Shown: positions 1 to 64,000 of the stretch, in pieces
How the letters are laid out: the number at the start of each line of letters is the position of its first letter
Position numbering within the stretch: position 1 is the stretch's first letter
Source: a virus
Length of the DNA: 64,000 bases
Direction: 5' to 3' (one strand)
IMG/VR virus record: IMGVR_UViG_3300024336_000005
Location: 124,001-188,000 of that record
Program-made: the position numbers and the translations under genes
Notes under the pieces: model-generated
Database searches by the model: none
The model's input: only the letters and a program-made list of their open reading frames with translations
What the model was told of the DNA's origin: nothing

Positions 1-45
1 GTAGAGATTGCAGAAGACAAGCTAAAAGAAAGAGATGACTGGTAA
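1..45 (+). CDS. 3' end of an unidentified gene (partial)
   Basis: An open frame runs from the window edge to a TAA at 43-45 and ends in the residues KERDDW. Only 14 codons are visible, so no function can be given. The next start codon lies inside it, the overlap style used throughout this genome. Confidence 0.4.
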   Translation, partial: VEIAEDKLKERDDW

Positions 46-535
46 TAAGATGTCTATAAAAAGCTTCCACTATGTGTTGGACAATCTTGAGGATGGCAGT
101 GCAGGCATTACCTTCTACTCAAGTGAAGAGCTGGCTGACTTTGCTAGCGAATATGATTTGAATAAGGGCGGCTCCTCCTTTAGCAATAATACAGGATGCA
201 TTAGTGTGTATTATGAAGGCGATGTCGTGCCACATCTTGGGTGTCATCTTCTTACCCCCTTAGGCTTCTTGCTGAAAGCTGCTTATGATTGGAATCCTAG
301 GCATGATAAGGGCGGATGGAGTGAAGGTTGGGTGGTTCTAAAAAGAATGAACTTTGTTGAGAAGCTCATGGACAACCTAGCATTGCGCGCAGAAGAGATT
401 GGTGAGCCCCACACGCCTCGATATATAAATATTGTATCTGATCATGGTGAGGTTGTTCAGTACTTTACGTGCAAGAGTGCCGAGGATACGTTAACTCACA
501 TCTTGGAATTCTATCTAAAGTGCAGCCCATCATGA
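35..535 (+). CDS. Hypothetical protein, 166 aa
   Basis: Unrecognised soluble protein without signal peptide or membrane segment. ATG at 35 follows the purine-rich AAAGAAAGAG; ATG at 50 (start MSIKSF) is an alternative. The stop overlaps the next gene's ATG (ATGA at 532-535), so it is probably co-translated with it. Confidence 0.7.
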   Translation: MTGNKMSIKSFHYVLDNLEDGSAGITFYSSEELADFASEYDLNKGGSSFSNNTGCISVYYEGDVVPHLGCHLLTPLGFLLKAAYDWNPRHDKGGWSEGWVVLKRMNFVEKLMDNLALRAEEIGEPHTPRYINIVSDHGEVVQYFTCKSAEDTLTHILEFYLKCSPS

Positions 536-954
536 AGCTTGTAGTCTTTGTGGGGGATCCCAAGTCAGAGCAAATTAAGGTTCTGACGGAGCCCCATGGG
601 AGTGCCTTTAAGCATAACATTGATATCTTGCGACCTTGCAATCAGATCGAACAATTAGATTCTTTGTTTCATAACTTTCAGAACAGCAGCAGACTTCTCA
701 GTGGCAATCTTCTTCTCGTCACTGAATCTGAAATCATATTCAATCAGATTAGAATCAATGTAATGAATGGTGTAGTAAGCCATGAAGATGTTGAGATCTA
801 TTTTGAAGATGAATCAGGGGAGATTTGGAAGTTGGGGTTGGATGCCGATGGCAGGATGGAAGTCTGGCCAAAGGGATTCTTCGACACAATAGGCAACCAG
901 CTGCAAGAAATAATGAACTGCTACTTTAATAAAGTGACACTTAAGGAGGATTGA
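532..954 (+). CDS. Hypothetical protein, 140 aa
   Basis: Unknown protein beginning MKLVVFVGDP. I chose ATG 532 because it overlaps the previous stop and gives a hydrophobic first beta strand. An in-frame ATG at 469 would need a long overlap. The C-terminal half is rich in Glu and Asp. No family recognised. Confidence 0.7.
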   Translation: MKLVVFVGDPKSEQIKVLTEPHGSAFKHNIDILRPCNQIEQLDSLFHNFQNSSRLLSGNLLLVTESEIIFNQIRINVMNGVVSHEDVEIYFEDESGEIWKLGLDADGRMEVWPKGFFDTIGNQLQEIMNCYFNKVTLKED

Positions 955-1149
955 ATGGGACTGTTTGATATTTTTACATCTGTTGTAGACACAGCGGGCA
1001 GTGTTGTTAAGACTGTCGTTGATGTGGCTGTCATTCCCGTGAGGGTTGTCGAGGATCTTGTTGATCCCGACACTGACTTCATAGAGTTAGAGCACACAAG
1101 AGATCAACTTGATAAGGTCGTAGATGATCTTGAGGATGCAATCAATTAA
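955..1149 (+). CDS. Small hypothetical protein, 64 aa
   Basis: A strong AAGGAGG Shine-Dalgarno precedes the ATG, which directly follows the previous TGA. The N-terminal half is valine-rich and amphipathic (VVDTAGSVVKTVVDVAVIPV) and the C-terminal half is acidic. This could be a membrane-associating small phage protein. No family recognised. Confidence 0.7.
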   Translation: MGLFDIFTSVVDTAGSVVKTVVDVAVIPVRVVEDLVDPDTDFIELEHTRDQLDKVVDDLEDAIN

Positions 1150-1634
1150 TGAAGTTTACAATAGGTCATATCCTATCTGTTGTTTGTGACAGAATGTTTG
1201 TGTCAGAGAAGGAGCTTAAGAAGTTCCTTGATTATGTGTGCGGCCAGAAGTTGAGCACGGTGCACCTCGCCGCCGCATCAGACTACGCTAAGATCCCACT
1301 GTTCGAACAGTTCCCTTGGGTCGATAAGATCAACACAAGAAGCCTTGATAGTACGATAGCTAGGATCCATTCTGAGGCCCCTCGGGCTGACTTGGAACTC
1401 GACACTGCACCGAAGGCTTACAACCCCTCAGTGGCCGCTCAGATCGTAGCAAACGCTACTGCTAGCAGCAATAGAGAAGCGCTTTGCGCTGCTCGAGACA
1501 AGTGGCTTGCTGGTGTGGCTAAGAAGGTGCGTGGTAATACTTTTGAAGTAAAGACTGCCACTGAGATGGGCTACCGTAAGTTTGATAAGGGATACTTCAC
1601 CAGATGGTGGATGAAGCAGAGAGCTAAGCCCTGA
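1149..1634 (+). CDS. DUF7736-like phage protein, 161 aa
   Basis: The start overlaps the previous stop (TAATG). The first 60 residues (ILSVVCDRMFV, then YVCGQKLSTVHLAAASDY, then FPWV) follow a layout I recognise from uncharacterised phage proteins called DUF7736, which start with an ILSVTTG-like strand and a short helical region. The rest is basic and alanine-rich. Function unknown; the family call is from memory and needs a profile search. Confidence 0.65.
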   Translation: MKFTIGHILSVVCDRMFVSEKELKKFLDYVCGQKLSTVHLAAASDYAKIPLFEQFPWVDKINTRSLDSTIARIHSEAPRADLELDTAPKAYNPSVAAQIVANATASSNREALCAARDKWLAGVAKKVRGNTFEVKTATEMGYRKFDKGYFTRWWMKQRAKP

Positions 1635-1648
1635 GGGCTGCTCTCCAT

Positions 1649-1725
1649 GCCAGGTTAGCTCAGTGGATTAGAGCAGGGAGTTTCTACCTCCAAGGTCATA
1701 GGTTCGATCCCTATACCTGGTACCA
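1649..1725 (+). tRNA. tRNA-Arg (anticodon UCU)
   Basis: Complete cloverleaf. Acceptor GCCAGGT pairs with ACCTGGT with a G1-U72 wobble, the D arm is GCTC/GAGC, the anticodon loop is TTTCTAC (TCT) and the T arm is ATAGG-TTCGATC-CCTAT. Discriminator A and CCA are encoded. The first anticodon-stem pair (27-43) is a G-A mismatch. It reads AGA, common in this genome. Confidence 0.93.
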
Positions 1726-1741
1726 ATGAAAAGGGAAGAGT

Positions 1742-2182
1742 ATGAAGAAGTTTAATGTGTGGTTGTGTGTGCTGTTGTTCTCATTTGCTTGTTCAAATCA
1801 GGTGGGATTGGAATATGCATCAGTTAAGGTTCCCACTCCAGCTGAAATTGGAGTGGACTTCAACATAATTGAGACCCAGCTTCCTCCGGTGGAGATAGCA
1901 GTCACTCGAGCAGTTGGATATCTTACGCATACAGAATGGGGGGCCCTGACCATTAGAGATGGAAAGAATGTTTATCTAAGCTTTCTTATGGATGACCAGA
2001 ACTTGAATGAAAGGATTTTGCAAGCCTCTTATGGAGAGCTTGCTCATTTCTTGGCGCAAGTTTGTGGGCGCTTTACTGCGACAAAGCAGTGGTCATGTCA
2101 GGTTAAAATTCCAGATAAGGATGTACCGTTTATATCTTCGGTACTAATTAAGCCCTTGAGGGCTCCGAAAGATAGGGAATAA
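1742..2182 (+). CDS. Putative secreted or lipoprotein, 146 aa
   Basis: N-terminus MKKFNVWLCVLLFSFACSN has a basic n-region, a hydrophobic core and a Cys at a lipobox-like position (SFAC), suggesting an exported, possibly lipid-anchored protein. GGAAGAG is the Shine-Dalgarno. The mature part (about 125 aa) is unrecognised. Confidence 0.65.
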   Translation: MKKFNVWLCVLLFSFACSNQVGLEYASVKVPTPAEIGVDFNIIETQLPPVEIAVTRAVGYLTHTEWGALTIRDGKNVYLSFLMDDQNLNERILQASYGELAHFLAQVCGRFTATKQWSCQVKIPDKDVPFISSVLIKPLRAPKDRE

Positions 2183-2184
2183 CG

Positions 2185-2577
2185 ATGAAGCAGGGCGTAA
2201 GCATAGTTGTTCTCGGTTTGACCGAGGATTTTGAAACTAAGGTTCTTATCTGTGAGCGTAAGGATGGCAGCGGATACTGTCTGCCAGGAGGGAAGATTGA
2301 TCCCGGCGAGAGGGGCGAACAGGCTGCAATGAGGGAGCTCTTTGAGGAGACTGGAATCTACCTTAGCGCTGCCAACACACGGCATCTGTACTCAGGCGTA
2401 GAGATCCCCGAGTGGATCACTACTACCTTTTATCTCCCGTACAAGCTGAAGATAGCTGATACTATCCTTTCTCCTGGTGAGGGAGAGCCACCCTGCAAGT
2501 GGGGCACTTGGGAAGAGCTCTTTGGTCCCCCCTTTGGCGACTACAACCGTAAGGTATTTGAGGTGATGCGGACGTGA
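2185..2577 (+). CDS. Nudix hydrolase
   Basis: The Nudix box spans residues about 31-54: GGKIDPGE, then RELFEETGI, matching GX5EX7REUXEEXGU with the RE and EE metal ligands present. At 130 aa it is a single-domain Nudix protein. Substrate cannot be read from sequence; (d)NTP clean-up is likely next to an IMPDH-like gene and with the dNTP genes downstream. It ends in a GTGA overlap with the next gene. Confidence 0.92.
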   Translation: MKQGVSIVVLGLTEDFETKVLICERKDGSGYCLPGGKIDPGERGEQAAMRELFEETGIYLSAANTRHLYSGVEIPEWITTTFYLPYKLKIADTILSPGEGEPPCKWGTWEELFGPPFGDYNRKVFEVMRT

Positions 2578-3617
2578 GTAACTCTAAGTCTTTTGATGAC
2601 TATCTTATGTCTCCTCGGTATTCTGATATTGAATCAAGGAGTGAGGTTTCTCTGGAGACTTCTTTAGGGCCATATACCTTTAGTCTCCCTATTATCTCTT
2701 CTCCTATGGATACTATCACTAATGCTGAGATGGCAGCGGCGATGGCTGAGGCCGGAGGCTTAGGGATTGTTCACAGAGGACAAGAGGCTGCAGTACAGGC
2801 CCACGAAGTTGGCCTGGGAGTGGTGATAGCGCGCGAAAAAGGTGTAAAAGATCCTATCATTGGTGCAGCCATTGGCGTAAAGGTTGAAGATGTTGATAGA
2901 GCTGAAAGGCTTGTAGATGCAGGGGCTAAGATCCTTTGCATTGATGTCTGTCATGGACACCACATCAATGTGAAGCGTCAGATCAAAAGGCTGCAACATC
3001 TTAATACCACCATCATTGCTGGAAACATTGCCACCAGAAATGGTGCAATGTTTCTTGCAGACCAAGGGGTGGCTGGCATTAGAGTTGGCATTGGCAATGG
3101 TTCCATTTGTTCCACAAGACTGAACACTGGACACGGCGTTCCACAAGCAACAGCATTGATGCATGCCGCGTGGGGAGTGTCTGGAGTTATGGATAGTACC
3201 AGCCCACCAGAAGCCAGGCCTGCTCTCATCTCAGATGGTGGTTGTCGTAACGGAGGAGACATCGTTAAGGCCCTTGCGCTCGGTGCTGATATGGTGATGT
3301 TGGGTTCGATGCTTTCGGGTACATATGAAACCCCAGGCAACTGTGATGACGACGGTTACAAAGTGTACCGTGGCATGGCCTCTGAAGGAGCCCAGGCCGA
3401 CTGGGGCGGTGGAGTTAAGTCAGTGGAAGGGGTCACTGCTAAGGTGCGCTCCAAGGGGGCTGTAGGCCCCTTGTTGGACGCCCTTGCTGAGAATCTTCGA
3501 GCAGGGCTGTCTTACTCAGGGGCTAGAACCATTAAGGATCTTCAAGCATGTGCTGACCGAATCATTGTATCTCAATCATCACTGAGGGAAAGCGATACGC
3601 ATATTCGCTTCCAGTAA
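2574..3617 (+). CDS. IMP dehydrogenase / GMP reductase family protein
   Basis: TIM-barrel purine oxidoreductase of 347 aa. Visible motifs: SSPMDTIT near residue 40, the catalytic-cysteine loop GIGNGSICST, the phosphate-binding SDGGCRNGGDIVKALALGAD, and GSMLSGTYETPG followed by YRGMASEGAQ. The CBS domain pair of full-length IMPDH is absent, giving a GMP-reductase-like length; which reaction it runs is undecided. GTG start, overlapping the Nudix stop, suggests translational coupling. Likely role: guanine nucleotide balance during infection. Confidence 0.9.
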   Translation: MSNSKSFDDYLMSPRYSDIESRSEVSLETSLGPYTFSLPIISSPMDTITNAEMAAAMAEAGGLGIVHRGQEAAVQAHEVGLGVVIAREKGVKDPIIGAAIGVKVEDVDRAERLVDAGAKILCIDVCHGHHINVKRQIKRLQHLNTTIIAGNIATRNGAMFLADQGVAGIRVGIGNGSICSTRLNTGHGVPQATALMHAAWGVSGVMDSTSPPEARPALISDGGCRNGGDIVKALALGADMVMLGSMLSGTYETPGNCDDDGYKVYRGMASEGAQADWGGGVKSVEGVTAKVRSKGAVGPLLDALAENLRAGLSYSGARTIKDLQACADRIIVSQSSLRESDTHIRFQ

Positions 3618-3628
3618 TAAGACTGCGC

Positions 3629-3644
3629 ACTCCCAGTAAGGGAG
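3629..3644 (+). repeat. Small ACTC/GAG hairpin, copy 1
   Basis: CTCCC-AGTAA-GGGAG stem-loop. Member of a family of hairpins repeated in the tRNA region (other copies near 4082, 5054, 5349, 5365, 7264, 7630, 7907) whose stems differ but keep base pairing. Confidence 0.6.
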
Positions 3645-3649
3645 AAGTA

Positions 3650-3750
3650 GGGTTGGCTGCGCTTGGACTGCGTCCAATGCTGGCCTGATAGTCATATAGG
3701 CAAAGGCCAGTCAGTTGAAGTCCTCGTGACAACACCGGGCTGGCTTTTGG
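3650..3750 (+). other. Structured spacer upstream of tRNA-Ile
   Basis: No gene. It holds a hairpin TGCGCT-TTGGAC-TGC-GTCCAA-TGCT at about 3657-3681 and an outer stem CTGGCC/GGCCAG at about 3680-3711. The first belongs to a motif (TGCGCT ... ATGCTC) that recurs at about 5101, 7660 and 7944. Probably a transcribed, folded spacer. Confidence 0.5.
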
Positions 3751-3825
3751 GGTCCTCTAGCCAAACGGTCAAGGCAGCCGCCTGATAAGCGGCGATACCT
3801 GGTTCAACTCCAGGGGGGACTACCA
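3751..3825 (+). tRNA. tRNA-Ile (anticodon GAU)
   Basis: Acceptor GGTCCTC/GGGGACT (G1-U72 wobble), anticodon stem GCCGC/GCGGC, loop CTGATAA with anticodon GAT, T arm CCTGG-TTCAACT-CCAGG, discriminator A and encoded CCA. It reads AUC. Confidence 0.93.
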
Positions 3826-3861
3826 TCCAGCATTAGCTGGGACAAACATAAAGGAGAAAGC

Positions 3862-4059
3862 ATGTCGTCAAGGAACAGAGAGAATGATGCGACGATTAAG
3901 AGGTTGCAGCGAGTGTCGGATGTCCTCAAGCAGGAGATGAGGGAGATCCCCTTCTTGCCAAAGGACATCACGGACACTTTGAACGGTACCATCAGCTACG
4001 TAAAGCGTAGATGTGCCGCGCTAGGTCCAGTAGAAGAGGCATCTGACTCACCAGAGTAA
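3862..4059 (+). CDS. Small hypothetical protein, 65 aa
   Basis: AAAGGAGA lies 6 nt before the ATG. Charged, mostly helical (MSSRNRENDATIKRLQRVSD ...) with an acidic C-terminus. It is one of the few protein genes in the tRNA region. No family recognised. Confidence 0.7.
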   Translation: MSSRNRENDATIKRLQRVSDVLKQEMREIPFLPKDITDTLNGTISYVKRRCAALGPVEEASDSPE

Positions 4060-4081
4060 GTGTCCAAATAGCTTTTGTCTT

Positions 4082-4099
4082 ACTCTTAGTGAAGAGGAG
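4082..4099 (+). repeat. Small ACTC/GAG hairpin, copy 2
   Basis: CTCTT-AGTG-AAGAG stem followed by GAGACATGTAG. The 3' arm runs into a GAGGAG that looks like a ribosome-binding site but is followed by ATG-TAG, so no protein is made from it. Confidence 0.6.
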
Positions 4100-4106
4100 A
4101 CATGTA

Positions 4107-4162
4107 GCACCTAAACTGGCTCCCTAGTAGCCGAGAGTCGGCGGGTCGTTCAGTTTAGGTGC
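4107..4162 (+). repeat. Perfect 12-bp inverted repeat
   Basis: GCACCTAAACTG (4107-4118) is exactly complementary to CAGTTTAGGTGC (4151-4162), enclosing a 32-nt GC-rich loop that can fold further. It would form a stable RNA hairpin between the 65-aa gene and the palindrome-rich tract. Confidence 0.75.
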
Positions 4163-4179
4163 AGTAGTTACCGAGCCAG

Positions 4180-4460
4180 CAAAGTCATCGATCGTACGTC
4201 AACAAAGAAGAGCTAGTAGTATAGACTAGTAAGCTTCAGACGTCCGGCTCGAGACCCAGTCTGGCGGCCGGCGGAGGAGATGATCTCCGGCGCCGTGGGA
4301 CCGTACTTGGTCCGCCATGGTAACTACAACTGCAGCGAGGAGACATGTACATGATCCAGACCTGGTCACCAGCTCTTAGGGGCCCATAAGGCCTGACCTG
4401 GATGTCCATGTCGATAACGCTGTGGAGAACTACTTCTATATATGTCAAGTACTACAATAG
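4180..4460 (+). other. Non-coding tract dense in short palindromes
   Basis: No convincing gene. I count about 18 perfect 6-bp palindromes (for example atcgat, cgtacg, actagt, aagctt, gacgtc, ctcgag, cggccg, ggcgcc, ccatgg, ctgcag, acatgt, tgtaca, gggccc, aggcct, agtact, tctaga), where chance predicts roughly four. Hairpins such as GGAGA-TGA-TCTCC and GGACC-GTACTT-GGTCC are present. It may be a folded RNA or a tract under unusual selection. Confidence 0.45.
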
Positions 4461-4495
4461 GTCTAGAACTATTGGGCATAAAGAAGGGTAGTTCT

Positions 4496-4530
4496 GCGGG
4501 TGAAGTGTTTAGGTTGCACGTCTGGCTTCC
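4496..4530 (+). pseudogene. 5' half of an interrupted tRNA
   Basis: GCGGGTG acceptor strand, D arm GTGT-TTAGGTT-GCAC and anticodon 5' strand TCTGG followed by CTTCC, where the tRNA breaks off. The matching 3' half lies at about 5009-5048 beyond an HNH gene. Position 8 is A rather than the usual U. Whether the two halves are joined in RNA is unknown. Confidence 0.5.
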
Positions 4531-4582
4531 TTCCAAACTTTCGCTGTTATTGGAATCCAAGCACTACGCTTGGAGGGCTACA

Positions 4583-4993
4583 ATGAAAGTTTGCACTAAA
4601 TGCAATGAACAAAAGACACTAGAAAACTTTTCATGGAAAGATAAAAATAGAGGAAGAAAAGCTTCCGAATGTAAGAGTTGTCATAAAATAATGAGGTTGG
4701 CTTATTATCAAGCTAACAAAACAAAAGAAAGACAACGAGCAAATCATCGCAGGATGAATCTCAAAGCATGGTACAGGGACTTAAAGAAGACACTGTGCTG
4801 TCATAAATGCAGAGAGAGCCACCCTGCGATATTACATTTTCACCATAAAGTTTCTAACCAAAAAGAACTTGAAATATCTATAGCCATCAACCATGGATGG
4901 TCAAAAGAGCGCATTCTAAAAGAAATGAATAAATGCGAAGTTCTTTGTGCCAATTGTCATGCTAAGCATCATTGGGATGAAAGGTACGAATAG
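4583..4993 (+). CDS. HNH homing endonuclease inside a tRNA
   Basis: 136 aa from ATG 4583, preceded by GGAGG. The N-terminal zinc knuckle has two CxxC pairs (CTKC, CKSC); a basic helical middle follows; the C-terminal HNH/zinc region has CHKC, the HFHHK metal-binding histidines and LCANCHAKHH. Freestanding nucleases of this type cut DNA and spread by homing. The gene sits between the two halves of a tRNA with only about 70 nt of flanking sequence, too little for an obvious group I core. Confidence 0.85.
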   Translation: MKVCTKCNEQKTLENFSWKDKNRGRKASECKSCHKIMRLAYYQANKTKERQRANHRRMNLKAWYRDLKKTLCCHKCRESHPAILHFHHKVSNQKELEISIAINHGWSKERILKEMNKCEVLCANCHAKHHWDERYE

Positions 4994-5008
4994 TGCTTTA
5001 CATTCCTC

Positions 5009-5048
5009 AACCCAGAAAGACAGAGTTCGATTCTCTGTACCCGCACCA
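5009..5048 (+). pseudogene. 3' half of the interrupted tRNA
   Basis: Anticodon 3' strand CCAGA, variable loop AAGA, T arm CAGAG-TTCGATT-CTCTG, acceptor strand TACCCGC (pairs with GCGGGTG at 4496) and encoded ACCA. The rejoined anticodon is ambiguous: UCC (Gly) if CTTCC is kept, UCA if the loop is CTTCAAC. Confidence 0.55.
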
Positions 5049-5053
5049 TCCTT

Positions 5054-5074
5054 ACTCTGAGAAAAGAGGAGGAG
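5054..5074 (+). repeat. Small ACTC/GAG hairpin, copy 3
   Basis: CTCT-GAGAAA-AGAG stem followed by GAGGAG, six nucleotides after the 3' half tRNA. Same family as the copies listed at 3629. Confidence 0.55.
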
Positions 5075-5076
5075 AA

Positions 5077-5143
5077 CATTAATATATATAAGGCCAATCT
5101 TGCGCTTTTTCAATGCTCGATCGAGTTCTTATATATATTAATG
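5077..5143 (+). repeat. Perfect 16-bp inverted repeat
   Basis: CATTAATATATATAAG (5077-5092) is exactly complementary to CTTATATATATTAATG (5128-5143). The 35-nt loop carries the recurring TGCGCT ... AATGCTC motif (5101-5118). A strong AU-rich RNA hairpin is expected. Confidence 0.8.
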
Positions 5144-5222
5144 GTAATAAGTTTAGATCAGACATCTTTTTAGCGCTCAGATAGATTGTCCGAGCTCGAA
5201 GAAAGAAAAATAATCTGAATAC

Positions 5223-5250
5223 ACAAGTGGAACTTAAGATAACCACTTGT
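5223..5250 (+). repeat. 8-bp inverted repeat abutting a tRNA
   Basis: ACAAGTGG (5223-5230) and CCACTTGT (5243-5250) are perfectly complementary, and the stem ends exactly at the base before tRNA position 1 (5251). The stretch 5144-5222 has no gene I can support. Confidence 0.7.
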
Positions 5251-5337
5251 GGGATGTTAGCCGAATTGGTTGAAGGTACCGGACTCTTAATCCGGAGAGT
5301 GAAAGCTCCATTCTGGGTTCGAACCCCAGGCGTCCCA
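5251..5337 (+). tRNA. Class II tRNA with CUU anticodon
   Basis: Acceptor GGGATGT/GCGTCCC, D arm GCC-GAATTGGTTGAA-GGT, anticodon stem CCGGA/TCCGG with loop CTCTTAA (anticodon CTT), T arm CTGGG-TTCGAAC-CCCAG, A73, no encoded CCA. The variable arm is 17 nt and forms GAGT-GAAA-GCTC with a GNRA loop, so this is a class II (Leu/Ser/Tyr-type) body. CUU normally belongs to class I tRNA-Lys, so the identity is conflicting. Confidence 0.8.
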
Positions 5338-5348
5338 CTTAAGTCCAT

Positions 5349-5380
5349 ACTCTAGGAATAGAGATACTCTTTCGGGAGTA
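5349..5380 (+). repeat. Two tandem small hairpins
   Basis: CTCT-AGGAAT-AGAG (about 5350-5363) then TACTC-TTTCGG-GAGTA (5365-5380), ending one base before tRNA-Phe. Relatives of the ACTC/GAG hairpin family. Confidence 0.5.
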
Positions 5381-5381
5381 T

Positions 5382-5453
5382 CCGCCCTTAGCTCAGTTGG
5401 TAGAGCATCTGGTTGAAGCCCAGTGGTCTCTGGTTCGATTCCAGAAGGGTGGA
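5382..5453 (+). tRNA. tRNA-Phe (anticodon GAA)
   Basis: Acceptor CCGCCCT/AGGGTGG, D arm GCTC/GAGC, anticodon loop TTGAAGC (GAA), T arm TCTGG-TTCGATT-CCAGA, A73, no encoded CCA. Position 3-70 is a G-U wobble, normally the alanine identity pair, which is odd for a Phe tRNA. Pair 27-43 is mismatched (T-T). Confidence 0.88.
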
Positions 5454-5479
5454 CAAGTACTGAAACGCAAAGGATGAAA

Positions 5480-5740
5480 ATGAAGATTAAAGAACTGATT
5501 GAAGCCCTGCAGGGAAAAGATCCAGAAGCTGTTGTTGTAATCCATGGCTACGAGGGTGGCTTTCATGAGGTGGCAAGGACATTAAATGGAGGAATCTTTG
5601 TTGATCTCCATAGAGGTGATGCTTATTATGGAGAGCACGAATTCTGTTCAGAGGAATATGCTGAGGGAGCGAACAGCAAAGCTGTCCTTCTCCTCCATGA
5701 CTGTCCAAAGGATGAAGATGATTACACAGGAAACTCATAA
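5480..5740 (+). CDS. Hypothetical protein, 86 aa
   Basis: I chose ATG 5480 because AAAGGA sits at normal spacing; ATG 5474 would overlap it. It begins MKIKELIEALQGKDPEAVVV, a pattern common in short phage proteins of unknown function (a second one starts at 34845). Asp/Glu-rich C-terminus. Confidence 0.75.
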   Translation: MKIKELIEALQGKDPEAVVVIHGYEGGFHEVARTLNGGIFVDLHRGDAYYGEHEFCSEEYAEGANSKAVLLLHDCPKDEDDYTGNS

Positions 5741-5749
5741 GGATAAATA

Positions 5750-6859
5750 ATGTCGCACACAACTCTTTTTCATAAGGGCAAGGCCAACAAGCTGTACTCA
5801 TGGACCATTTGGACTGAAGGTGACGAAATTGTTACCGAACATGGGACTGCAGAGGGCAAGAAGCAGGTCTCACGTAAGAAGGCCACGCCAAAGAACGTAG
5901 GCAGATCCAATGAGACCACAGCAGAGGAGCAGGCCGTGCTTGAAGCACAGGCCATGTGGACCTTCAAGAAGGAACGCAAGTACTCAGAGTCTCCTCATGA
6001 GGCAGAGCAAACACTCTTCCTCCCCATGTTGGCACAGGACTTTGAGAAGAAGAAGTCTAAGGTTAGCTACCCCGTAGATGTTCAGCCTAAGCTGGATGGA
6101 GTTCGCGCTCTTGCTACTTGGGAGGGAGAAGAGGTTAAGCTCTACTCTCGTTCAGGTAAGGAGTGGAACATTCCTCATCTAGCAAGACAGCTTGAGGCAG
6201 TCTTGCCTAAGGATAGAATTGTTGACGGTGAGATTTACATCCATGGTGTGAGCTTCCAGGCAGTGACTCGACTGGTTAAAAAGCATAGACCAGGAGAGAG
6301 TGAGAAGCTTAATTACTTCATCTACGATATGGTGATGAAGGGGGCAGAGAACACAGAGATTGGCTGGCTTCCTCGTAAGCATCAGCTGGCTGAGTTCTTT
6401 GGGTCCTTTGATGAGAGCTTGGCTCCCAACCTCATTCATGTTCAGAGTAATGATGCCCCAAGTGAAGAGGAAGTCTATTATCTACAGCAGAAGCTAGTAG
6501 AAGAAGGCTTTGAAGGTGCCATCGTAAGGGTCCTCAATGGATTCCCTTACATTTATGGCTACCGCTCAGCTGGTCTGCTCAAAGTAAAGACCTTCTCGGA
6601 TGAAGAGTTTAGAGTGGTTGGGCATACCATGGGAGTAGGCAAGTTCGCTAATACCCCTACGTGGGAGTGTATCACCAATGAGGGGAGGCCTTTCCGGTGC
6701 CTGTCCAAGGGAACGAAGGCCGAACGAGAGGCCATGGGAGCCAATGCTGAGTCCTACTATGGGCAGATGCTAAAGGTTCGCTTCTTTGAGAAGTCAGAAG
6801 ATAATATCCCAAGGTTTCCAATCGGTATAGGCTTTAGAGACCCCAGGGATATGTCATGA
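5750..6859 (+). CDS. ATP-dependent DNA ligase with WGR-like N-terminus
   Basis: 369 aa. Residues about 1-75 look like a WGR-type module (KLYSWTIWTEGDEIVTEHGT). The nucleotidyltransferase core follows: motif I KLDGVRA near residue 115 with the adenylated Lys, DGEIY (motif III), EGAIVR (motif IV) and LLKVKTF (motif V), then an OB fold. It seals nicks in duplex DNA in replication and repair. Preceded by AAGGATAAATA. Its stop overlaps a small membrane-protein gene. Confidence 0.92.
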   Translation: MSHTTLFHKGKANKLYSWTIWTEGDEIVTEHGTAEGKKQVSRKKATPKNVGRSNETTAEEQAVLEAQAMWTFKKERKYSESPHEAEQTLFLPMLAQDFEKKKSKVSYPVDVQPKLDGVRALATWEGEEVKLYSRSGKEWNIPHLARQLEAVLPKDRIVDGEIYIHGVSFQAVTRLVKKHRPGESEKLNYFIYDMVMKGAENTEIGWLPRKHQLAEFFGSFDESLAPNLIHVQSNDAPSEEEVYYLQQKLVEEGFEGAIVRVLNGFPYIYGYRSAGLLKVKTFSDEEFRVVGHTMGVGKFANTPTWECITNEGRPFRCLSKGTKAEREAMGANAESYYGQMLKVRFFEKSEDNIPRFPIGIGFRDPRDMS

Positions 6860-7011
6860 AGTACATCTTCTTGACTGTAGTCCAGGTCATATTGGCCTTG
6901 GCCATCTGCGAAACATTGGTACAATTTGCATGGGTTATGGTAATGGGATCAATAGGTTGGCACACATACGACCTAATAAGCACTAGAATAGTAGGGGTTA
7001 AGGATGAGTAG
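6856..7011 (+). CDS. Small membrane protein, 51 aa
   Basis: ATG overlaps the ligase stop (ATGA). It starts MKYIFLTVVQVILALAIC and continues hydrophobic to about residue 33, giving one long or two short transmembrane segments, with a charged C-terminus (RIVGVKDE). Function unknown. Confidence 0.65.
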   Translation: MKYIFLTVVQVILALAICETLVQFAWVMVMGSIGWHTYDLISTRIVGVKDE

Positions 7012-7255
7012 AATAGAATACTCACAGTGTGAGTTAGAAATTAATACCGGCAGTGGTATTATCACAACTACATCATGGCTACCTACCTATCACAAGAACG
7101 TGAAGATTGTGAGAGGCGTTCATGTGAGGCTGGAAGAAGATACGGAAGAGCGCTGGTGGACGGTGGTGTCAGTAGGAGCAACAAAGATCTCAGACAAGAC
7201 TGCATTCAAGCAGGCTCGACGACACGCAAACTACATAGCCTCAGTAGATATTTAA
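7004..7255 (+). CDS. Hypothetical protein, 83 aa
   Basis: TTAAGG precedes the ATG, which overlaps the previous stop. It contains a beta-rich core (VRGVHVRLEEDTEERWWTVV) and a basic helical end. No family recognised. It is the last protein gene before the second tRNA block. Confidence 0.7.
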   Translation: MSRIEYSQCELEINTGSGIITTTSWLPTYHKNVKIVRGVHVRLEEDTEERWWTVVSVGATKISDKTAFKQARRHANYIASVDI

Positions 7256-7263
7256 GAAGACAT

Positions 7264-7282
7264 ACTCCCGGAAGGGAGGAGT
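7264..7282 (+). repeat. Small ACTC/GAG hairpin, copy 6
   Basis: CTCCC-GGAA-GGGAG stem with a GNRA loop, followed by GAGT. Same family as 3629. Confidence 0.6.
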
Positions 7283-7294
7283 CAATCTTAATTT

Positions 7295-7472
7295 GTCCTC
7301 CGCTTGGATGCATTAGAAATGCACCCAATGTTGCTAGGCAACCCAATGCTCGGACGTCCTTTGCTTGGCAAGCCAAGGCTAGGACTGGATCATTGGGCGG
7401 AGGCTTAACCTTACCAAAGGGCACCAAAAATATATAGGTGTGGTTGCTAATGATTAGCGACCGTAAGGTTAA
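7295..7472 (+). ncRNA. Candidate multi-branched structured RNA before the initiator-like tRNA
   Basis: No gene. Outer stem CCTCCGC (7297-7303)/GCGGAGG (7397-7403) encloses TGCATT-AGA-AATGCA, GTTGC-TAG-GCAAC and CTTGG-CAAG-CCAAG hairpins. A second stem TTAACCTTAC (7405-7414)/GTAAGGTTAA (7463-7472) encloses GGTTGCTAA-TGA-TTAGCGACC and ends exactly at the base before the tRNA. Such density of perfect pairing indicates a folded RNA; identity unknown. Confidence 0.6.
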
Positions 7473-7547
7473 TGCGGAATAGAGAAGCCAGGTTATCTCG
7501 CTAGCCTCATAAGCTGGAGATCGCAGGTTCAAATCCTGCTTCCGCTA
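7473..7547 (+). tRNA. tRNA-Met (CAU), initiator-like
   Basis: Acceptor TGCGGAA/TTCCGCT pairs except T1-T72, a mismatch at the position that marks bacterial initiator tRNAs. D loop AGCCAGG and T loop TTCAAAT also resemble tRNA-fMet. Anticodon loop CTCATAA (CAT), A73, no encoded CCA. The three consecutive G-C pairs of a classic initiator anticodon stem are not complete (A29-U41), so the role is uncertain. Confidence 0.85.
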
Positions 7548-7549
7548 CA

Positions 7550-7620
7550 TTCCCAAGATAAGAAAATCAAATGCAATCGCGGTTAACTTTTGTAGTTTTT
7601 GCTTAGGCTTATCTTGGGAA
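7550..7620 (+). repeat. Perfect 13-bp inverted repeat after the CAU tRNA
   Basis: TTCCCAAGATAAG (7550-7562) is exactly complementary to CTTATCTTGGGAA (7608-7620). It begins two nucleotides after the tRNA discriminator base, so it could define the tRNA 3' end or act in RNA processing. Confidence 0.75.
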
Positions 7621-7629
7621 CATTTTCTT

Positions 7630-7647
7630 ACTCCTAGAGAGGAGGAG
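7630..7647 (+). repeat. Small ACTC/GAG hairpin, copy 7
   Basis: CTCCT-AGAG-AGGAG stem followed by GAG. Same family as 3629. Confidence 0.6.
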
Positions 7648-7654
7648 AAAGACT

Positions 7655-7823
7655 GTCCTGCGCTCCTCTTCCACTACGTGGTCGCGGATGCTCGGAGTCA
7701 GTTGCTTGTTAACACAGGTTTACCTCAGGCTACGGAGCTTGCTCAATGCTTGAGCTTCGCCCCTAGGCCTCCAGGTAAACCACAGTAAACAAGCAAGCGA
7801 CCTAAGGCTTGCCTTGGGGTCGG
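7655..7823 (+). ncRNA. Candidate structured RNA before tRNA-Arg(ACG)
   Basis: No gene. It starts with the recurring element (TGCGCT, stem CCAC-TAC-GTGG, ATGCTC at about 7660-7694). A long nested stem follows: GCTTGTT (7704-7710)/AACAAGC (7788-7794) and GGTTTACCT (7717-7725)/AGGTAAACC (7773-7781). Hairpin CGACC/GGTCG (7798-7822) ends one base before the tRNA. Confidence 0.6.
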
Positions 7824-7897
7824 GCCCGCTTAGCTTAATGGATTAAAGCGACGGTCTACGAAGCCGTTAAATCTAGGTTCGAATCCTAGAGTGGGTG
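7824..7897 (+). tRNA. tRNA-Arg (anticodon ACG)
   Basis: Acceptor GCCCGCT/AGTGGGT (G1-U72 wobble), D arm GCTT/AAGC, anticodon stem ACGGT/GCCGT, loop CTACGAA (ACG), T arm CTAGG-TTCGAAT-CCTAG, G73, no CCA. If the host's TadA deaminates A34 it would read CGU, CGC and CGA. Confidence 0.92.
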
Positions 7898-7906
7898 CAT
7901 AGTCTA

Positions 7907-7924
7907 ACTCTCAGAAGAGAGGAG
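7907..7924 (+). repeat. Small ACTC/GAG hairpin, copy 8
   Basis: CTCTC-AGAA-GAGAG stem followed by GAGACGTAC, ten nucleotides after tRNA-Arg. Same family as 3629. Confidence 0.6.
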
Positions 7925-7929
7925 ACGTA

Positions 7930-8041
7930 CATAACGACAGCCCCTGCGCTCAACTACGTTGATGCTCATGTCTGTCTGTCGGATTCCCCAAGGGTAACCC
8001 GACGATCATATAGACTTATGAACTTCGGTCTATGGGTTTAT
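7930..8041 (+). ncRNA. Candidate structured RNA before tRNA-Thr
   Basis: No gene I can support. It carries the recurring element TGCGCT-CAAC-TAC-GTTG-ATGCTC (about 7944-7966). Compared with 7660, the stem changed from CCAC/GTGG to CAAC/GTTG while the TAC loop and flanks stayed. A second hairpin ATAGAC/GTCTAT (8010-8033) lies just before the tRNA. Confidence 0.55.
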
Positions 8042-8121
8042 GCCAGCGTGGCTCAGTGGCGACAGCACCGATCTTGTAAGTCGGTATCTCAACATCGTAG
8101 GTTCGATTCCTACCGCTGGCA
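8042..8121 (+). tRNA. tRNA-Thr (anticodon UGU) with a long variable loop
   Basis: Acceptor GCCAGCG/CGCTGGC is perfect. Anticodon stem CCGAT/GTCGG, loop CTTGTAA (TGT), T arm GTAGG-TTCGATT-CCTAC, A73, no CCA. The variable region is 12 nt (TATCTCAACATC) with no internal stem, unusual for a class I tRNA. Confidence 0.85.
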
Positions 8122-8136
8122 CATAAGGAGAGAAAT

Positions 8137-8235
8137 ATGTTCTTGTTAATTGGTTTGCTTTGTCTCATTGCAGGAGCCTACAAGGTTGCACTGCTGTTTG
8201 TAATCCTTTCTGTATTCCTTGGGGAATGGCAATGA
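8137..8235 (+). CDS. Tiny membrane protein, 32 aa
   Basis: AAGGAG sits 7 nt before the ATG. The product is almost entirely hydrophobic (MFLLIGLLCLIAGAY, then VALLFVILSVFLGEWQ), one transmembrane helix with a Lys in the middle. The stop overlaps the next ATG. Function unknown. Confidence 0.65.
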   Translation: MFLLIGLLCLIAGAYKVALLFVILSVFLGEWQ

Positions 8236-8546
8236 AGCATCCAATAAGGCCCAGCCCGAGAAGGGTTACCATTTCTCCTTACAATTCTTTAAGATGGGCA
8301 TTCAAAGAATCAGGATTATCCTTTGAAGAATTCCTTGATGCAGACTTAGTTACACGTGACTGTGGTTGCTACCATGACTGTAGCTGTACTGGAGTGGACC
8401 TTCTAGTAGAGACTGATGACCACAAAGAAGCCATGAGTAAATACAACAAAGTTTTACTTGAGTGGCATCTTTGGGAGGAAGGGGAAATGGAAAGGAAGGA
8501 GAGGCTCCAGCTTGAGGAGCTCAAGGCTAAATATGAGGCAAATTAA
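8232..8546 (+). CDS. Hypothetical protein, 104 aa
   Basis: I chose ATG 8232 because it overlaps the 32-aa gene's TGA. The middle has closely spaced Cys and His (DCGCYHDCSCTG), a possible metal site. The C-terminal 40 residues form a charged helix. No family recognised. Confidence 0.7.
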   Translation: MKHPIRPSPRRVTISPYNSLRWAFKESGLSFEEFLDADLVTRDCGCYHDCSCTGVDLLVETDDHKEAMSKYNKVLLEWHLWEEGEMERKERLQLEELKAKYEAN

Positions 8547-8743
8547 TGCACTGTTGTGAAAGCATGGCCAACCAGTTCAGTAGCAAATGTAAGCAGCATG
8601 GTGTTGGGTGTCATGTGGTAGTAGATGGAGGCAAGCATCGGAGGTACCTCCTGCGAGCCGAAAATGCTAAGTACGCTTTCTTCTTCTGTCCTTGGTGCGG
8701 TAAGAGAGTTCAGGAAGAATTGACATCAGATGAAAAAGATTGA
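8546..8743 (+). CDS. Small zinc-ribbon protein, 65 aa
   Basis: TAATG overlap with the previous gene. Cys/His pairs CKQHGVGC near the N-terminus and FCPWCGKRV near the C-terminus suggest a single zinc-binding site, a layout common in short phage proteins of unknown function. Confidence 0.7.
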   Translation: MHCCESMANQFSSKCKQHGVGCHVVVDGGKHRRYLLRAENAKYAFFFCPWCGKRVQEELTSDEKD

Positions 8744-9158
8744 CGAACTTGGAGCCTCCTTACGGGAAGCCTTAGAGTCCGCTACTGCTGTAGCTCAGGA
8801 AAGCCCCGCTGTCTTTAGACACGGGGCTGTTTTGTTTAAGGGAAGAAAGATTCTAAAGGCCGGGTGCAACGAATACAGAGCTGTTCGTTGGGCCTGGCCT
8901 TCTTCATTTGTGCAAGAAGAGGATGGAGAACTTTCTCAGATTAGGTTGAACAATATGCATGCAGAAGTATCTTGTATGCATAATGTGAGACGGGAGAATA
9001 TCAGGGGGAGTGATATCCTCGTGGTTAGGATAAATAATCAGGGCACTCTCATGTATTCGAGACCCTGTAAGAGGTGTATGTGCGCGATGGCCCTTAAGAA
9101 AGTGCGTCGTTGTTACTTTAGTGTTGATTCAGAAACGATTGGAATAGTTCAGCCATGA
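8730..9158 (+). CDS. Cytidine/dCMP deaminase-fold protein
   Basis: 142 aa. Zinc motif HAEVSC near residue 78 (H ligand and catalytic Glu) and PCKRCMCAM near residue 113 (two Cys ligands) match the deaminase fold. With the RNR, thyA and dUTPase of this phage, pyrimidine deoxynucleotide deamination is plausible, but RNA substrates cannot be excluded. It overlaps the upstream gene by 14 nt. A terminator-like hairpin lies inside its coding sequence. Confidence 0.8.
   Translation: MKKIDELGASLREALESATAVAQESPAVFRHGAVLFKGRKILKAGCNEYRAVRWAWPSSFVQEEDGELSQIRLNNMHAEVSCMHNVRRENIRGSDILVVRINNQGTLMYSRPCKRCMCAMALKKVRRCYFSVDSETIGIVQP
8802..8837 (+). terminator. Intragenic terminator-like hairpin
   Basis: AGCCCCG pairs with CGGGGCT and, past a bulged C, TGTC pairs with GACA around a TTTA loop; GTTTTGTTT follows. 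It lies about 70 nt into the deaminase-fold gene. It looks like an intrinsic terminator or attenuator but may be fortuitous. Confidence 0.35.
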
Positions 9159-9325
9159 ATGATGACTTGGAAGAGTTGGAGAAGAGCCCGTATCCGAAGA
9201 GGCTCCGTCAACCACCAACGCCTAAGACAAGGCGAGGTAGGCTAAGTCCTTTTGATAGAAGGTCTCGCAAGCAAGACTATCTTGATCATTATGATGAAGA
9301 TGAAGGAGATGATGATGACGAGTGA
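9155..9325 (+). CDS. Small highly charged protein, 56 aa
   Basis: ATGA overlap with the deaminase gene. The middle is basic (KTRRGRLSPFDRRSRKQ) and the end acidic (DEDEGDDDDE). No family; possibly nucleic-acid associated. Its 3' end overlaps the next start. Confidence 0.55.
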   Translation: MNDDLEELEKSPYPKRLRQPPTPKTRRGRLSPFDRRSRKQDYLDHYDEDEGDDDDE

Positions 9326-9749
9326 TATCTTTATTCCAATTCTATATGATGTGACTGGGATCTATATGATTAGCTTAAGGACCTTTGATAGGCCCTTAAG
9401 GTACTTTGATGATCCTGACTCTCCTTTGTTGAATAACTTTTGGAGAGTGATTGGCAAGAAGCATAAGACTTCTGTTAAGGATGGCGATCCCGTTGTGATG
9501 GGCGAGTCCTATCAGTGGGGGCTTAAGTACGTCTTCATTAAGTCAAAGAACATCAGCTACGTCAAGGAGTGGAAAGAGTTTCAGTGCACTCAGCTGAAGA
9601 ATATGACAGATGTCTTCTCTTTGGAGATGCCAGCTGAATTGCAGATTGCATTGCTTTCTATCATTGCGACAGAGCTAGGCGAAAAGGAAGTGGTTAAGGC
9701 TGAGGCTCCTAAGATCCGTCGCCCAGTCATAGTTGATACCACGATATGA
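9315..9749 (+). CDS. Hypothetical protein, 144 aa
   Basis: Three ATGs in a row follow AAGGAG; the third (9315) has the best spacing and gives the N-terminus MTSDIFIPILYDVTG. No family recognised. It ends in an ATGA overlap. Confidence 0.65.
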   Translation: MTSDIFIPILYDVTGIYMISLRTFDRPLRYFDDPDSPLLNNFWRVIGKKHKTSVKDGDPVVMGESYQWGLKYVFIKSKNISYVKEWKEFQCTQLKNMTDVFSLEMPAELQIALLSIIATELGEKEVVKAEAPKIRRPVIVDTTI

Positions 9750-10162
9750 GCTCGTCATTTTGGGATGCCATTCAAGCAAAGTATGTCTTTGCTAATGGCG
9801 GGGATGAATTGAAAGAGAGTGAGCTTGCCTCCCTTGTCTCTACCAATCCCATCCAGCATGACTATATCATTACATCAGATGGAAGAACTGTTAGCGCCTA
9901 TGATGAGAGTGTCTCGATAAGAGACATCTTTCTCTTCTTTAGGAAGCGCATGCCGACTATCAAGTTCGACATTCGAGAGCACCTTTTCAAGCCGACTACC
10001 CCAGCTGAAGCAATTGCCACAAAGTTTATGGTATACAATCAGCTTGCTGGCTATCTTTCTGTGACTAAGGTTAATAATAATGGAGCGTGTTACTTGGGTA
10101 ACGCTCGGCTTCCTTATGAAAAGGCTGAGGAGTGGCATAGAAATGGGGATACAATCCACTAA
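9746..10162 (+). CDS. Hypothetical protein, 138 aa
   Basis: Starts on the previous stop (ATGA). Mixed alpha/beta, no membrane segment or recognisable motif. It overlaps the next gene by 20 nt. Confidence 0.65.
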   Translation: MSSSFWDAIQAKYVFANGGDELKESELASLVSTNPIQHDYIITSDGRTVSAYDESVSIRDIFLFFRKRMPTIKFDIREHLFKPTTPAEAIATKFMVYNQLAGYLSVTKVNNNGACYLGNARLPYEKAEEWHRNGDTIH

Positions 10163-10349
10163 GACGTGGTTCGCCATTTACTTTGATGGAACAGTAGAAG
10201 AGCTGCACAGAAGATCTGTTAAAGAAATTGAGATGTATGAGACACAAAAAATTGAAAAAGGGTATTGCATTGGACGAATAGATAAACTTCGCCTGATATT
10301 GGTTGGTCCACAGATTTGGATTGAATCCTTTTTCCATAGCATTGGATAA
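10143..10349 (+). CDS. Hypothetical protein, 68 aa
   Basis: ATG 10143 (MGIQSTKTWFAIYFDGTVEE) gives a compact protein with modest overlap; an in-frame ATG at 10080 would overlap by 83 nt. No family recognised. Confidence 0.55.
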   Translation: MGIQSTKTWFAIYFDGTVEELHRRSVKEIEMYETQKIEKGYCIGRIDKLRLILVGPQIWIESFFHSIG

Positions 10350-10354
10350 TATTT

Positions 10355-10924
10355 ATGGATCTATTTGAAATCCTTCTTCCTCCGGCCACTGATCCTATAA
10401 CAGTTGATCTTTTAAGGAGAGAGATTTGGATTGTAGGTGCTGTTCTTGAAGGATCTTCTCAGACAGTTGTGAGAGGCCTAAGGGAGATGTACCGTCTCCA
10501 TCCCGAAGCTCCCATCTCAGTTTTTGTTAACTGTGAGGGTGGAGATCCGAATGAGGCGTTGGTGATGGCTGACTTTATGTTGGCCTTCAGCAAGAAGCTG
10601 ACAGTTAAGACAAGTGTTGTAGGCACGTCTTACAGTGCGGCAACATTAATAAGTGCGGCTGGCACCAAGGGTCATCGCTATGCGATTCCCTCTGCTGAGT
10701 TTCTCATCCATGCTCTTTCAATAGGTCACATTGGTGGCAAGATTGAAGACGTTGAGGAGACTACACGGCACCTAATTAGACTGAATGGAAAGCTGGCCTC
10801 TCACTTGAGCTCTATCACAGGGATGGAGATGTCAAGAGTTGAAGCTATGATGAGTAAAGAAACTTTTTTGAATGCCCAAGAAGCTATCCAGTGTGGTTTG
10901 TGTGACCAGATTGGTATGATTTAA
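10355..10924 (+). CDS. clpP: ClpP-like serine protease
   Basis: 189 aa, the usual ClpP length. The nucleophile region GTSYSAATLISAAG aligns with the GQAASMGAFLLAAG block of ClpP and keeps Ser; SAEFLIH carries the catalytic His. The third residue, Asp in the RDRFLSAPEA block, appears as Glu (SKETFLNAQEA). No Clp ATPase is in the window, so it may act with a host ATPase or as a maturation or scaffold-type protease. Weak ribosome-binding site. Confidence 0.85.
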   Translation: MDLFEILLPPATDPITVDLLRREIWIVGAVLEGSSQTVVRGLREMYRLHPEAPISVFVNCEGGDPNEALVMADFMLAFSKKLTVKTSVVGTSYSAATLISAAGTKGHRYAIPSAEFLIHALSIGHIGGKIEDVEETTRHLIRLNGKLASHLSSITGMEMSRVEAMMSKETFLNAQEAIQCGLCDQIGMI

Positions 10925-10941
10925 CCCCGAAAGGAGATAGT

Positions 10942-11418
10942 ATGAATCCTAATCAAGTGATTCGTTTTGATGAACTCGTAGACAGGTTGGTGGAAGCCAG
11001 CGGAGAGTTCAAGTTGCATGTAAACAAGGCAGAGAGAGTCTGCGTGTCGGCAACGGTGGGAACTAACCCTCCCGTTATCGTCTTTGCTGGCAATGGAGAG
11101 AGCGCAAGCAATGCTGCGATCCGCGCCTGCGCACAGCTCGTCGCTCAGCTCCCCCCTCCTGTTGATCATGCAGCAGTTGCACGAGCAGCTGCAGCGGTTC
11201 GCCAGGGAGCGGCAGATCGCCTCCGCACGCGCCTTAGTGAGGTTTCCTCCGACCTTTTGTCGCTGGGACGTCAGGCGGATGCTCTAGTGGCAAGGTTCCC
11301 CACCTGTGCTGCAGATGAGATTACCTATATTGCAGAAGAACTGGAAGAGGTAAGAAACGATCAGGCTGATTTTCAGACCCTGGCAGATTCACTCAGAGAG
11401 CAGCTAGCAGCTCTCTGA
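10942..11418 (+). CDS. Hypothetical protein at the head of the PRTRC-like cassette
   Basis: 158 aa with a strong Shine-Dalgarno (AAAGGAGATAGT). Residues 1-70 look like a small beta/alpha domain (KLHVNKAERVCVSATVGTNP, then PVIVFAGNG); about 75-158 are Ala/Arg/Leu-rich helices. Size, order and domain layout resemble PRTRC protein E, which precedes the ubiquitin-like protein C in plasmid PRTRC cassettes, but the similarity is too weak to assert. Confidence 0.65.
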   Translation: MNPNQVIRFDELVDRLVEASGEFKLHVNKAERVCVSATVGTNPPVIVFAGNGESASNAAIRACAQLVAQLPPPVDHAAVARAAAAVRQGAADRLRTRLSEVSSDLLSLGRQADALVARFPTCAADEITYIAEELEEVRNDQADFQTLADSLREQLAAL

Positions 11419-11456
11419 ACCCGAGCATAAGCTCAAACAATCGAAAGGAAAATAAA

Positions 11457-11639
11457 ATGAGAAGAATTGCAAGATACAATGGTACCACCTGGGCAATGGA
11501 GGACGTTCCTGCGAACGTGTTCCTCGACATGGCCCTCGTTCCTGTTTACCCTGACCTTCGAGGCGCCACTTGGGTGGAGTCAGTAGTTGGAGATGAAATC
11601 ATCTTCGATTACCAGAAGAGAGCTGGCGAAAAGGGTTAA
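11457..11639 (+). CDS. PRTRC protein C-like ubiquitin-fold protein
   Basis: 60 aa after GAAAGG. RIARYNGTTW, then VYPDLRGATW, then IIFDYQKRAGEKG match the PRTRC protein C pattern I recall: an R-x-F-x-YNG strand, YPELTTA, and a Y-x-F-x-R-x-VGTKG end. That family has a ubiquitin-like fold and is the expected substrate of the E1-like enzyme encoded 2.7 kb downstream. It ends in KG rather than GG. A terminator-like hairpin follows, perhaps letting this gene be expressed above its partners. Confidence 0.72.
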   Translation: MRRIARYNGTTWAMEDVPANVFLDMALVPVYPDLRGATWVESVVGDEIIFDYQKRAGEKG

Positions 11640-11647
11640 TCCATTAT

Positions 11648-11669
11648 GACCCCGCCTTCGGGCGGGGTC
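11648..11669 (+). terminator. Terminator-like hairpin with UUCG loop
   Basis: GACCCCGCC-TTCG-GGCGGGGTC, nine perfect pairs with a UUCG tetraloop, followed by TATTAAT. Nine nt after the ubiquitin-like gene. The U-tract is short, so it may attenuate or stabilise mRNA rather than fully terminate. Confidence 0.7.
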
Positions 11670-11690
11670 TATTAATGATAGGATGGTTCA

Positions 11691-11981
11691 ATGAATATTG
11701 AGAAGATGGCTGATGAATTAAGTCAGCATCGTATAGCCGAGGGCGGGATGCCACAAGAAGACATTGAGGCTTTAGACTCTTTGCTTGATGCTGTTTTAGC
11801 TTCTGGCTCAGTCTCTTCTCAACTTTCATTGTTAGTAGAGCATTCTAACTATGATGCTCTACTAAGACCCATCTTACTCGCAATTGAAGTAGGGGCCAGA
11901 GAAGAGCCTCTCTTTGATAAGCTTGTAGAAGGCATGGCAAAGGCCCCCAGCAGCATTGATGTATCGGAGATGTTGATATGA
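11691..11981 (+). CDS. Hypothetical protein, 96 aa
   Basis: Acidic, helical protein within the PRTRC-like cassette. ATG follows AGGATGGTTCA; the stop overlaps the next start (ATGA). No family recognised. Confidence 0.65.
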   Translation: MNIEKMADELSQHRIAEGGMPQEDIEALDSLLDAVLASGSVSSQLSLLVEHSNYDALLRPILLAIEVGAREEPLFDKLVEGMAKAPSSIDVSEMLI

Positions 11982-12568
11982 ATCTGGTGTCTTACATTGA
12001 ACAGACAGATAAGTTTCCTGACGTCACCGAAAAAGTCAAGAAGGTAGAAGCAATCTACAGAAAGATGGCCTATCTTGAAGCGAATAAGTGGCTCAAGGAT
12101 AGCGATAAGATCCTTAGATACAAGGGAAAGAAGGATATTAAAGCATTCGCTAGTGACACTTGGCCTCGCTCAGCATGGGCTCTTATTTCTGGTGCCGTAG
12201 TTAAGCCGGCCTTTCTTGGTTGTGCCCATATGCATCAGCTAAAGAAGAGGCCGGACTCATCCTTTGAGATTAGCTTTAAGGATGGACAGGGATATCAGAG
12301 CCCTTACTATGGCAGAAATATGGCTACGGTTGCCGCTCGAAGAGAGTGGAGAGATAGATGCCGCGCCATAGCCGGCGGAGGAGATGTCACCTGGGCTTGG
12401 GAAACGCACAGAACAGAAGCAGATGGGATAGCCATATTAAGAGTGAATTATAAGAAGTCAAATCTGGTATCGACTGCGGCTGATAGAATCTCATTTGAAA
12501 AGCTTGCTACAGATGTAGAAGCGCTTGCGACTTTAGTAAAGGTCGCAATGGAAGGAAGAGTAATTTGA
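11978..12568 (+). CDS. Hypothetical protein in the PRTRC-like cassette
   Basis: 196 aa. Begins with helices rich in Lys/Glu; the middle has the motif SGAVVKPAFLGCAHMHQL and a basic patch (ATVAARREWRDRCRA). Its last codons overlap the TTG start of the E2-like gene, so it is probably part of the same translation unit. Not recognised. Confidence 0.65.
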   Translation: MNLVSYIEQTDKFPDVTEKVKKVEAIYRKMAYLEANKWLKDSDKILRYKGKKDIKAFASDTWPRSAWALISGAVVKPAFLGCAHMHQLKKRPDSSFEISFKDGQGYQSPYYGRNMATVAARREWRDRCRAIAGGGDVTWAWETHRTEADGIAILRVNYKKSNLVSTAADRISFEKLATDVEALATLVKVAMEGRVI

Positions 12569-13263
12569 GCTACTCAAAGCTTTTGATGACCCTTGTCCCC
12601 GGAGAGACAACAGTAGGGGTCCTCATCGAGAAGAAGAATGGGACTAAGGAAACCTTTAGGGTTGCACAAGACTCAATTTCTTCTATCTTTTCAGGGAACT
12701 ATTGTTCTGGATACTTGCCCTCCTCTCAGGATGGCGTTGTCTATCTAGAAGAAAAGGAAGGCAACAAGTTAGTGGTCATCCAGCGAGGGGCCAGAGAGGC
12801 TCAGGATCTTCAGTGGAATGACCATACTGGGACTCGTGAGCAGATGAAGATAAAGACAAAGACTCCGAATGCCTTCTTCGTCTTTGTCTTGGGTCCGTCA
12901 GAGGGTGGATACAGGATTAAGAAGGAGCGTATCTTTGTTTCGACTGGTCCGACCAGAGGGCCTACGACCCCTCTGTATAATGCAGAATGGTTGGGCAATG
13001 TATACAATCGTTCGCCTAGCGATGGCGCGAGGACAAACATTTGTTGGGGGACAACTACTGTTGCTCCAATGGGAATTGTAAGTGTCTCTTCTTTGATGAA
13101 TATCGCTAACGATTTCTTTACTCAGGACTTTACACAGCACCTACGTGGGACAAGAGCCATCTGGGAAGAATACAATAATACCAGAAGCTTTAGAGAGACT
13201 CAGCGTATGACTTTGGCTGAAGTGATCAGGAGGATGTGGGATGGACTTCCGGACACCCATTGA
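12565..13263 (+). CDS. PRTRC protein B-like (Prok-E2 family) protein
   Basis: 232 aa, TTG start overlapping the previous stop. The C-terminal half (NAEWLGNVYNRSPSDGARTN, then ICWGTTTVAP, then FFTQDFTQHL) matches the PRTRC protein B layout: NVY, a G-x-V/I-C-x-G motif, a proline, and FF-x-S-x-FTH. That family is classed with prokaryotic E2-like folds. Cys160 in NICWGT is the candidate conjugating residue. The assignment rests on recalled family pattern plus gene order with Ubl, JAB and E1. Confidence 0.68.
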   Translation: MSYSKLLMTLVPGETTVGVLIEKKNGTKETFRVAQDSISSIFSGNYCSGYLPSSQDGVVYLEEKEGNKLVVIQRGAREAQDLQWNDHTGTREQMKIKTKTPNAFFVFVLGPSEGGYRIKKERIFVSTGPTRGPTTPLYNAEWLGNVYNRSPSDGARTNICWGTTTVAPMGIVSVSSLMNIANDFFTQDFTQHLRGTRAIWEEYNNTRSFRETQRMTLAEVIRRMWDGLPDTH

Positions 13264-14356
13264 GCCTAAGCCTGAATTTCTTAAGAAGTTCGAAGCTCAA
13301 GAGTGGGCGGTGCACCTTGGAGAAATTCCAGAGACTTTAGTAAGGAACTCAACCCTCTCCATCTTTGGAGATGGTAAGTATCTCACAAGGTCAAATCCCA
13401 TTGGGACTTTTACGCGCAGAATTGAGCGTATGGATATTCCTACATTGGATCATGGACCCGACCCAAGCTTCTCCTTGAAGCTACCTAAGGTGCCTGCTGC
13501 TATTCTGATGAAGCAGGTGAGCTTCTACCGTGAGGTAATGAAGCTCTTTAATGATGCAGAAGCCTACTCCATTGTCATGTATGACACTGTAGAAGAGCAA
13601 TACTTTTTGGTCATTCCTGAGCAGACCATCTCTAAGGCGCACGTTAAGTACGATCAGCCTGAGCTAAGGAAGAAGTACCCTTCCGACCGCTACATTGAAG
13701 TTATCTCTGCTCATAGTCACAACTCTATGAATGCATACTTCTCTCCCCTTGATGACAAGGACGAGAAGGGAGATATTCTATACATGGTGATGGGTAAGTT
13801 GAACCAAGAGGTTCCAACCTATTGCATCCGTGCAAATGTGGCTGGTGCGGAGTGCGTCAAGCTTCCCCTTGAGGATCTGTTTGATCTTTCTGAAGAGAAC
13901 TGGGCAGAGCTTTCTCCCTATTGGGAAGACCTTCATGACAGCACTTGGGTCGAGCAGCTCCATGTTCGAGGGCCTGTTGTTAGTGCTCACTCTCAGTTTG
14001 ATCAGATGCTTAAGACCTTTCAGGGCTCTCGCCCAAGAAGGCCTTTCACTGGTAGAACAACGGGAAGCCAGATGGACTTCTTTAACCAGACCGAAAGTGA
14101 AGTGGGGAGCGAAGGCTCTGAGCAAAAGGAATTCATTACAATCGCCTGTGCCTTGATTAAGGACGCTAGAAGCTTACCTCCTGAGCAGGTTATGTTTAAT
14201 CTGATATCGAATCTCTTAGAGAGGGGATACGCAGAGGACATTCATGCTGCCATTGTTGCTTGTGATCATGTTGAAGAATTCCAGGCGATGGAAAAAGATG
14301 ATTGGGAATTAGATATGAAATTGCGTATGGAGTTAGATGATGGCTGGTATTCTTAA
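13241..14356 (+). CDS. JAB/JAMM-domain protein (PRTRC protein A-like)
   Basis: 371 aa, ATG preceded by AGGAGG. The JAMM zinc motif is visible: H158-S-H160, seven residues, S168, two residues, D171 (AHSHNSMNAYFSPLDDKDE), the same spacing as PRTRC A proteins. JAMM enzymes are zinc isopeptidases that cut ubiquitin-like proteins from substrates. About 130 extra C-terminal residues are unrecognised. It overlaps the B-like gene by 23 nt and the E1 gene by 20 nt. Confidence 0.85.
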   Translation: MDFRTPIEPKPEFLKKFEAQEWAVHLGEIPETLVRNSTLSIFGDGKYLTRSNPIGTFTRRIERMDIPTLDHGPDPSFSLKLPKVPAAILMKQVSFYREVMKLFNDAEAYSIVMYDTVEEQYFLVIPEQTISKAHVKYDQPELRKKYPSDRYIEVISAHSHNSMNAYFSPLDDKDEKGDILYMVMGKLNQEVPTYCIRANVAGAECVKLPLEDLFDLSEENWAELSPYWEDLHDSTWVEQLHVRGPVVSAHSQFDQMLKTFQGSRPRRPFTGRTTGSQMDFFNQTESEVGSEGSEQKEFITIACALIKDARSLPPEQVMFNLISNLLERGYAEDIHAAIVACDHVEEFQAMEKDDWELDMKLRMELDDGWYS

Positions 14357-15503
14357 TTTCGAGGGAATTGATCCACTCCTAAAGCTTTCTTCAAAGCTTG
14401 GAGTTGCACTTGATAGCGCACAGGATTTGCATCCTGTCTTCCGAATCGCAGGGATTGTTTCTCAGACGGGAACGTTGCTGGACTATGCCGTCAAGCTTGT
14501 TCCCGATCGGCCAGAGACTAAGACGACTGTGGTGCAGAACTACCGAAACGTACATACCTTTACGGCACAACAGCCGACCATAGTTATGGTAGGTTGTGGC
14601 GGTACGGGCAGTCACTTGCTTCCAAATATTCTACAGTATGCAATCACCAAGGCGGCTCAACAGACTGTTACCCCTCCCTGTGTCATCATTATCGATGGAG
14701 ACGGAGTGGAAGAGAAGAACCTAATTCGACAGAGGTTCACTCAAGCGGACCTTGGAGAGAACAAGGCTATTGCCTTGTCTCGTCGCTACAGTGCAGTGTT
14801 TGCTACAAAGATTAAGGCTGTAGACACTTACCTTGAGGACTCAAAGCAGCTGATTGGCCTTATCAAGGACGAAGCCCCAGCGGTTGGTCCTATCATTTTA
14901 GTAGGGGCAGTGGATAATCACAGAGCTCGTGCTATTTTGTGGGACACCTTCTTGAGCGAGACCCAGAGGGAGATCTGGTGGGTTGACGCAGGAAATGAGT
15001 CCTGGCATGGTCAGGTCATTTCTGGGTGCAGGAATGTACAGACAAAGGGAGATTCCCATTGGGCTGCCGCAGGCATCGGAGATGATATTGCTTCTGTTGA
15101 TCTGCCTTGCTTCTTCGATGAGTATCCAAAGGAGTTCATGAAGATTGGCGGTACGCCAACGACTCCACAGAATACTTGTGCTGCAGTGGCTGAGGAGGAC
15201 CCTCAGACCATTCATGCAAACTCATTGTCAGCCCAATGTGCTTCAAACATTATCACTCAGATTCTTGAGGGTGAAGTTAGAGTAATGGGATTGAACTTTG
15301 ATGCAAAGACTGGTCAGGTTAAAGCCAAGATTCTTACACGAGTGAACATCGCCACCGCATACGTTGACATGAAAAACTCAAGAACTTCTCTTCGGGGATT
15401 CCTTGGGGACCTATGCTCGTGGAAGGGGAAGTCTGAACCGGCGACTCTCTTCCCGGGACTATACAAAAAAGCAAAGGTAGAGGATCTCTATACGGCTATT
15501 TAA
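14337..15503 (+). CDS. ThiF/E1-family activating enzyme (PRTRC-type)
   Basis: 388 aa. Nucleotide-binding VGCGGTGSH at about residues 85-93, IIDGDGVEEKNLIRQ (the Asp and Arg that engage ATP), and Cys281 in PQNTCAAVAEEDPQ, where PRTRC ThiF proteins carry their candidate catalytic Cys. E1 enzymes adenylate the C-terminus of a ubiquitin-like protein and take it as a thioester. About 80 N-terminal residues precede the Rossmann fold. Its stop overlaps the reverse transcriptase ATG (TAATG), a strong sign of co-expression. Confidence 0.88.
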   Translation: MMAGILNFEGIDPLLKLSSKLGVALDSAQDLHPVFRIAGIVSQTGTLLDYAVKLVPDRPETKTTVVQNYRNVHTFTAQQPTIVMVGCGGTGSHLLPNILQYAITKAAQQTVTPPCVIIIDGDGVEEKNLIRQRFTQADLGENKAIALSRRYSAVFATKIKAVDTYLEDSKQLIGLIKDEAPAVGPIILVGAVDNHRARAILWDTFLSETQREIWWVDAGNESWHGQVISGCRNVQTKGDSHWAAAGIGDDIASVDLPCFFDEYPKEFMKIGGTPTTPQNTCAAVAEEDPQTIHANSLSAQCASNIITQILEGEVRVMGLNFDAKTGQVKAKILTRVNIATAYVDMKNSRTSLRGFLGDLCSWKGKSEPATLFPGLYKKAKVEDLYTAI

Positions 15504-16357
15504 TGTACAGACAGTATAAAATAAAGAAGCGCAAAGGAGGGTTCAGAACTATTACTGAACCCTCTGACTCTTTAAGTGAGATGCTGTCTTACCTTAAGGT
15601 GCACTTAGACGCCCTGCCCATGAGTGAACATGCTCATGGCTTTATTGTGAATAAGAGTATCATTACAAATGCCCTGCCGCACCGGAACAAAAGATATGTC
15701 CTTAACCTAGACGTTAAGAACTTCTTTCCCAGTGTTAGAAGGCCTCTGATGATGGAAAAGTTAGCTCCCTTCTTTAATGAAGGGAAGCTTCCTCTAGACA
15801 TCAGAGATTGGATTCATGAGTTGTGCTTCTTTGAAGGAGCGCTACCTCAGGGCTCACCAACCTCTCCTGTTCTTTCTAATCTCTATATAGCAGAGATAGA
15901 CGAAGAGCTAGTCAGAGTAGCAGGGGAGATGGACTGTACTTATACTAGGTACGCTGATGATATGACCTTTTCAGGAGGAGACGTCCTGAAAAGTGAGAGG
16001 GATAAGGTGGCGCGCGAGGTCGATCTTCTCTTGCAGAGGATTGAACTAAAGCTCCACCCACGTAAGGTAAAGCTTATGCCATACTATCAGAGACAGATTG
16101 TCACTGGCATTGTGGTAAATAATGAAAAATTGACGCTACCTAGATGGTACAAAGAGGAACTCTTCCTTGCTACAAAGGGAGAGGATCCGTCTACCTTCGA
16201 TGAACAATTCAGGGGTGTTCTTGAGTATGTTCGTTCGGTAGATTCACAATTCTATAAAAAAATGTGCAACCATATGATTGCACCAAAGGAGAATGAAGAT
16301 GGCAACACTTCCAGAGTGGATCACAGAGGTCCGATTTTATGCAACGACTCCCAGTAG
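15503..16357 (+). CDS. Retron-type reverse transcriptase
   Basis: 284 aa. Motif A LDVKNFFPSV, motif B LPQGSPTSPVLSNL, catalytic YADD in YTRYADDMTF, and a later RQIVTGIVVN. NALPH before motif A and VTG after motif C are the retron-RT hallmarks NAxxH and VTG. QG in motif B argues against a diversity-generating RT. There is no maturase or endonuclease domain, so not a group II intron. It is translationally coupled to the E1 gene; the usual msr-msd RNA is not visible immediately upstream, which is coding. Confidence 0.88.
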   Translation: MYRQYKIKKRKGGFRTITEPSDSLSEMLSYLKVHLDALPMSEHAHGFIVNKSIITNALPHRNKRYVLNLDVKNFFPSVRRPLMMEKLAPFFNEGKLPLDIRDWIHELCFFEGALPQGSPTSPVLSNLYIAEIDEELVRVAGEMDCTYTRYADDMTFSGGDVLKSERDKVAREVDLLLQRIELKLHPRKVKLMPYYQRQIVTGIVVNNEKLTLPRWYKEELFLATKGEDPSTFDEQFRGVLEYVRSVDSQFYKKMCNHMIAPKENEDGNTSRVDHRGPILCNDSQ

Positions 16358-16658
16358 TGACCGCGCCCCTCAGGCACGCGGTTCAGTAACATTTGCTGGT
16401 GCTGTTTACTCACAGTTCACAGTCTGGCAGTCAAACGATGGCGCCCTTCAGGTTGTACTGCCGAGAGTAAAGAACCCAAAGTATAATCCTGACGAAGCTC
16501 ACTCGAAGACCAACAAGATGTACTTCGAAGAGGTTGGTTGTACCAGCGGAGAGAAGAGGGAAGAGCTTGGCAAGGCTATCATTGGAAGCCTTCTCGAAGA
16601 GAGGAAGGCGACTCCAGTCAAGGAGAGCAACACAGGTTCGGACGGCATTCCGTTTTAA
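16299..16658 (+). CDS. SpoVG-like protein with SSB-like C-terminal tail
   Basis: 119 aa; ATG 16299 has AAAGGAGA at good spacing and lies inside the RT's last 59 nt. The core (ITEVRFYATTP, then RGSVTFAGAVYSQFTVWQSN, then GALQVVLPRVKN) has the strand pattern of SpoVG-type nucleic-acid-binding proteins. It ends SNTGSDGIPF, like the D-D-I-P-F tip by which bacterial SSBs recruit partners. Single-strand binding in replication is a reasonable inference. Confidence 0.6.
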   Translation: MATLPEWITEVRFYATTPSSDRAPQARGSVTFAGAVYSQFTVWQSNDGALQVVLPRVKNPKYNPDEAHSKTNKMYFEEVGCTSGEKREELGKAIIGSLLEERKATPVKESNTGSDGIPF

Positions 16659-16668
16659 GGAGTAGCTC

Positions 16669-16971
16669 ATGAAGATTGAAGACGTCAAGTTCCTCAAGAG
16701 TGACTGCACTGTCTCTGGCGCTATCGTAGATAACGTTGGACGTGGTGAAAATCGTTCGCCCCGTTGGGGCGGAGGAATTCAAGGAACAATTGTAGGGAAT
16801 AATTTTCTGGGGCAGGGAGTGAATGCTGTAACAATCATTCATCATCCCACTCAGATTACAACCACAGTGGACACCTTTACTCCGAAGAGGAACAAAGAGC
16901 TTGCCTTCATTAAGCTCGAGATGCTTGTCAACAAGTGGATCGAAGAAGTTAAGGCGCGGATGGGCTCCTGA
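16669..16971 (+). CDS. Hypothetical protein, 100 aa
   Basis: AAGGAG before the ATG. Beta-rich first 60 residues with a glycine-rich turn (WGGGIQGTIVG), then a C-terminal helix. It overlaps the next start by one base. No family recognised. Confidence 0.65.
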   Translation: MKIEDVKFLKSDCTVSGAIVDNVGRGENRSPRWGGGIQGTIVGNNFLGQGVNAVTIIHHPTQITTTVDTFTPKRNKELAFIKLEMLVNKWIEEVKARMGS

Positions 16972-17291
16972 TGGGAGTCTTCAGCATGGCTCGCACTCAA
17001 GCCTTGGCAACTGCCTTCTCAAAGGCAATTGGAGAGACAGAAGGCTTGCATGATGTTGAGATTGCCTACGCCTTAGCAGCAACGATGCGTGGTCTTGGTG
17101 AAGTGCTATACGATAAAGAAGACACCTCTAAGGAGGCTGTCCTCGAAGACTATGCAAGCTCACCAAGTTGGGCTGGAGCTTTAATGATACATGCAGATCA
17201 AATCCATGTAATCAGAGAGCTTTTCATTCGGACAAAAGAATCCAATATAGATGAAGGAGTTGAAACAGACTCCAAGGAGACAGACGAATAA
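16971..17291 (+). CDS. Hypothetical helical protein, 106 aa
   Basis: TGATG overlap at the start and TAATG at the end tie it into the operon. Alanine-rich helices; acidic tail (EGVETDSKETDE). No family recognised. Confidence 0.65.
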   Translation: MGVFSMARTQALATAFSKAIGETEGLHDVEIAYALAATMRGLGEVLYDKEDTSKEAVLEDYASSPSWAGALMIHADQIHVIRELFIRTKESNIDEGVETDSKETDE

Positions 17292-17863
17292 TGGAGCAGG
17301 AACAGTTTGATACACTAGTTAGAGGGATCTCAGCGGTCCTTGATAATGTAAGGACCCCACAGTTTCGCCCTCCCTCAGTAAACTTCTTCATGCCTAATCG
17401 AGGCCAGCTGCAGTTTACAATCGCCGCTCCACGTTATCGTGAAGTTGAGCGAAAGAATCCTAAGGATGCTGGAGTTCGCTGGGCAGATAAGATGGGAGCG
17501 GTCTTCGTTGAGGCAGCTCCTGCCTTGCCGAACTCAGACAAGCTGGACTGGGACAATAAGAAGATGATCTTTGCCATGTCAGACAAGGACATCGGCCAGG
17601 TCCTTTGGGGCTTTGCTGCCAAGAAGGAAGACATCCGACTTGTTCACGCTCCTGATGAAAATGCAAAGCAAAACAATAAGACCTTCCGAATCCGAAAGGG
17701 AGATGACTTTAGAGGCGAGCCTCAGTGGATTCTATCTCTTACGGAAAAGAAGAATGGAGAGTCAAATGAAGTCTCTGTGTTCATCAAGGGACCGGATATG
17801 ATGAGACTCAAGTCGCTGTTGGAGGGAGCAATTCCCTACATACTGGGCGCCCATCGAACTTAG
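17291..17863 (+). CDS. Putative nucleic-acid-binding protein, 190 aa
   Basis: Two long beta-sheet blocks each followed by a helix, with basic turns (TFRIRKGDDF) and a C-terminal FIKGPDMMRLKSLLEGAIPY helix. The layout recalls Whirly/MRP-type single-strand-binding folds, but I see no diagnostic motif, so this is only a suggestion. Confidence 0.5.
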   Translation: MEQEQFDTLVRGISAVLDNVRTPQFRPPSVNFFMPNRGQLQFTIAAPRYREVERKNPKDAGVRWADKMGAVFVEAAPALPNSDKLDWDNKKMIFAMSDKDIGQVLWGFAAKKEDIRLVHAPDENAKQNNKTFRIRKGDDFRGEPQWILSLTEKKNGESNEVSVFIKGPDMMRLKSLLEGAIPYILGAHRT

Positions 17864-17872
17864 GAGAATCAG

Positions 17873-18388
17873 TTGCTATTGTGGCTGTACCTTTTGTCAC
17901 TTCCCTTGATGGCTTGCCAGCCATACTCAGACAGCTATTACTCACATCTTCCTGATGCAGAGCACAGAAGTGCGACCTGCCAAAAAGGTGTGAGTATAGG
18001 CATGCTGTATGGTCTGGATCCTGAGATGGTTGCTGCTCTTCTAATGGAAGAGCAAAGGCATGCCGATAAAGATTATGAGGGCGGCATTCGCGGTCCTTTC
18101 CAAGTGTCAGCAAAAGATTGGTGTGAGGGCGGAACGTTTTCCACCTGTGCTGATCTAAACATTGCTGGTGCAAGAGCAATATCTCTTTTAAGAAATTGCT
18201 CAAAAATAAACTGGTCTAATTATGAATGCAAAAGGGAGAGGCGTAAGCCTCTTCCTTGGAGCAAGGTCCTCTGTCACTATGCCTCTGGCAACAAGTGCAC
18301 AAAGAAGGGACTTGCTTACACCAAGCGTGTTATGAGATGGAGAAATAATGTCCGACGCTACAGTAGACTACGACTTGCTAGAAGGTAA
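17873..18388 (+). CDS. Exported lytic transglycosylase-like protein
   Basis: 171 aa, TTG start with AGGAGA upstream. Signal MLLWLYLLSLPLMAC ends in a lipobox-like LMAC. The lysozyme-like core shows LLMEEQR (candidate catalytic Glu), GGIRGPFQVS (the GxxGxxQ-type block), ARAISLL, and LCHYASGN before AYTKRV, matching the SLT/GH23 plan. It would cut peptidoglycan glycan strands at entry or lysis. Several Cys suggest disulphides. Confidence 0.72.
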   Translation: MLLWLYLLSLPLMACQPYSDSYYSHLPDAEHRSATCQKGVSIGMLYGLDPEMVAALLMEEQRHADKDYEGGIRGPFQVSAKDWCEGGTFSTCADLNIAGARAISLLRNCSKINWSNYECKRERRKPLPWSKVLCHYASGNKCTKKGLAYTKRVMRWRNNVRRYSRLRLARR

Positions 18389-18854
18389 AGCCATTCGGCT
18401 CCTATTGGAGTCCAATGGAAAGCAGCTCAGCGTAAAGGAAGTCTTTGATGCAATGCTCGCAGAACAGGACGCACATGCTTTAGCCCAAAGGCTTCCTCAA
18501 GAGGAGAGCGCTGCAGCGCAACTTGTTGCTGCCTGCTATGCCTTGGTTCCCGGCCTGCATGTAGAGTCTATGTACTATGGGCTAATCTTAGCAGCCTATC
18601 TGAATAGAAATAATATTGAGCTAAGCGTTGAGTCTACTGATATGACACTTGAAGACTGTGCCATAAAGAGGAAGAGCCTGGCGATGGAGATTAACACCAT
18701 CATGAAGAGGGCCTTTGATCGAACTCAAGAGCACTTCAAGGGTGCAGAAGCAATGCTATTTGAACTAGAAAGGGGACTGCGTGAAGATACTGATCTATGT
18801 GAAGAAGAATCAACAGGAGCCTCTCTCGATAGTCTCGAAGGCTCTGAGGGATAG
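18348..18854 (+). CDS. Hypothetical helical protein, 168 aa
   Basis: Starts inside the transglycosylase 3' end (41-nt overlap) and runs into the next gene (74-nt overlap). Mostly alpha-helical with a Glu/Ser-rich C-terminus. No family recognised; long overlaps reduce confidence in the exact ends. Confidence 0.55.
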   Translation: MSDATVDYDLLEGKAIRLLLESNGKQLSVKEVFDAMLAEQDAHALAQRLPQEESAAAQLVAACYALVPGLHVESMYYGLILAAYLNRNNIELSVESTDMTLEDCAIKRKSLAMEINTIMKRAFDRTQEHFKGAEAMLFELERGLREDTDLCEEESTGASLDSLEGSEG

Positions 18855-19305
18855 CATCAAGGGAGGGTTTGAATGGGAGGTTGTCTCCTGTTGGGATGAC
18901 TTCGCCGATGCTCTTGGGGTGTTTAAGGTTTATGCAGAGGATGGTGCGCCAAGACCTGGTGTTCACATTGACCTTAAGTGGCCAAGTCCTACGACATTCA
19001 TAAAGAAGCCCGCGCTAAAAGAAAAGGTGTGGGCAGACATAGAGACTAAGCTTGTCCCCTTGTTTCATAAGAAGGCTCCTGATAGGGAGCCTCTTGTCCT
19101 TACGGACCATCAGCTTCAAACAATCCTAAAGCTCCTTGGGGAGGCAAAGATTCCATTTGAAGTAGACCATCCCAATGGATCAGTCATAGGGATAAATAAG
19201 AACCATGGGGTGGAGTACAGTTTAACTTCTGCAGACGTTGCCTCTATGGTGGCTGCTGCTTGGCTATTCAAGTCTGGCTCGGTACGCCTCGAACGAAAAG
19301 AGTAG
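18781..19305 (+). CDS. Hypothetical protein, 174 aa
   Basis: GTG start preceded by AAAGGGG. Begins with a beta strand (MKILIYVKK) and ends in a compact alpha/beta region. No family recognised. Confidence 0.6.
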   Translation: MKILIYVKKNQQEPLSIVSKALRDSIKGGFEWEVVSCWDDFADALGVFKVYAEDGAPRPGVHIDLKWPSPTTFIKKPALKEKVWADIETKLVPLFHKKAPDREPLVLTDHQLQTILKLLGEAKIPFEVDHPNGSVIGINKNHGVEYSLTSADVASMVAAAWLFKSGSVRLERKE

Positions 19306-19319
19306 TCAAGGAAAGGTAG

Positions 19320-19478
19320 GTGCTGTTTAGCAAGTATGCTAAATTAGTAGTAGGTTACTTTGTATATGGTGCGGCGAGAGAGACGTCATTTAGAATTCAT
19401 GGCGTCCTCAAAGAAATGGCTGAGCCAAACTTAACCTTAAATTCTGATTTTGAATATGTTATCTATAGCATTGATTGA
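19320..19478 (+). CDS. Small hypothetical protein, 52 aa
   Basis: GTG start with AAGGAAA upstream in the gap between two longer genes. MLFSKYAKLVVGYFVYGAAR has a hydrophobic stretch followed by Arg; the C-terminus is FEYVIYSID. Supported only by spacing, ribosome-binding site and frame. Confidence 0.45.
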   Translation: MLFSKYAKLVVGYFVYGAARETSFRIHGVLKEMAEPNLTLNSDFEYVIYSID

Positions 19479-19487
19479 AGAAGGCAG

Positions 19488-20228
19488 ATGGATTGGAAAG
19501 AAAGACCAGCAAAGCAGAAGGCAAGAGATTGGCTGCTGTCGCAGCTGGACCTAAAGAGGGTAGACACATACCTAGGCCTCCCCGCAGGAGAGGCCATCTT
19601 CGAGAGGCTCTTAGTAAAAGAACATCCCGTATCTTCAATGGAACTCTTTGAACGAGATTTGGACGTAGCTGAATATCTTAGGGAAAGCATCTTTGCTTAT
19701 AACCTAAGAGGGACGACTCTTCCCGAATGGAAGCACGCTCGTAGCGTAATAGTGAATGAAACAGACGTAGACGTCTGGCTGGGTCTGGCGAGAGAATTCG
19801 CTCCGTCCTTCCCCTCTTACGATCTTGCTTGGTTGGACTACTGTGGTCCGATTACCTCTACGAGATTAGAGAACCTTCAAAACCTTGCCGAAGCCATGCC
19901 AGATGATGGAGTCCTTGCGGTCACATTTATGGCTTGCAGAGAAGGGGCTGAGGTGTTTGGCGAAATGGTAGAGGCCGACTCTTCTGTTGCTATCATTAGG
20001 AAGAACAGAAGGTCGGATGCAGAGACTCCAGAGAAGCATCTCAAAAGAATTAGAATTGTTACAAACGCTCTCCTTGAGAAGACCTTTCCCTTGAGGATAA
20101 AGGTACTTCCCTATCAAGATGGAGCTCCAATGTTGTTGTTTGTAATCAAGAAGTCAGACAGCAAAAGAGGGATTGTTTCTCTCGCACGAAGGACTTCTGT
20201 AGAGGTCCTTCCATCACTAAAGGATTAA
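19488..20228 (+). CDS. Rossmann methyltransferase-like protein
   Basis: 246 aa. YLGLPAGEAIFERLL and MELFERDLDVAEYL resemble the first two SAM-binding strands, and LAWLDYCGPITS with NLAEAMPDDGVLAVTF the later catalytic-side strands of class I methyltransferases. The usual GxGxG loop is not clear, so activity and substrate are open. GAAGG upstream of the ATG. Confidence 0.5.
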   Translation: MDWKERPAKQKARDWLLSQLDLKRVDTYLGLPAGEAIFERLLVKEHPVSSMELFERDLDVAEYLRESIFAYNLRGTTLPEWKHARSVIVNETDVDVWLGLAREFAPSFPSYDLAWLDYCGPITSTRLENLQNLAEAMPDDGVLAVTFMACREGAEVFGEMVEADSSVAIIRKNRRSDAETPEKHLKRIRIVTNALLEKTFPLRIKVLPYQDGAPMLLFVIKKSDSKRGIVSLARRTSVEVLPSLKD

Positions 20229-20230
20229 TC

Positions 20231-20506
20231 ATGAACGCAGAAACAGTAACAGTTGACGACCTTATCATTTACACAGCAAGCCTTGAGGCAGAGGTTACAG
20301 AACTGGAAGAGGATAGAGAGCTCTTGACTGTAGAGAACCGTGGCCTTCGTCGAAGTGTAGGGGCCTATAAGGCCAATGGAACACGTCGTCGCGCAGCTCA
20401 AACGGAAACGCAGGAGCGGCTCCAGGAACTTGAGAGTGAGAACCTACGCTTGAGGCGTTCGGTGGCCGGCTATAAGGCAAATGCAACACGCCGCGCCAAT
20501 CGATAA
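20231..20506 (+). CDS. Coiled-coil protein with internal duplication
   Basis: 91 aa. A Glu/Leu coiled coil contains two related blocks, ENRGLRRSVGAYKANGTRR and ENLRLRRSVAGYKANATRR, each acidic then basic. Its stop overlaps the amidase start (TAATG). Possibly an oligomeric accessory protein; no family recognised. Confidence 0.65.
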   Translation: MNAETVTVDDLIIYTASLEAEVTELEEDRELLTVENRGLRRSVGAYKANGTRRRAAQTETQERLQELESENLRLRRSVAGYKANATRRANR

Positions 20507-21255
20507 TGGCCCTCTGGTTTGATGAGGAGGGCTGGCTTCATTCGGATGAAGCCGATCTCCTTGTGGAGCACAACAAGACTCATAAGTTCTCAAAGGGAAT
20601 GCATTCCTATATCAAAAAGAACTTTGGCAATCAGTTGCATGGAACCATTACGCACTATGACGCCTTGCCTTCCGCAAGGCGAACGATTCAGGGGATGACT
20701 TCACAGAGGAAGACCCCCTCAACTCACTTTATCATTGCGCGAGATGGAAGAATTCATCAGCTGGTTTCCATCCACGATAGAGCCTGGCATGCTGCCTTTA
20801 AGAGGCTCGGCGGTAAGGTTGTAGAATGGCCTAAGACCAATGGGCGTATGCCCATGGGCAATGGTCACACTACTGGAAGCCCCAACCAATGGTTCATCGG
20901 CATTGACCTTTCCAATTGGGGAAAGCTCGATGGACTAACACCTAGGATAGCAAGGTCTTGGACTGGTGAGCCTATCAATGAATCTGATGTCAGTATGGTT
21001 CGCGGTGTGTGCTGGGAGAGATACAGAAAGGAAGCAACCGACTCTTATGTTGAATTGCTGGCTGCTCTTATCTTAGAGTTGGACCTCAAGAAGAATATGC
21101 ATTACAGACATAGTGATACCTCTCCGACAAGGAAGGTAGATCCAGGTCCAGCCTTTGACTTCACAACATATCTCAATAATGCTTATCATTGTGTTGATAC
21201 TCTAGATCGAATCTTTGATTTAGATAACTTAGATGAGGAAAACGAGGAGCCTTAA
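20506..21255 (+). CDS. N-acetylmuramoyl-L-alanine amidase (Amidase_2/PGRP fold)
   Basis: 249 aa. THYDA supplies the first zinc His, STHFIIARDGRIHQLV and RAWHAA follow the family core, and YRHSDTSPTRKVDPGPAFDF holds the second His and the K-x-DPGP segment next to the third ligand. It cleaves the bond between the glycan and stem peptide. No signal peptide, so it needs a holin or comparable release. Confidence 0.9.
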   Translation: MALWFDEEGWLHSDEADLLVEHNKTHKFSKGMHSYIKKNFGNQLHGTITHYDALPSARRTIQGMTSQRKTPSTHFIIARDGRIHQLVSIHDRAWHAAFKRLGGKVVEWPKTNGRMPMGNGHTTGSPNQWFIGIDLSNWGKLDGLTPRIARSWTGEPINESDVSMVRGVCWERYRKEATDSYVELLAALILELDLKKNMHYRHSDTSPTRKVDPGPAFDFTTYLNNAYHCVDTLDRIFDLDNLDEENEEP

Positions 21256-21869
21256 TGAGCGAACAAGTGCAACAGACCATTGATACGGCACATAAGCCTA
21301 CGCTGAACCCATCATCTGGGGCACTTAGAGACGCTTGGCTAAGGAGCTTCAGCGAGAATGCCGTCGTAGGCAGGCTCTATGGAGAGGGTGGCGCTGTCAT
21401 TTCAAAGGGCATGTCACCCATGGCTTGGTTGACCAAGCTGAGGGTGTTAGACCCCGGCAAGAAGTTTCACACGCTCTCCCCAGAGGAGCTTCAAGCTGTT
21501 TGGATTGAACTTGCCTACAACTACAACACCGCTGCCTCCTTCCATGCTAACTACACCCTTGTTGCCAAGGCTTTAGCAGGAGAGGTCGAGGGAGTTGAGA
21601 GCGAATTTATCGGTAAGGAAATAAGTGAATATAAACCGGGCGGTAAGCATTGGGACGCAGTCCTAAAGAAGGCCCCTCGTGCACCCGGCAAGGAAGTCCT
21701 TGAGAGGTTAGCTCGAGTTCACACATCCACAGCTCGGAAAGAGCTTCGTTGGTATAACATCCAAGCTGAATTCTTTTACAATATCATGATGAACCTAGAG
21801 ACACAGAGACGGTGCCTTAAGGACTATAATGAAATGGCAAGGGCCGACCCCTCTAACAGAGGGTTCTAA
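21255..21869 (+). CDS. Hypothetical protein, 204 aa
   Basis: TAATG overlap with the amidase. Predominantly helical, with a basic C-terminal half (ARVHTSTARKELRWYNIQAE). No family recognised. Confidence 0.65.
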   Translation: MSEQVQQTIDTAHKPTLNPSSGALRDAWLRSFSENAVVGRLYGEGGAVISKGMSPMAWLTKLRVLDPGKKFHTLSPEELQAVWIELAYNYNTAASFHANYTLVAKALAGEVEGVESEFIGKEISEYKPGGKHWDAVLKKAPRAPGKEVLERLARVHTSTARKELRWYNIQAEFFYNIMMNLETQRRCLKDYNEMARADPSNRGF

Positions 21870-21877
21870 GGAATTAA

Positions 21878-22582
21878 ATGACAGACCAAAATTATACTGA
21901 CGTTATCGTATTGCTTGATAAGAGTGGATCAATGAGATCCATTGCTGGTGCCACAGTCAAGGGCGTAGATGATCTTATCACTGAGCAGGCTGCCGTTGGT
22001 GGCAAGTGCCTTTTCACTTTGATTCAGTTCAATGTGAATATGGAAACCACTTATGATGCTATCCCCATCTGTGAAGCTGGGGAGTTTTCTAAGAGGGACT
22101 ATCGTCCTGGTGGTGCGACGGCATTGATGGATGCCCTTGGGTATACCATCAACAATACAGGTGTCCGCTTTCAGATAATGAAAGAAGAAGAGCGCCCTAA
22201 CAAGGTTTTGTTTGTCATTGTGTCAGACGGTCTTGAGAACCAGTCTCAAATGTTTAGAGCTGAGACAGTTGCACAAATGATTGCCCATCAAGAGAACTAC
22301 TACAAGTGGGAGTTCGTCTTCATCGGAACAGATTTTGATGTCGCAGCAGAACAAGATAGGCTGAAGTTTAAGAGCGCCTACATATTCAATAAAGATGGCG
22401 CTGGCACTGATGGTATGTTTAAGGGTCTTTCTCGCAGCATTGCGCGAGCCCGTACAACTGGCGAGGACTACAACACGGCATACGTAGTTTCTTCGGCACA
22501 AGCCGTGGCGGCAGGAACAGCTGATGTAGAGAGTCTTGCGAAGGCCACAGAAGCCACAAAGGCCTCCGCCAATAAGCCCTAG
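21878..22582 (+). CDS. vWA-domain protein
   Basis: 234 aa. MIDAS metal site: DKSGSM near residue 13, GGATALMDAL near 75 and VSDGLEN near 113, so all three metal-binding segments are present. vWA proteins mediate metal-dependent protein contacts; no MoxR-type ATPase is adjacent. The C-terminal 45 residues are Ala/Thr-rich and probably flexible. Related stand-alone vWA proteins occur in many large phages, role unknown. Confidence 0.85.
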   Translation: MTDQNYTDVIVLLDKSGSMRSIAGATVKGVDDLITEQAAVGGKCLFTLIQFNVNMETTYDAIPICEAGEFSKRDYRPGGATALMDALGYTINNTGVRFQIMKEEERPNKVLFVIVSDGLENQSQMFRAETVAQMIAHQENYYKWEFVFIGTDFDVAAEQDRLKFKSAYIFNKDGAGTDGMFKGLSRSIARARTTGEDYNTAYVVSSAQAVAAGTADVESLAKATEATKASANKP

Positions 22583-22603
22583 CATTCGCTAGGAGGAGCA
22601 TGC

Positions 22604-24943
22604 ATGTCCAAGGTAAAGGGAAGCGGCCTGATGGCCGCTTACAACTTCAAAGAAAAGTACGCACGTTATAATGGAGAGGAAAGCAGGAGGGAAGAGTGGC
22701 CTGAGTCGGTCCGTCGCATGTTTTACATGCACGACAACGCTTACGCTCACCTCTTGTCACCTGAAGACCTTGCGGAGGTCAGTGATGCAGAAGATTCTGT
22801 AAGGGCGAAGCTCCTCCTTGGCTCTCAGCGTGCCTTACAATTTGGAGGCAAGGGTGTAGAAGCTCACAACATGAGAATCTACAACTGTGCTGTCTCTTAC
22901 TGTGACAGACCAAGGTTCTTTGCAGAAGCCTTTTACATGTTGCTCTGTGGATGCGGCGTAGGGTTCTCGGTGCAGCAGCATCACGTTGCTCAGCTGCCTA
23001 AGTTCCGTACTCATCCCACACAGATTAGCAAGGTCGTTACGATAAAAGACAGCATCGAAGGATGGGCAGATGCGCTTGACTATCTTGTTAGCTACTATCT
23101 TCAGCTAGCTCCTATTGATCATGCACAAGAGATTTTTGCAAAGCCTGAATTTGACTACTCTGAGATCCGAGATCGAGGAGCTAAGCTTTCAGTAGGTGGT
23201 ACCGCCCCAGGACCTGAGCCTCTCAGAAGAGCCTTAGAAAAGATTAAGGCAATCTTTGAGAGGGCCATTGCAAATGGACAGGCAGAACTTCGCTCCGTTG
23301 ATGCCTATGATATTGTTATGCATGCTTCTGATGCTGTACTTTCTGGCGGCGTGCGTCGTTCTGCTTCTATCGCGCTTTTCTCTCCTGATGATGAGCTCAT
23401 GGCAGGAGCAAAGACTGGCAATTGGTTCATTGATAATCCTCAGCGTGGCAGGAGTAATAACTCTGCTGTTCTTGTAAGAGGAGTGGACAACCTAGAGAAC
23501 TTCAAACGACTCATGAGGTCTGTCCGAGAGTTTGGAGAGCCTGGGTTCATCTTTGTTGAATCTCTTGAATATATCTACAACCCTTGCGTAGAAGTTGGCA
23601 TGTGTCCGGTTCTAATCTTGGATCCAAATGGAGATGTTGTAGAACAATATACATTAGACCTACTTAATTTCACGAAACGAAATGAATGGACCGCAGAGGG
23701 ATATACATTTCGGAGTGGATGGCAGTGCTGCAATCTTACGGAAATGAATGCTTCTGCCTGGACCTCTCAGCATGATGCATATAAATGTGCACGTCATGCA
23801 GCGATTATTGGGACCCTTCAGGCTGGCTACACTGATCCTGGATATCTAACAGCAACTTCACAACTCATCATTGAAAGAGAGTCCCTCCTGGGTGTTTCCA
23901 TGACAGGGATGATGGATAATACGACGTTGTCGTTAGATCCAATTGTGCTTAGGAGGATGGCTGAGATTGTTCGTGAAACAAACGCAGAGTGGGCCGCAAA
24001 GATTGGTATCAATCCTGCTGCTAGAACCACATGCGTAAAACCTGCTGGTAACAGTTCGGTCCTTCTGTCTGAAAGGTTCTTCGTAGCCTCTGGCTGTCAC
24101 GCGCACCACGCTAAGAGAATGATTCGTAGAGTCCAGGCACACAAGGATGGTCCCATCCTACAGTGGTTTAAGGAACATAATCCTCATATGATTGAGGAGA
24201 GTGTTTGGAGTGCAAACAAGACTGATGATGTGATTAGCTTCCCCATTGAGATTCAAGAGGGGGCTCTCACAAAGGATCACTTTACGGCAATTCAATTCTT
24301 AAGCACTGTCGCACTGATTCAAAAGAACTGGGTCATCCCTGGCACAGCTAGACCAATGTCCTGCGAAGGCTTAACGCATAATGTATCCAATACATGCACC
24401 GTTCAGCCTGATGAGTGGGGTGACGTCGGACGCTATATCTATGAGAACAAGAAGCTCTTCTCTGGGCTTTCTCTCTTGAGTAGCTCGGGAGATTTCATCT
24501 ACAGGCAAGCCCCTATGCAGAGGATTGTCTTTGAGGATGAGCTTGCGGAACAGTTTGGTAGATCTAACGTTGGTGCAGCTAAGCATTTGAAGCGTCATAT
24601 AGAAAGGCGCTACGGTAGCCTTCACGACGTCATGATGCCACTTAAGATGGTACTTGAGGGGTACACCACAGAAGAGGCTATAGAGGGCACCAAGGTGCAT
24701 CCAGAGCTACTGTGGGATACCTATAAGAGGATCCGTGCTGTCATCCATGTTGAAGACACAGATGACATCCTATTTCTACTGTCCGCTATAGGACATGAGG
24801 AACTATGGAAGAGCCTTACTGAAAATATGGTTGATGTAGATTACTCTCAGCTCTATGAGGGAGAGGATCTTACAAAGCTTGCAGACAATATTGCCTGTGG
24901 TGGTGGCTCTTGCGAGCTGGACTTTAGCATTCCAAAGGAATAA
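22604..24943 (+). CDS. nrdJ: Class II (B12-dependent) ribonucleotide reductase
   Basis: 779 aa, GGAGGAG upstream. Features of the monomeric cobalamin-dependent type: NCAVSYCD with the N-terminal active-site Cys, GCGVGFSVQ, SGGVRRSASIALFS, NPCVEV and CNLTEMN with the radical Cys/Glu region, and a C-terminal CGGGSCELD redox pair. It reduces ribonucleoside triphosphates with adenosylcobalamin, oxygen-independently, and needs no small subunit. About 30 extra residues separate NPCVEV from CNLTE. It feeds the dNTP pool for replication. Confidence 0.92.
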   Translation: MSKVKGSGLMAAYNFKEKYARYNGEESRREEWPESVRRMFYMHDNAYAHLLSPEDLAEVSDAEDSVRAKLLLGSQRALQFGGKGVEAHNMRIYNCAVSYCDRPRFFAEAFYMLLCGCGVGFSVQQHHVAQLPKFRTHPTQISKVVTIKDSIEGWADALDYLVSYYLQLAPIDHAQEIFAKPEFDYSEIRDRGAKLSVGGTAPGPEPLRRALEKIKAIFERAIANGQAELRSVDAYDIVMHASDAVLSGGVRRSASIALFSPDDELMAGAKTGNWFIDNPQRGRSNNSAVLVRGVDNLENFKRLMRSVREFGEPGFIFVESLEYIYNPCVEVGMCPVLILDPNGDVVEQYTLDLLNFTKRNEWTAEGYTFRSGWQCCNLTEMNASAWTSQHDAYKCARHAAIIGTLQAGYTDPGYLTATSQLIIERESLLGVSMTGMMDNTTLSLDPIVLRRMAEIVRETNAEWAAKIGINPAARTTCVKPAGNSSVLLSERFFVASGCHAHHAKRMIRRVQAHKDGPILQWFKEHNPHMIEESVWSANKTDDVISFPIEIQEGALTKDHFTAIQFLSTVALIQKNWVIPGTARPMSCEGLTHNVSNTCTVQPDEWGDVGRYIYENKKLFSGLSLLSSSGDFIYRQAPMQRIVFEDELAEQFGRSNVGAAKHLKRHIERRYGSLHDVMMPLKMVLEGYTTEEAIEGTKVHPELLWDTYKRIRAVIHVEDTDDILFLLSAIGHEELWKSLTENMVDVDYSQLYEGEDLTKLADNIACGGGSCELDFSIPKE

Positions 24944-25164
24944 TGATGAAGATTACGTACGAGAAGAGCAATGCAACTCCTATTGCTGATTGCAAGCCAG
25001 GCTCACTATACCGCCTTGAGGGCGGTAGCACTCCATTGTTTTGTATCTTTACCTCAAATGGGGAGAGGTTCTTTTATATGAGCACTGGTGGGAGTAAGGA
25101 ATTGTCGCCATCAGATACTCTTTATGAATTGGATGCTGAGCTTGTGATAAAGGGGGACCTATGA
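24943..25164 (+). CDS. Hypothetical protein, 73 aa
   Basis: TAATGATG overlap with the RNR stop. The short beta-rich chain (GSLYRLEGG, then CIFTSNGERFFYMST) resembles small phage proteins of unknown function. It overlaps the next start by four bases. Confidence 0.65.
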   Translation: MMKITYEKSNATPIADCKPGSLYRLEGGSTPLFCIFTSNGERFFYMSTGGSKELSPSDTLYELDAELVIKGDL

Positions 25165-25505
25165 GTAGGAAGCTTATTTCTTTTGATGAGGTCAGAAACA
25201 AGGGTTACCTTCAAGAGGTGAACCGTCAGTTCTTTCATCCGCTAGGCATTGCCCTTGCTCTTATCTACGATGTAGATGAGGAAACAGGAGAGCGTACTGC
25301 CACTGATCAGGTTGAGTTCCTAGACTGTAGGAATGACCCTGAGGGCTACTGCTTTGATGAAGAGTATATGAGGGAGAATGCTGAGCGCTTTTGGGCCAGG
25401 TCTGAAAACGTCCTTGAGGAGCTTGCGGCTAAAGCGCACGCAAGAAGTCACTTGTTTGGGTATATCGTCCAGTCGCTACCGAAGAAGCTGTCTGACGATG
25501 GGTAA
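25161..25505 (+). CDS. Hypothetical protein, 114 aa
   Basis: Starts MSRKLISFDEVRNKGYLQEV and has LGIALALIYDVDEETGE, a pattern I associate with a common uncharacterised phage protein. Overlaps the MazG-like gene. Confidence 0.65.
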   Translation: MSRKLISFDEVRNKGYLQEVNRQFFHPLGIALALIYDVDEETGERTATDQVEFLDCRNDPEGYCFDEEYMRENAERFWARSENVLEELAAKAHARSHLFGYIVQSLPKKLSDDG

Positions 25506-25821
25506 GCTAGTAAGGGATAAGATTCCTGAGATTATCGAGGCGTCTGGAAGGACGCCTCTGTTTTATGAAACTTCAGGACATAACTATTGGGAGTTCCTGA
25601 TAGATAAGCTTCTTGAAGAGGCTCGTGAAGCCTCAGAGCACACTCCTTACAAGAAGGGCCGGGCTGGGATTGAATCTGAACTAGCTGACGTTCTGGAAGT
25701 CTTGTATGCCCTCTGTGATAATCTAGACGTTCCCTTTGCGTCCATCCAAGAGGCCAGGCTTCAAAAGAAGATGGAACGTGGTGGCTTTTCTAAGGGATAT
25801 ATACTAACAGGAGTGGAATGA
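25498..25821 (+). CDS. MazG/PRA-PH-like nucleotide pyrophosphohydrolase
   Basis: 107 aa from ATG 25498, where the frame begins MGKLVRDKIPEIIEASG. The four-helix core shows LLEEAREAS (metal-binding Glu cluster) and ESELADVLEVLYAL (the E-x-x-D pattern). Such phage proteins hydrolyse NTPs or dNTPs or modulate the host alarmone response; exact substrate unknown. Overlaps both neighbours. Confidence 0.82.
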   Translation: MGKLVRDKIPEIIEASGRTPLFYETSGHNYWEFLIDKLLEEAREASEHTPYKKGRAGIESELADVLEVLYALCDNLDVPFASIQEARLQKKMERGGFSKGYILTGVE

Positions 25822-26390
25822 TGGGTGACGGTAAGTCGTGGGCGGCCGATGAGGAGAAGCGAGCTGCGGACGAGGCGCGGATGGCGAAGCGCCTCGTGGA
25901 GACTCGCCATGCGCTTCTAGCTCTAGCGGAGAGGGAAGCAGAACAGTATGTCCCTATCTTTAAGGCAGAAGACGCAACAACTGCTTCTGTTAGGAATACA
26001 GCATGCAAGACGGTCCTTCAGCTAGGCTCTTCTCTTGAGGGAGATGAATGTCCTAATTGCGAGAATGGCGTTCTAGACAAGGACCTTGCTGGCAATTTAT
26101 GTTGCACGGGAGAGTGTGGCTGTATTTTCCCTGCGGGAACGACTAAGCTAGAAGATCCTGCCGAGAAAGATCTCATTGATGATGAGATGATTAATCATCC
26201 CAGCCACTACAACAATGGTTCCATTGAGTGTATCGACTACATTGAAGACCAAGAGCTTAACTATCATGCAGGCTGTGCGGTCAAATATATTGCACGCTAT
26301 CGCTTCAAGGGCACTCCCGTCAAAGACTTGCGCAAAGCCTCATGGTATCTCCTTAGGCTGGCTAATAGGCTAGAAGCAAAGGAAAAGTAA
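25818..26390 (+). CDS. DUF3310-containing protein with zinc-finger-like middle
   Basis: 190 aa. Residues 1-45 are a charged helix; about 75-110 hold CPNCENG ... CCTGECGC, a possible zinc site; about 127-185 (NHPSHYNNGSIECIDYI, then VKYIARYRFKGTPVKDLRKA) are the DUF3310 signature, a phage family sometimes labelled nucleotide-kinase-like. The fusion of zinc site and DUF3310 is less common. Confidence 0.82.
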   Translation: MMGDGKSWAADEEKRAADEARMAKRLVETRHALLALAEREAEQYVPIFKAEDATTASVRNTACKTVLQLGSSLEGDECPNCENGVLDKDLAGNLCCTGECGCIFPAGTTKLEDPAEKDLIDDEMINHPSHYNNGSIECIDYIEDQELNYHAGCAVKYIARYRFKGTPVKDLRKASWYLLRLANRLEAKEK

Positions 26391-26678
26391 ATGGCAGTTT
26401 ATACAGGAGAGGTTAGGGGAGACTTTGATTCAAGGGTTGACCTGGTCAAATGGGACAACTACGGACTTGAATTTAAGTTTGCTGCCTTGAATGATGAGGC
26501 TTATGTTATCAAGCAAGATGCAAAGGGGAAATGGGTGGCAGGCGAGTGGGTGGTAACAGAGGATAAGCTAAGCCAGCTCTTGCGTTCTCTTATCAGAGGC
26601 ATGGGCTTTGGTAGATTTAGGATGGGCAAGGGTAGGAACACCACATTCATAGGAATAGTAGAAGTAGAAAATGTCTAA
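26391..26678 (+). CDS. Hypothetical protein, 95 aa
   Basis: Starts right after the previous TAA. Beta-rich, ending with [16 protein letters not shown] and a valine-rich strand. It overlaps recA by eight bases. No family recognised. Confidence 0.65.
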
Positions 26679-27294
26679 AGATGATGCCCTCGGGCTCTTG
26701 ATTAAGTCTTGCGAAAAGCAATTTGGTGAAGGTGCGGTCTTTGACCTCTCCTCATCTACTGTGCCCAAGGTTCCTAAGGTAAGCTTTGGGTCTATTAAGA
26801 TAGACATTGCTGCAGGTGGTGGTGCCGGGAAGGGTCGTATCATTGAGGTCTATGGTCCTGAAAGCTCAGGTAAGACGACCCTGTGTTTGAATCTCCTTAG
26901 AGAGATTCAAAATGATCCAGATTATGTTGCTGAAGGCAGACGACCTCTATTTATTGATGCAGAGCATGCCCTTGACCTAGAGTATGCTACTAATTGCATT
27001 GGAGTAGACCCTAATAATTTGTTGGTGGCCCAGCCCGATGTTGGTGAAGATGCGCTAGAGATAGCTGACATCTTCATTAGGAGTGGGAAGGTCTCGGCGG
27101 TCTTTGTCGACTCTGTTTCAGCACTACTCCCCAGAGCAGAGCTTGAGGGAGAGATGGGCAAGTCTCATGTTGGACTGCTTGCTAGGCTTATGTCGCAGGC
27201 TCTGCGTAAGTTGGTAGGACTTTGCCATAAGACTGGTACGATTCTTGTCTTTACTAACCAAATTCGTATGAAGATTGGTGTGATGTTTGGAAAT
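26671..27294 (+). CDS. recA: RecA recombinase, exon 1 (208 codons)
   Basis: Walker [14 protein letters not shown] near residue 63, [29 protein letters not shown] (Walker B and following loop) and [15 protein letters not shown]. The frame is broken after FGN; the expected continuation PETTSGGNALKF is found at 28226. RecA coats ssDNA and drives strand exchange. Exon 1 ends in U and the intervening sequence ends in G, as group I splicing requires. Confidence 0.93.
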
Positions 27295-28225
27295 CAACTT
27301 TTAGCTGCATAAACTAAGACTACATCAGTTATTGATCCGCTTAGGAGGATCTGCTGATGATTATAAATGGTTATAAATTCAATAAAATTGATGAATCTCA
27401 TGTTGAGTACTTAAAGGCTCACTATCAGGATAAACTAACGGATCTTTGTGAGGGCCTTGGCCTTTCCGATGAAACAGTTTATCGAATGATAAAAGCACTG
27501 GGCATCCAGCGAGAGAGGCATTGGAAGAGATCTATACCTCGGAATAAAGAGGCAGAAGATCTAATGAGAGATCCATATCTCTCACATGTAAAAATTGCAA
27601 AGAAGTACAATTGTACACCGGAAGCAGTTGCAAAGCGACGGACTGACCTTGGCGTTACAGTCAGAAGGAATATGTGTTCCACTCAGCTAGAAGATAGGAT
27701 TCAACTTATCCTAGAAGAGATTGGGCTAGCATATATCCCACAACGAAACCTAGACAAATGGTCAATAGACTTTTATCTGGGTTGCAATTTTTACATAGAC
27801 GTTCATGGTTCATGGGCACATTCAAAACCTAAGATTGTCGAAAGAGACAAGCGCAAGGCAAAATGGATGGAAGACAAGGGATTTAAATACCTTGTCATTC
27901 GTGAATCGGATATTGAAGAAGCCAAAAATAAGATCTTAGATTTTGCATCTGGGTTTCCCTTAGCGGTAACGTTAAGTAAAAAACCTTGTGAACTGCTACC
28001 CGCAGGTGTCGCCTCTAGGCGGCTAACGGTGAAACCCTTCATAATGGGCAATACCGTGCCAAGCCTCATAAATGAGGAAGGTGTAGAGACTATCGAAAGC
28101 ACATCGAAAGATGGGAGTGAGTAGAGTAGGGATAGAGATAGGTACTATCCCCAAGCGCAAGGCTCCTCGTTTGAGGATGATGATATAGTCCGAGCCATAG
28201 AGATGATAAATCTATGGGAGTCTCG
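27295..28225 (+). mobile_element. Group I intron in recA
   Basis: 931 nt between codons for FGN and PETT. Core elements are visible: AATACCGTGCCAAGCC (P3/P4 region, about 28050), AGAGACTAT near 28086 pairing with ATATAGTCC near 28182 (P7), and a terminal G at 28225. It carries an endonuclease ORF whose 3' end runs into the catalytic core. Splicing restores one continuous RecA frame. Confidence 0.85.
27357..28124 (+). CDS. Intron-encoded EDxHD (Vsr-like) homing endonuclease
   Basis: 255 aa, AGGAGG upstream. About residues 1-60 and 75-105 look like two helix-turn-helix units (LCEGLGLSDETVYRMIKALG; IAKKYNCTPEAVAKRR). Residues 110-190 hold LEDRIQLILEE, WSIDFYLGCNFYIDVHGSW and KRKAKWMEDKGFKYLVI, the Vsr/EDxHD nuclease fold known from I-Bth0305I, itself in a phage recA intron. 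The last 45 residues overlap intron core sequence and may be dispensable. Confidence 0.85.
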   Translation: MIINGYKFNKIDESHVEYLKAHYQDKLTDLCEGLGLSDETVYRMIKALGIQRERHWKRSIPRNKEAEDLMRDPYLSHVKIAKKYNCTPEAVAKRRTDLGVTVRRNMCSTQLEDRIQLILEEIGLAYIPQRNLDKWSIDFYLGCNFYIDVHGSWAHSKPKIVERDKRKAKWMEDKGFKYLVIRESDIEEAKNKILDFASGFPLAVTLSKKPCELLPAGVASRRLTVKPFIMGNTVPSLINEEGVETIESTSKDGSE

Positions 28226-28825
28226 CCAGAGACGACTAGTGGAGGCAACGCTCTGAAGTTTGCTGCCTCTCAGAGGATTGACATTCGTCGCAAGACAAGT
28301 GCAGCAGATACTGAGAAGGATGCAGATGGAAATGTATTCCGCATCCCGACGACGGTCAAGTTCGTAAAGAACAAGCTGTTTCCTCCCTTCCGAGTTGCTC
28401 ACATTGATATGGAAATGAATGTTGGCATCAACAGAACAGCAGAAATCTTGGACCTTGCCGCTGACAACGACATAATTCTTAAGTCAGGGGCATGGTACGA
28501 ATACGTTGACCCCTCCCGAACGGAACTCTTGTTAAAGCTTCGTCAGCATGAGGATGTAAAGGCTTTGATCCAAGAGATTAAAGCCGCTCCAAAGGATTTT
28601 AATGTCGTTCCGGAAAGTATCAAGGAAGGAGCTCGAAAGATAGGTCCCCTTCTTGATGCCTTGGAGTTCGATGACAAGGGCTGGAGGGTTCAAGGGCGTT
28701 CTTCTGCTATAGAGGCCCTAGGAGAGAGACCAGAGTTATTGGAGGAGCTTAGAGTTCACATTCGTGAAATCTATTTCCCAACCAGTAGCCCACAAGCGGA
28801 AGTTTCAGACGATATTCCGTTTTAA
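28226..28825 (+). CDS. recA: RecA recombinase, exon 2 (199 codons)
   Basis: Begins PETTSGGNALKFAASQRIDI, the conserved RecA segment after the intron site, and continues through the C-terminal domain. Spliced product 407 aa. The end is odd: SDDIPF matches the tip of bacterial SSB C-terminal tails, not RecA. That could let RecA compete for SSB-partner pockets; this is inference. Confidence 0.93.
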   Translation, partial: PETTSGGNALKFAASQRIDIRRKTSAADTEKDADGNVFRIPTTVKFVKNKLFPPFRVAHIDMEMNVGINRTAEILDLAADNDIILKSGAWYEYVDPSRTELLLKLRQHEDVKALIQEIKAAPKDFNVVPESIKEGARKIGPLLDALEFDDKGWRVQGRSSAIEALGERPELLEELRVHIREIYFPTSSPQAEVSDDIPF

Positions 28826-28839
28826 TTTCAGGAGCTTAA

Positions 28840-29793
28840 ATGCCCGATTCATACACCGGTGTGTACGTCCTCTATGTTGATGAGACCCTAATCGATAGGG
28901 TCTTTTCTGAACGATCCCTTTCCGTTGAGGAACTCTTAGACGGAACGTTGAGTGAAGATGCTTGCAAGGAGTTGAATGTTCCAGTTCAAAATACTTCTTG
29001 GACTGAGTATCCAAATACAAACTTTGTTCTAAAGTCTGTCTTCAGACCTAAGAAGTCCGCTCTTGTGAGACTGTCAAAGGATTGCAAGAGAGTTGAAGTC
29101 CTTTGGGACTACAACAAGACTCCACTGCAAGGCTTGAAGCCACGCAACAAGGAGCAGAACATGCTCCTCAATGCTTTGATGGATGATGAGATTGCATGTG
29201 TCGTTGTAGAAGGCAAGGCAGGAAGTGGGAAGACGCTCTGTGCTCTTGCCGTTGCCTTGGATTGCATTGGATCGCCCAGCTCCCCTTATAAGAAGATTGT
29301 TCTTACGAGACCAATGTCCTCTGTGGGAGCTCCTTTGGGAGCTCTACCTGGAGATCAAGCGGAGAAGTTCCTTCCTTATCTTGGGAACTACTTCTCGAAC
29401 TTTGAGTTCCTGTTAGGGAAGCATGGTCTTGCCTATCTTAAGACCATGATGGAGAAGGGGGACATTGAGATTCTGCCATTGCAACTAATTGGTGGCATCT
29501 CATGGCATGATACACTCGTGATTGCCGATGAGGTGCAGTCCTTGAATGCACAACAGATGTATGCACTGGGCACACGCCCTGCTGCAAACTCTAAGTTGAT
29601 TCTTCTTGGTGACAGCGCCCAGAGATATGGTAGGTTCGAGGATGCTAGACACACAGGGCTTTGGAAGATTGCCCACAGTGAGCATGCTCTTCGCTCGCCT
29701 TTGGTGAGCTACATTAAGCTTCTCAAGCAGGAGAGACACCCGCTTGCTGATGTCTTCTATAATACATTCGTTAATAATGAGGTTGTTGAATGA
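28840..29793 (+). CDS. phoH: PhoH-like ATPase
   Basis: 317 aa. Residues 1-95 look like an N-terminal PIN-like or unknown domain. The P-loop domain has EGKAGSGKTLCA (Walker A), IVLTRPMSSVGAPLGALPGD, LVIADEVQSLNAQQ (Walker B) and LILLGDSAQ. PhoH proteins are ATPases linked to RNA metabolism, very common in phages. Ends in ATGA overlap with dUTPase. Confidence 0.9.
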   Translation: MPDSYTGVYVLYVDETLIDRVFSERSLSVEELLDGTLSEDACKELNVPVQNTSWTEYPNTNFVLKSVFRPKKSALVRLSKDCKRVEVLWDYNKTPLQGLKPRNKEQNMLLNALMDDEIACVVVEGKAGSGKTLCALAVALDCIGSPSSPYKKIVLTRPMSSVGAPLGALPGDQAEKFLPYLGNYFSNFEFLLGKHGLAYLKTMMEKGDIEILPLQLIGGISWHDTLVIADEVQSLNAQQMYALGTRPAANSKLILLGDSAQRYGRFEDARHTGLWKIAHSEHALRSPLVSYIKLLKQERHPLADVFYNTFVNNEVVE

Positions 29794-30284
29794 GAGTAAG
29801 TATTTATAACAAGGGCGTTTCCTACAACGGGGAGACAGTTAAGTCTCCCCTTCCCAAGGAGAGCACCACAGAGGCGGCGGCAGTAGATGTTTCTACTCCC
29901 GTCCCCTTTGTTCTTGAGGTTGGTGCTAAGCATCTGGTTGACACAGGCTTGATTATCAAGGCTCCTCGAGGGTATTGCATCCAGGTCCTACCTCGTAGCG
30001 GACTGGCTTGCAAGAAGGGGATTACCATCCCTAACGCTCCTGGTCTAATTGATAGAGACTACTGTGGCCCAGATGATGTGATCAAGATCATGCTTGTGAA
30101 TCAGGGGAAGGAGGCTGTGGAGTTTAAGGCGGGAGATAGGGTGGCGCAGCTGCTCTTCACGCCGTACATCACGGTTTCGTGGGATGAGGAAGAGAAGGCC
30201 ACCTTTGCTAAGGTAACCTCCAGAGGAGGTTTTGGTAGCACTGGCGTAGATAGGAAGAGTGGACTTTGGAACAGAAGAACCTAG
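29790..30284 (+). CDS. dut: dUTP diphosphatase
   Basis: 164 aa trimeric-type dUTPase with all five motifs: AAAVDVST, PRSGLA, GLIDRDYCG, GDRVAQLLF and the C-terminal RGGFGSTG arm. It removes dUTP and yields dUMP, the substrate of the ThyA encoded 3 kb downstream. Confidence 0.95.
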   Translation: MRVSIYNKGVSYNGETVKSPLPKESTTEAAAVDVSTPVPFVLEVGAKHLVDTGLIIKAPRGYCIQVLPRSGLACKKGITIPNAPGLIDRDYCGPDDVIKIMLVNQGKEAVEFKAGDRVAQLLFTPYITVSWDEEEKATFAKVTSRGGFGSTGVDRKSGLWNRRT

Positions 30285-30457
30285 ACGTTGAAACATTAAA
30301 CATCTGTGTTAATGTCCTTGAGTCCCTATGTCATGGTCCAGCACTAGCATCTAGGAGTTCCTATTATGCTGTGCTGGACATGCAGTATCCTAATATTAAA
30401 GCCGTCTCCTTTGGAGACGTCGTAGAAGAGAGAAAACTAAGAAAAGGTTGGTTCTAA
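30266..30457 (+). CDS. Small hypothetical protein, 63 aa
   Basis: TTG start overlapping the dUTPase end. Helical first half, basic C-terminus (EERKLRKGWF). No family; the rare start and overlap reduce confidence. Confidence 0.45.
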   Translation: MEQKNLDVETLNICVNVLESLCHGPALASRSSYYAVLDMQYPNIKAVSFGDVVEERKLRKGWF

Positions 30458-30651
30458 TGAATAAGAACGCACGCATTGCCTTCTGGGCAGATGAGACTGG
30501 CTTCTGGATGAGTGTTAATGAGGGTAGCTTGGAGCGTCCTAACTGGATTGTTCAGGACATCCCTTCGGGTCATCTTAATCTGGAAATGTCAGAAGATAAG
30601 ATTCAGGTGAAGATTACTCCTGTGGTAGCTGAAGTGAAAATTGATCTTTAG
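30457..30651 (+). CDS. Small hypothetical protein, 64 aa
   Basis: TAATG overlap fixes the start at 30457. Beta-rich (RIAFWADETGFWMSVNEG). No family recognised. The 164 nt after it (30652-30815) hold no gene, only a small CTTCC-AAATTG-GGAAG hairpin. Confidence 0.6.
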   Translation: MNKNARIAFWADETGFWMSVNEGSLERPNWIVQDIPSGHLNLEMSEDKIQVKITPVVAEVKIDL

Positions 30652-30815
30652 CTGATCTCCCTCCAGCCTAGATCCTCTCCACCCACCTGTGGACCCGCCC
30701 GCAACCTCAAAGGCCAGCAGGGCCTTCAGTCCCAGTAAAGCTCTTCCAAATTGGGAAGATAATCATTACCACTCCTTTATTAGTTATGTTAAGCAATAAC
30801 AGCAGGAGCTCCTCC

Positions 30816-31211
30816 ATGAGTAGATGTAACAAGTGTGATATGCCTATCAATGGCACAATGATGGATAGATGCTTCTGTGAGCCAGCTGTTGGTAAGTCTA
30901 GTATGGCCAAATATATGCCCACATGTGGGGCAGACTATGACGATGATCGTCGTGATATGGCTCCCATCTATACCATGCCTCCCGTGGTAAAGAACATAGA
31001 CCCTCTTTGGGCTCACTTAGTGGTGAATGAGACCAACATAAGGTTTGAATACCTTTCTCCTAGTCGTGGGGCAACCACCAGGAGCGTTAAGCTTCTGGGA
31101 TGTTATAAGAGCTTTGGTAATACATATATAATTGGCTACTGCATGCTAAGAGATGCAAAGAGGACCTTTAGGGTCGATAGAATTCAGAAGGTGGTGGCCG
31201 TTGACGCTTAA
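30816..31211 (+). CDS. Zinc-knuckle plus WYL-like domain protein
   Basis: 131 aa from ATG 30816, preceded by AGGAG. The N-terminal module CNKCDMPINGTMMDRCFCEP recurs in the protein at 31476. The C-terminal part (IRFEYLSPSRGATTRSVKLL, then YIIGYCMLRDAKRTFRVDRI) follows the WYL fold, a ligand- or nucleic-acid-sensing domain of bacterial regulators. Possibly a phage regulatory protein. Confidence 0.7.
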   Translation: MSRCNKCDMPINGTMMDRCFCEPAVGKSSMAKYMPTCGADYDDDRRDMAPIYTMPPVVKNIDPLWAHLVVNETNIRFEYLSPSRGATTRSVKLLGCYKSFGNTYIIGYCMLRDAKRTFRVDRIQKVVAVDA

Positions 31212-31479
31212 GAAAAGATTTGAAGCCCTTGGTGCTGTTCATTTAGGGATGTTTACTAAAGCAGAGTCCGCTGAACTGTATGCCTATGATGAGAACTGGT
31301 GGGTTTTTTCTCCCTCTTATCACAGCTATTACTCCAAGCCCTTTGAGCTGGAGCCACTTGGTGCGAGGATGAATCTTACCTGGGATCCAGGTGATGCTAA
31401 GAATCCTGGCGTCAAAAGAATGGTGGAAATTGTAGAGGCTTGGCTTACGGCCAATCCTCGTCCCAGAGGTGAAGAATGA
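31201..31479 (+). CDS. Hypothetical protein, 92 aa
   Basis: TTG at 31201 with AGAAGGTGG upstream overlaps the WYL gene's end; an in-frame ATG at 31153 would overlap more. Aromatic-rich middle (ENWWVFSPSYHSYYSKPFEL). ATGA overlap with the next gene. No family. Confidence 0.55.
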   Translation: MTLKKRFEALGAVHLGMFTKAESAELYAYDENWWVFSPSYHSYYSKPFELEPLGARMNLTWDPGDAKNPGVKRMVEIVEAWLTANPRPRGEE

Positions 31480-32153
31480 GATGCAACAAATGTAGCATGC
31501 CCTTGAAGGGCTTTGGTATTGATCAGTGTTTCTGTGAGCCAGAGGCTATCAAGTCCAAAAAGTGGACAGTAGTTCATGAAGAAGTTAATGCTTCAGGCAT
31601 TGATCTAAAGACTGAGGTTTTTGGATCTCTTCTAGAGCAGCGTAAAGGAGAGTACGTGACTAAAGCATTGATTGTCTTTGAGGGGCAAGACTTTGTAAAG
31701 ACTGTGCGTAAGAATAGGCGTGAATATGATGCTCGGTTTATTATCCAAGAGATTCCCGGCCACGGCTGGAAGATTCGTAAGAATACGCTGACAGAACACC
31801 ATGGAGAAATGGAAAGTCTAGAGCCAATATTTGAAGTCTATCTAGAGGACGTGGAATTCTATCATGAAGAGGCAGGGGAACTATCTTTCTTTGGCCTCTG
31901 GGATTCTGGAACCGAGAGGTTCCATTCAGATATTAATGAGCATCTGCTTGATGCTCCGGTTAAGCCTAGCATTGTATCTCCTCAAGAGGTGAAGCGGATA
32001 GAGGCATGGGCTAAAGTGAAGAATCGCAAGAAGCCTTTTGCTCCTATCGTTATGAATAGTACGGCTGTTTCTTTTGACGATATGGTCTGCACTCAGCCCA
32101 TGACGGGAAGTGTTTCTGGAAAGTGGCTCAAATGGAAGTATGTCGATGAGTAG
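31476..32153 (+). CDS. Zinc-knuckle protein, 225 aa
   Basis: N-terminal MRCNKCSMPLKGFGIDQCFC is a paralogue of the N-terminus at 30816; the remaining 200 residues are a different, mostly beta, unrecognised domain. The two genes share a metal-binding head on unrelated bodies. Confidence 0.65.
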   Translation: MRCNKCSMPLKGFGIDQCFCEPEAIKSKKWTVVHEEVNASGIDLKTEVFGSLLEQRKGEYVTKALIVFEGQDFVKTVRKNRREYDARFIIQEIPGHGWKIRKNTLTEHHGEMESLEPIFEVYLEDVEFYHEEAGELSFFGLWDSGTERFHSDINEHLLDAPVKPSIVSPQEVKRIEAWAKVKNRKKPFAPIVMNSTAVSFDDMVCTQPMTGSVSGKWLKWKYVDE

Positions 32154-32592
32154 ACTTTCTTTAATCATTGGAGACTGGTCTAACGATGGCCATGGTAAGA
32201 CTGATACCGTTCTTGTGACCATGAATGTCAGTAGGGCTGAACTCCTTAAGGCTCATGAAAAGGGGCTGAAGCAGGTGCCCGCTTTCAAGGGTTCTTGCGA
32301 AAACTATGAGGAGTCTTATATTTCCTTAGGATTGGCTCACCAGCTTGTTAAAGCTGGTTTGGATCCAGAGGACTTTCTTACTGACCCTTGTTGTCGTTGG
32401 GATGAATCAACTAAAAGTTTAATTGAATGTTCTTGGGACCATCCTGAGAATGAAGAGCTTCTCTTTATAGATTCAGAAGGTTATGCCAAGTTGTATATGG
32501 AGATATGCAAATTAGGAGACCCTCTTATTGCCTACTCATTCAATAATAATAAGTCCGACGAGATTTGCATCGGCGGCTATGGAGTAACTTGA
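32146..32592 (+). CDS. Hypothetical protein, 148 aa
   Basis: ATG 32146 has GGAAG at 7-nt spacing and overlaps the previous stop; ATG 32140 is an alternative. It starts MSRLSLIIGDWSNDGHGKTD and contains several Cys (FLTDPCCRW). No family recognised. Confidence 0.65.
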   Translation: MSRLSLIIGDWSNDGHGKTDTVLVTMNVSRAELLKAHEKGLKQVPAFKGSCENYEESYISLGLAHQLVKAGLDPEDFLTDPCCRWDESTKSLIECSWDHPENEELLFIDSEGYAKLYMEICKLGDPLIAYSFNNNKSDEICIGGYGVT

Positions 32593-32593
32593 G

Positions 32594-32650
32594 GTGAAGC
32601 AATACAAAGAGTTAGTACAAGATGTACTAGAGAATGGAACCAAGAGATGA
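32594..32650 (+). pseudogene. thyA: Orphaned 5' fragment of thyA
   Basis: GTG-started frame encoding MKQYKELVQDVLENGTKR then TGA. This is the standard thymidylate synthase N-terminus up to just before the conserved DRTGTG. The HNH gene begins at its stop, and the functional thyA downstream has a second, different N-terminus. Most likely the original gene start left behind after HNH insertion. Confidence 0.75.
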
Positions 32651-33138
32651 AGTGGATTCCTGGGTTCGAGGATCGTTATGCAGTTTCGGCTAATGGTGAG
32701 ATCTGGTCATATGTAGGACACATCCCTAGAAAATTAAAGCCAGATCTTGTTAAAGGATATCATCGAGTCACATTGTTTGATTCAAACAAGCGAACTCGTA
32801 TGCCTGTCCATAGAATTGTCGCATTAACTTATATTTTGAATCCAGAAAACAGACCGCAAGTTAACCATATAGATGGCAACAAAATTAACAATGCTGCAAT
32901 AAATTTAGAGTGGATGACATCTAAAGAAAACTGCGCTCATGCTTTGGAAGAGGGTCTTTATAAAACTGCTGTTGGCGAACAATATAATAGATCGGATCTA
33001 ACTGACATGGAAGTATTACAAATACGATCTGTGTGGGAAGAGAATGCTCACACTCAAAAAGAACTCGCTAACATGTTTTCTACAACTAGGTCAAATATAA
33101 ATAATATTGTTAATAGATACACTTGGAAACATATATGA
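32647..33138 (+). CDS. HNH homing endonuclease inserted at the start of thyA
   Basis: 163 aa. NUMOD4-like start (MKWIPGFEDRYAVSANGEIW), HNH core (MPVHRIVALTYI, then VNHIDGNKINNAAINLEWM), and a C-terminal helix-turn-helix (TQKELANMFSTTRSNINNIV). ATGA overlaps at both ends couple it to the thyA fragment before and the intact thyA after. No intron surrounds it, so it is a freestanding, intronless homing gene. Confidence 0.88.
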   Translation: MKWIPGFEDRYAVSANGEIWSYVGHIPRKLKPDLVKGYHRVTLFDSNKRTRMPVHRIVALTYILNPENRPQVNHIDGNKINNAAINLEWMTSKENCAHALEEGLYKTAVGEQYNRSDLTDMEVLQIRSVWEENAHTQKELANMFSTTRSNINNIVNRYTWKHI

Positions 33139-33956
33139 TTCAATATATAGAACTCCTTCAACAAGTTTTAAGCGAAGGAGAATACCATCAAGATCGTACT
33201 GGCACCGGCCGTTGCTCTATCTTTGGTGTCCAAAAGCGATATGATTTGAACAATGGAGCCACCTTTCCTCTGGTCACAATCCGCAAATCTTTCTTTGCTA
33301 GTGCGGTCAAAGAAATCCTTTGGATGCTTAGGGGTGAGCGCAATGTTAAAACTTTGGGAGCAGGGTTCTGGAACCCTTGGGCTCGAGAGGGTGGAGACAT
33401 TGGGCCCTTGTATGGACATCAACTAAGACATTGGCCGGATGGGACTGAGGGTGGGAACGATCAAATTGCTAACGTTCTAGAGTCTCTGCGACAAAACCCC
33501 AAATCGCGCCGCCACATCATAACAACGTTCAATCCCCTTGACGCTCCTAAAGGCGTCCTCTATCCGTGTCATGGGATAGTCATACAATTCTATCCCAGTG
33601 CAGATGGGCAATTCCTGGATCTTCACATGGTGCAGCGATCACAAGATTTGATTCTTGGGTATCCTGTGAATGTTGCTGAGTATGCTCTGCTTCTTATGAT
33701 TTTTGCTAATCGACTAGGCAGAAAAGCCAGAACCCTAATTCACACTATTTCCGACTGTCATCTTTACTCAAATCACATCGAGGGTGTTAAAGAGATGCTC
33801 TCTAGAGAGCCGCTGAAGCTCCCTAGAGTGACGATAGCTGATAAGCCTATGCCTTACCCTGGTTGTGCCAGGGACGGCTCTGTATTGGAGCCTGAGGATG
33901 TACAACTGATAGGATATGAACACCATGGAAGAATCAAGTTCCCCATTGCAGTCTGA
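33135..33956 (+). CDS. thyA: Thymidylate synthase
   Basis: 273 aa. QDRTGTGRCSIFG near residue 25, WMLRGERN, catalytic Cys in VLYPCHG, and RSQDLILGYPVNVAEYALL (dUMP/folate site). Converts dUMP to dTMP using methylene-tetrahydrofolate; the DHFR at 36913 would recycle the folate. The first 18 codons (MIQYIELLQQVLSEGEYH) duplicate the role of the orphan fragment at 32594 but differ in sequence, so this 5' end probably arrived with the HNH gene. Confidence 0.95.
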   Translation: MIQYIELLQQVLSEGEYHQDRTGTGRCSIFGVQKRYDLNNGATFPLVTIRKSFFASAVKEILWMLRGERNVKTLGAGFWNPWAREGGDIGPLYGHQLRHWPDGTEGGNDQIANVLESLRQNPKSRRHIITTFNPLDAPKGVLYPCHGIVIQFYPSADGQFLDLHMVQRSQDLILGYPVNVAEYALLLMIFANRLGRKARTLIHTISDCHLYSNHIEGVKEMLSREPLKLPRVTIADKPMPYPGCARDGSVLEPEDVQLIGYEHHGRIKFPIAV

Positions 33957-34197
33957 TCCTGAGCTGGTCATAAACCTTGAAGAAGCCATTGATCAAATAA
34001 AGTCTGACCTTGTCAAGATACAAAAACGGATTAAAGATGAAGAAGAATTCTTTGGAGAGATGGATGATGATTGCCCCTTGTTCATTCTAGATGGAAGAAA
34101 AAGGGAGGCCTGGGATTATGGTGTTGATTACGGCTATATTATGGGCGTAGCTGCCGGCCTAAAGGTTGCCTTAACACAACTTAGGAGAGCAATATGA
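33916..34197 (+). CDS. Hypothetical protein, 93 aa
   Basis: Overlaps the thyA 3' end by 41 nt; ATG 33925 is an alternative start. Coiled-coil-like middle (IDQIKSDLVKIQKRIKDEEE). Ends in an ATGA overlap. No family. Confidence 0.55.
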   Translation: MNTMEESSSPLQSDPELVINLEEAIDQIKSDLVKIQKRIKDEEEFFGEMDDDCPLFILDGRKREAWDYGVDYGYIMGVAAGLKVALTQLRRAI

Positions 34198-34577
34198 GCC
34201 TCTTGACAGTAACTAAGACAGTAGTCGATTGTTTCAACTGGGACACCTTTGTACGAGAAGCATATGGAAGACCATATTGTTTTCAGCAACAAGGTGGTTG
34301 CAAGATGCGAGGTACATATCACTTAGAGGTCCACGGAGAGAAGGGGTATGACCCCTATGGATGCAAAGGCCTTCCTTTAGAGCTGGATAACAACCTCTTT
34401 GGAGTGGCCCTTGAGGAATGGCTCAGGAGGGACCCCAAGGAGGCCCCACCATCTATAGACTTCCTTGAGACATGGTGGGAGAGAAACTTTTATCCCAGCA
34501 TTGAAGCTGTTGCAGAAGACCTGTGCCAGAGAGGGCTTCTTCCTGTTGGTGAATATATAATTATCATCGACTGGTAG
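34194..34577 (+). CDS. Hypothetical protein, 127 aa
   Basis: ATGA overlap start. Tryptophan and acidic residues abundant in the second half (DFLETWWERNFYPSIEAVAE). No family recognised. Confidence 0.65.
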   Translation: MSLLTVTKTVVDCFNWDTFVREAYGRPYCFQQQGGCKMRGTYHLEVHGEKGYDPYGCKGLPLELDNNLFGVALEEWLRRDPKEAPPSIDFLETWWERNFYPSIEAVAEDLCQRGLLPVGEYIIIIDW

Positions 34578-34601
34578 TCCAAACAATAAGTGGAGAAAGA
34601 A

Positions 34602-34835
34602 ATGAGTTGGAAAGAAAAGTTTACTCCTACATCTGATACGCTGACGCTTCATTTTGATTCAGTCAAAGAGGCGGAAGTATTTAAGACGTGGCTTTGTAAC
34701 TCGGGGGAGCAATTCTATGATGACTTTCGAGAAGTCATGCGTTCTGATGGGGAGCTCCCCAAAGATAGCTCTGAGTATGTAGAAATTAATTATCAAGACT
34801 TGCCTAACCATATCTTCTTTAAAGCGGAAGGCTAA
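34602..34835 (+). CDS. Hypothetical protein, 77 aa
   Basis: ATG 34602 preceded by GGAGAAAGAA; an in-frame GTG lies at 34590. It starts MSWKEKFTPTSDTLTLHFDS. No family recognised. Confidence 0.65.
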   Translation: MSWKEKFTPTSDTLTLHFDSVKEAEVFKTWLCNSGEQFYDDFREVMRSDGELPKDSSEYVEINYQDLPNHIFFKAEG

Positions 34836-34844
34836 GGAGAGACT

Positions 34845-35081
34845 ATGACAGTAGCACAATTGATCAGCCGTCTAAGAGACTTCCCTTTAGATGCAGATGT
34901 CTTAGTAGAAGCGAGGGATAGCGGAGAGCCCTACAATTTCAGCGTAGAAGAAGGGACTTGGTATGCGGAGATGACAGAACAACTTGGCGGTGAGCCAAAT
35001 GAATACTATGCTCGAACTGATGTTAAAAGATTCAAAGAGTATTCTACTAAGTTCTGTGTCAGCATTAGTCCGAGCTGGTAG
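34845..35081 (+). CDS. Hypothetical protein, 78 aa
   Basis: AAGGAGAG upstream. MTVAQLISRLRDFPLDADVL is a common opening among small phage proteins of unknown function (compare 5480). Confidence 0.7.
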   Translation: MTVAQLISRLRDFPLDADVLVEARDSGEPYNFSVEEGTWYAEMTEQLGGEPNEYYARTDVKRFKEYSTKFCVSISPSW

Positions 35082-35082
35082 C

Positions 35083-35397
35083 ATGAACCAATTTCAAGAA
35101 TCAGATGGATGTAAGATCCACCTAATGCAAGGTGAACTCCCTCTTGTTAAGGTCCTGTTCCTTAAAAAAGAAGGAGAGGACCAGCGTTTGGTTGTTAACA
35201 AGAGTGTGATGTTGGACGGTCAGCCTCTAACTGTAGAGACATGGCTGCGTAATAAGCATGGCGTTTGGAACGGCACCTTTAATCAGATCCAACTTAATAC
35301 CCCTCTTTTGAAGGCTGGAGATGCCTACCCATTTACTTGTGTGTTCTGGACCTCTCCAGTGATGAGTAAGGATAGAGTTCCAATGGTAGGTCAGTAA
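35083..35397 (+). CDS. Hypothetical protein, 104 aa
   Basis: Start fixed at ATG 35083, just after the previous TAG. Beta-rich sequence; no motif recognised. Confidence 0.6.
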   Translation: MNQFQESDGCKIHLMQGELPLVKVLFLKKEGEDQRLVVNKSVMLDGQPLTVETWLRNKHGVWNGTFNQIQLNTPLLKAGDAYPFTCVFWTSPVMSKDRVPMVGQ

Positions 35398-35400
35398 GCT

Positions 35401-35592
35401 ATGAGCAGGGAAACAACTTGGTACTTTGTATACACTTGCTGTCCCGACGGACCAAGTGTCCTAAAGGCTGTGTTCTGGTCTATATCAGAAGCTGATGTCT
35501 ACCGAGATGGCAATGGCTATCTGGAGATTCGTCGAGCTCTCTGGGAGGGCTATGGCAGTGTTCCAGACTACAGTGAAACGGAGAAGGTATGA
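35401..35592 (+). CDS. Small hypothetical protein, 63 aa
   Basis: Begins MSRETTWYFVYTCCPDG; overlaps the next gene by ATGA. No family recognised. Confidence 0.6.
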   Translation: MSRETTWYFVYTCCPDGPSVLKAVFWSISEADVYRDGNGYLEIRRALWEGYGSVPDYSETEKV

Positions 35593-35786
35593 CAATCTAC
35601 AGAGACTCCTCCTCGGGGAAGCTTGTAACCATTTGTTACCTTACCGCTTGGATGGGTAAGTGTAGTCCCAGACATAGAGCCTATCGGTACCCAGCTCCCC
35701 ACTGGGGAGTTGATCTTGGCAGGGAGGTTCGAGAAGAAGAGATAGGCCAGAGATATATCCCCGTGTCAGAAAGAAGCTACCCATGA
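35589..35786 (+). CDS. Small hypothetical protein, 65 aa
   Basis: ATGA overlaps at both ends. Rich in Tyr and Arg with no motif recognised. Confidence 0.55.
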   Translation: MTIYRDSSSGKLVTICYLTAWMGKCSPRHRAYRYPAPHWGVDLGREVREEEIGQRYIPVSERSYP

Positions 35787-36178
35787 AGAACAATACAAAC
35801 TGCACCATAGGCATCCTAGAAGAGGATCAAAGCGTTAGCGTTATCTATTGCCACTGGGATGGCTATCTTGATGCGAACGGTGAGCGTCTCTGGAGGTTCT
35901 ACTATGAAGAAAGTCATATTAGAGACCTGCTTGAGGGAGGAGATATCACATCTCTTGGCGCTAGCCATAAGGTAAGCGTTTACTATCATAAGGACTTCCA
36001 AGAGCCACTTAAGGTTGCTCGTGTTTATGATACTTCTCTTGAGATGGTTGAGGCTGAGGGACGTAGGTTTAATTATCTCTATTGCATTCGCTCTGGCGAA
36101 TGGTTCTTTTCAATGTGGTCGTCTAATGAATGGAAGAATTTAAAAGATGCAAACTTCAAGACCTCTGGTCCATTATGA
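35783..36178 (+). CDS. Hypothetical protein, 131 aa
   Basis: ATGA overlap start. Contains VIYCHWDGYLDANGERLWRF and ends 32 nt inside the nucleotidyltransferase gene. Not recognised. Confidence 0.6.
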   Translation: MKNNTNCTIGILEEDQSVSVIYCHWDGYLDANGERLWRFYYEESHIRDLLEGGDITSLGASHKVSVYYHKDFQEPLKVARVYDTSLEMVEAEGRRFNYLYCIRSGEWFFSMWSSNEWKNLKDANFKTSGPL

Positions 36179-36923
36179 TGGTCCCATTGAATGGATCAAT
36201 GAAGGCCGTGTGATTCTGTATGGAATCCACGGGTCTCATCTTTATGGGACAAATATTGAGACCTCTGATGAGGACTATAAGGGTATTGTTGTCCCTCCTA
36301 GAGTGTACCGCCAGGGCTTTTCTAAGACCTTTGAGCAGGTTATCCAAGAGGGATGTGAGCTTGAGTATGTCATTTATGATATCCGTAAGTTCTTTAAGCT
36401 TGGGGTTAAGTGTAACCCCAACATCTTAGAGCTTCTCTACTCTAAGTCCTTCTTGCACTCCACTGAGGGAGGAAGACTGCTGGCTGAGAACAGGGATGCG
36501 TTTCTTTCTCAGCGTGCAATCTCTTCATACAATGGATATGCTCTGTCTCAGTTGAAAAAGATGGAGACCTATAGGGCTGCCAATCCAGAGAGAGCTAGGT
36601 TGCGGGAGTTGTATGGATATGACACCAAGTTTGCCATGCATTTGATTCGACTGTTAAGGGTCTGCAACGAGATGTTGACAGAGGGAACCATTAACGTGTT
36701 CCGTAAGGATGCAGAGCAGCTGATAGAGATCAGGAGGGGTGGATGGTCCTTGGCTCGTGTTCATAAGGTGGTCCAAGACCTTGAGGCCAGGAACTCTGCA
36801 TTGGCGACTACAACGTCTCTGCCTAAGGAGCCAGACATCGACTTCTTAGAGTCTTTGATGTCTGATATAATTGAGATTACGGAGTGCTCGGTTGCCTCCA
36901 AGGATGAGATAAATGTTTTTTGA
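36147..36923 (+). CDS. DNA polymerase beta-like nucleotidyltransferase
   Basis: 258 aa. GIHGSHLYGT followed by TSDEDYKGI gives the GS and D-x-D of the polymerase-beta nucleotidyltransferase fold, as in phage proteins annotated as RNA-repair-pathway nucleotidyltransferases. A helical second half includes MHLIRLLRVCNEML. The transferred nucleotide and substrate (tRNA or protein) are unknown. It overlaps DHFR by 11 nt. Confidence 0.82.
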   Translation: MQTSRPLVHYDGPIEWINEGRVILYGIHGSHLYGTNIETSDEDYKGIVVPPRVYRQGFSKTFEQVIQEGCELEYVIYDIRKFFKLGVKCNPNILELLYSKSFLHSTEGGRLLAENRDAFLSQRAISSYNGYALSQLKKMETYRAANPERARLRELYGYDTKFAMHLIRLLRVCNEMLTEGTINVFRKDAEQLIEIRRGGWSLARVHKVVQDLEARNSALATTTSLPKEPDIDFLESLMSDIIEITECSVASKDEINVF

Positions 36924-37443
36924 TGTAGTGGTCGCTTGCGACCAGGCTGGTGGTATTGCCAAGGATGGAAAAATCCCCTGGCATCTCCCCGAGGAGCTTC
37001 AGTGGTTTAAGAAGGTAACTTCTCACACTCAAGACCCTGACAAGCAGAATGCTGTAATCATGGGACGCAAGACTTGGGAGTCTTTGCCCGAGAGGGCAAG
37101 ACCTCTAAAGGGCAGAGTGAATGTGGTGCTTTCGAGGGATGAAAACTATGCGCCCGAAGGTGATGCTTGGGGAGCTCTCTCTTTTGAAGATGCACTGCAA
37201 GCCATGGATCATGGGGACTTTGGGTGTGTAGAGACTGTCTTTGTCATCGGTGGAGGGCAAGTATATAAAGAAGCATTTGACCACCCCAGCTGCCGCCTCA
37301 TCATCATGTCTGGGATTCCAGAGACTTTCGACTGTGACACCTTCATTCGTGTCCCAGACCGCTTTGAAACAGTAGAGACTAGGCCCCACCAAGGATTTAA
37401 GATCTGGTGGCTTACCCCTAAGGAACTAACACAGGATGATTGA
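36913..37443 (+). CDS. folA: Dihydrofolate reductase
   Basis: 176 aa. VVACDQAGGIAKDGKIPWHL, VIMGRKTWESLP (NADPH loop), VNVVLSRD and VFVIGGGQVYKEAF are all present. Reduces dihydrofolate made by ThyA, completing the dTMP cycle. Confidence 0.95.
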   Translation: MFFDVVVACDQAGGIAKDGKIPWHLPEELQWFKKVTSHTQDPDKQNAVIMGRKTWESLPERARPLKGRVNVVLSRDENYAPEGDAWGALSFEDALQAMDHGDFGCVETVFVIGGGQVYKEAFDHPSCRLIIMSGIPETFDCDTFIRVPDRFETVETRPHQGFKIWWLTPKELTQDD

Positions 37444-37612
37444 TTGGAATTTTGTCAAAGAGGAGATACTTGAGGTCTTGGACAACAATGGGGTGCATGA
37501 TGGGACCCTTGCTGGACTAGAAAATAAGGTCCAGGTGTTCATCAATAAGCTCGAGAGGACCTTTAGGCCTGAAGCAGGAGAGCCAGATGACGACACTGAC
37601 TCTGACTGGTAA
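37436..37612 (+). CDS. Small acidic protein, 58 aa
   Basis: ATG overlaps the DHFR stop region. MIDWNFVKEEILEVLDNNG then a short helix and a PDDDTDSDW tail. No family recognised. Confidence 0.55.
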   Translation: MIDWNFVKEEILEVLDNNGVHDGTLAGLENKVQVFINKLERTFRPEAGEPDDDTDSDW

Positions 37613-37823
37613 GGTCGCAAAGATAGAGAAGGCAGGAAAGTGGGTGGCTTTTGTTATAGCTGGCCGAACTGCTTGTAAAGTAATAATGAAGGATGCCTCT
37701 GCTAAGGAGGCACTAGAATCCATCAAAGTTGGGTCAGAAATTGTTGCAACATCTAGCAAGTTCGCGTGTGAAGGTCACACGGTAAAGCTTTGGACTGATC
37801 TATGCATGTTCTTACCAGATTAA
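37587..37823 (+). CDS. Small beta-rich (OB-like) protein, 78 aa
   Basis: AGGAG upstream of ATG 37587, overlapping the 58-aa gene. LTGKVAKIEKAGKWVAFVIA and later VGSEIVATSSKFACEG suggest a small OB-type barrel; a nucleic-acid-binding role is possible but unproven. Confidence 0.55.
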   Translation: MTTLTLTGKVAKIEKAGKWVAFVIAGRTACKVIMKDASAKEALESIKVGSEIVATSSKFACEGHTVKLWTDLCMFLPD

Positions 37824-37840
37824 CATAGTGAGTAGAATAA

Positions 37841-38842
37841 ATGTGGGATAGAGTTAAGACGTTAAAGTCTGCTCTCCTTGGTTTACCAGAGCCGATCCTC
37901 ATCCTTGGAAATAGAATGCCAGATGGAGATAGTCTAGGCAGCGCAGCTGCAGTGTTGGACTATTTAAGGTACGAAGGATATGAGGCTTACATTCACTGCG
38001 TCCTCCCACCGCCTCCAACGTTAAGTTGGATGCTTGATGAGGGGGATGAAGCCACCGCAGAGACGCTCGAAGAGTATGCGTCTCTGGTAGTAGTGGATGA
38101 CCAAGTGAATTCTGAACGACTTGGGTTTGAGTTTAGAAAAGTTCCTACTATTTGCATAGACCATCATATGACAGGATTCCCTGATGATGTGGCAGATAGT
38201 ATAGCGAAGAAGGGGTCCCTTGGTGCCCCTACTGTTGTTGTTAATGACAATGTCATTAACTTCTGGAAGCTGTGCCCAGCAACAGCCTGCATCTTAATTG
38301 ATGAAGAGATATTTCACCCCTTTCTGTGGGTGTCTCTCTATACAGATTCAGTTGGTTTTACTGTCAACACCAGCACAGTCATTAGGTATGCTTCAATCCT
38401 TACAGAGGCTTCAGATATTTCTGATGAAGACGCTGAAGGTTACATAAAGAAGGTTTACCCCACCGCTCCTGTTTCTATCTTAGAATCTTTTGCTGAGGCA
38501 ACAATCTACACCCTCACAGGCACTCATAATGGAGAGCAGCTACAAATTGCTATGGCAATTGCTGATGCTCAAGATGATTTGTCCTATCGTAAGATCCTTT
38601 GGATCCTTCGACAGTTTGGACATGTGGCGTGTTTTGTGAATTCTGTGACAGGCAAGGCAAGTGTGCGTTCTGACCGCTATGAGTATAGCGCTCTTGACAT
38701 AGCAAAGAAATTTGGTGGAGGTGGGCATGTGCGCGCAGCGGGCTTCCAGCTGAACACCAAAGAATTTGGTTCTCAGTGCGATAAACTAATCACCCTACTT
38801 GGAAGCGATCTCGAAAGCGTTCGCTTAAGGATGTTAATGTAA
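37841..38842 (+). CDS. DHH/DHHA1 phosphoesterase
   Basis: 333 aa. GNRMPDGDSLGS (motif with the first Asp), VVVDDQV, CIDHHMTG (DHH), and C-terminal FGGGGHVRAAGF (DHHA1). The layout matches bifunctional oligoribonuclease/pAp phosphatase (NrnA-like) rather than full RecJ. It may degrade nanoRNA or cyclic dinucleotide products during infection. Confidence 0.88.
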   Translation: MWDRVKTLKSALLGLPEPILILGNRMPDGDSLGSAAAVLDYLRYEGYEAYIHCVLPPPPTLSWMLDEGDEATAETLEEYASLVVVDDQVNSERLGFEFRKVPTICIDHHMTGFPDDVADSIAKKGSLGAPTVVVNDNVINFWKLCPATACILIDEEIFHPFLWVSLYTDSVGFTVNTSTVIRYASILTEASDISDEDAEGYIKKVYPTAPVSILESFAEATIYTLTGTHNGEQLQIAMAIADAQDDLSYRKILWILRQFGHVACFVNSVTGKASVRSDRYEYSALDIAKKFGGGGHVRAAGFQLNTKEFGSQCDKLITLLGSDLESVRLRMLM

Positions 38843-39072
38843 TGAGCAGTAAAAAGAAGACAATCAAAGAGCTGAGACTAGTTAATAAGGATCTTTATAA
38901 GACCCTAGAAGCCTCTGAGGCTGACCTTGCTGAGGCAGAAGAGGAGAACGAGCGCCTTCGTGAGTCTATCATGATCCTCTTAAGCGAGGCTGGGTTGGAA
39001 ATCGAAGCCAATGATGGACTAGAGTTTCCAGTTGAGATTATGGCAGTTCCAGATGGAATCTTCCCTCTCTAA
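38842..39072 (+). CDS. Small coiled-coil protein, 76 aa
   Basis: TAATG overlap. Glu/Leu heptads across residues 5-50 (LEASEADLAEAEEENERLRE), then a short beta tail. Function unknown. Confidence 0.65.
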   Translation: MSSKKKTIKELRLVNKDLYKTLEASEADLAEAEEENERLRESIMILLSEAGLEIEANDGLEFPVEIMAVPDGIFPL

Positions 39073-39091
39073 TAGATATGATTGGTAGTAT

Positions 39092-40084
39092 ATGAAAGAC
39101 TTTGTACATCTTCACCTGCACACTAAGTTCAGCCTACAAGATGGTACCACTGAGCCTGAAGGGCTCATGAAAAAGTGTGCCGATCATGGGATGAAGTCCG
39201 TTGGAGTGACAGATCATGGGAATATGGCAGGGATGTGGGATTGTGCTAAGTACGCTAAGCAGTATGGCATTAATCTAATCCCTGGCAATGAATTCTATGT
39301 TGTTCCTGATGCACAAAAGAGCAGGGGGAATGATTGGCGGAAGGGGAAGTCCTCTCATCTTGGACTTCTTGCTTATAGTCAGACCGGTTGGGATAATCTG
39401 TTGAGGCTTACTGCGTTATCGAATCTTGAGGGATTCTATAACGAACCTCGGATAGACTATAGGATGCTCAGAGAGAACTCCGAAGGATTGTGGTGTATGT
39501 CTGGCTGCCTCGGCGGCTTCATAAATACAGCCATTAAGAATAATCAATCCCCAAGGTTTGCGGTAGATATGCTGCATAGTATCTTTGGAGATAGGCTATC
39601 TCTTGAGATACAGGTGAACCCAATACCTGACCAGCAGATTCTTAATGATGAAGTGATAGCAATTCATCATGCTACAAAGATTCCCCTCGTTGCTACCGTT
39701 GATGCTCACTACTTAGATAAGACTGATAGCCACAACCAGGACATCCTGTTTGCAATGCAGTTAGGGAAATCCCTAGAGGACCCAGAGAGGCTGAAGATGC
39801 CTCCAGAAGAGCACTCTGTTGAAACCCCAGAGGAAGCCATCAAGAGGTTCACAGATAAGTATGGGAACCTTGGATTGGAGGCTTGTCGGAGGACGGTAGA
39901 GATTGGAGACAACTCTCACTCAGAGATTACTTACCAAAGTAAGAGCTATAAAATTCCCACCCTTGATGTTGCAGCACAGCCAGACTTCCAAGAGTTTCTT
40001 AAATGGAAGACAGGCTGTGAATGTCACACCTCAGACAAAGGGGAGTGCTTAGTACATGGAAAAGCCTGTGGGCATAACCACTAG
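39092..40084 (+). CDS. dnaE: Stand-alone PHP domain of DNA polymerase III alpha
   Basis: 330 aa. FVHLHLHTKFSLQDG, VGVTDHGNMAG, GNEFYVV and VATVDAHYLD are the PHP metal motifs of DnaE. In ordinary DnaE this domain is fused to the palm; here it stops and ends in a Cys/His-rich tail (CECHTSDKGECLVHGKACGH), a likely zinc site that could dock it to the rest. Palm and fingers start 0.7 kb downstream. The PHP domain stabilises or proofreads for family C polymerases. Confidence 0.9.
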   Translation: MKDFVHLHLHTKFSLQDGTTEPEGLMKKCADHGMKSVGVTDHGNMAGMWDCAKYAKQYGINLIPGNEFYVVPDAQKSRGNDWRKGKSSHLGLLAYSQTGWDNLLRLTALSNLEGFYNEPRIDYRMLRENSEGLWCMSGCLGGFINTAIKNNQSPRFAVDMLHSIFGDRLSLEIQVNPIPDQQILNDEVIAIHHATKIPLVATVDAHYLDKTDSHNQDILFAMQLGKSLEDPERLKMPPEEHSVETPEEAIKRFTDKYGNLGLEACRRTVEIGDNSHSEITYQSKSYKIPTLDVAAQPDFQEFLKWKTGCECHTSDKGECLVHGKACGHNH

Positions 40085-40107
40085 AAATAAAACTATAGGA
40101 GATTAGC

Positions 40108-40401
40108 ATGTTAGAAGTTACCCCCGCACCTGGATTCGCCATGGTGACACTTGAGAAGGACGCACAGACAAAGTCTGGACTTTTTGTTGCAGGCACACAG
40201 GACGGCCTAAAGAGAGGTCGCGTAGAAGGCCTTGGCCCTGAGTTTGTCACAGACCATGGTGTTTCAATCGCCTTCCCAGCAGATGTTGGAGATGTCGTTC
40301 TATTTGACAAGGGAACTGAATTTTCAATCCCGGGGCAAGGAAGCTACTACTTCGTGTGGCGGAACAACACTGTTGGCAGGATCGTCGAGTCAGGAGAGTG
40401 A
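40108..40401 (+). CDS. groES: GroES/Cpn10-like co-chaperonin
   Basis: 97 aa, AGGAGA upstream. PAPGFAMVTLEKD, TKSGLFV, GDVVLFDKGTEFSI and YYFVWRNNTVGRIVE follow the Cpn10 barrel. Phage GroES analogues replace the host cap on GroEL for folding capsid or other phage proteins. It sits between two pieces of dnaE. Confidence 0.82.
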   Translation: MLEVTPAPGFAMVTLEKDAQTKSGLFVAGTQDGLKRGRVEGLGPEFVTDHGVSIAFPADVGDVVLFDKGTEFSIPGQGSYYFVWRNNTVGRIVESGE

Positions 40402-40727
40402 CAGATTCACTTGGGAATGAATACAGAGTGGGAGATATACTCTTGTACGTCGCCGGGGGAGATCAGGCTCGGCCACAGATTGCCATGTTTGTTGAAGCTT
40501 ATATGAATGCAGATGGAGATCCTAAAAATAGGTTCCTTTTTGCGAACCGTAGAACGTGGAATCGAGATCAAAATAACGTGTCTGTCAGAACTATTGGACG
40601 GCCCTGGAGGGCCCGCTTGAAGCGGCTCTCTGATGTCCTTCCTCATGACAAGGCCCTCGAGGCAAGAGATTTCTTTGAGTATGCCCTGGAGCTAAAGGGA
40701 TACGAGCTTGGGCTGCCTCTTCTTTGA
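40398..40727 (+). CDS. Hypothetical protein, 109 aa
   Basis: GTG start overlapping the groES stop (GTGA). MTDSLGNEYRVGDILLYVAG and a basic middle (RRTWNRDQN, then WRARLKRLSD). Not recognised. Confidence 0.6.
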   Translation: MTDSLGNEYRVGDILLYVAGGDQARPQIAMFVEAYMNADGDPKNRFLFANRRTWNRDQNNVSVRTIGRPWRARLKRLSDVLPHDKALEARDFFEYALELKGYELGLPLL

Positions 40728-40774
40728 GGTATGATGTCAGAATGGAGAGGTCTCAGAGAGAAGGAGAGGTTCAA

Positions 40775-41600
40775 ATGAAGAGTGATGATCAGAACTCCTA
40801 CCTTTTATTTTGGGCCCAGAAGGGGCTTAAGGCAAGAGGGCTCTGGGATGACCAGGTCTATAAGGATAGGGTAGATTACGAGTGGAAAGTTATCTCTCGT
40901 ATGGGGTTTGCAGGATACTATCTTGTAGTCGCTGACTACGTGGCTTGGGCCCGTAGTCAAAGAATCCCAGTGGGGCCTGGACGTGGTTCAGGTGCTGGCT
41001 CTTTGATTGCCTATGCTGTAGGCATAACGGATGTGGATCCCATTAAGTGGGGCCTAATGTTTGAGAGGTTCTTGAACCCAGGTAGAGTCTCCATGCCTGA
41101 CTTTGACATTGACTTTGGAAAGAGAGATCGACTCAAGGTTTTTGACTACCTGTCAGAGAAATACGGACATCAGAACGTTTGTCAGATTGGTACTATTGGC
41201 ACCATGAAGGCAAAGCTTGCGGTCAAAGATGTGGGGAGAACCCTTGGACTTGATCCCTCTGAGCTGGAAAGATTCTCTAGCTTAATTCCCGACGAAGAAA
41301 GAGGAGGACAGGGCGATCATGCTATCACCTTGAGCCTCCTCTTGGATCCTCCCAGGGAGCTTGTTAAGGCTCACGGAGAGGCTCTTGCAAAGTTCAGAAC
41401 TGCTTATGAATTCGACAAAGACTTTCATAGAGTTGTCAACCTTGCTGTAGAGCTGGAAGGAATCCCAAAGAGTTACGGGGTGCACGCAGCTGGAGTTGTC
41501 ATCGGAATTGATTCTCTATGGGGAGATATTCCTCTTAGGAAATCAAATGATGGAAGGCCTGTTAGTCAGTGGACTGACAAGCAGGTCGAAAAGATGGGGT
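40775..41600 (+). CDS. dnaE: Family C DNA polymerase (DnaE) N-extein, exon 1
   Basis: ATG 40775 has AAGGAGAGG upstream and gives MKSDDQNSYLLFW. GPGRGSGAGSLIAYAVGITD and MPDFDIDFGKRDR (two catalytic Asp) are the DnaE palm; GVHAAGVVI and QWTDKQVEKMG follow. The frame closes shortly after codon GGG at 41597-41599; the expected VKFDFLGLRTLD resumes at 42431, so an intron is removed. Exon 1 ends with U at 41600. Confidence 0.92.
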
Positions 41601-41742
41601 TAGCTTATTAGCCCCTGTATGGAGCAATCCGTACAGCAAACAAGGTGAACCCCAAAGCAAAGGGGGTGTGCTGCATCTGCAGCGCTAACAGGGGAACCTA
41701 AGTGAGCGAGTCTCATAAGGCAATCCTGTGCTAAGCTTTTGA

Positions 41743-41771
41743 TTGATTAGGTATTGCAAAATTGATATAAT
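41743..41771 (+). promoter_or_regulatory. Possible promoter for the intron endonuclease
   Basis: TTGATT, 17 nt, TATAAT, ending 27 nt before the ATG of the intron HNH gene, itself preceded by an AGGAG. Phage group I introns often express their endonuclease from a separate promoter, but AT-rich intron sequence can mimic one. Confidence 0.4.
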
Positions 41772-41798
41772 AGGAGCTCAACAAACAGGAGCTGCGTT

Positions 41799-42335
41799 AT
41801 GCAAAAGTTAGAAGGATTTGAGAAGGTAGAATCTGAAGGAATTTTGGGAGAGTATTATATTCATCCAGACGGAAGGATCTACAGAGATTACGGACATAGA
41901 ATAAAATTTCTTTCCGAGAGGCCAAATGCTTATGGCTATAGTCGAATAAGCTTGCTTCATCAGGATGGACGTAGAGTGGATCGAATGATGCATCGATTAT
42001 TGATGTTAACATTTGTCCCAAATCCAGATAATAAGCCACAAGTCAATCATAAAGACGGAGATAAAAGCAACAATCAGCTTTCCAATTTGGAATGGGTTAC
42101 AGATCGAGAAAATAAGCTTCATTCACATAGAGTGCTTGGAGCCAAATCTAGTGACAAAAGTTGTTTCTTATTTTATTTTGGGGGCTTTGTTCAAAGGTTT
42201 CCAAACATCCAAGCTGCTTGTAACTATGCAGCTAAAAAATATGGGTGCTCCTCAAAGTCTTTATGTAAATATTACACATCTAATGGATGTGCAATTATTA
42301 CAGAAGAAAGTGCAACGACTATCCTAACGGAGTAG
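41799..42335 (+). CDS. Intron-encoded HNH homing endonuclease
   Basis: 178 aa. Residues about 15-60 are NUMOD4-like (GEYYIHPDGRIYRDYGHRIK), then the HNH core (MMHRLLMLTFVPNPDNKPQV, NHKDGDKSNNQLSNLEWVT) and a NUMOD1-like C-terminus (VQRFPNIQAACNYAAKKYG). The last codons lie over the intron's P7 strand. It would cut intronless dnaE alleles to spread the intron. Confidence 0.88.
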   Translation: MQKLEGFEKVESEGILGEYYIHPDGRIYRDYGHRIKFLSERPNAYGYSRISLLHQDGRRVDRMMHRLLMLTFVPNPDNKPQVNHKDGDKSNNQLSNLEWVTDRENKLHSHRVLGAKSSDKSCFLFYFGGFVQRFPNIQAACNYAAKKYGCSSKSLCKYYTSNGCAIITEESATTILTE

Positions 42336-42428
42336 GGGGGGTATTGCTCCTCTCGAAGCGCCTTGATCTCTGAATCAATACAGAGAATATGATATAGTCT
42401 GTGCCACTAGAAATAGTGGAATAACACG

Positions 42429-44149
42429 TTGTAAAGTTCGACTTTCTGGGACTCCGCACACTTGATGTAATTGAAGACGCCTGTCGTAGCATAGAGAAAA
42501 GAACTGGAGTGACTATTGATTGGGAACAGACTCCCGAGGATGATGGTCCTACATTCGATATGCTCAGCAGAGGAGACACCTTTGGTGTCTTCCAGCTGGA
42601 GGCATCTGGTATCTCTGGGTTTACCAAGGGATATAAGCCAAGGTCTATCGATGACATCTCAATCATCTCAGCTCTATACAGACCTGGTCCGCTGGATAAT
42701 GGGATGGTAGATGCCATTCTGTCTGTCCGCAAGGGGAAGAAGATTGAAGAGAGTCCTGTTGATGTCATTAAAGAAATCCTTAAGGATACGAATGGGGTTC
42801 TGACATATCAGGAACAAGTATTAGCAATATCAAGGGAGATGGCTGGGTTTACCCTGTCGGGTGCTGATCTATTGAGGCGCGCGATTGGCAAGAAGCTGCC
42901 CGAAGAGATGCAAGCGCAGGAGCAAAACTTTGTTGATGGCTCCGTAGAGAAGGGGTATCCAAAGCATCAAGCTTTGGAAGTATTTGAAATCATTAAGAAA
43001 TTCGCTGACTATTGTTTGTCATATGATACTAAGGTATTGACCGATAAGGGGCCTCTCTCAATTGGTCATATTGTAGAAAATCAGCTAGAGGTTTCTGTTT
43101 ATTCTATTGATGAGCATGGGCTTGTCTACTCTCAGCCGGTGGCTCAGTGGCATGACAGGGGCATAAGAGAAGTCTTTGAATACAAGCTTGAGGATGGCTC
43201 TGTCATCCGAGCGACCGAAGATCATAAGTTTATGACCGTCGATGGAGATATGCTTGCTATTGAAACAATCTTCCTGCAGAATAGGGATATGCTTGTCATT
43301 GAAACAGGCAAGATTCAAATAGGGGAGATTGAAATGAAGCCTTATAATAAACTAAATGACCTGGACAAACAACTTGTCCAACGACTGTACTATGAAGGAT
43401 TATCCTTTGAGGACATCTCAAAGGAAGCTGTGGTATCTCAACGTTCTGTTAGTCGTGTTTTGCAAGAGGCTAATATTAACACCAGAAGGAAAAACCGTTA
43501 TACCCTTAATGAAAGCTTCTTCTGTGGAGCATATGATCATTATGAATGTGCATATTTTTTAGGCCTACTGGCAGCAGATGGATGCGTTACTCATAAGGAT
43601 TACATCGCCCTCCAGCTTATTGATGAAGAACTTGTCTTATGGTTTCGCAAAGCGATCGAATACTCAGGAGAAGTTCGGCTTATCCTTGGCGAGGAGCGAA
43701 AGCCCCCTGGCCAAGATGCCTATAGGGTGAACTTTAGCTCTGCCATAATGTCAGAGGAACTTCGTTCATATGGAATCATTGCCGGAAGACATCTTCAAGC
43801 AATTCCGAAGTTAGAAGATTCAATTGTGCCTCATTTTATTCGAGGGTATTTTGATGGAGATGGATGTGTTTACTTAAGGCCAGAGGGTTCTGGTGGAGTT
43901 GTTCATATTGTAGCCTCCGAGGCGTTTTGCGAATCGCTTAAAGAATACTTTGGATTCGGAACAATTAGTTCACATCCCAGTGGTATGTATTATTGGAGGA
44001 TCTTTGCAAAAAAACATGTGAATGTTTTTTATGAAGCCCTATATGATTCTGATGGTTCAGAGACCCTGTGCCTTAATCGCAAAAAGCAACTAATGGAAGC
44101 CTTCCTACGGAGCTACAAGTATGAAAATTGTTGGAAAGCAAAGGATTGA
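42429..44149 (+). CDS. dnaE: DnaE exon 2: rest of N-extein plus N-terminal intein half with LAGLIDADG domain
   Basis: Codons from 42431 continue DnaE (VKFDFLGLRTLDVIEDA, FGVFQLEASGISG, ALYRPGPLDNGMVDAI) to FADY. At 43013 the intein begins: CLSYDTKVLT, RATEDHKFM (block B), then a helix-turn-helix and two LAGLIDADG motifs (FLGLLAADGCVTH and FIRGYFDGDGCVY). The frame stops at 44149 before splicing blocks F and G, which are in the next frame. N-extein 470 aa, N-intein 378 aa. Confidence 0.9.
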
Positions 44150-44225
44150 GGATCAATCAGTCTATGATATTGGAGTAGAAAAAGACCATAACTTTCTTCT
44201 TGCTGATGGACAGGTTGCTTCCAAT
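43013..44225 (+). mobile_element. DnaE intein, broken into two overlapping reading frames
   Basis: Inserted between FADY and CFNKSHS, the insertion point of naturally split cyanobacterial DnaE inteins, and closely resembling them (PVAQWHDRG, EDGSVIRATEDHKFMTVDGD; C-part VYDIGVEKDHNF, ending VASN before Cys+1). Unlike those it retains a LAGLIDADG endonuclease, in the N half. The halves overlap by 29 nt in different frames, so a functional polymerase needs protein trans-splicing (or a frameshift plus cis-splicing). Confidence 0.85.
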
Positions 44226-45359
44226 TGCTTTAACAAAAGCCATAGTGTGGCCTATTCAATGCTTTCATATAGAACAGCTTATCTTAAGTGTCACTATCCT
44301 TCTGACTTCTATGCTGCAGAGCTTACGAGCCACGAAGGGGAAGTCAAGAAGCTTCTCCCAGCAATGGCAGATGCTCGAGCACACCACATGAAGATCAAGA
44401 CTCCTGATATTAATCTTAGTGAGGAGTGCTTTACGGCGACCGCCAGACATGAAATAAGGTTTGGACTTGCTGGAATTAAGGGGCTTGGGACAAAGGCTCT
44501 TCAGTCTATTATGAATGAAAGAGCCAATGGGAGTTTTGAGTCTATCACTGGCTTATGCAAGAGGCTCTCCTCTTCTGAGATTAAGTCGAATAATCTCACA
44601 GCCTTAGCAAGGTCTGGTGCATTTTCCCAAATAGAAACTGGAATGAACACAGCAGAGCTTGCAGAGTATGCCGTTAACACAGCGATTGCTCTTCGTAGCT
44701 ATCATAAAGATGAGAAGAAAGGCCAGGTGTCTATCTTTTCTGTTATGACTGAAGCTCCAGAAAATGAGATTAATGTTCAGAGACCGTCAATTCATTTGGA
44801 TGATGGAGATGAACTGGAGCTAGAGAAGGAAGCCTTGGGCTTTTATATCTCAGGATCTCCTCTGGATAAGTACAATACTATTAAGGAAAGATCCCATATA
44901 GATGAAATTGAAAGCTTAGAAGTTGATGGCATTTGGGTATCAGTTCTTGCCAGGATAACAGAGCTTAAGATTAGAAATGGAAAGAGGGGAAGCTTTGCAA
45001 TACTACAGCTAGAAGATACTAGCGGCAGCATTGGAGCTAAGATTTGGTCTAACAATATGGCTGAAGCTCGTCCATACTTAGAAGAAGGTAAGAGTGTTGT
45101 TGTCAGAGGAAAGACAAACTCCTACAAAGGACTTGAAATTGTTGTGGATTCTATTGTAGACGCTGAATCAGAAGTGAAAAGACTTTTGAAGAGAGTGGTC
45201 ATTCATAGACTTGATTCCACGATTTTAAATACACTCTTGCAATTGCCTGCAGGAAATGTTCCTATAGATCTTGAGCTTTCAAATGGCCAGATCAAACAAC
45301 GACTTGGATTTTTTGAAATCCAACCCCACATGCTGAGGGAACTGAATGAGATGGACTGA
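44121..45359 (+). CDS. dnaE: C-terminal intein fragment plus DnaE C-extein
   Basis: Own ATG with GGAG at 8-nt spacing. Residues 1-35 are the C-intein (MKIVGKQRIEDQSVYDIGVE ... VASN), nearly the same length as the split cyanobacterial one. Cys36 is the +1 residue and CFNKSHSVAYSMLSYRTAYL restarts DnaE. Then come an HhH-type region (FGLAGIKGLGTKAL) and an OB fold (GIWVSVLARITELKIRNGKR). The 377-aa extein with the 470-aa N part makes an 847-aa polymerase; with the PHP protein the total equals ordinary DnaE length. Confidence 0.9.
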   Translation: MKIVGKQRIEDQSVYDIGVEKDHNFLLADGQVASNCFNKSHSVAYSMLSYRTAYLKCHYPSDFYAAELTSHEGEVKKLLPAMADARAHHMKIKTPDINLSEECFTATARHEIRFGLAGIKGLGTKALQSIMNERANGSFESITGLCKRLSSSEIKSNNLTALARSGAFSQIETGMNTAELAEYAVNTAIALRSYHKDEKKGQVSIFSVMTEAPENEINVQRPSIHLDDGDELELEKEALGFYISGSPLDKYNTIKERSHIDEIESLEVDGIWVSVLARITELKIRNGKRGSFAILQLEDTSGSIGAKIWSNNMAEARPYLEEGKSVVVRGKTNSYKGLEIVVDSIVDAESEVKRLLKRVVIHRLDSTILNTLLQLPAGNVPIDLELSNGQIKQRLGFFEIQPHMLRELNEMD

Positions 45360-46446
45360 AAAGAATAAGAAGCTTGCGGATAGGATTATAAAGAGGCTAG
45401 GAGCCACAGTGTCTCCTGCTGCTTTGTCTCATATCCTACAGAGGCACCTCAAGGTGCCTGTGACTACAGCTGAGGCTCGAGAGCTCCTTACCGAGCTCAG
45501 GCCTGCTGTGCCACAGACCTCTACCAAGCTATTGCCTGTACCAGTCAGGCGTCAGAATATAAAGGAACAGTGTAGAGTCCTCGTCAATGAAGTAAAGACT
45601 GAAATTGCCGCAGAGAAGGTCCTTGCAATTCCATCAGCTCTTACTGCAGAAGGAATCTCTCCCATCCTTTGCCTTTCTGACCTTCACTTTGGTGAAGTAA
45701 TAGAAGTGAATGGACTGCAAACTTTCAATGTAGAGATTGCGAAGGAGAGGTTTGACAGTGTCATCGACAAGGCAATTGAAACAAGAGAGCTTGACTGCTA
45801 TGAGGTAGATGAGTTCATTGTTCTCTTGGCCGGTGACATCATCGATGGAGAGCTCATCTACCCGGGTCATGCCTTCGAGACTGATGGAGATGCATACAAG
45901 CAGCTCCAGATTGCCATTAAGCATATCTGGAAGGGCCTTGTGCGCCTCTCAGAGGTGTTTGGAGTAGTCCGCGTTCACTGTGTTGCAGGGAACCACGGAC
46001 GAGCCTCACGCCTACACTCACAGATGTCTAACTGGGATAATGTTTTGTACTTATCCCTACAGCTAATGGCATCCATCCAGACCAAGTATGATATTGAAGT
46101 TCATGTCCCTCATCAGATGTGGACTGACTTCAACGTCAGAGACTGGAGGGTACACTCACGCCACATTGGTGTGACTCAGGCAGCTACTGCCGGGCCTGGC
46201 AGGAAGGTCATGACTTGGTTGGACCAGCATGATGCTCAGCTGTTCTTCTATGGTCACTATCACAACCCTGAAATGTATTCTAGTGGATACAGAAGGATCT
46301 TCAAGAACGGCTCACTCCCTCCTGCTAACGATTTTGCAGAGAGGCTAGGATTCCAAAGCTCTTGTGGACAGTGGCTCATTGGTGTAACTGATGCTGAAAG
46401 CGTAGCCTTCAGTAAGATTCTAATACCGGATATAATCGATGTCTAA
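45346..46446 (+). CDS. Calcineurin-like metallophosphoesterase (Mre11/SbcD-like)
   Basis: 366 aa. LCLSDLHFGE, LLAGDIIDGE, VAGNHGR, VHSRH and FYGHYHNP are the five metal motifs. About 95 N-terminal residues form a helical lead-in. Probably a DNA nuclease in recombination or genome processing; no SbcC-type ATPase is in the window. It overlaps the polymerase end by 14 nt. Confidence 0.85.
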   Translation: MRWTEKNKKLADRIIKRLGATVSPAALSHILQRHLKVPVTTAEARELLTELRPAVPQTSTKLLPVPVRRQNIKEQCRVLVNEVKTEIAAEKVLAIPSALTAEGISPILCLSDLHFGEVIEVNGLQTFNVEIAKERFDSVIDKAIETRELDCYEVDEFIVLLAGDIIDGELIYPGHAFETDGDAYKQLQIAIKHIWKGLVRLSEVFGVVRVHCVAGNHGRASRLHSQMSNWDNVLYLSLQLMASIQTKYDIEVHVPHQMWTDFNVRDWRVHSRHIGVTQAATAGPGRKVMTWLDQHDAQLFFYGHYHNPEMYSSGYRRIFKNGSLPPANDFAERLGFQSSCGQWLIGVTDAESVAFSKILIPDIIDV

Positions 46447-46654
46447 TTTCAAGAGAAAGATCAAGAGGGCCATGGCAAAGAGCAATGGCCTTCCAGTAGA
46501 TTTCTTCCTGCCTGGTGGACTAAAGAAGCGCCAGGCAATGCAAGAAAAGATCAAAGCATTAACAGAACAGATCAATCAGTCTAAGAAGGATGCGGAGTTG
46601 GATCCGATCCCTACATTTTTAGACGAGGATTTAAAAGATGGGGATGATAATTAA
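46439..46654 (+). CDS. Small hypothetical protein, 71 aa
   Basis: Overlaps both neighbours. Basic N-terminus (MSNFKRKIKRAMAKSNG), coiled middle and acidic tail (DEDLKDGDDN). No family. Confidence 0.6.
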   Translation: MSNFKRKIKRAMAKSNGLPVDFFLPGGLKKRQAMQEKIKALTEQINQSKKDAELDPIPTFLDEDLKDGDDN

Positions 46655-46994
46655 GCCAAACACAGGAAAAGCTACAAAGCCTGCCCTTGACCCTAACATT
46701 TTGGGTCAGGTGAATGCCTTAATGAAGTGGGCGCAGATTACAGATGATAGGAATGCACTCTTTCAGGAGGCGCATATCCGTGCTGAGTCTACGTTCTTGC
46801 AGATGATGGCCTCGTTAGAGGCTCTGTGTAAAATTCTTATCGAGAAGGATATTGTGGATAGGGCTGAATATGATGCCCATCGACAGGACTATTTCGATAA
46901 GGTCGAACAGAGACGTAAGGCCGCAGAAGAAGAAATGGACAAAGCCGGCCCTCAGATTTGGGTGCCTGATAAGAAAATCGTACCAGCAAGGTAA
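46638..46994 (+). CDS. Hypothetical helical protein, 118 aa
   Basis: Starts inside the previous gene; ATG 46644 is possible. Long helices with EQRRKAAEEEMDKAG near the end. Lies just upstream of the primase-helicase, so an accessory replication role is conceivable but unsupported. Confidence 0.6.
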   Translation: MGMIIKPNTGKATKPALDPNILGQVNALMKWAQITDDRNALFQEAHIRAESTFLQMMASLEALCKILIEKDIVDRAEYDAHRQDYFDKVEQRRKAAEEEMDKAGPQIWVPDKKIVPAR

Positions 46995-47001
46995 ATAAAA
47001 T

Positions 47002-49593
47002 ATGGATACAAATTCTGTGGCAACTGCGCTCGAGCAGGTCAGACCCTTCTTGTTTGACTATCTCGTAGCGGAAGGTGTGATCACTACTGACAACCCAGCT
47101 CGTAATGATCAGTTCATCTGTCCTAATCCCAACCATGAGGACACAGCTCCGTCTGCGAAAATCCTTAGAGGAGGAGTAAAGGCATTTTGTCATGGATGTA
47201 AGACTACCTTTGATTTGCTTCATGTAAATCATTGGATTAAGTCTGCTCCTATCTCTGGGTTCGGCTTCATCACAAACAACCTCATGCCATTGTGCGAGAG
47301 GTTTAAGGTTGATTTTGAACTTGGAGATTTGTCTGAAGAAGATAGGTTTAAGCTAGATTCCTTTCGTGTGATTCGCATGGCCTCTGATTATATGTCCGCT
47401 CAATTGTGGTCAGAAGAATTAAGAGACTATGTGGAAGCAAGAGGTGTTGACGTTGTGTCGGCGCAGGAGATGGGAATCAGTGTAATTCCGAACTACTCGA
47501 AGTTCTTTTCTCACCTTAGAACAGCCTTCTCAAACGTCTTCCTTAGGGAAGTTGGTTTGGCAAAGGAAGGGATGTTCTCCTCAAGCTCAATTATCTTTAC
47601 GATTAAGGATCATAACGGTACTCCCGTTGGATTCATAAGTAGAGACATGGAGCACGAGGCAAAGAAGGAGAGATGGAGAGCCGAGGGTAGCCGAGGGGCT
47701 CCTCCTCGTAAGTACGACTCGTCTCCCGAGAAGAATCGTATCTACTTCAAGAGGTCAGTTCTCTTTGGTTTCTCAGACGCTGTATCTAATGATTACAAGG
47801 ACTTATATGGCTTCGAAGGTCAGTTTGACTGGGCCATCGCTAAGAAGAATGGACTGGACAATAGCATTGCCCTTAGTGGTAGTTCTATAACACCAGACCA
47901 GATTTCACTTCTCCGTAAGTATGGCATCGAGTCTTTGACTCTTGTTATGGATGGAGATAGCGCGGGGGAGGAAGCGCTGGAGAAGCTGCTGCTTGGGGAT
48001 TCAAAAGATCCAGGCATGCTTGCTTCTGCTTCCTTCTTGAACGTCTACGTAATCACAATACCTTCTGGGTATGACCCCAATTCCTATATCGTTGAAAACG
48101 GAATGGAAGCCTTTAAGGGATTGGAAAGAGTTAGCTCTTTCCAATGGGCCTTAAATAGGCAGGACCCTTCCGTTGATCCACTTAAGGCTTGTGAAGCAGT
48201 GCTTCCATTCATCCTGGCGGAGGACAACTTCCTTCGCAGGGAGAGAATGGTTGACGGTCTATCAGAAGCAACCGGTCTCTCTACAGTTGCCATCAATGAT
48301 GAGTTGCACAGAAGAGAAGATGCTAATAAGCAGGTTGCAGAAAGAGAGATGCGTAACATTGCGGATGAAGCCTTAAGAGAGTTTCGATATGGAGATGGGG
48401 CGGGCACCCAGATTTTGAGGAATGCCTTAGACCGCATTGAAGCCATTGACAGCGTAACGGTTGATACGCTTAGTAGCGAAGAGACCATTGCAGCTCTTGA
48501 TGCGCAGATTCAAAAAGAGTTTGAACTTGAGGGGCCTCAAGGTCACAACTACGGGAAGTTAACTCACTTCACAGCAGACCTTAATGGTGAGTCCCAAGGT
48601 GTTGTCATCGCAGTTGGAGGCGTGCCTAATACGGGCAAGACCGCCCTTCAGTCCCAGTTCACCAAGGAGCTTCTGGATAACAATCCGAATCTCATTATCA
48701 TAGCCCAGACCATTGATGACACCCGTGCCCAATTCAACAGAAGGATGGCAATTCAATGGGCTCAGGAGATGGCGACTGAACAGGGGCTTAAGCTTGCTGA
48801 TGCCATCACACTGAATAAGATTGCTAGTCCTAAGTACTGGCTAAATGAATACCCTCGTGAGAATGAGGGACTTATGGAGTGTCGAGAGGAAGGGTATAAG
48901 AGGTTGAGGGAGTATCTTAAGGATGGGCGTTTGCACATCAAGGATACCACTCATGGGGCCACCCTGGTGATGCTCGAGAAGCTTGTGAAGAAGGTCTACA
49001 AGGACCATCCAGGTGCTGAGGTGGTTGTTATATTGGATAACTTCCATAAGGCACAGGACTTCTCAAATCTAGATGAGCGTTCAGCTGTGAAGAAGAAGTC
49101 CGCGTTCCTTAAGAGAAACATTGCACAGGCATATAACTGTAGTGCCATCTCTACATTTGAATACAAGAAGGTCGAGACTGGGAAGCGTCCGGTGAACAAC
49201 GACCTTCGCGATGCCGTTAACATTGAGTACGATATCAACTACCTAATAAACCTGTTCAGCCCATTGAAGGCTGCCCAGGATACAGGAGAGGAAGAGGCGT
49301 GCGAAATGTGGCATGGAGATGAGTTCAACAAGTTGCCTATCATTGAGGGAGATGTGGGGAAGAATAAGATTACTGACCTTAAGGGGCGCAGGTTCTTTGG
49401 CTTCTATCCGGCTCAATCAAGGTATGAATGCTATGCTTCTACCGATGTCTCTGCCATTGTTGCAAACAATAGGGGCAGCAAAGCCATTGAAGCTGGGCAT
49501 GAAGGCACCTGGAAGAACGGTAGGTACTTCCCAGCTGACGTAGATGTAGGTAAGACTCGACTGGTAAAGGCTAAGACTGAGGTGCCCTTCTAA
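47002..49593 (+). CDS. Primase-helicase
   Basis: 863 aa. The N-terminal zinc finger (CPNPNH, then FCHGC) and Toprim region (LYGFEGQFDWAIAKKNG, then LTLVMDGDSAGEEA) form the primase. After a helical linker, the RecA-like helicase has VGGVPNTGKTALQSQF (Walker A) and VVVILDNFHKAQDF (Walker B). It makes primers and unwinds DNA at the fork, like T7 gp4. The C-terminus KAKTEVPF faintly resembles an SSB tail tip. Confidence 0.92.
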   Translation: MDTNSVATALEQVRPFLFDYLVAEGVITTDNPARNDQFICPNPNHEDTAPSAKILRGGVKAFCHGCKTTFDLLHVNHWIKSAPISGFGFITNNLMPLCERFKVDFELGDLSEEDRFKLDSFRVIRMASDYMSAQLWSEELRDYVEARGVDVVSAQEMGISVIPNYSKFFSHLRTAFSNVFLREVGLAKEGMFSSSSIIFTIKDHNGTPVGFISRDMEHEAKKERWRAEGSRGAPPRKYDSSPEKNRIYFKRSVLFGFSDAVSNDYKDLYGFEGQFDWAIAKKNGLDNSIALSGSSITPDQISLLRKYGIESLTLVMDGDSAGEEALEKLLLGDSKDPGMLASASFLNVYVITIPSGYDPNSYIVENGMEAFKGLERVSSFQWALNRQDPSVDPLKACEAVLPFILAEDNFLRRERMVDGLSEATGLSTVAINDELHRREDANKQVAEREMRNIADEALREFRYGDGAGTQILRNALDRIEAIDSVTVDTLSSEETIAALDAQIQKEFELEGPQGHNYGKLTHFTADLNGESQGVVIAVGGVPNTGKTALQSQFTKELLDNNPNLIIIAQTIDDTRAQFNRRMAIQWAQEMATEQGLKLADAITLNKIASPKYWLNEYPRENEGLMECREEGYKRLREYLKDGRLHIKDTTHGATLVMLEKLVKKVYKDHPGAEVVVILDNFHKAQDFSNLDERSAVKKKSAFLKRNIAQAYNCSAISTFEYKKVETGKRPVNNDLRDAVNIEYDINYLINLFSPLKAAQDTGEEEACEMWHGDEFNKLPIIEGDVGKNKITDLKGRRFFGFYPAQSRYECYASTDVSAIVANNRGSKAIEAGHEGTWKNGRYFPADVDVGKTRLVKAKTEVPF

Positions 49594-50531
49594 TGAAAAA
49601 TATACTTCCATGGGTTTTGATTGTTGTGCTAGCTGTAGCAGTAGGTCTTCAATGGATGCAGATGCGTGAGCTTACTTCATCCCTTAAGAAATCTGACTCG
49701 TTGATTGCCGAAAGATTAAATTCTTTCGACTCTAAGCTAGGTAGAGCTACTACAAAGATTGATGCTAATGGAAGTATGTTGGAGACATTGCGTAATGAAA
49801 TTCCTCAAGACGTTCGTGCAGAGATTGAAGAACTGGGCGTTCAGGTTGAGGCAATTGGAAGAGCCACAGTGGTTCATCGAAGTTCAGGTGGTGGGCAAGC
49901 AAGGAGAGTTGCGACACCGCCTCTTCATGAAGCACCCAGAGTTCTTGACAATGACCCTGTCGGACGGCGAGGTAAGAGTTCGAGCAATTCTGAAGTAATA
50001 GAGTTCCAAGATTGGAGACTCAAGGCAAGGTTAACAGATGGTACGTTTTTTACTTATGAGCTTCACCAGCAGTTTGATTTCCTCCTTGTGGAGGGATCAA
50101 GAGGAGAAGGTTCTCCAACATATATACGCATGTGGGAGAAAGACGAAGACGGTAATCGTATCGAGCCCGCTCTTGAAGTCAGCTCATTCGAAATTGTTCG
50201 GAGAGAGAAAGAATCAGGGGGATGGGAAATCCTGAACCCCAAGTTGGAGATTGCTCTTCATTCGTTTCTTAGAATTAGAGATGCAAGCCTTGGGCTTGCT
50301 CCAGAGATTGCATTATCAGTTGGATCATATGGTCTTACTGAGGACGACTTGACGTGGAGGTTGATGAGGGTTGGCGCGTTTGCCAATGAACAGACCATAG
50401 GCATTTCAATATGCCCTGGGTCCTACAACCTCGGCAAAGACCTTCCTCTTGTTTCAAACGTTTGGATTAGCCCATGCTATAGTTACTCCGGTGAACACTC
50501 CGCAGGACTAAGCGTAGGCGGGACTTTATAA
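49593..50531 (+). CDS. Membrane-anchored hypothetical protein, 312 aa
   Basis: TAATG overlap start. One N-terminal transmembrane helix (ILPWVLIVVLAVAVGLQW), then a coiled coil to about residue 90, a Ser/Gly/Pro-rich linker and a beta-rich C-terminal domain ending SAGLSVGGTL. The topology suggests an inner-membrane anchor with an external domain. No family recognised. Confidence 0.7.
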   Translation: MKNILPWVLIVVLAVAVGLQWMQMRELTSSLKKSDSLIAERLNSFDSKLGRATTKIDANGSMLETLRNEIPQDVRAEIEELGVQVEAIGRATVVHRSSGGGQARRVATPPLHEAPRVLDNDPVGRRGKSSSNSEVIEFQDWRLKARLTDGTFFTYELHQQFDFLLVEGSRGEGSPTYIRMWEKDEDGNRIEPALEVSSFEIVRREKESGGWEILNPKLEIALHSFLRIRDASLGLAPEIALSVGSYGLTEDDLTWRLMRVGAFANEQTIGISICPGSYNLGKDLPLVSNVWISPCYSYSGEHSAGLSVGGTL

Positions 50532-50668
50532 TGGAAAAGTACTCAGATATTTTTAGAGATGCTGCCCTTACTGCGGCCATAGATGTTCTTAAGGGGCTAA
50601 AGGATGCCAAAACAAAGGGCTATCCTTCTCCTAAGAAGCCGAAGAAGCCCAAGAGGCCGAAGAAGTGA
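50531..50668 (+). CDS. Small basic protein with PKK tail, 45 aa
   Basis: TAATG overlap. Helical first 30 residues, then PSPKKPKKPKRPKK, resembling histone H1-like or DNA-compacting tails. Its stop is within the next gene's GTG start (GTGA). Confidence 0.6.
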   Translation: MEKYSDIFRDAALTAAIDVLKGLKDAKTKGYPSPKKPKKPKRPKK

Positions 50669-50979
50669 ATTCTCTTCCTATGTTAACTGTTGATGGAACT
50701 GAGTATGAATCTGACAAGTGTTCCATCAAATATACAAGACGCTTTATTTATGTAGAGCTTTTCTTTGAAAATGAATTCCCAGGCTATGCCCAATTATTGG
50801 ATGCAGGATCGATTAGTCTCTTAGGATGGTTCTTTTCTAATCCATTGCAGAAGGGTTTTAACGAAGGTCGAAGATATCTTAAGTTTGAAACTATAGATGT
50901 TGTCCCTGGTGAATACCCTGGGGAAGAAGAGAGAAAATGGATCTCTTTTATTGGCTTAAATGATTCTGAGGAAATTTAA
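50665..50979 (+). CDS. Hypothetical protein, 104 aa
   Basis: GTG start overlapping the previous stop; ATG 50680 is an alternative. Beta-rich with aromatic residues. No family recognised. Confidence 0.6.
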   Translation: MNSLPMLTVDGTEYESDKCSIKYTRRFIYVELFFENEFPGYAQLLDAGSISLLGWFFSNPLQKGFNEGRRYLKFETIDVVPGEYPGEEERKWISFIGLNDSEEI

Positions 50980-51197
50980 TGATATATCAATTTGAGTGTG
51001 CAGTTTGCGAGAAGCCTCGTGAATTTAATATGGAGATGAAGGATGCTCCTAGAGTAGGAACTTCTAGTGGGCTCTCTCGTGAGGTTACCCCTGAGCAAGA
51101 CTTTCTGTGCGCTTGTGGCGCAAACAATTGGACTCGTGTCTGGCCCTCCAAGAATGGTGGCTTCCGCTGGAATATGAGAAGGACCTCTATAGTTTGA
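50979..51197 (+). CDS. Small zinc-ribbon protein, 72 aa
   Basis: CAVC near the N-terminus and FLCACGANNWTRVW later make a four-Cys ribbon similar to regulatory zinc ribbons in phages. Coupled to both neighbours by single-base stop/start overlaps. Confidence 0.65.
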   Translation: MIYQFECAVCEKPREFNMEMKDAPRVGTSSGLSREVTPEQDFLCACGANNWTRVWPSKNGGFRWNMRRTSIV

Positions 51198-51712
51198 TGG
51201 AAGCTCTTATTATTCTAGGAGTCATTGTTGGAACAATCTTTTTCTCTTGGCTTTTCCTTAAGCCCAAGGATGATAAGGAGGGTGGCTTAGAGCTTGCTCA
51301 AGACCTTGAGCCCGTGCTCGCTGCTCTCCGCACGGTGTACCAGAAAGTAGCAGAAGACACAGCGTCTGTTACTGGACGCCTGACCACCCTAGAAGCGACT
51401 GTAAAGGCTACCCCTGGTAAGACCCTACAAACCATTCAGGGAAGCGTTAACAACACCACTGGGAAGCTTGGAGAGATGATACAGCTCCTTGAGCTGCAAG
51501 CCACCTATGATAGGCTTATGGTCATCGGAGATATTGTAGACTTCATTGGGATTAAGTTTGCCACTGAGACTGAGCCTGCGCATATCGACTTCATCGATAT
51601 TAAGACTGGAAAGAAGGCTGCTCTTAGCTCTGACCAGAGGAAGCTTAGGGATCTTATCAAAAACAATCCTGCTTGCATTACATTCAAGACGGTGAAAGTA
51701 CAAATTACATGA
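51197..51712 (+). CDS. Holliday junction resolvase-like protein with membrane anchor
   Basis: 171 aa from ATG 51197. N-terminal transmembrane helix (LIILGVIVGTIFFSWLFL), coiled coil, then GDIVDFIGIKFATE and IDFIDIKTGKKAALSSDQRK, which fits the predicted Holliday-junction-resolvase-like family (D ... D-x-K-T-G-K, then S-x-x-Q-R). Known members also carry an N-terminal membrane helix. Confidence 0.7.
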   Translation: MEALIILGVIVGTIFFSWLFLKPKDDKEGGLELAQDLEPVLAALRTVYQKVAEDTASVTGRLTTLEATVKATPGKTLQTIQGSVNNTTGKLGEMIQLLELQATYDRLMVIGDIVDFIGIKFATETEPAHIDFIDIKTGKKAALSSDQRKLRDLIKNNPACITFKTVKVQIT

Positions 51713-51906
51713 GCTGGGAATATGATCACTACTCTCTTCGTGCTGCCGTAGAGCTGCTCGCAAAGTTAGCTAATGTAGATGAGTGTTGGCTTGATCATTA
51801 TGACTGGTGTCGGGCACATGGCCATCAGTCTCCATGTCCCAATAAAGAGGCCCTTGAGTTCGTCAAGAGGTTCAAGGAGCGTTACGAGATTGAAGGCAAC
51901 GACTGA
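51709..51906 (+). CDS. Small hypothetical protein, 65 aa
   Basis: ATGA overlap fixes the start. Aromatic and Cys-containing (DECWLDHYDWCRAHGHQSPC), possibly metal-binding. No family. Confidence 0.55.
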   Translation: MSWEYDHYSLRAAVELLAKLANVDECWLDHYDWCRAHGHQSPCPNKEALEFVKRFKERYEIEGND

Positions 51907-52591
51907 AGATATTAGGAAGTACTCCTTCTGCCCGAAGTTCTTTGAACAGGGGGGAGAGTTTTCGGAGAGGCATCAAGGTGGAGTCGAGTTCACTCGGCTC
52001 CTTACTTACTTGTTTCGGCGCGACCTTGAGTTGGACGTGAAGCAAAACTTTGATTCCCTTACGAGCAGATGGAAGAAGATCTTCTTTCAGGCTCACTCAG
52101 AGGACAGCCTGGACGACCTTCGATTGTATAATCAATCATTGGTCGCCTTGCATAGATTCCATAAGTGGTATCTTAAGCAGCCAACTTCTGCTGTTGGTAT
52201 CAATCATGATTTGTCTAGCCTCGTCTATGGCCATGAGCTGTCCTCTAATGTGCCAGTCCTGCTGATGGAACCAGATAAGTCTGTGACTCTAATCTTGACT
52301 GAGCCTTTGGTGGATGCTTCTTTAGTTAGACTTGACCCTGCCATCAGATATGTTTCGATGGCGTTAGGGGAAGAGTTCCAAATTAAGAAGGTCTGCAATG
52401 TGGCGCTCATCGATTACAAGCTGTTCCACGCAGAGGAGTTTGAGCCAGACAACCGTTACTGGGAGTCTGCTATGCTAGACTATGTTGGCGTTATGCAATC
52501 TCTACAGCATTCTATTACGTATCCAAATACTAGTGGATGCAACACATGTTCTATTCGTATGACATGTGAAGTGATGAAAGGTAATGATTAG
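51890..52591 (+). CDS. Cas4/AddB-type four-cysteine protein, nuclease site unclear
   Basis: 233 aa; TTG 51890 with AAGGAG upstream is the best start. The N-terminal IRKYSFCPKFFEQ and C-terminal GCNTCSIRMTCEVM give the one-plus-three Cys pattern of iron-sulphur PD-(D/E)XK nucleases. The expected D ... E-x-K residues are not obvious in between, so it may be a degenerate partner of the related nuclease at 55787. Confidence 0.6.
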   Translation: MKATTEDIRKYSFCPKFFEQGGEFSERHQGGVEFTRLLTYLFRRDLELDVKQNFDSLTSRWKKIFFQAHSEDSLDDLRLYNQSLVALHRFHKWYLKQPTSAVGINHDLSSLVYGHELSSNVPVLLMEPDKSVTLILTEPLVDASLVRLDPAIRYVSMALGEEFQIKKVCNVALIDYKLFHAEEFEPDNRYWESAMLDYVGVMQSLQHSITYPNTSGCNTCSIRMTCEVMKGND

Positions 52592-52901
52592 ACCCGTAAC
52601 GATTTCTCCCGGTGAGGGACTCTGGACCGAAGAGGAGATGTATGAACTTAAGGTCTACATCGAAGGAGTTCGGAACTTGACGTTCCGGAACTCCGCGCCG
52701 GGCGTAGCATTAGATGAGGAGAGCGATACAATTCATACAGGAACCAAAAGTATGATATGGAAACTTAAGAAGAAGGGGTCGTTGGACTTCACTCTTCTTA
52801 TCTTTGCTCATAATAAGGCTTACACCCCAACGTGGGAAATCCTACCTTCACCCTCAAGGCTTAGCGTGTGGACAAATGTCGAAAGGTGCAGAAAAGATTA
52901 A
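52584..52901 (+). CDS. Hypothetical protein, 105 aa
   Basis: Overlaps both neighbours. TPTWEILPSPSRLSVWTN near the end. No family recognised. Confidence 0.55.
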   Translation: MIRPVTISPGEGLWTEEEMYELKVYIEGVRNLTFRNSAPGVALDEESDTIHTGTKSMIWKLKKKGSLDFTLLIFAHNKAYTPTWEILPSPSRLSVWTNVERCRKD

Positions 52902-53340
52902 GGCCCTCTTGTTTGAACTCTATGGGAAAGCAACTCATATTGTAGAAGAACATCAAGTGGGCTATAAGCTCAGATTGGATTACTATATCCCTTCACTTGG
53001 ATTTGCAGTTGAGTATCATGGCCGCCAACATGAGGAGTTTGTTTCTCATTTTCATGGCGATGCTGAAGGCTTCGATGATGCAAAGAGAAGAGACAGAAAA
53101 AAGATTGAACTCTGCGCAGAGCAAAACATTGCTCTGGTTGTGGTTTGGTATCATGAGACTCTGACAGTAGAACTACTTAAGAGTAAGATCAATGAAGCGC
53201 TAGACTCGTTTGTTCCAGTGGAAGCTCCCCCTCCAAAGAGGGATGAGTATCGAGAGAGGCGCTTGGCTAAAGCCAAAGAAGCTCGAAAGGAGCAATACAA
53301 ATGGAAACGAGAAAGATTGAAACAGTTCCGGTCGAAATAA
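52876..53340 (+). CDS. Vsr/PD-(D/E)XK-like endonuclease
   Basis: 154 aa from ATG 52876. LRLDYYIPSLGFAVEYHGRQ gives D and E of the nuclease core, and RRDRKKIELCAEQNIALVVV matches the following helix-strand of Vsr-like enzymes. The last 35 residues are strongly basic. Could be a freestanding homing or repair nuclease. Confidence 0.72.
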   Translation: MSKGAEKIKALLFELYGKATHIVEEHQVGYKLRLDYYIPSLGFAVEYHGRQHEEFVSHFHGDAEGFDDAKRRDRKKIELCAEQNIALVVVWYHETLTVELLKSKINEALDSFVPVEAPPPKRDEYRERRLAKAKEARKEQYKWKRERLKQFRSK

Positions 53341-53558
53341 TGTTTACTGTCGCCGAGGGCATTAGCATGAGGAAGAGAAGTGCAGTCAATAAGATCTGCA
53401 TAGACTTTGGACTTGTTGAAGACAGGCTTCAGTTTAAGACCATTTATGGCAACCCAGCAGCCTGGGTTGCCGAGCTTAAGTGCAGTCTTGATCGCGCACT
53501 TAAGACTGATGAGTACACTCTTACTGCAGTCAAGTTTACTAGAGGTGAAGCGCTCTAA
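53301..53558 (+). CDS. Hypothetical protein, 85 aa
   Basis: ATG 53301 has AAAGGAG at 8-nt spacing; ATG 53340 overlapping the previous stop is the alternative. METRKIETVPVEIMFTVAEG. No family recognised. Confidence 0.55.
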   Translation: METRKIETVPVEIMFTVAEGISMRKRSAVNKICIDFGLVEDRLQFKTIYGNPAAWVAELKCSLDRALKTDEYTLTAVKFTRGEAL

Positions 53559-54058
53559 TGGGGGGGCTTAATGAAGGAATGCAGAAAGGAATAACCTTCT
53601 CTGTCAACGAGGCTCCTATGGCTCAACCACGCCCCAAGGCAAGACGCATTGGGGCTGGCATCCAAATCTATACACCCAACAATAAGAAGGTCAAGGACCA
53701 TAAGACTGCAATTGCTACCGCTTATGCAGAAGCTGCCGCCTTCGGGGGGTTCAATGAACTCCTTGAGGGGCCCCTTCGGGTTAGAATTGACTTCATTATG
53801 AAGCGCCCCGCCGATATGCTTTCTGTCTCTCCTGATGATCTTCCCCCTCATGTAAGAAAGCCTGATGTAGACAACTTGGCGAAAGCTGTCTTGGATGCTT
53901 TGTCTGGGGTTGCGTGGAAGGATGACTCTCAAGTTTGGGACCTTAGCATTCGTAAGTTCTATGAAGAGGTTGAGCTTGGAGGAAAGTCTGGACGAAAGAA
54001 GGTTTCCAAAGAGCCTCGTATTGAAATAGTCATAAACTTTCTTCAGCCAAAGACCTAG
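53558..54058 (+). CDS. rusA: RusA-family Holliday junction resolvase
   Basis: 166 aa. RKPDVDNLAKAVLDALSGVA followed by WKDDSQVWDL contains the catalytic aspartates of RusA. It cleaves four-way junctions in replication and recombination intermediates. TAATG overlap with the previous gene; last gene before the promoter at 54056. Confidence 0.9.
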   Translation: MGGLNEGMQKGITFSVNEAPMAQPRPKARRIGAGIQIYTPNNKKVKDHKTAIATAYAEAAAFGGFNELLEGPLRVRIDFIMKRPADMLSVSPDDLPPHVRKPDVDNLAKAVLDALSGVAWKDDSQVWDLSIRKFYEEVELGGKSGRKKVSKEPRIEIVINFLQPKT

Positions 54059-54084
54059 ACAAAAGTCAAATGATATCCTATAAT
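54056..54084 (+). promoter_or_regulatory. Near-consensus sigma-70 promoter
   Basis: TAGACA, exactly 17 nt, TATAAT, in the 58-nt gap between rusA and the sigma-like gene, one of few real intergenic gaps on this strand. One mismatch to consensus. Host RNA polymerase would start near 54091. Confidence 0.75.
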
Positions 54085-54116
54085 TAGAATCCCTTGGTGC
54101 GGCTAAGGATGTAATT

Positions 54117-54902
54117 ATGGGTGATAAGAAAAATAAAGCTCTCGGACGTAAGGTCCGTAACAGGGACATTGCACGCATTGATGAATGCTGCTTGGCCCTC
54201 AAGACTGGTACCAAAAAAGAAGCCTACGATGCTCAAGAAAAGATCCTAGAATACTTTGACAGCTATCTGGAAAAGTATGTAAATCTATTCTCTGGGGCTA
54301 GCATAGACTTAAGCAACTACGACACCAGAGGCTTCCTCGGGATGTTCCTAACAGGTCGTCCCAAAACTCCTGCCAATTTATCTCATCAACGTTTGTATAT
54401 TGCAAAGGTAATGCAGCGCTTTACTCGCGACGACATCAAGTCTGAGCTAACAGTATTGTTCTTAAATGTATTATCAAAGTATAGAATCGTAGAAGGAGTG
54501 AACGCTTTAAATCCTCTGACGAAGATTTTCAGATGGAGAGTTAAGGATTGGTTCAATAGAGTTGTGAAAGATCCTCTCTTCAAGACAGTAGAGCCCAGAG
54601 GCATTAGTGCCAGCGGGCAGAGGATTAGTCTTGAGGAGTTCATTGATTTGAATTGGCACGTAGAGCCTAACGTAGAAGAGATGGACTTGAGCATGGATCT
54701 GATTTGGACATTGAGTCCTCGTCAGTCTTTCTATGCTGTCCTGAGTAGATATGAGAGATACCTCATCTCCCTTATCTTTGAGAAGAGACTTCCTATTGTC
54801 AAGGTGGCAGACAAGCTGCAGAGAGATAAGGATACGATTAAACGTCACCTACGCGCAGCTCTTAAAAAGCTGGAGGAAAAGATAACGGATGGGGAACGCT
54901 GA
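54117..54902 (+). CDS. Sigma-70-like RNA polymerase sigma factor
   Basis: 261 aa, AAGGATG upstream. The C-terminal segment (YERYLISLIFEKRLPIVKVA, DKLQRDKDTIKRHLRAALKK) is a sigma region 4-type helix-turn-helix, and SELTVLFLNVLSKYR with FRWRVKDWFNRVV resembles region 2. Divergent, as in phage middle/late sigma factors. It has its own promoter and probably directs host RNA polymerase to later phage genes. Confidence 0.75.
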   Translation: MGDKKNKALGRKVRNRDIARIDECCLALKTGTKKEAYDAQEKILEYFDSYLEKYVNLFSGASIDLSNYDTRGFLGMFLTGRPKTPANLSHQRLYIAKVMQRFTRDDIKSELTVLFLNVLSKYRIVEGVNALNPLTKIFRWRVKDWFNRVVKDPLFKTVEPRGISASGQRISLEEFIDLNWHVEPNVEEMDLSMDLIWTLSPRQSFYAVLSRYERYLISLIFEKRLPIVKVADKLQRDKDTIKRHLRAALKKLEEKITDGER

Positions 54903-55830
54903 AGCACCAGAAGTCGGCTCGCTAGTTCAAGTAGAAAAGAATCTTAGGCTTCGTCATGTCGTTGGACAAGAGGAGGCCGTAAGGAGACTAGCGGGTCTTG
55001 TTGATCGAATCTTGAATGATGATCACTTCTCTGACTGGGCTCTCGATAAGCCAAAGGCCATAGCCTTGACTGGGCCGCCTGGCTGTGGGAAGACCCACTC
55101 AATTAGAGCATTAGCAAATGAAGTTGAATGTCCTTTGATTGAACTGTGCTATGAAGACTTGGCGTCTCATCTGTATGATGAATCGATTGAAAAGTTGGCG
55201 GCGTTTAAGGCTCAGGTGGACGAAGTCTCAAGAGAGCATGGACATGTATTAATTCTTATAGACGAAGCAGACAGCTTCTTTCTATCTAGGTTCGATAGCA
55301 ATGTCCATGCGTCTGACAAGAAGAAGACAAACTTCTTCCTTCGTTGGATTGATGGAGACATGGAGGGCAGCCAGAACTTTACAATGGTTGTCACCTCTAA
55401 TGCGTGGGACTTAATTGACCCTGCCCTTAAGAGGTCTGGGCGCTTTACTGAGATCAAGTATCACAAGCTAAAGCCCGAGCATATAAAAGAAGCCCTGCAA
55501 GTTCATATTGAACTCGCTGAGTCTAAGGCTGGTAGGAAGATGTTCGCTCCCTTGGAGGGAGACTTCGCATTGCCGGCAACAGTTACTGGGGCTGACATCA
55601 AAGAGATCGTGGCAGAAGTGCTACTGCAGAAGGCCAATGAGTTTCTTCCTCTGTATAGACTGAAGATGGATGGTCAAGACGTTAATATTACATACGGAAA
55701 GGATTCGTTAATTCATCCTGATGATGTGTACGCTGCGGCATTTAAAATTGCCAATAGTATGAATCAGGAGAAGAGGAGTGTGGGGTTTGGACGGAGCAGA
55801 ACTGAATGTGCTGAACATTATAAAGCGTGA
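54889..55830 (+). CDS. AAA+ ATPase
   Basis: 313 aa. ALTGPPGCGKTHSIRAL (Walker A), VLILIDEADSFF (Walker B), VVTSNAWDLIDPALKRSGRF (sensor 1 and arginine finger). Closest in layout to FtsH/VCP-type classic AAA modules but with no membrane or protease domain. Likely a remodeller of phage protein complexes. Confidence 0.88.
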   Translation: MGNAEAPEVGSLVQVEKNLRLRHVVGQEEAVRRLAGLVDRILNDDHFSDWALDKPKAIALTGPPGCGKTHSIRALANEVECPLIELCYEDLASHLYDESIEKLAAFKAQVDEVSREHGHVLILIDEADSFFLSRFDSNVHASDKKKTNFFLRWIDGDMEGSQNFTMVVTSNAWDLIDPALKRSGRFTEIKYHKLKPEHIKEALQVHIELAESKAGRKMFAPLEGDFALPATVTGADIKEIVAEVLLQKANEFLPLYRLKMDGQDVNITYGKDSLIHPDDVYAAAFKIANSMNQEKRSVGFGRSRTECAEHYKA

Positions 55831-56863
55831 GATTACTCGCCCTAGGCATCCTAGAGCTAGAAGAAATCCTACGTTTTATCCTTCATCAGCCTCGGCAGTA
55901 ACACCAGAGGGACATGTCCTTGGTGGTTGCTGGAGATCAGATTGGTATAGAATCCACAACGTGGTTCCTACCAATGAATCTGAATTGTACATGCATATGA
56001 TTTGGCACTTGGGTCGCGCCATAGAGAGCAAGCTCATTGATGCAATGAAGTGTGCTGGCATCTATGAAAATGATGGAGTCAAGTTCTACGACCCTAAGCA
56101 TAATGTTTCTGGCGAGCTAGATATCGTTGGGCGATATCGTCGCAAGGACCAATCAATTGGCTACTATGGAATAGAGGTCAAGAGTGTTTATGGCATTGGT
56201 GTTAGCAAGACTATCATGGGGAGGTCCCGTGCATGGCGTGGGCAGAAGGCGTTTGATCCCTTTCCGAAAGAGTCAAACATCATGCAGACCATGGTCTATT
56301 TAGACCAGTTCTCCAAGGAGCATGGCGACGGCTACCACCTAGAGTTCTTTAAGCTTGTGTACATGCCAAGAGATAAGCCTAATGATGGACGAGAGTATAC
56401 TGTTCGCCTAGTTACAAAGGCTGATCTTGACAGTGTGCTGCTTGCAAAGTATGGCCCTAAGATGAAGGACGGGGAAAGGTACGCTCAGGTTGAGACCGAT
56501 GGCTTCTCTACTAAGATAGAGGTAAGATTCAGTCTCGAAGATATGTACTCTCGTTGGCTGGAAGAGAAGGAGATGTTCAAGCAGAATGTTATTCCCGTGC
56601 GACCATACAAGAAGTTCTACTCACCGGAAGAGATTGACAGCTATAAGGCAGCAGGAATGGTTTCCAAAACCATGTTCGAAGCCTGGGAGAAAGCAGGTAA
56701 GCCCAAGTCTTCATTGGATAAAACTCCTGGACATTTCCTATGTAAAAGTTATTGTGACTACAGAGATTTCTGTTATGACAGACTTGGACAGCCAAGGAAA
56801 GAAGCTGACATGGTCGGACTAGTTCAAATTGCCGACCCCAAAGAGGAGGTAGAAAATGCCTGA
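55787..56863 (+). CDS. RecB/Cas4-like PD-(D/E)XK exonuclease
   Basis: 358 aa from TTG 55787 (AGAGGAG at 8 nt; GTG 55778 is possible). HNVSGELDIVGRY and YYGIEVKSVYG supply D and E-x-K. An N-terminal Cys (GGCWRSDWYRI) and the end CKSYCDYRDFCY suggest a Cas4/AddB-type iron-sulphur cluster. Likely a recombination exonuclease working with RecA. Confidence 0.78.
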   Translation: MDGAELNVLNIIKREITRPRHPRARRNPTFYPSSASAVTPEGHVLGGCWRSDWYRIHNVVPTNESELYMHMIWHLGRAIESKLIDAMKCAGIYENDGVKFYDPKHNVSGELDIVGRYRRKDQSIGYYGIEVKSVYGIGVSKTIMGRSRAWRGQKAFDPFPKESNIMQTMVYLDQFSKEHGDGYHLEFFKLVYMPRDKPNDGREYTVRLVTKADLDSVLLAKYGPKMKDGERYAQVETDGFSTKIEVRFSLEDMYSRWLEEKEMFKQNVIPVRPYKKFYSPEEIDSYKAAGMVSKTMFEAWEKAGKPKSSLDKTPGHFLCKSYCDYRDFCYDRLGQPRKEADMVGLVQIADPKEEVENA

Positions 56864-57449
56864 AGAGAAGAAGGCGCCCCGTAGAGGACGCCCCAAGAAG
56901 ACTGAAGAAGTTGTTGAGCCTGTAGTCGTACAGTCCGAAGAGTCCGCTGATGAAGTTGATAAGAGGATGGTGCCCAGAGATAGGGAGGAGGATAGGGTTG
57001 CCCCTATTAACTTCGGACCTGTTGGTCCTCGTATGGGCGTCGAGGTGTTTCTTCCGAAGGGAGATGTTGGCTTTAAGTTTACCAACTCCTCAAGCGATCA
57101 GGTTGTATCCTTCGAACCTCCTGTTGCCGTTAGGGTAACTAAAGAGGGAGGCACCTATAATAAGCTCGAGTTCTTTTACGAGACTGCCGCAGTGCCTTAT
57201 AGTCGCTTCGACAATAAGAACTTCCTCTTGATCACTCACAAGAATCCAGAGACTGGAAATCCTGTTGGACGCATCTATCGTAAGATAGTTTGCTCTGGGC
57301 GATTCTACACTTCTCTGAAGCAGATTCCTAATGTGAGACTAGTTAAGTTTGTGTGCTACACACAAGCTAAAGAACACTTTAACGATGGGACAGACAAGAA
57401 TACCCCTAAGCATATGCCGGGGCTTGCTGCTCCCTACGTAAGGAGATAG
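56856..57449 (+). CDS. Hypothetical protein with AT-hook-like N-terminus
   Basis: 197 aa. APRRGRPKKTEE is an AT-hook-like DNA-binding stretch; about residues 60-190 are a beta-rich domain. Could be a DNA-binding or virion protein; not recognised. Confidence 0.6.
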   Translation: MPEEKKAPRRGRPKKTEEVVEPVVVQSEESADEVDKRMVPRDREEDRVAPINFGPVGPRMGVEVFLPKGDVGFKFTNSSSDQVVSFEPPVAVRVTKEGGTYNKLEFFYETAAVPYSRFDNKNFLLITHKNPETGNPVGRIYRKIVCSGRFYTSLKQIPNVRLVKFVCYTQAKEHFNDGTDKNTPKHMPGLAAPYVRR

Positions 57450-57451
57450 CC

Positions 57452-57655
57452 ATGAAGAAAGTTGTTGGCTACTATACCTTGGCTCGAAACGAAAGTATCG
57501 ATCTTCCTCACGATGCACACATCATTGAATCTCGGGTAGACCATAATGGTGTTGCTACGGTCCTTGTTTCATATATGGAATATGAGACCGAAGCTGAGAT
57601 TCCTGTGCCAGGTGGATGGGGAGCCCCACCTCTTATCCCTGTCTCCTCTACTTAA
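57452..57655 (+). CDS. Small hypothetical protein, 67 aa
   Basis: AAGGAGA upstream. Beta-rich with PGGWGAPPLIPVSST at the end. Last rightward gene; its stop overlaps the stop of the leftward gene (TTAA at 57652-57655). Confidence 0.65.
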   Translation: MKKVVGYYTLARNESIDLPHDAHIIESRVDHNGVATVLVSYMEYETEAEIPVPGGWGAPPLIPVSST

Positions 57656-57867
57656 ACAATAGCCGCCAACGCGGCTTCCGCGACTGTAAGCCTTGCTTTA
57701 GTCGTTACCATCTCCGCCTCCACGGCGTTGAGATCGGTTTCCAAAAGAAGAGTAGCTGCATTAAACTGTGTTGTGCTGATACTGTTCCTGACCAGCTTTT
57801 CTAGCTGGTCTATGCGTACTAACGCCGCATTCAATGCGGTTTCCAATTCTGTGTTAGTTAGTGCCAT
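57652..57867 (-). CDS. Small coiled-coil protein, 71 aa
   Basis: MALTNTELETALNAALVRID and further Ala/Leu/Glu heptads to the end. Minus-strand, coupled to the holin-like gene by a one-base overlap. Possibly a small tail-fibre assembly or lysis accessory protein. Confidence 0.6.
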   Translation of the reverse strand: MALTNTELETALNAALVRIDQLEKLVRNSISTTQFNAATLLLETDLNAVEAEMVTTKARLTVAEAALAAIV

Positions 57868-58169
57868 TACACCCCCTCCCCTTTATCAATAGCTTTGTCT
57901 GATTCCTGGTCTGATGTTGTATCCCCTATATTCCCTTTTAATTTTAGAGCAGTCCTTGGGATTGCGACACGGGCTACTGATATACCTATATAGCCTAGGG
58001 CTATGGTTACAATCGAAGATGCGATTGTTTCAAAAATTCCCACACCCCAACCGAAAATAGAATACGAAATTCCTATTGTACTGATAAGTACTATTCCTAT
58101 TAGAGCTAACAAAAACTTACGACTTAAGTATCCATTGTCATTATGGTAGTCTTTTTCGGTGAGGGCCAT
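57867..58169 (-). CDS. Two-helix membrane protein, holin candidate
   Basis: 100 aa with hydrophobic segments FLLALIGIVLISTIGISYSI and a second running TIASSIVTIALGYIGIS, then a charged tail (SDQESDKAIDKGEG). Size and topology suit a class II holin, which the cytoplasmic amidase would need, but other membrane roles fit too. Confidence 0.55.
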   Translation of the reverse strand: MALTEKDYHNDNGYLSRKFLLALIGIVLISTIGISYSIFGWGVGIFETIASSIVTIALGYIGISVARVAIPRTALKLKGNIGDTTSDQESDKAIDKGEGV

Positions 58170-58175
58170 TTTTAT

Positions 58176-58529
58176 TTATTCCTCGGACGCCGGGGTATCC
58201 TCAGCTTTGGCTGGGTGTTCTACCTTTGGCTTGCGGGTTCTTCTCTTGGGAGCCTTCTCTTCGAGAGGCTCTTTCTCAACAGGGGGTAATGGTTTAGGTG
58301 CTTCTTTGAGAGGCTCCTCTCTTTCGTGCTCAGGCTTTGGCCGCAGTTCCTTGTCGTCTGGAATGGGGCGTTCGAGCTTAGGTTCTGGGGCGGGCGCTGC
58401 CGGTGCAGGCGCCGCTTCCACAGGTAGGGCTGGCTCTACTGCCCATGTACCACGTCTCCATTTTCTTTGCTTCTGTGGTGACCTGGGGGCAAATCCTCTG
58501 CCAACTCTGCTTACATTTTTAGTACTCAT
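58176..58529 (-). CDS. Pro/Ala/Glu-rich protein, 117 aa
   Basis: AAGGAG upstream on the minus strand. Low-complexity sequence (PAPAAPAPEPKLERPIPDDK) with basic patches (KRRTRKPK). Probably disordered; perhaps a virion linker. The compositional bias also produces a long open frame on the opposite strand, which I reject. Confidence 0.6.
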   Translation of the reverse strand: MSTKNVSRVGRGFAPRSPQKQRKWRRGTWAVEPALPVEAAPAPAAPAPEPKLERPIPDDKELRPKPEHEREEPLKEAPKPLPPVEKEPLEEKAPKRRTRKPKVEHPAKAEDTPASEE

Positions 58530-58538
58530 CTTTTCTCC

Positions 58539-60821
58539 TTAAATTACTTGAAAGTCGATTACAATTATTGGGTCGGCTCCATCGATGATGTCAAATGCAG
58601 GTGTGACCGCATTGAAGATGCTCGGCTCTATGTCGAATCCAGTCGTCAGCTTATTCCTGACCTTTAGTGTATAGGTTGCAGTTGAATCGTAACCAGTGGT
58701 CACTGTGTAGTTGGCGTGACCCAAGGCAGTCTCAAAGACTACCTTCAGGATGCCCGTTCCCACAGTCCAAGTAGAACCTGCAGTTACGTCAACGTTGAAG
58801 AGGTCTGAAGTATCAATTGCGGAAATGTTGTGAGTGCCCTTTGATGGATCAACCGAGATCATCCCCTTTGACTTAACAACGTTATCCTTGTAAACCCTAT
58901 ATGGGTCAGGTCCTCCTACGCCGCCGTATGTAACACCATCATCATGAGGCGCCCAACCGGTTGGGGAGAAGGCTGCTGCCGTGCAAACAAGCCCATCAGC
59001 GTCTGCTGTTGCTGGGCCCTGCCATGTATTGTCAGCGAAAAGGCTTTCAAGGTACTTGAATGAACCAATCTCTCCATCACCGCCAATGGTCACATTCGCT
59101 GTATAAGTCCCGGCGCCTTCTGCGCTTGTGATGCTAGGACCATGATTGAAGGTCAGGCCTGTAATCCAAGCTGCATTGGTTGCATGGAACTCAATCCCTC
59201 CCCCGCCAGAAATAATCTTTGCAGCATCTACCCCATATAAATAAGCATCATTAGTTGCCTTTACGAGCGCAGAAGAATTAGACCCCTGAGCATCCACAAG
59301 GATGCTGTTGGCAGCCCCGATGGTTTTGATTCTTGAATTGGCACCAGTTCCTGATGCCGTCCGAGTGAAGATTCCTAAAGCTGTAGGATCACTAATCGTC
59401 TCAACCAAAGAGCCTAGCGTCAGGTCTACAGTCATGCCATTGCCGGCGTTGATGTCGACAACGCCTGAGCCAGAGCTTATTCTTGCAAATGTTCCAGCAT
59501 CTAGTGTAATGAAGTCCCCTCCCGTTGTATCAATCAGGAAGTCATCTGTCGTTATGCTAGAGCCTGCTGCGCCAACCATGAGCAATGAAGCCCATGCATC
59601 GATGGTCAGGTTTCCACTAATGGTATTGCTGATGGTAAGTTGGTGTGGGGCTGTCAGAAATGAATGAGCCCCAACGGAATCCTCTGAATATAGAGAGACG
59701 TGAGGCAGCCCGCCATTTGCTATGGTCTGCCTGCCTATAAAGATGCCTCCATATCTGGGGTCTGCCGTTGCAGTCTGCTTGCCAATGAAGAGCTCGTCCG
59801 TCTCGTCTTGACCTGACCCTCTGGTCATACGAAGCTCTAGCAGATCTGTCGCAGGGGCTGCTCCACCTGTCGCGAATAGGCTCTGCGTATACTCCGTCCC
59901 ACTGACCTCATCATTCTCATACCACATGGACATGAAGTTGAGAGTTCCCGCATCTCCTGTTCCTGCAAATACAGGTCCAGTCCAGGTGAGTAGTCCGTCG
60001 ATATTTATTGCTGGGTCAACAGATTGGACAGGCACTGAAATTTGTACGGGGTTTATTGCTACCGTGCTTATGGTGTTCCCATTGTTATAGGCAGTCTGAA
60101 GGGTAGCTACTCCTCCTAGTCCAAGCATCGCTGTATCCAGCGCCCCTAGCGCTGTGAGGATATCGGTGCTACCTACCATGTAAGTAGAGCCAGATATCTC
60201 TAGCCTTGTGGAGATGTCCCTGAAGGTGTTTATCTCTGCTTCTGTTCCTATCTGATGCTTAACGTCTAGGATTCTTTCTGCGAGAGAGTAGGTAGATGCA
60301 ACTGGAGCGCCAGCAAAGTGCACCGTGTTGAACGTTCCACCTGCTCCTATGTTGTCTGGGTCCCAAGTCTCACCGGCCAATTGAATGATCCAGTTCCTTA
60401 GCTGTGTGTCATCATAGGCTGCGTTGTTCGCGTTGACCTCGTTCAAGAGGTCCTCTACTCTCCCCACCCTACCGAATAGACTCTGATATGAGTCCAGTAC
60501 TACTTCCTTAATTGTTCTAGGACGTGTACCGTTATGAAGCAATCCCCCAAACTCTTGTGGTCGTGAAGTCTGGTCCATGTATACCTGTGAACCATCTAGT
60601 CCGTTAGTGATAGGATCTATCTTAGCGTTCCTATCTCCTATGGATCTTTGTTCCCTTCCTTGGGGAAGTGATGCTAGCAGGGGGTATAGTGCGCCGTTCC
60701 ACTGAGCGGTAATCTCGTTCAGGTCGGTTATGATCTCTTGGAAGGACTCTTGTAGAGCCTCCCTGTCCTCAAGGTCTGCCCTGACGACACCTACTGGACG
60801 AAGTTCTCTTAGTTCGCTCAT
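58539..60821 (-). CDS. Large tail-fibre-like structural protein
   Basis: 760 aa. N-terminal 130 residues are helical with coiled-coil character; the rest is Gly/Ser/Thr/Asn-rich, beta-repeat-like sequence (GSGVVDINAGNGMTVDL, ISNTISGNLTIDAW), typical of phage fibres. The N-terminal part probably attaches to the baseplate protein encoded just upstream. No catalytic motif seen. Confidence 0.7.
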   Translation of the reverse strand: MSELRELRPVGVVRADLEDREALQESFQEIITDLNEITAQWNGALYPLLASLPQGREQRSIGDRNAKIDPITNGLDGSQVYMDQTSRPQEFGGLLHNGTRPRTIKEVVLDSYQSLFGRVGRVEDLLNEVNANNAAYDDTQLRNWIIQLAGETWDPDNIGAGGTFNTVHFAGAPVASTYSLAERILDVKHQIGTEAEINTFRDISTRLEISGSTYMVGSTDILTALGALDTAMLGLGGVATLQTAYNNGNTISTVAINPVQISVPVQSVDPAINIDGLLTWTGPVFAGTGDAGTLNFMSMWYENDEVSGTEYTQSLFATGGAAPATDLLELRMTRGSGQDETDELFIGKQTATADPRYGGIFIGRQTIANGGLPHVSLYSEDSVGAHSFLTAPHQLTISNTISGNLTIDAWASLLMVGAAGSSITTDDFLIDTTGGDFITLDAGTFARISSGSGVVDINAGNGMTVDLTLGSLVETISDPTALGIFTRTASGTGANSRIKTIGAANSILVDAQGSNSSALVKATNDAYLYGVDAAKIISGGGGIEFHATNAAWITGLTFNHGPSITSAEGAGTYTANVTIGGDGEIGSFKYLESLFADNTWQGPATADADGLVCTAAAFSPTGWAPHDDGVTYGGVGGPDPYRVYKDNVVKSKGMISVDPSKGTHNISAIDTSDLFNVDVTAGSTWTVGTGILKVVFETALGHANYTVTTGYDSTATYTLKVRNKLTTGFDIEPSIFNAVTPAFDIIDGADPIIVIDFQVI

Positions 60822-60824
60822 TTG

Positions 60825-62978
60825 TTACTCCGCGATCTTGATTTCATAACCATCCAATGAAGCACTTCTTCTTGGGTTGGTTGTTCTAAAAATTGCTTTG
60901 AAGACAAGACCTTCAGCAAAGGCTGCGGTCTTTGAGACTAGCTCAAACTGTTCTCTAGGTAGCTCTGCGTTTAGCTGTGCCCACTTGACTGCCACTCTGT
61001 TGACTACACCACCTATGCCGTCGTCTCCTCGGACGATTGCAAACTTTAAGTAGTCCTGGCTGTCTGCAGCTTCAAGGTCTGTGTTCCCAACTCTTTGTAC
61101 AAGTTGTCCTGCATACCTTGCGACACCACGGTACTGCTGTCTTGCTACATCTTGATCGAAATTAGTATTGTAGTCAAGGCCTTCAATCAAAAGCTTATGA
61201 TTGTAAGGATACAGTGGATCAATAACATTGTACCCGGCTGTAACCGTTGGTGCTCCTGTTAGAGCTACGGTAAATCCATTGGTTCCATATACTGTTGAAG
61301 TCCCACCAAACTGTCCTGTAAGTTCGTCAAAGGTCGAGACTCCCATTAGTCCCTCAAGAGAATGCCAGTTCTCTCCTAGGACCTTGACGTAATGAATCCC
61401 CTCCGAAAGCCTTGCTCTCCCCGTTAGCCTAACTCCATCAACCCAGATTGGACGTGGGCCAAAATCAAACTCCTGCCCTCCCACCTGATCGATGTAAGCA
61501 TAAGTATTGTAGTGAGTCCCATCGAAGTTCCATCCGTCCTCTACGACTGTATTGTCTGCCTGCCTGATGGAGTAGTATCTATTGTTCTTCCCTACGTTCC
61601 TCCATACCTCAACCATGTCACTTGCCACTGCATCTTCTAATACATAGGTAGCAGCTATATCATCGCCAGGGAATGCTGGCGCTGTTGTATCTATAAGGGT
61701 CTCAGTGGTGGCTCTAGAGACGGCGTCCACCTCTGCGATCAGTGCGCCTGAGTTCTCTTCTCTGCTTAGAGGGATGATCCTTTGGAAGTCACCCTCTGTG
61801 AGGGTGTTATCTAAGAAGGCAATAAAGTATTCAATGTCCGTGTCAGGCTCGCGGTGCTCACATGCTATCGAAAGGGAGGCCTTGGTGAACTGCTTTCTGG
61901 TTCCATCTTCCTTGAGGACGATGTGTTGTTCTGATACGAGCTCACTCTCTGCGAGGTAGACGTTGCCTACCTCTGCAATCATAAGAGTCTTGATTCCAAA
62001 CTGGTGGATGAAGTTATCTTCTTGGTCCAGGTTGATGTGAGTATCTCTTGTGAGGATGATCCTTAGGAATCTGAACTCTAGTCCCTCTACCATATAGATG
62101 GTTGGGCCATTGACTCTTCGGGTTGGGTCAGCTACCGGGATGTCGTTCCAGGTGATGCCATCCTTAGAAGATTGGATTAAAACCAGGAGGGAGTTGTTTG
62201 TGATGTGCGGGTCGAGGATGAGCTTGTATGTCTTGAGAAATTCCCTCGTTGGAGGGATGACGCTCTGGAAGTCGATCCTTACTTCGATCCCTACCTGTCC
62301 TGGAACGGTGGAGGTCAGCTGGTACATCCATGGTCTATCTGATGGAGTTAGCATGTCCACGAGCCTTGAGTCTCTCGTGGCCGATGCTGCAGTAGTCTGT
62401 GGGCTCAGGGGTGTAACAGTGATTCCCCCGACGTCTATGTCCTCGAAGTCCAGTGCATCTACTACCTCTAGCTCATCATTCCTAAAGTACTTTGAGTGCA
62501 CAGAGTGACCGTCTAGGTCAACGAATGCTGTGGTCCTATCCATGTCAATTAGAGTTGTCTCTTCGAAGTTGTCGCTTACTATGTTAAGTAGGCCGCCTGT
62601 CTTTTCTGTTGTCAGAAGGAGACGGTTGGCGCGGGAGACGAGGCTCTTTGTCTTCCTCGAGAGCCTATCTAGCTCAAATAGGGCTCGCTCCGTTGAGTCA
62701 CCCAGACCTCGCTCTGCCTCTAAGTAGCTGTTGTATAAGACAAAAAGGTCTCCGACCATCTTCATTGATAGGTCATTAAACTTTGAAGCAGAGGCCTCCT
62801 CTCCGTATTCTACGGACGGCTCAGCTTGAGAGAACTCAGGCAGCGCAAGGTCAAGGTCCTTTGTTCTCAGGTCTATGATACGAAGTATGTCTGACGCTGA
62901 TGGAACTATGCCTTCATGGAGGATCCGAATGATTACCTCTTTCGCTATTGCTCTGATGTGTACATCTGAAATTGTCAC
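60825..62978 (-). CDS. Structural protein with discoidin-like segment
   Basis: 717 aa. Helical N-terminus to about residue 150, then beta-rich; residues about 215-340 (VPGQVGIEVRIDFQSVIPPT, FRFLRIILTRDTHINL) look like an F5/8-type carbohydrate-binding sandwich. Probably a baseplate or fibre-connector protein. The start directly follows the stop of the next gene to the right. Confidence 0.65.
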   Translation of the reverse strand: MTISDVHIRAIAKEVIIRILHEGIVPSASDILRIIDLRTKDLDLALPEFSQAEPSVEYGEEASASKFNDLSMKMVGDLFVLYNSYLEAERGLGDSTERALFELDRLSRKTKSLVSRANRLLLTTEKTGGLLNIVSDNFEETTLIDMDRTTAFVDLDGHSVHSKYFRNDELEVVDALDFEDIDVGGITVTPLSPQTTAASATRDSRLVDMLTPSDRPWMYQLTSTVPGQVGIEVRIDFQSVIPPTREFLKTYKLILDPHITNNSLLVLIQSSKDGITWNDIPVADPTRRVNGPTIYMVEGLEFRFLRIILTRDTHINLDQEDNFIHQFGIKTLMIAEVGNVYLAESELVSEQHIVLKEDGTRKQFTKASLSIACEHREPDTDIEYFIAFLDNTLTEGDFQRIIPLSREENSGALIAEVDAVSRATTETLIDTTAPAFPGDDIAATYVLEDAVASDMVEVWRNVGKNNRYYSIRQADNTVVEDGWNFDGTHYNTYAYIDQVGGQEFDFGPRPIWVDGVRLTGRARLSEGIHYVKVLGENWHSLEGLMGVSTFDELTGQFGGTSTVYGTNGFTVALTGAPTVTAGYNVIDPLYPYNHKLLIEGLDYNTNFDQDVARQQYRGVARYAGQLVQRVGNTDLEAADSQDYLKFAIVRGDDGIGGVVNRVAVKWAQLNAELPREQFELVSKTAAFAEGLVFKAIFRTTNPRRSASLDGYEIKIAE

Positions 62979-63959
62979 TTATAGACTCTCTAGTGTTCCT
63001 AGACGCGGGTCTAGTCCAATCCCTATGATGGCAAGGTCTCTTAGTACGGGAGTATAGAATCTTTCTACAAGAGTTCCATCAATCTCCCCGGTATCAATTA
63101 TGTTATATCTTACGTGAAGATCAATTCCTCTCTTTATTCTCCTAGAAAGTCCAGAGACTCTGTCAGCAAAGAAGGCTGTTGTCTCGATTGCGTTCCCTTC
63201 TGTCGTATAGTCTGCGCCTTCCTTCAAGACTCTTCCTAGGTCATAGTGAAGTTCGAAAGAAATATAGGAGAACTGAATCCTTCCCGGGAGGAATCCTTGA
63301 TCCGCTGCTGCAATTCCATCTGTCGGAGGAAGGTGAAGTACATTGTCTTCGTAGTCTACTGAGAAGTATCCGAGAAGGCTGCCAACACTTGATCTAATCT
63401 TCTGGAACTCTGCGGCTCCATTGATGAAAGTTATCTCTGTCTCTAGAGTCTTTGAGATTCCTATTGTACCACCAAGGTCGATGCCTTTGATAGAGCCCCT
63501 TACTATGCTGAAGGGTTTTGCTTCTAAGCTCACTCCATCCAGGTCCAAGGTCCTCCCAGGTGTTGCTGCGACAATCTTATGGCTGGTCTTTGCAACTGCA
63601 AGGTCAGACCTTACTTCAATGGCTGCTTCCCTATCTGAGAACTTCCAGTCTGACGTAGGAATAATCTTACGAGTCGTATGGGTGTATGTAAAGGTCAGAT
63701 CGCCTCCTACATTCGGGATCGCCTCACTCAGCCATAGTCTGTTGTTGTCAAAATCAATTGAGAATCTGCCGACTCCAAGGCCTTCGAACTCAAGCTGTCC
63801 GTTCTGAAAAACATCCTCGAATCCATTTAAAATGTAATCAAACTCTGGAGTGCTCAGTGCAGTCTTTGTGATATTTGTGTGTTCCCACGGGATGTCTATA
63901 TAGTTAGCACCTGGGCCGGCCTTCAACGTGTTCTGCTTTAGGGTTAAGTCTCTGAACAT
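62979..63959 (-). CDS. Structural protein, 326 aa
   Basis: Beta-rich; starts MFRDLTLKQNTLKAGPGANY and contains repeated strand-turn units such as RFSIDFDNNRLWLSEAIPN and YFSVDYEDNVLHLPPTDG, which resemble each other. Likely part of the tail/baseplate block. Confidence 0.65.
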   Translation of the reverse strand: MFRDLTLKQNTLKAGPGANYIDIPWEHTNITKTALSTPEFDYILNGFEDVFQNGQLEFEGLGVGRFSIDFDNNRLWLSEAIPNVGGDLTFTYTHTTRKIIPTSDWKFSDREAAIEVRSDLAVAKTSHKIVAATPGRTLDLDGVSLEAKPFSIVRGSIKGIDLGGTIGISKTLETEITFINGAAEFQKIRSSVGSLLGYFSVDYEDNVLHLPPTDGIAAADQGFLPGRIQFSYISFELHYDLGRVLKEGADYTTEGNAIETTAFFADRVSGLSRRIKRGIDLHVRYNIIDTGEIDGTLVERFYTPVLRDLAIIGIGLDPRLGTLESL

Positions 63960-64000
63960 TACCCTTGTGCTGTCCTTAACCTTACTTGACTCATACTTGA
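63959..64000 (-). CDS. 3' end of an upstream structural-operon gene (partial)
   Basis: On the minus strand the last 13 codons (SSMSQVRLRTAQG) and TAA are visible; the stop overlaps the next gene's ATG (TAATG). The gene continues beyond the window. Confidence 0.45.
   Translation of the reverse strand, partial: SSMSQVRLRTAQG

Follow-up and report, generated by a model that had tools for sequence, protein, structure and literature searches.

Why does a phage carry a set of small, similar hairpins in the spacers between its tRNA genes? We met this question in a window of 64,000 nucleotides, bases 124,001-188,000 of the 204,008-base IMG/VR phage record IMGVR_UViG_3300024336_000005, whose tRNA genes span about 84-132 kb (record coordinates). 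Genes in this array mostly share one direction. The spacers of tRNA arrays in large phages are usually ignored; here, an initial annotation had described eight covarying hairpins among the tRNAs. We find that the hairpin family, hereafter called M1 (copies H1 to H8), is real, bigger than first described, and accompanied by a second motif, M2, in one phage.

M1 begins with an outer helix of 3-5 bp, followed after one unpaired A by an inner helix, CUCNN/NNGAG, that closes an RGNN loop; the consensus is NNCUU-A-CUCNN-RGNN-NNGAG-GAGNN. The loop is an RGNN tetraloop in seven copies and AGUAA in one (H1), while the unpaired A, the CUC, the G at the second loop position and the GAG are invariant in all eight. 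The stem as first listed corresponds to the inner helix but leaves out the outer helix and the unpaired A, and the fifth pair of the copy listed at 5054 is a G.A mismatch. Two copies depart from the plan: H4 is without an in-register outer helix, and H1 has an internal loop in place of the single unpaired A. Folded in a 320-nt context, the inner pairs form with a probability near 1, the exceptions being H4 and the mismatched fifth pair of H3. H4 competes with an ATACTC-GAGTAT pairing (probability about 0.55).

Seven hairpins in region 3500-8200 match ACTC-NN-[AG]G-loop-NN-GAG, against a mean of 0.05 (maximum 1) in 1000 dinucleotide shuffles of that region, and the minus strand of the same region has none matching the M1 pattern. 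A covariance model built from the eight M1 copies returns exactly those eight from the whole 204-kb record, at 23.4-37.1 bits; the next best match scores 13.8. Because the model was built from these copies, the weight of this result lies on the absence of others and not on the members' own scores. The membership first proposed stands for the hairpins at 3629, 4082, 5054, 5349, 7264, 7630 and 7907, but not for the one at 5365 (TACTC/GAGTA), which the model leaves unreported up to E = 10. In its place, the rest of the genome, where such a scan had been suggested, contributes one further copy, H8, at record 111,526-111,554; an absence of additional copies, named at the outset as a point against the family, therefore does not apply. 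All eight copies lie on the tRNA-sense strand, seven of them within 4.3 kb (Table 1).

Table 1. Positions of the M1 and M2 motifs and of the tRNA genes that follow them. Coordinates are those of the window unless marked otherwise.
Feature	Position	Strand	Covariance model (bits)	Remarks
M1 H1	3624-3649	+	23.4	E 0.0017; 5-nt loop; inner pairs about 1.0, p3-p5 0.98
M2 of H1 spacer	3653-3685	+		TGCGCT...ATGCTG
tRNA-Ile	3751-3825	+		M1-bearing spacer of H1 leads into it
M1 H2	4077-4101	+	35.5	
tRNA-Gly-like gene, split	4496-5047	+		target of H2 spacer
M1 H3	5049-5073	+	35.6	G.A as fifth inner pair
M2 of H3 spacer	5096-5122	+		caps 16-bp helix, 5077-5092 with 5128-5143
tRNA-Lys	5251-5338	+		target of H3 spacer
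M1 H4	5344-5368	+	27.8	outer helix out of register
Non-M1 hairpin	5364-5381	+		ATACTC-TTTCG-GAGTAT; UUCG-type loop; abuts tRNA-Phe; shares 43-nt spacer with H4
tRNA-Phe	5382-5454	+		target of H4 spacer
M1 H5	7259-7283	+	34.9	
M2 of H5 spacer	7294-7355	+		TCCGCT...ATGCTC; closed by GTCC/GGAC
tRNA-Met	7473-7548	+		target of H5 spacer
M1 H6	7625-7649	+	36.3	
M2 of H6 spacer	7654-7700	+		
tRNA-Arg	7824-7898	+		target of H6 spacer
M1 H7	7902-7926	+	37.1	E 4e-7
M2 of H7 spacer	7935-7979	+		
tRNA-Thr	8042-8122	+		target of H7 spacer
M1 H8	L011:12026-12054 (record 111,526-111,554)			outside window, 20 kb upstream; after tRNA-Asp
tRNA-Val	L011:12187			outside window; preceded by H8

We then asked of the alignment whether the changes among copies preserve pairing. 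On alignment A2, registered by hand with the five-base loop of H1 trimmed by one base, the ten-pair M1 structure leaves 88.8% of cells paired compared with 74.2% after shuffling. Cells altered on both sides number 15 compared with 6.1, and the covariation score is 0.450 compared with 0.194; none of 500 shuffles reaches any of these values, and all three drop when the register is slid. The variable inner pairs (fourth and fifth) are paired in 15 of 16 cells (permutation P 0.0008), and the outer three pairs in 20 of 24 (P 0.001). In several copies both partners of a pair have changed, in the inner as well as the outer helix. These figures bear out the initial statement that sequence changes are compensated. 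Since covariation occurs in two helices, one of which (the outer) was unused in choosing the copies, they also support its claim that M1 pairing is under selection.

The acting molecule is probably the tRNA-sense transcript, given that all copies lie on that strand and that their G-U pairs form there: 71 cells are paired on the plus strand and 68 on the minus, a difference that is weak evidence alone.

M1 copies stand ahead of tRNAs. Taking a spacer as the stretch between each tRNA and the nearest preceding tRNA or ORF (at least 60 aa), we find one M1 per spacer, and all eight spacers end at a tRNA. Spacers leading into an ORF contain no M1, and tRNA ends that directly adjoin an ORF carry none either. 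Many spacers of the array upstream (record 84-119 kb) are also without it. The hairpins were first placed among tRNAs, which is true of what follows each of them, but the feature upstream is an ORF in H1, H2 and H5. Nor do they stand 20-40 nt behind the preceding gene or tRNA, as had been thought of most: six of the eight begin within 1-6 nt of it, with H2 at 17 nt and H6 at 76 nt. H1 starts 6 nt past the stop codon of an IMP-dehydrogenase-like ORF, H2 follows ORF 3862-4059, H3 lies directly 3' of the split tRNA-Gly-like gene, H4 begins 5 nt beyond tRNA-Lys, and H7 begins 3 nt beyond tRNA-Arg. H5 begins 3 nt beyond the stop codon of ORF 7004-7255, from which its spacer was defined, setting aside an overlapping ORF, 7075-7434, that may not be genuine. 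At H6, a separate 13-bp hairpin (7550-7620) intervenes between tRNA-Met and M1. HNH-type ORFs are present near M1 copies.

The second motif, M2 (UGCGCU...AUGCUC), which the initial annotation does not mention, lies downstream of M1 in five of the eight spacers (H1, H3, H5, H6 and H7). The pattern SCGCU...AUGCU, picked post hoc, occurs in five spacers; shuffled spacers would be expected to give 0.034, and none of 2000 shuffles gave more than 1. Pairs flanking M2 covary, with 87.5% paired compared with 74.2% after shuffling (1 of 500 shuffles) on a hand-registered alignment of both arms. Most spacers as a whole also fold more stably than chance: folding z-scores for H2, H3, H5, H6 and H8 range from -4.3 to -6.2, and are weaker for H7 (-2.7), H1 (-1.7) and H4 (-1.3); coding windows average -1.2 with a standard deviation of 1.25. 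In several spacers a hairpin adjoins the next tRNA.

What could such an element do? In one segment of the genome the same covarying hairpin starts the noncoding stretch ahead of each tRNA, which is why these stretches probably make discrete RNAs recognised by a common factor. Unpaired bases conserved within a covarying hairpin that occurs once in each such spacer, close to the 5' end, point to a single factor recognising M1. We tentatively propose that the spacers encode structured tRNA-leader RNAs and that M1, at their 5' end, is the recognition element for this putative shared factor. The phage would transcribe the array as a single RNA, RNase P would cleave at each tRNA start, and 3'-end processing of the preceding tRNA would liberate the spacer, a release that follows from established tRNA maturation. 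The freed spacer RNA, roughly 40-430 nt long, would carry M1 first, often M2 next, and a hairpin against the following tRNA last. A single factor acting in trans would then bind M1; the likeliest candidate is an RNA-binding protein from phage or host. What the sequence shows directly is the copies, their structure, covariation and placement, their association with M2 and the stable folding of most spacers; transcription, release of the spacers during tRNA processing and the factor on M1 are inferred.

The initial annotation had offered three roles: processing site, protein-binding site or transcription checkpoint. Binding of a protein or other factor fits best, since the loop, the unpaired A and the flanks keep bases that pairing alone would not require and since M2 follows in five of eight spacers, although sequence cannot separate the three. 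The leader-RNA proposal also has points against it. Three units are without M2. H1 and H4 are poorer fits to the model, and an alternative fold is open to H4. Since many other spacers in the array do without M1, tRNA processing in general does not require it. Moreover, the intervening hairpin at H6 means that tRNA processing alone would leave M1 off the 5' end, and the ORFs upstream of H1, H2 and H5 mean that a cut beyond tRNA processing would be needed to make that end.

Such a cut is what the best-placed alternative would supply. M1 may itself be a processing signal, with an endonuclease cutting in or beside the hairpin and so parting the tRNA unit from the gene before it; we consider this somewhat unlikely but, like antitermination below, a serious rival. 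It would account for one M1 per boundary, for the six copies within 1-6 nt of an upstream gene end, for the 5' ends at H1, H2 and H5, and for the conservation of bases as well as structure. The 3' arm of most copies also contains GGAG, the core at which T4 RegB cuts; in M1, however, this GGAG is paired, and RNA structure protects against RegB (PMC3014915). RNase III acts on long double helices; M1 has 10 bp with a break, and a search of the phage's own record found no RNase III domain. A cutting role does not explain M2, and tRNA ends that directly adjoin an ORF have no M1.

We think it quite unlikely that M1 and M2 together form an antitermination element that, like HK022 put or nut/boxB, lets RNA polymerase read on through RNA that is not translated. 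The likeness is in layout and size, as put RNA is a phage-transcript element of about 70 nt made of two small stem-loops in succession (PMC9378689). M1 starts where translation or the upstream tRNA ends, and the array is read mostly one way, as such a role would have it. But put sites are found close to early promoters and reach across at least 10 kb (PMC9378689), which would make seven copies within 4.3 kb superfluous. There is one put copy per operon, whereas M1 recurs every few hundred nucleotides before tRNAs, with M2 in only five of eight units, a pattern that does not match a put-type antiterminator. Sites resembling promoters or terminators occur in the region no more often than background. 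Nor is M1 a lambda-type boxB, which has a 5-bp stem and a GNRNA pentaloop that neither the RGNN loops nor AGUAA match.

It is very improbable that M1 works at the DNA level, whether as a palindrome bound by a protein or as a promoter hairpin. Inverted repeats may also pair within DNA, and the virion RNA polymerase of N4 does use promoters that are small hairpins. However, M1 has a single orientation, a one-sided unpaired A and G-U pairs on the transcript strand, and the region shows no promoter enrichment. Its 4-nt loops differ from the 3-nt loops of N4 promoters, and an N4-type promoter was rejected on loop and flank features. Least probable, and disfavoured, is that a repeat unit, or else a mobile element, duplicated recently, with covariation inherited by ancestry: seven copies do cluster and HNH-type ORFs are near, but a repeat search finds no likeness between units outside M1 and M2, both helices have changed on both sides in several copies, and M1 sits at a gene end everywhere except H6.

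M1 was also compared with other known hairpin classes. CsrA/RsmA sites present GGA in a hairpin loop, which only two of eight M1 loops do. ANTAR RNAs carry two hexaloops, A as the first base and G as the fourth; M1 loops have four or five nucleotides and G at position 2. An intrinsic terminator is rejected as well, since M1 is followed by GAG and purines with no U-run, and no plus-strand terminator was called at any M1. The operators of MS2 and PP7 coat proteins come closer, being short hairpins with an unpaired A in the 5' arm and a small loop. In M1, however, the A lies five pairs below an RGNN loop and the hairpin stands before tRNAs, not at a gene start; we know of no coat protein of this kind in the phage.

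The proposed leader RNAs also have counterparts. The bacterial tRNA-spacer RNA 3'ETS-leuZ is released by tRNA processing, as we propose from sequence for the M1 RNAs, but to our knowledge such bacterial RNAs carry no common hairpin family. GOLLD and ROOL RNAs are about 600-800 nt in size and form Rfam families, whereas M1-bearing spacers measure 43-436 nt and match none. GOLLD and ROOL are structured noncoding phage RNAs often found near tRNAs (PMC7567579), as the M1 spacer RNAs would be.

How far does the family reach? Scanning 44 other phage records with the covariance model gave no convincing copies; near-threshold matches were weak, isolated and outside a tRNA-spacer setting. In IMG/VR the M1 consensus, used as a search pattern, had 16 matches, none near a tRNA. 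The M1-M2 composite pattern gave one match in viral contigs and 11 in genome contigs, a chance level, and none in a tRNA spacer. Relatives sought through DNA ligase, IMP dehydrogenase, Ro60 and DnaE, with single sequences and profiles, include none that spans the tRNA array. The only near-identical contig, L031, aligns to window 30,724-51,608 over the compared stretch, and its 143-kb record yielded no tRNA. Against Rfam release 15, at the gathering score and at permissive thresholds, tRNA was the sole credible match, with M1 and the spacers unmatched, and a search of the open-access literature returned no account of such hairpins before tRNAs. M1 is a new RNA motif, apparently of a single phage.

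The M1 repeats suggest that these spacers are RNA genes under common control. It is possible, if doubtful, that they define a new class of tRNA-leader RNA, with a common hairpin and often M2, through which one phage factor would act on the whole set, for example to protect, process or deliver the tRNAs. M1 offers a 30-nt bait for such a factor, and with it a test of how a phage handles its own tRNAs.

The phage also encodes a Ro60-like protein, which brings to mind the Y RNAs of Ro60 (Rsr) proteins, and a distinct group of its tRNA-spacer elements has GAACTGAAG ends. M1 spacers are without GAACTGAAG, and the two sets never overlap.

The spacer between tRNA-Lys and tRNA-Phe that holds H4, one of the eight copies of the covarying hairpin family M1, has two alternative predicted folds. 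Either the M1 hairpin itself forms, with a predicted pairing probability of about 0.55, or the ATACTC of M1 pairs with the GAGTAT of the next hairpin, which is not a family member.

The tRNA array also includes a Ro60/TROVE protein gene, whose product matches PF05731 and PF25045 and shares about 39% identity with mycobacteriophage Ro-like proteins. Five spacer elements begin with GAACTGA[AC]G and carry GTTC near their end; three hold T-arm pieces and displaced tRNA-like pieces, and an Rfam search with the elements returned no match. They are possible Y-RNA partners of the phage's Ro60 protein. An RNA ligase gene (PF09414) lies within the array as well.

A tRNA-Gly(UCC)-like gene is split by an insert of about 470–480 nt containing an HNH-like ORF; a match to group I introns was looked for and none turned up. 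Elsewhere, a 284-aa reverse transcriptase (RVT_1) adjoins a ThiF-family protein, a pair that is possibly retron-like, and several ORFs together make up a DnaE-type DNA polymerase, a split region that includes an intein-like sequence.

Locations of the features in the window and in two upstream pieces of the record (L010, L011)
Feature	Location	Remark
RNA ligase gene	L010:17185-18546	
Ro60/TROVE gene	L011:3273-4916	record about 102.8-104.4 kb
GAACTGA[AC]G...GTTC elements	L011:6516, 6959, 9822, 11635, 18562	
Split tRNA-Gly(UCC)-like gene	window 4496-5047	split in anticodon loop; anticodon and exact junction tentative
HNH-like ORF	window 4580-4993	
H4 spacer	window 5339-5381	
ThiF/reverse transcriptase pair	window 13241-16357	
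Reverse transcriptase	window 15503-16354	placed by sequence inspection
DnaE-type polymerase	window 39092-45359	
Intein-like sequence	within window 42509-44149

Follow-up and report, generated by a model that had tools for sequence, protein, structure and literature searches.

Retrons such as Ec86 and Kva2 combine a reverse transcriptase (RT), an msr-msd RNA and an effector; they serve bacteria as defence systems, the list of their effectors is limited, and the complex of RT and msDNA restrains the effector. AbiK and some DRT enzymes act without an RNA template or by protein priming. The PRTRC cassette of plasmids (ParB-related, ThiF-related) comprises E1, JAB, E2-like and ubiquitin-like (Ubl) proteins, and we know of no established function for it. 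Our literature search, outside which most subscription papers lay, returned no report of an RT together with a PRTRC or ThiF cassette. Retron-like RTs without features of diversity-generating retroelements (DGRs), and with no known role, have been described in the Staphylococcus jumbo phages DC4, Madawaska and MarsHill (PMC10638138).

Here we analysed a 64,000-nt stretch (the window) of a 204-kb phage record, in which a retron-type RT lies downstream of a PRTRC-like Ubl cassette. The window RT has the RT family and the NAxxH and VTG motifs in common with retrons, but it lies inside a phage Ubl operon with no known retron effector, has no detectable adjacent msr-msd and shows almost no N-terminal extension. 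Since the system is owned by viruses here, the usual retron setting is reversed. The surrounding E1, JAB, E2-like and putative Ubl proteins can be matched to PRTRC models, either themselves or by way of relatives; they differ from the plasmid cassette in being phage-borne, in being accompanied by an RT and in their divergence, with scores under the curated cut-offs. Among five PRTRC-like plasmid regions sampled, none carried a retron-type RT annotation. The Staphylococcus RTs are likewise retron-like enzymes of large phages without DGR features, but they have not been reported beside a Ubl operon (PMC10638138) and are about 28% identical to an RT of the type B cassettes described below.

The region 14337-16357 consists of two genes, an E1/ThiF gene (ATG at 14337, TAA at 15501-15503) followed by the RT gene (ATG at 15503, stop at 16357, 284 aa). 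The features of the locus are collected in Table 1.

Table 1. Features of the cassette and RT locus, in window coordinates.
Feature	Position	Strand	Basis
Putative ubiquitin-like protein (60 aa, PRTRC_C-like, ending in GEKG)	11457..11639	+	alignment to relatives, position
Small cassette protein, 96 aa	11691..11981	+	same position (about 91-127 aa) in L042, L043, L090, L094
Cassette protein, 196 aa	11978..12568	+	same position (260-307 aa) in L042, L043, L090, L094
E2-like protein (PRTRC_B / Prok-E2_D by homology), TTG start, I-C-W-G cysteine motif	12565..13263	+	via relatives
JAB/JAMM-type protease (PRTRC_A)	13241..14356	+	PRTRC_A 8.1e-13
E1-like adenylating enzyme (PRTRC ThiF)	14337..15503	+	PRTRC_ThiF 7.9e-29, ThiF 2.1e-12
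Retron-type reverse transcriptase, short N-terminus (starts at YRQYKIKK)	15503..16357	+	family models, tree, L016 ortholog 45% identical
Perfect 10-bp hairpin inside RT coding sequence	15537..15564	+	hairpin scan
Second perfect 10-bp hairpin inside RT coding sequence, just past YADD codons	15967..15993	+	hairpin scan
Small protein, SSB-like C-terminal tip (...DGIPF), start overlaps RT 3' end	16299..16658	+	homologs
Whirly-fold protein (nucleic-acid-binding family)	17291..17863	+	Whirly 4.5e-7

By every sequence test the window RT is retron-type. The NALPH (NAxxH), QGSPTSP, YADD and VTG motifs named in a preliminary description of this DNA were all found, and residues D70, D152 and D153 were invariant in a 20-sequence alignment; judged from these kept catalytic residues, the enzyme is probably catalytically intact. 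The best PADLOC models were those for retron RTs (near 196 bits, E 1.2e-58), with retron types III-A, XI and XIII scoring almost equally. The best NCBIfam model was retron_St85_RT (1.8e-56, under the model cut-off), and the solved structures that matched best were retron RTs. In an RT tree of 170 rows the window RT was placed with the retron RTs, while the group II, DGR (BPP-1 Brt) and Drt2 representatives fell outside the retron set; the references were three retron RTs and one each of group II, DGR and Drt2, the other UG/Abi groups being unsampled. Both group II introns and DGRs are known in phages (PMC12350094), and the RT could in principle be a leftover of one of them. We consider this exceedingly improbable, given the position of the group II and Brt rows and the absence of intron features that the preliminary description had also remarked: Pfam found RVT_1 only (3.9e-21) and no maturase domain in the window RT, and neither in the window nor in the further parts of the 204-kb record covered by the search did Rfam detect an RNA of an intron or a retron. 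Elsewhere in the same genome we observed a tmRNA gene (L007:5869-6490, or G000 85869-86490; 622 nt against a 374-position model) and a match to the Twister-P5 ribozyme over the gathering score (L005:15516-15583, about 55516-55583 in G000).

The RT start codon and the E1 stop codon have one A in common (TAATG), the A of the ATG being the last base of the TAA, and the preliminary description had taken this overlap as translational coupling of the two genes. The overlap is real, but it is nothing unusual here: 20 of the 77 same-strand junctions in the window overlap by 1 or 4 nt, so that the TAATG join alone carries little information. Since, in addition, an HNH gene splits E1 and RT in the ortholog L016, we no longer regard the coupling as special. 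We also considered a fusion of E1 and RT by -1 frameshifting at the A6 run near 15466. The RT frame stays open over the 22 codons before its start, but the fusion found no support among relatives.

As the preliminary description had stated, the RT lies downstream of a ubiquitin-like system and has coding DNA on both sides. Reading towards the RT, the upstream genes encode a Ubl-like protein and two small proteins, then an E2-like protein, a JAB protease and finally an E1. The 60-aa Ubl-like protein matched no family model of its own; it aligns with PRTRC_C proteins from L042, L090, L094 and Tunicatimonas, ends in K-G, and its L042 counterpart matches PRTRC_C (E 0.001). The window E2-like protein also lacked a family match of its own, so its putative identity comes through L016/L042: it matches the L016 gene (E 5e-14), whose product in turn matches Prok-E2_D (3.9e-5) and PRTRC_B (2.6e-5), and its cysteine is aligned across relatives. 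In the JAB protein H158, H160, S168 and D171 varied little or not at all across 14 aligned sequences, leaving the HxH..S..D motif intact. The E1, whose PRTRC_ThiF score is under the curated cut-off, has G86, G88, G91, D120, D122 and C281 invariant in a 16-sequence alignment. Homologs of the SSB-tip protein come after the RT in L042, L043, L090 and L094, while a profile search of 28 other Ubl-cassette records found none. A homolog of the Whirly protein is located downstream of the RT in L016 as well (E 2e-23). As far as can be read from sequence, the SSB-tip and Whirly genes suggest that single-stranded DNA is handled nearby. No RNase H was found in the window phage's own genome. In one of the five plasmid regions sampled, on the large B. 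velezensis plasmid pAD3 (L236), E2-JAB-E1 is followed straight away by an RNase-H-like gene (RVT_3, 7794-8450) that bears the annotation 'reverse transcriptase-like', and its place in the slot after E1 hints at RNA-DNA hybrids.

To weigh how far the RT and the cassette belong together, we consider their linkage in other contigs, many of which are fragments. The neighbourhood is preserved as a whole in a related phage (L016/L042), whose RT is 45% identical to that of the window and is followed by the same SSB-tip gene; here an HNH-like gene, whose L043 equivalent matches HNH models, separates E1 and RT. In L016 a tmRNA gene was observed at 13463-13868, just past the RT and SSB-tip genes. A search of viral contigs with the RT as query gave 80 loci, 11 of which had both JAB and E1 no more than 10 kb away, compared with none of 80 bacterial RT loci. 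About nine further contigs had a retron-type RT adjoining a phage JAB-E1 cassette, and their gene order varied. The order JAB-E1-RT, in some cases interrupted by a gene between E1 and RT, was found in L043, L077, L090, L094 and L117, JAB-RT-E1 in L118, and RT-E2-JAB-E1, with the RT beside the E2-like gene, in L091 and L100. The exact TAATG join recurs in L305 (E2-JAB-E1-RT), the RT is 4-5 kb away from E1 in L029 and L116, and in L084 the E1 and RT lie at the contig's two ends and are adjacent only if it is circular. We found no named phage isolate with the pair, only the unannotated faecal contig MT835544.

Since the RT query alignment was drawn in part from loci already near an E1, we repeated the linkage test with E1 only. 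For the type A cassettes the E1 scan gave 23 loci, 9 of them with an RT, which in 4 of the 9 was located ~4 kb from E1; among the earlier type A records an RT of any kind was present in 3 of 23 and absent in 20, which makes the RT an accessory in type A. When the E1 of a second kind of cassette (type B) served as query, 45 loci were recovered, and the RT adjoined E1 in 30 of them (some near-identical: L255-L257; L250 and L251), including nearly all loci with at least 38% E1 identity. The RT and the Ubl operon might nonetheless be neighbours merely by dense packing, with the RT doing a job of its own in repair, defence or anti-defence. Genes in the window do lie very close together, with a median junction of 2 nt, most type A phage Ubl cassettes have no RT, and other large phages, such as the Staphylococcus jumbo phages, have RTs and no Ubl cassette (PMC10638138). 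Against this, the RT stays in the operon at differing positions in distant phages (after E1, between JAB and E1, before E2), and the type B linkage (30/45) contrasts with its absence from the bacterial RT loci (0/80). We regard a chance neighbourhood as rather unlikely. The survey of RTs near PRTRC ThiF genes gave no sign of random insertion, and the RT/Ubl module that the preliminary description had offered as a new kind of unit is strongly supported, because the pairing recurs, in several gene orders, and is recovered by E1 searches that make no use of the RT.

The module need not be old as a single unit. In the tree the window RT groups with those of L042 and L043 (support 96-98), L090 groups with L094 and L100 with L104, and the type B RTs are separate, forming one supported clade except for the fragment B_L254, which is too short to be placed. 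Constraining the 12 linked RTs together cost 31.5 log units (AU p 0.046), so that a single origin of the linkage is weakly rejected. This result suggests, without proving it, that RTs were recruited to the cassette repeatedly and not once in an old event.

The type B cassettes bear directly on the question of the template. Within them the E1 alone is firmly identified; JAB is matched with weak scores, and no recognised family was found for the presumed Ubl or for the large middle protein of 445-628 aa. In most loci a gap of about 285-600 nt separates E1 from the RT start, and the gap in L243 folds with a z of -11. We searched these gaps for the a1/a2 repeats of retrons, that is a repeat ending before a G and paired with a repeat that follows an AG near the RT start, and called a pair significant if five or fewer of 100 shuffles were as long. 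By this test 21 of 33 type B loci were significant, and the type A-like loci gave one marginal case in nine. The a1/a2 helix and an msr hairpin also covary in type B, with a score of 0.459 against 0.239 +/- 0.023 for shuffled alignments (0 of 500 as high) and 0.09-0.15 when the structure was slid; the alignment was built without the structure, and sequence relatedness inflates the shuffle test while affecting the slid control less. A covariance model of the msr (R1) matched three further type B loci at the expected place, one of them significantly (L244, E 8e-4) and two weakly (L266, L260), and gave nothing convincing on the type A loci. The type B relatives thus share with retrons the a1/a2 repeats, the G after a1, the msr hairpins and the position upstream of the RT. 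Since their E1-RT gap usually holds an msr-msd, complete retrons exist inside phage ubiquitin-like operons. Two side observations concern RNA near type B RTs: in L254 one minus-strand ORF occurs in the E1-RT gap (8829-8984) and again after the RT (about 10579-10815), which suggests a duplicated ncRNA copy, and in L245 an Rfam 'skipping-rope' RNA directly follows the RT (10406-10476).

The window RT itself showed no such adjacent RNA. E1 and RT leave no gap, no a1/a2 pair was found beside the RT, Rfam gave no match near it even at E 1, and the msr model gave nothing convincing on the window genome (best E 0.37). The preliminary description had proposed an RT using a template elsewhere; this fits the window, but in the type B relatives a canonical msr-msd stands between E1 and RT. 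The RNA might instead overlap the operon's own genes, for example as an msr-msd within the 5' RT coding sequence (about 15481-15650). Two of the six perfect 10-bp short-loop hairpins in the 64 kb lie within the 855-nt RT gene, although this count was spotted after the fact, and the 241 nt around the hairpin at 15537..15564 fold strongly (z -4.7). However, the fold is missing at that place in L042, L043 and the other linked RTs, for which reason we dropped it as a conserved RNA, and neither an a1/a2 pair nor an Rfam or msr-model match accompanies it. An overlapping msr-msd is accordingly improbable. Another candidate, the gap between E1 and HNH in L042 (8988-9335) and L043 (9099-9335), was dropped as an msr-msd because it has a tRNA-like 3' half at its end (GGTTCGATTCC...ACCACCA in L043; not called by ARAGORN). 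In the type A-like locus L091, a 478-nt stretch upstream of the RT (401-878, z -6.1, repeats TACAGGCTA / TAGCCTGTA) is a possible msr-msd candidate.

A lack of adjacent template RNA would also be expected if the RT acted without an RNA template or by protein priming, in the manner of AbiK and certain DRT enzymes. The short N-terminus, unlike that of type B and most retron RTs, points in the same direction: the window RT starts almost at the first conserved motif, and the RTs of L042, L043, L090 and L094 likewise start within ~20 residues of it. However, sequence and tree place the enzyme with the retron RTs and outside the Drt2 row, the NAxxH and VTG motifs are kept, and the Drt2 model gives the window RT 58 bits against a cut-off of 390. 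We give an untemplated or protein-primed mechanism very little credence.

Our preferred reading, which we hold to be somewhat more probable than its negation, is that the RT, retron-type and catalytically intact, functions as part of a phage PRTRC-type Ubl operon made up of Ubl, two small proteins, E2, JAB, E1, RT and SSB-tip protein, and that its cDNA controls, or is acted on by, the Ubl pathway. The RT would make single-stranded cDNA during infection, and the RT/cDNA complex would control the Ubl pathway or be acted on by it, by analogy with retron RT-msDNA complexes controlling their effectors. Since no known retron effector stands beside the window RT, the Ubl operon is a candidate for the effector arm. 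The cDNA would then gate protein conjugation and might play a role in the contest between phage and host, for which the preliminary description had suggested a possible anti-defence or competition device. Since no template RNA is adjacent to the window RT, its template would come from elsewhere or be an RNA that overlaps coding sequence.

We put forward more tentatively, and with less than even confidence, a further possibility, namely an undescribed class of phage retrons with Ubl conjugation as its output. In such a class the RT-made DNA would sense or mark an infection event and switch the tagging of host or phage proteins, and the window would represent a derived version, with the RT translated directly after E1 and its template located elsewhere. 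The RT/Ubl pairing, present in dozens of viral sequences and in some of them with a complete retron RNA gene, points to an undescribed type of machinery in which the synthesis of DNA may be connected with the tagging of proteins. That a retron and a PRTRC cassette share an operon in many phages offers each of them a role that can be tested, in which DNA made by the RT would be tied to this tagging.

What the first reader, a model, noticed from the sequence alone, without database searches (positions are those of the whole stretch)
43013..45359. Split DnaE intein that still carries its LAGLIDADG endonuclease
Seen: intein at the FADY/CFNKSHS site used by cyanobacterial split DnaE inteins. The N half (378 aa) has blocks A and B plus two LAGLIDADG motifs and stops at 44149; the C half (35 aa, ends VASN) starts at ATG 44121 in another frame with its own GGAG. 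Known: natural split DnaE inteins lack the endonuclease. Inference: this looks like an intermediate in which a homing intein has just become split, requiring protein trans-splicing for a working polymerase.
Basis: partly seen in the sequence, partly recalled or inferred. Interest (0 to 1): 0.9.

Follow-up and report, generated by a model that had tools for sequence, protein, structure and literature searches.

The report
Split DnaE intein with homing endonuclease
A large tailed phage carries, inside its DNA polymerase gene, a protein-splicing element that is broken into two genes yet still has its DNA-cutting gene; some filamentous cyanobacteria have the same layout, so this may be an ancestral form of the 'split inteins' used in biotechnology.

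Summary
A second IMG/VR contig of the same virus (5 mismatches in 143 kb) carries an identical locus, so an assembly indel is unlikely. The intein halves match the cyanobacterial split DnaE intein end to end (IntN 58-63% identical to endonuclease-bearing cyanobacterial copies, 61% to Npu; PRK09532 and PRK07373). All splicing residues and two intact LAGLIDADG motifs are present.

The claim that it has 'just become split' is not supported. A homologous endonuclease (37-45% identical) sits between adjacent IntN-dnaE and IntC-dnaE genes in more than 20 cyanobacterial genomes. These and the phage share the same out-of-frame junction: GGAG in the last endonuclease codons, then the IntC start in the +1 frame. 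The phage endonuclease and the 11 cyanobacterial ones tested form one clade (99/99). In cyanobacteria IntN has its own stop and the endonuclease is a separate gene; the phage fuses the two in frame but keeps an endonuclease start codon with a Shine-Dalgarno site.

Best reading: a LAGLIDADG-bearing 'fractured-gene' form of the DnaE split intein that trans-splices and probably homes as one cassette; a plausible intermediate towards scattered, endonuclease-free DnaE halves. Splicing, cleavage and direction of evolution are inferred. Two key older papers could not be read.

The parts
42428..43012 (+). DnaE N-extein (finger domain) after the group I intron, ending ...IIKKFADY
   Evidence: frame translation; Pfam DNA_pol3_finger 2.8e-45
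43013..43333 (+). IntN: C1, block B T-x-x-H (ATEDH), plus a short linker into the endonuclease; no stop codon, unlike cyanobacterial homologues
   Evidence: phmmer to Npu DnaE; TIGR01445 4e-18, PRK09532 to model position 872/876
43322..43336 (+). GGGGAG Shine-Dalgarno-like site (43322-43327) and ATG 43334, at the position of the cyanobacterial HEN start codon: possible internal start for free endonuclease
   Evidence: sequence; HEN alignment
43334..44149 (+). HTH + two-motif LAGLIDADG homing endonuclease (GLLAADG, GYFDGDG; both acidic residues intact), fused in frame to IntN
   Evidence: Pfam LAGLIDADG_3, Sigma70_r4-like HTH; PHROG 4645 endonuclease 1.7e-39; alignment A2
44109..44149 (+). out-of-frame overlap: GGAG 44109-44112 inside HEN codons R-S, ATG 44121 in the +1 frame, HEN stop 44147-44149; homologous overlap in cyanobacteria
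44121..44225 (+). IntC, 35 aa (MKIVGKQRIED...DHNF...VASN), starts at the canonical IntC start
   Evidence: TIGR01443 1e-6 and PRK07373 from model position 2
44226..45356 (+). DnaE C-extein, starts C+1 FNKSHS
   Evidence: HHH_6, OB fold; TIGR00594
41607..42427 (+). group I intron in the same dnaE gene with an HNH endonuclease ORF 41799-42335 (splice sites approximate)
   Evidence: Rfam RF00028 E 8.8e-5 and 0.036, below gathering score; HNH_3 3e-10; reading frame resumes VKFDFLGL
40724..41606 (+). first DnaE polymerase-core exon, upstream of the intron
   Evidence: DNA_pol3_alpha 3e-78
39092..40084 (+). DnaE PHP domain as a separate ORF
   Evidence: PHP 3e-37; PRK06826 positions 3-300

Best explanation
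It is a mobile 'fractured-gene' form of the cyanobacterial DnaE split intein. The polymerase gene is cut into two translation units. Unit 1 makes DnaE(core)-IntN fused to a HTH-LAGLIDADG endonuclease; the endonuclease can probably also be made alone from ATG 43334. Unit 2 (IntC-DnaE-C) starts at ATG 44121 inside the endonuclease 3' end, using a GGAG within endonuclease codons, probably by coupled re-initiation. IntN and IntC associate and trans-splice FADY to CFNKSHS, giving a joined polymerase core (the PHP domain stays separate). The endonuclease probably cuts intein-free dnaE at this site, so that IntN-HEN-IntC is copied as one cassette. The HEN/IntC break is ancestral to the phage and cyanobacterial copies; the IntN/HEN boundary has shifted since (fused in phage, stop codon in cyanobacteria). 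Shown: sequence, homology, conserved layout, purifying selection on cyanobacterial HENs. Inferred: re-initiation, splicing, cleavage, homing, direction of evolution.
For: IntN/IntC match Npu DnaE and the cyanobacterial DnaE-N/-C models end to end. HEN homologues lie between IntN and IntC in more than 20 cyanobacterial genomes (24/391 in one order, 1/65 in another, 5/386 in a phylum sample). The HEN-end/IntC-start overlap is conserved at DNA level; GGAG is kept where the codon changes from Arg to Gly, and in L105 and L108 where the HEN frame ends earlier. HEN clade phage+cyanobacteria 99/99 against 18 viral HENs. HEN dN/dS 0.09-0.21 among close cyanobacterial copies. Window vs cyanobacteria: IntN 58-63%, exteins 32-44%; cyanobacteria among themselves: extN mostly 58-99%, IntN 71-92%. 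Intein-bearing flanks read FA(D/E/Q)Y|C, the sampled intein-free ones FA(G/S)Y|(G/S/A), as expected if flanking DNA moved with the intein. Second contig identical.
Against: No biochemistry. Purifying selection was measured in cyanobacteria, not in the phage (a singleton; no relatives found). The extein tree does not reject phage DnaE as sister to cyanobacterial DnaE (AU p 0.13), so horizontal transfer rests on the identity contrast. No HEN remnant was seen beside scattered HEN-less halves. GGAG precedes 42 of 883 internal ATGs in this window by chance; its conservation, not its presence, is the evidence.
Confidence: 0.82

Rival explanations
1. The frame break is a sequencing or assembly indel, or a fresh mutation, in an otherwise contiguous cis-splicing homing intein.
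For: Moving the frame by one base at 44120 would join HEN '...LRSYK' directly to IntC 'MKIVG...' (sequence); contiguous full-length inteins are the commoner kind (general knowledge).
Against: Second contig identical here; the same +1 offset with GGAG-(A/G)TG in more than 20 cyanobacterial loci; IntC starts at the canonical split-intein start.
Confidence: 0.03
2. A programmed frameshift joins the two ORFs into one contiguous intein.
For: The +1 frame is open through the 29-nt overlap.
Against: No classic slippery codon before the stop (AAG GAT TGA); in all but one of the cyanobacterial relatives checked IntN and HEN are also out of frame, and in that one a stop codon intervenes, so two recoding events would be needed; a start codon with a conserved SD is present.
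Confidence: 0.04
3. The endonuclease is a later invader: a free-standing phage/intron-type HEN that colonised the seam of an already split DnaE intein, rather than the intein's original endonuclease.
For: Its family (PHROG 4645, HTH-LAGLIDADG) is common as free-standing or intron ORFs in phages, including one inside a dnaE interruption of Alicyclobacillus phage MMB025 at a different site. Uma2-type nucleases occupy the same seam in other cyanobacteria. HEN-bearing and HEN-less inteins are intermixed in the poorly resolved IntN tree.
Against: One HEN clade tied to this intein; position at the usual HEN site; in-frame IntN-HEN fusion in the phage resembles a contiguous homing intein.
Confidence: 0.4
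4. The endonuclease is a dead passenger in the phage; only splicing matters.
For: Several cyanobacterial copies are decaying: IS630/IS66-type insertion in G633, group II intron sequence in G592, frameshift in G505, stops in G686 and G621.
Against: Phage copy is full length with both LAGLIDADG acidic residues and an internal start with strong SD; closely related cyanobacterial copies are under purifying selection.
Confidence: 0.15

Closest known systems
Cyanobacterial split DnaE intein (Ssp/Npu DnaE)
   Same: Insertion site FA(D/E)Y|CFNKSHS, IntN/IntC sequence and break point, IntC start, splicing residues.
   Different: Described ones are HEN-free with the two dnaE genes apart (from memory: Wu 1998, Caspi 2003). 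Here the halves are adjacent with a LAGLIDADG HEN between them, in a phage polymerase whose exteins are only 32-44% identical to cyanobacterial DnaE.
Fractured genes with split inteins (Dassa et al. 2009; gp41-1 type) and AceL NrdHF with a GIY-YIG HEN (PMC7891396)
   Same: Split intein in adjacent half-genes, HEN encoded at the break, phage context, replication/nucleotide gene.
   Different: HEN is HTH-LAGLIDADG, gene is dnaE; in the phage the HEN is fused to IntN and overlaps the IntC start. Dassa 2009 itself was not held and not read.
Desulfonema ishimotonii DnaE intein, 415 aa, contiguous (PMC6390638)
   Same: A DnaE intein reported as related to cyanobacterial and KSB3 inteins; its length is close to IntN+HEN+IntC here (378+35=413).
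   Different: Contiguous, not split; its insertion site and HEN could not be checked here.
Contiguous LAGLIDADG homing inteins
   Same: HEN sits between blocks B and F.
   Different: Here the chain is broken between HEN and IntC.

Membership tests
Cyanobacterial split DnaE intein | IntN and IntC homologous to Ssp/Npu DnaE over their whole length | tested here: met
Cyanobacterial split DnaE intein | Insertion at FA(D/E)Y|CFNKSHS of DnaE | tested here: met
Cyanobacterial split DnaE intein | Halves encoded by separate ORFs, IntC starting at M-(V)KI | tested here: met
Cyanobacterial split DnaE intein | No homing endonuclease (as usually described) | tested here: not met
   but the feature also fails in more than 20 cyanobacterial genomes, so it is not defining
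Cyanobacterial split DnaE intein | Trans-splicing activity | not testable with these tools
   needs expression
Fractured-gene arrangement | Adjacent half-genes with split intein and HEN gene at the break | tested here: met
Fractured-gene arrangement | HEN as a free-standing ORF | tested here: inconclusive
   met in the cyanobacterial loci; in the phage it is fused in frame to IntN but has its own start and SD
LAGLIDADG homing endonuclease | Two LAGLIDADG motifs with acidic residues | tested here: met
   GLLAADG and GYFDGDG; the AADG and GYFDGDG residues are invariant in alignment A2
LAGLIDADG homing endonuclease | Cleaves the intein-free allele | not testable with these tools
   needs protein
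Contiguous cis-splicing homing intein | One open frame from IntN through HEN to IntC | tested here: not met

The most novel reading that the evidence does not exclude
Split DnaE inteins were, and in this phage still are, mobile as a unit: a fractured IntN-HEN/IntC cassette homes between phage and cyanobacterial dnaE genes. The widely used endonuclease-free Npu/Ssp-type split inteins are remnants left after the endonuclease decayed and rearrangement scattered the halves; the phage keeps the first step (break only between HEN and IntC).
Probability: 0.4. Interest if true: 0.85.

Novelty: new variant of a known kind. Interest (0 to 1): 0.72.

Why it matters
How a homing intein becomes an essential, endonuclease-free, split intein with halves far apart has been argued without intermediates; a 2012 review only invokes 'a series of intermediate steps' (PMC3403396). 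These loci offer candidate intermediates that can be tested directly: adjacent halves, an endonuclease under selection, its decay by stops, IS elements and a group II intron, and a conserved overlapping start codon. They also suggest that split inteins can move between phages and bacteria, and supply new natural relatives of the Npu/Ssp tools, with a matching endonuclease.

Tried and rejected
(1) Assembly error: rejected, second contig identical. (2) Fresh split: rejected by cyanobacterial relatives. (3) Programmed frameshift: no motif, and cyanobacteria have separate ORFs. (4) Close phage relatives with or without the intein: none in the phage collection by DNA or in IMG/VR by the motif scans. 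(5) HEN remnants beside scattered dnaE halves: none found. (6) Fold prediction of the HEN: pLDDT 50, not used. (7) Extein tree as proof of horizontal transfer: inconclusive. (8) IntN tree to polarise HEN gain or loss: poorly resolved. (9) Alicyclobacillus phage dnaE interruption as a contiguous relative: it lies 41 codons upstream of the intein site, and Rfam reports no intron there. (10) Dassa 2009 (10.1093/nar/gkp095), Caspi 2003 and Aranko 2014 are not in the library, so prior mention of a HEN in DnaE split inteins cannot be excluded. (11) Environment of metagenome 3300024257: no paper found.

Full report
WHAT IS THERE. The window is bases 124001-188000 of a 204,008-b virus record. A second IMG/VR contig, IMGVR_UViG_3300024257_000003 (143,154 b), overlaps both ends of the record, which shows a circular map of about 203.9 kb, and differs by 5 mismatches in 143 kb. 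The virus has terminase, portal and major head proteins: a large tailed phage. Its dnaE is in pieces. The PHP domain is a separate ORF (39092-40084). The polymerase core starts at 40724 and is interrupted at about 41607-42427 by a group I intron with an HNH ORF. An intein follows at FADY|CFNKSHS (43013-44225). It is the only match to the intein N-terminal model in the record.

THE INTEIN. IntN and IntC match Npu DnaE (E 4e-47) and the NCBIfam models of cyanobacterial DnaE-N (PRK09532, to position 872 of 876) and DnaE-C (PRK07373, from position 2). C1, T-x-x-H, the DHNF block, N-1 and C+1 are present. After IntN the frame runs on, without a stop, into an HTH + two-motif LAGLIDADG protein (PHROG 4645) that ends at 44149. 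IntC begins at ATG 44121 in the +1 frame, with GGAG 8 nt upstream.

IT IS NOT A FRESH SPLIT. A genome scan for the IntN motif gave 326 relatives. Four of the 80 kept loci carry a homologue of the phage endonuclease between IntN and IntC, and scans of cyanobacterial genomes gave more: 5 of 386 in a phylum sample, 1 of 65 in one order, 24 of 391 in another. Wherever the locus is complete, the HEN lies between IntN and IntC (one weak extra hit, L218, has no intein beside it). In cyanobacteria IntN ends with its own stop, within -25 to +10 nt of the HEN start codon, mostly in another frame. The HEN 3' end overlaps the IntC start as in the phage: AGGAGTTACAAACATGGTTAAAATTATT in Microcoleus-type loci, CGGAGCTACAAGTATGAAAATTGTT in the phage. 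GGAG is kept in most loci where the codon changes from Arg to Gly, and in L105 and L108 where the HEN frame ends earlier; L210, L211 and L213 have variants (GGAAG, GAGGG). So the IntC start is selected as a start and the break is old.

KINSHIP. Phage and cyanobacterial intein HENs form one clade (99/99) against 18 viral HENs, with the phage copy outside the cyanobacterial ones. Phage IntN is 58-63% identical to the HEN-bearing cyanobacterial copies, while exteins are 32-44% identical. Among cyanobacteria the exteins are mostly 58-99% identical and IntN 71-92%. Phage DnaE is as far from cyanobacterial as from Salmonella DnaE. This suggests that the intein moved between lineages, although the extein tree alone does not reject a cyanobacterial affinity (AU p 0.13). 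Intein-bearing sites read FA(D/E/Q)Y|C and sampled intein-free ones FA(G/S)Y|(G/S/A), which could reflect co-conversion of flanks.

THE ENDONUCLEASE. In close cyanobacterial copies dN/dS is 0.09-0.21, so it works or did so recently. Decay is visible too: IS630/IS66-type insertion in G633, group II maturase sequence at the break in G592, a frameshift in G505, stops in G686 and G621. Of 30 intein-bearing dnaE-C loci examined, 27 have no IntN within 1.5 kb; the three that do have a HEN (two) or a Uma2 nuclease gene (one) between the halves. No HEN remnant was detected beside scattered halves.

MECHANISM. Most likely two polypeptides, DnaE-IntN-HEN and IntC-DnaE, are made from overlapping ORFs and trans-spliced; the HEN, fused or made from ATG 43334 (GGGGAG 6 nt upstream, at the position of the cyanobacterial HEN start), cuts intein-free dnaE and spreads the cassette. 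Layout and conservation are shown; splicing, cutting and coupling are inferred.

EVOLUTION. A simple series is: contiguous homing intein; break at HEN/IntC (shared by all; phage state); break at IntN/HEN (cyanobacterial state); HEN decay; separation of the halves (the usual DnaE split intein). The opposite for the HEN, capture by an already split intein, is not excluded: its family is common as free-standing and intron HENs, and Uma2 nucleases occupy the same seam elsewhere.

PRIOR WORK. Fractured genes with split inteins and HENs are known (Dassa 2009, cited but not held; AceL NrdHF with a GIY-YIG HEN in a phage-like contig, PMC7891396). The searches found no report of a LAGLIDADG HEN in the split DnaE intein, but the library is incomplete. 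Filed as a new variant of a known kind.

Noticed in passing
window 41607-42427: Group I intron in the same dnaE gene with an HNH homing endonuclease ORF (41799-42335): RNA and protein splicing elements in one polymerase gene.
   Followed up: partly
window 39092-40727: DnaE PHP domain is a separate ORF, followed by a GroES/Cpn10-like ORF (40108-40401) and an unknown ORF before the polymerase core.
   Followed up: partly
window 15503-16357: Retron-type reverse transcriptase (best NCBIfam match retron St85 RT, below cut-off) in the phage; no direct repeats of 40 b or more nearby.
   Followed up: partly
G000:C1:102773-104413 (L018:2773-4413): Phage-encoded Ro60/TROVE (Rsr-like) RNA-binding protein.
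   Followed up: no
G000:C1:95653-96708 (L017:15653-16708) and window 2574-3617: Adenylosuccinate synthetase-like protein (weak PurZ match) and an IMPDH/GMP reductase-like protein; possible purine or 2-aminoadenine metabolism.
   Followed up: no
L252:1256-1948 and L058 about 6280-6960: Uma2 (PF05685) nuclease ORF between IntN and IntC in two cyanobacteria, in the place of the LAGLIDADG gene.
   Followed up: partly
L249 (G633) and L250/L251 (G592): HEN interrupted by IS630/IS66-type transposase genes, and by group II intron maturase sequence at contig ends.
   Followed up: partly
L036, L074, L089: Further inteins in the same cyanobacterial dnaE-N genes upstream, at another site (one with its own LAGLIDADG-like motifs).
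   Followed up: no
L189 (Alicyclobacillus phage MMB025) 4378-5595: dnaE interrupted 41 codons upstream of the intein site by an insert with a related HTH-LAGLIDADG endonuclease; no Rfam intron match.
   Followed up: partly
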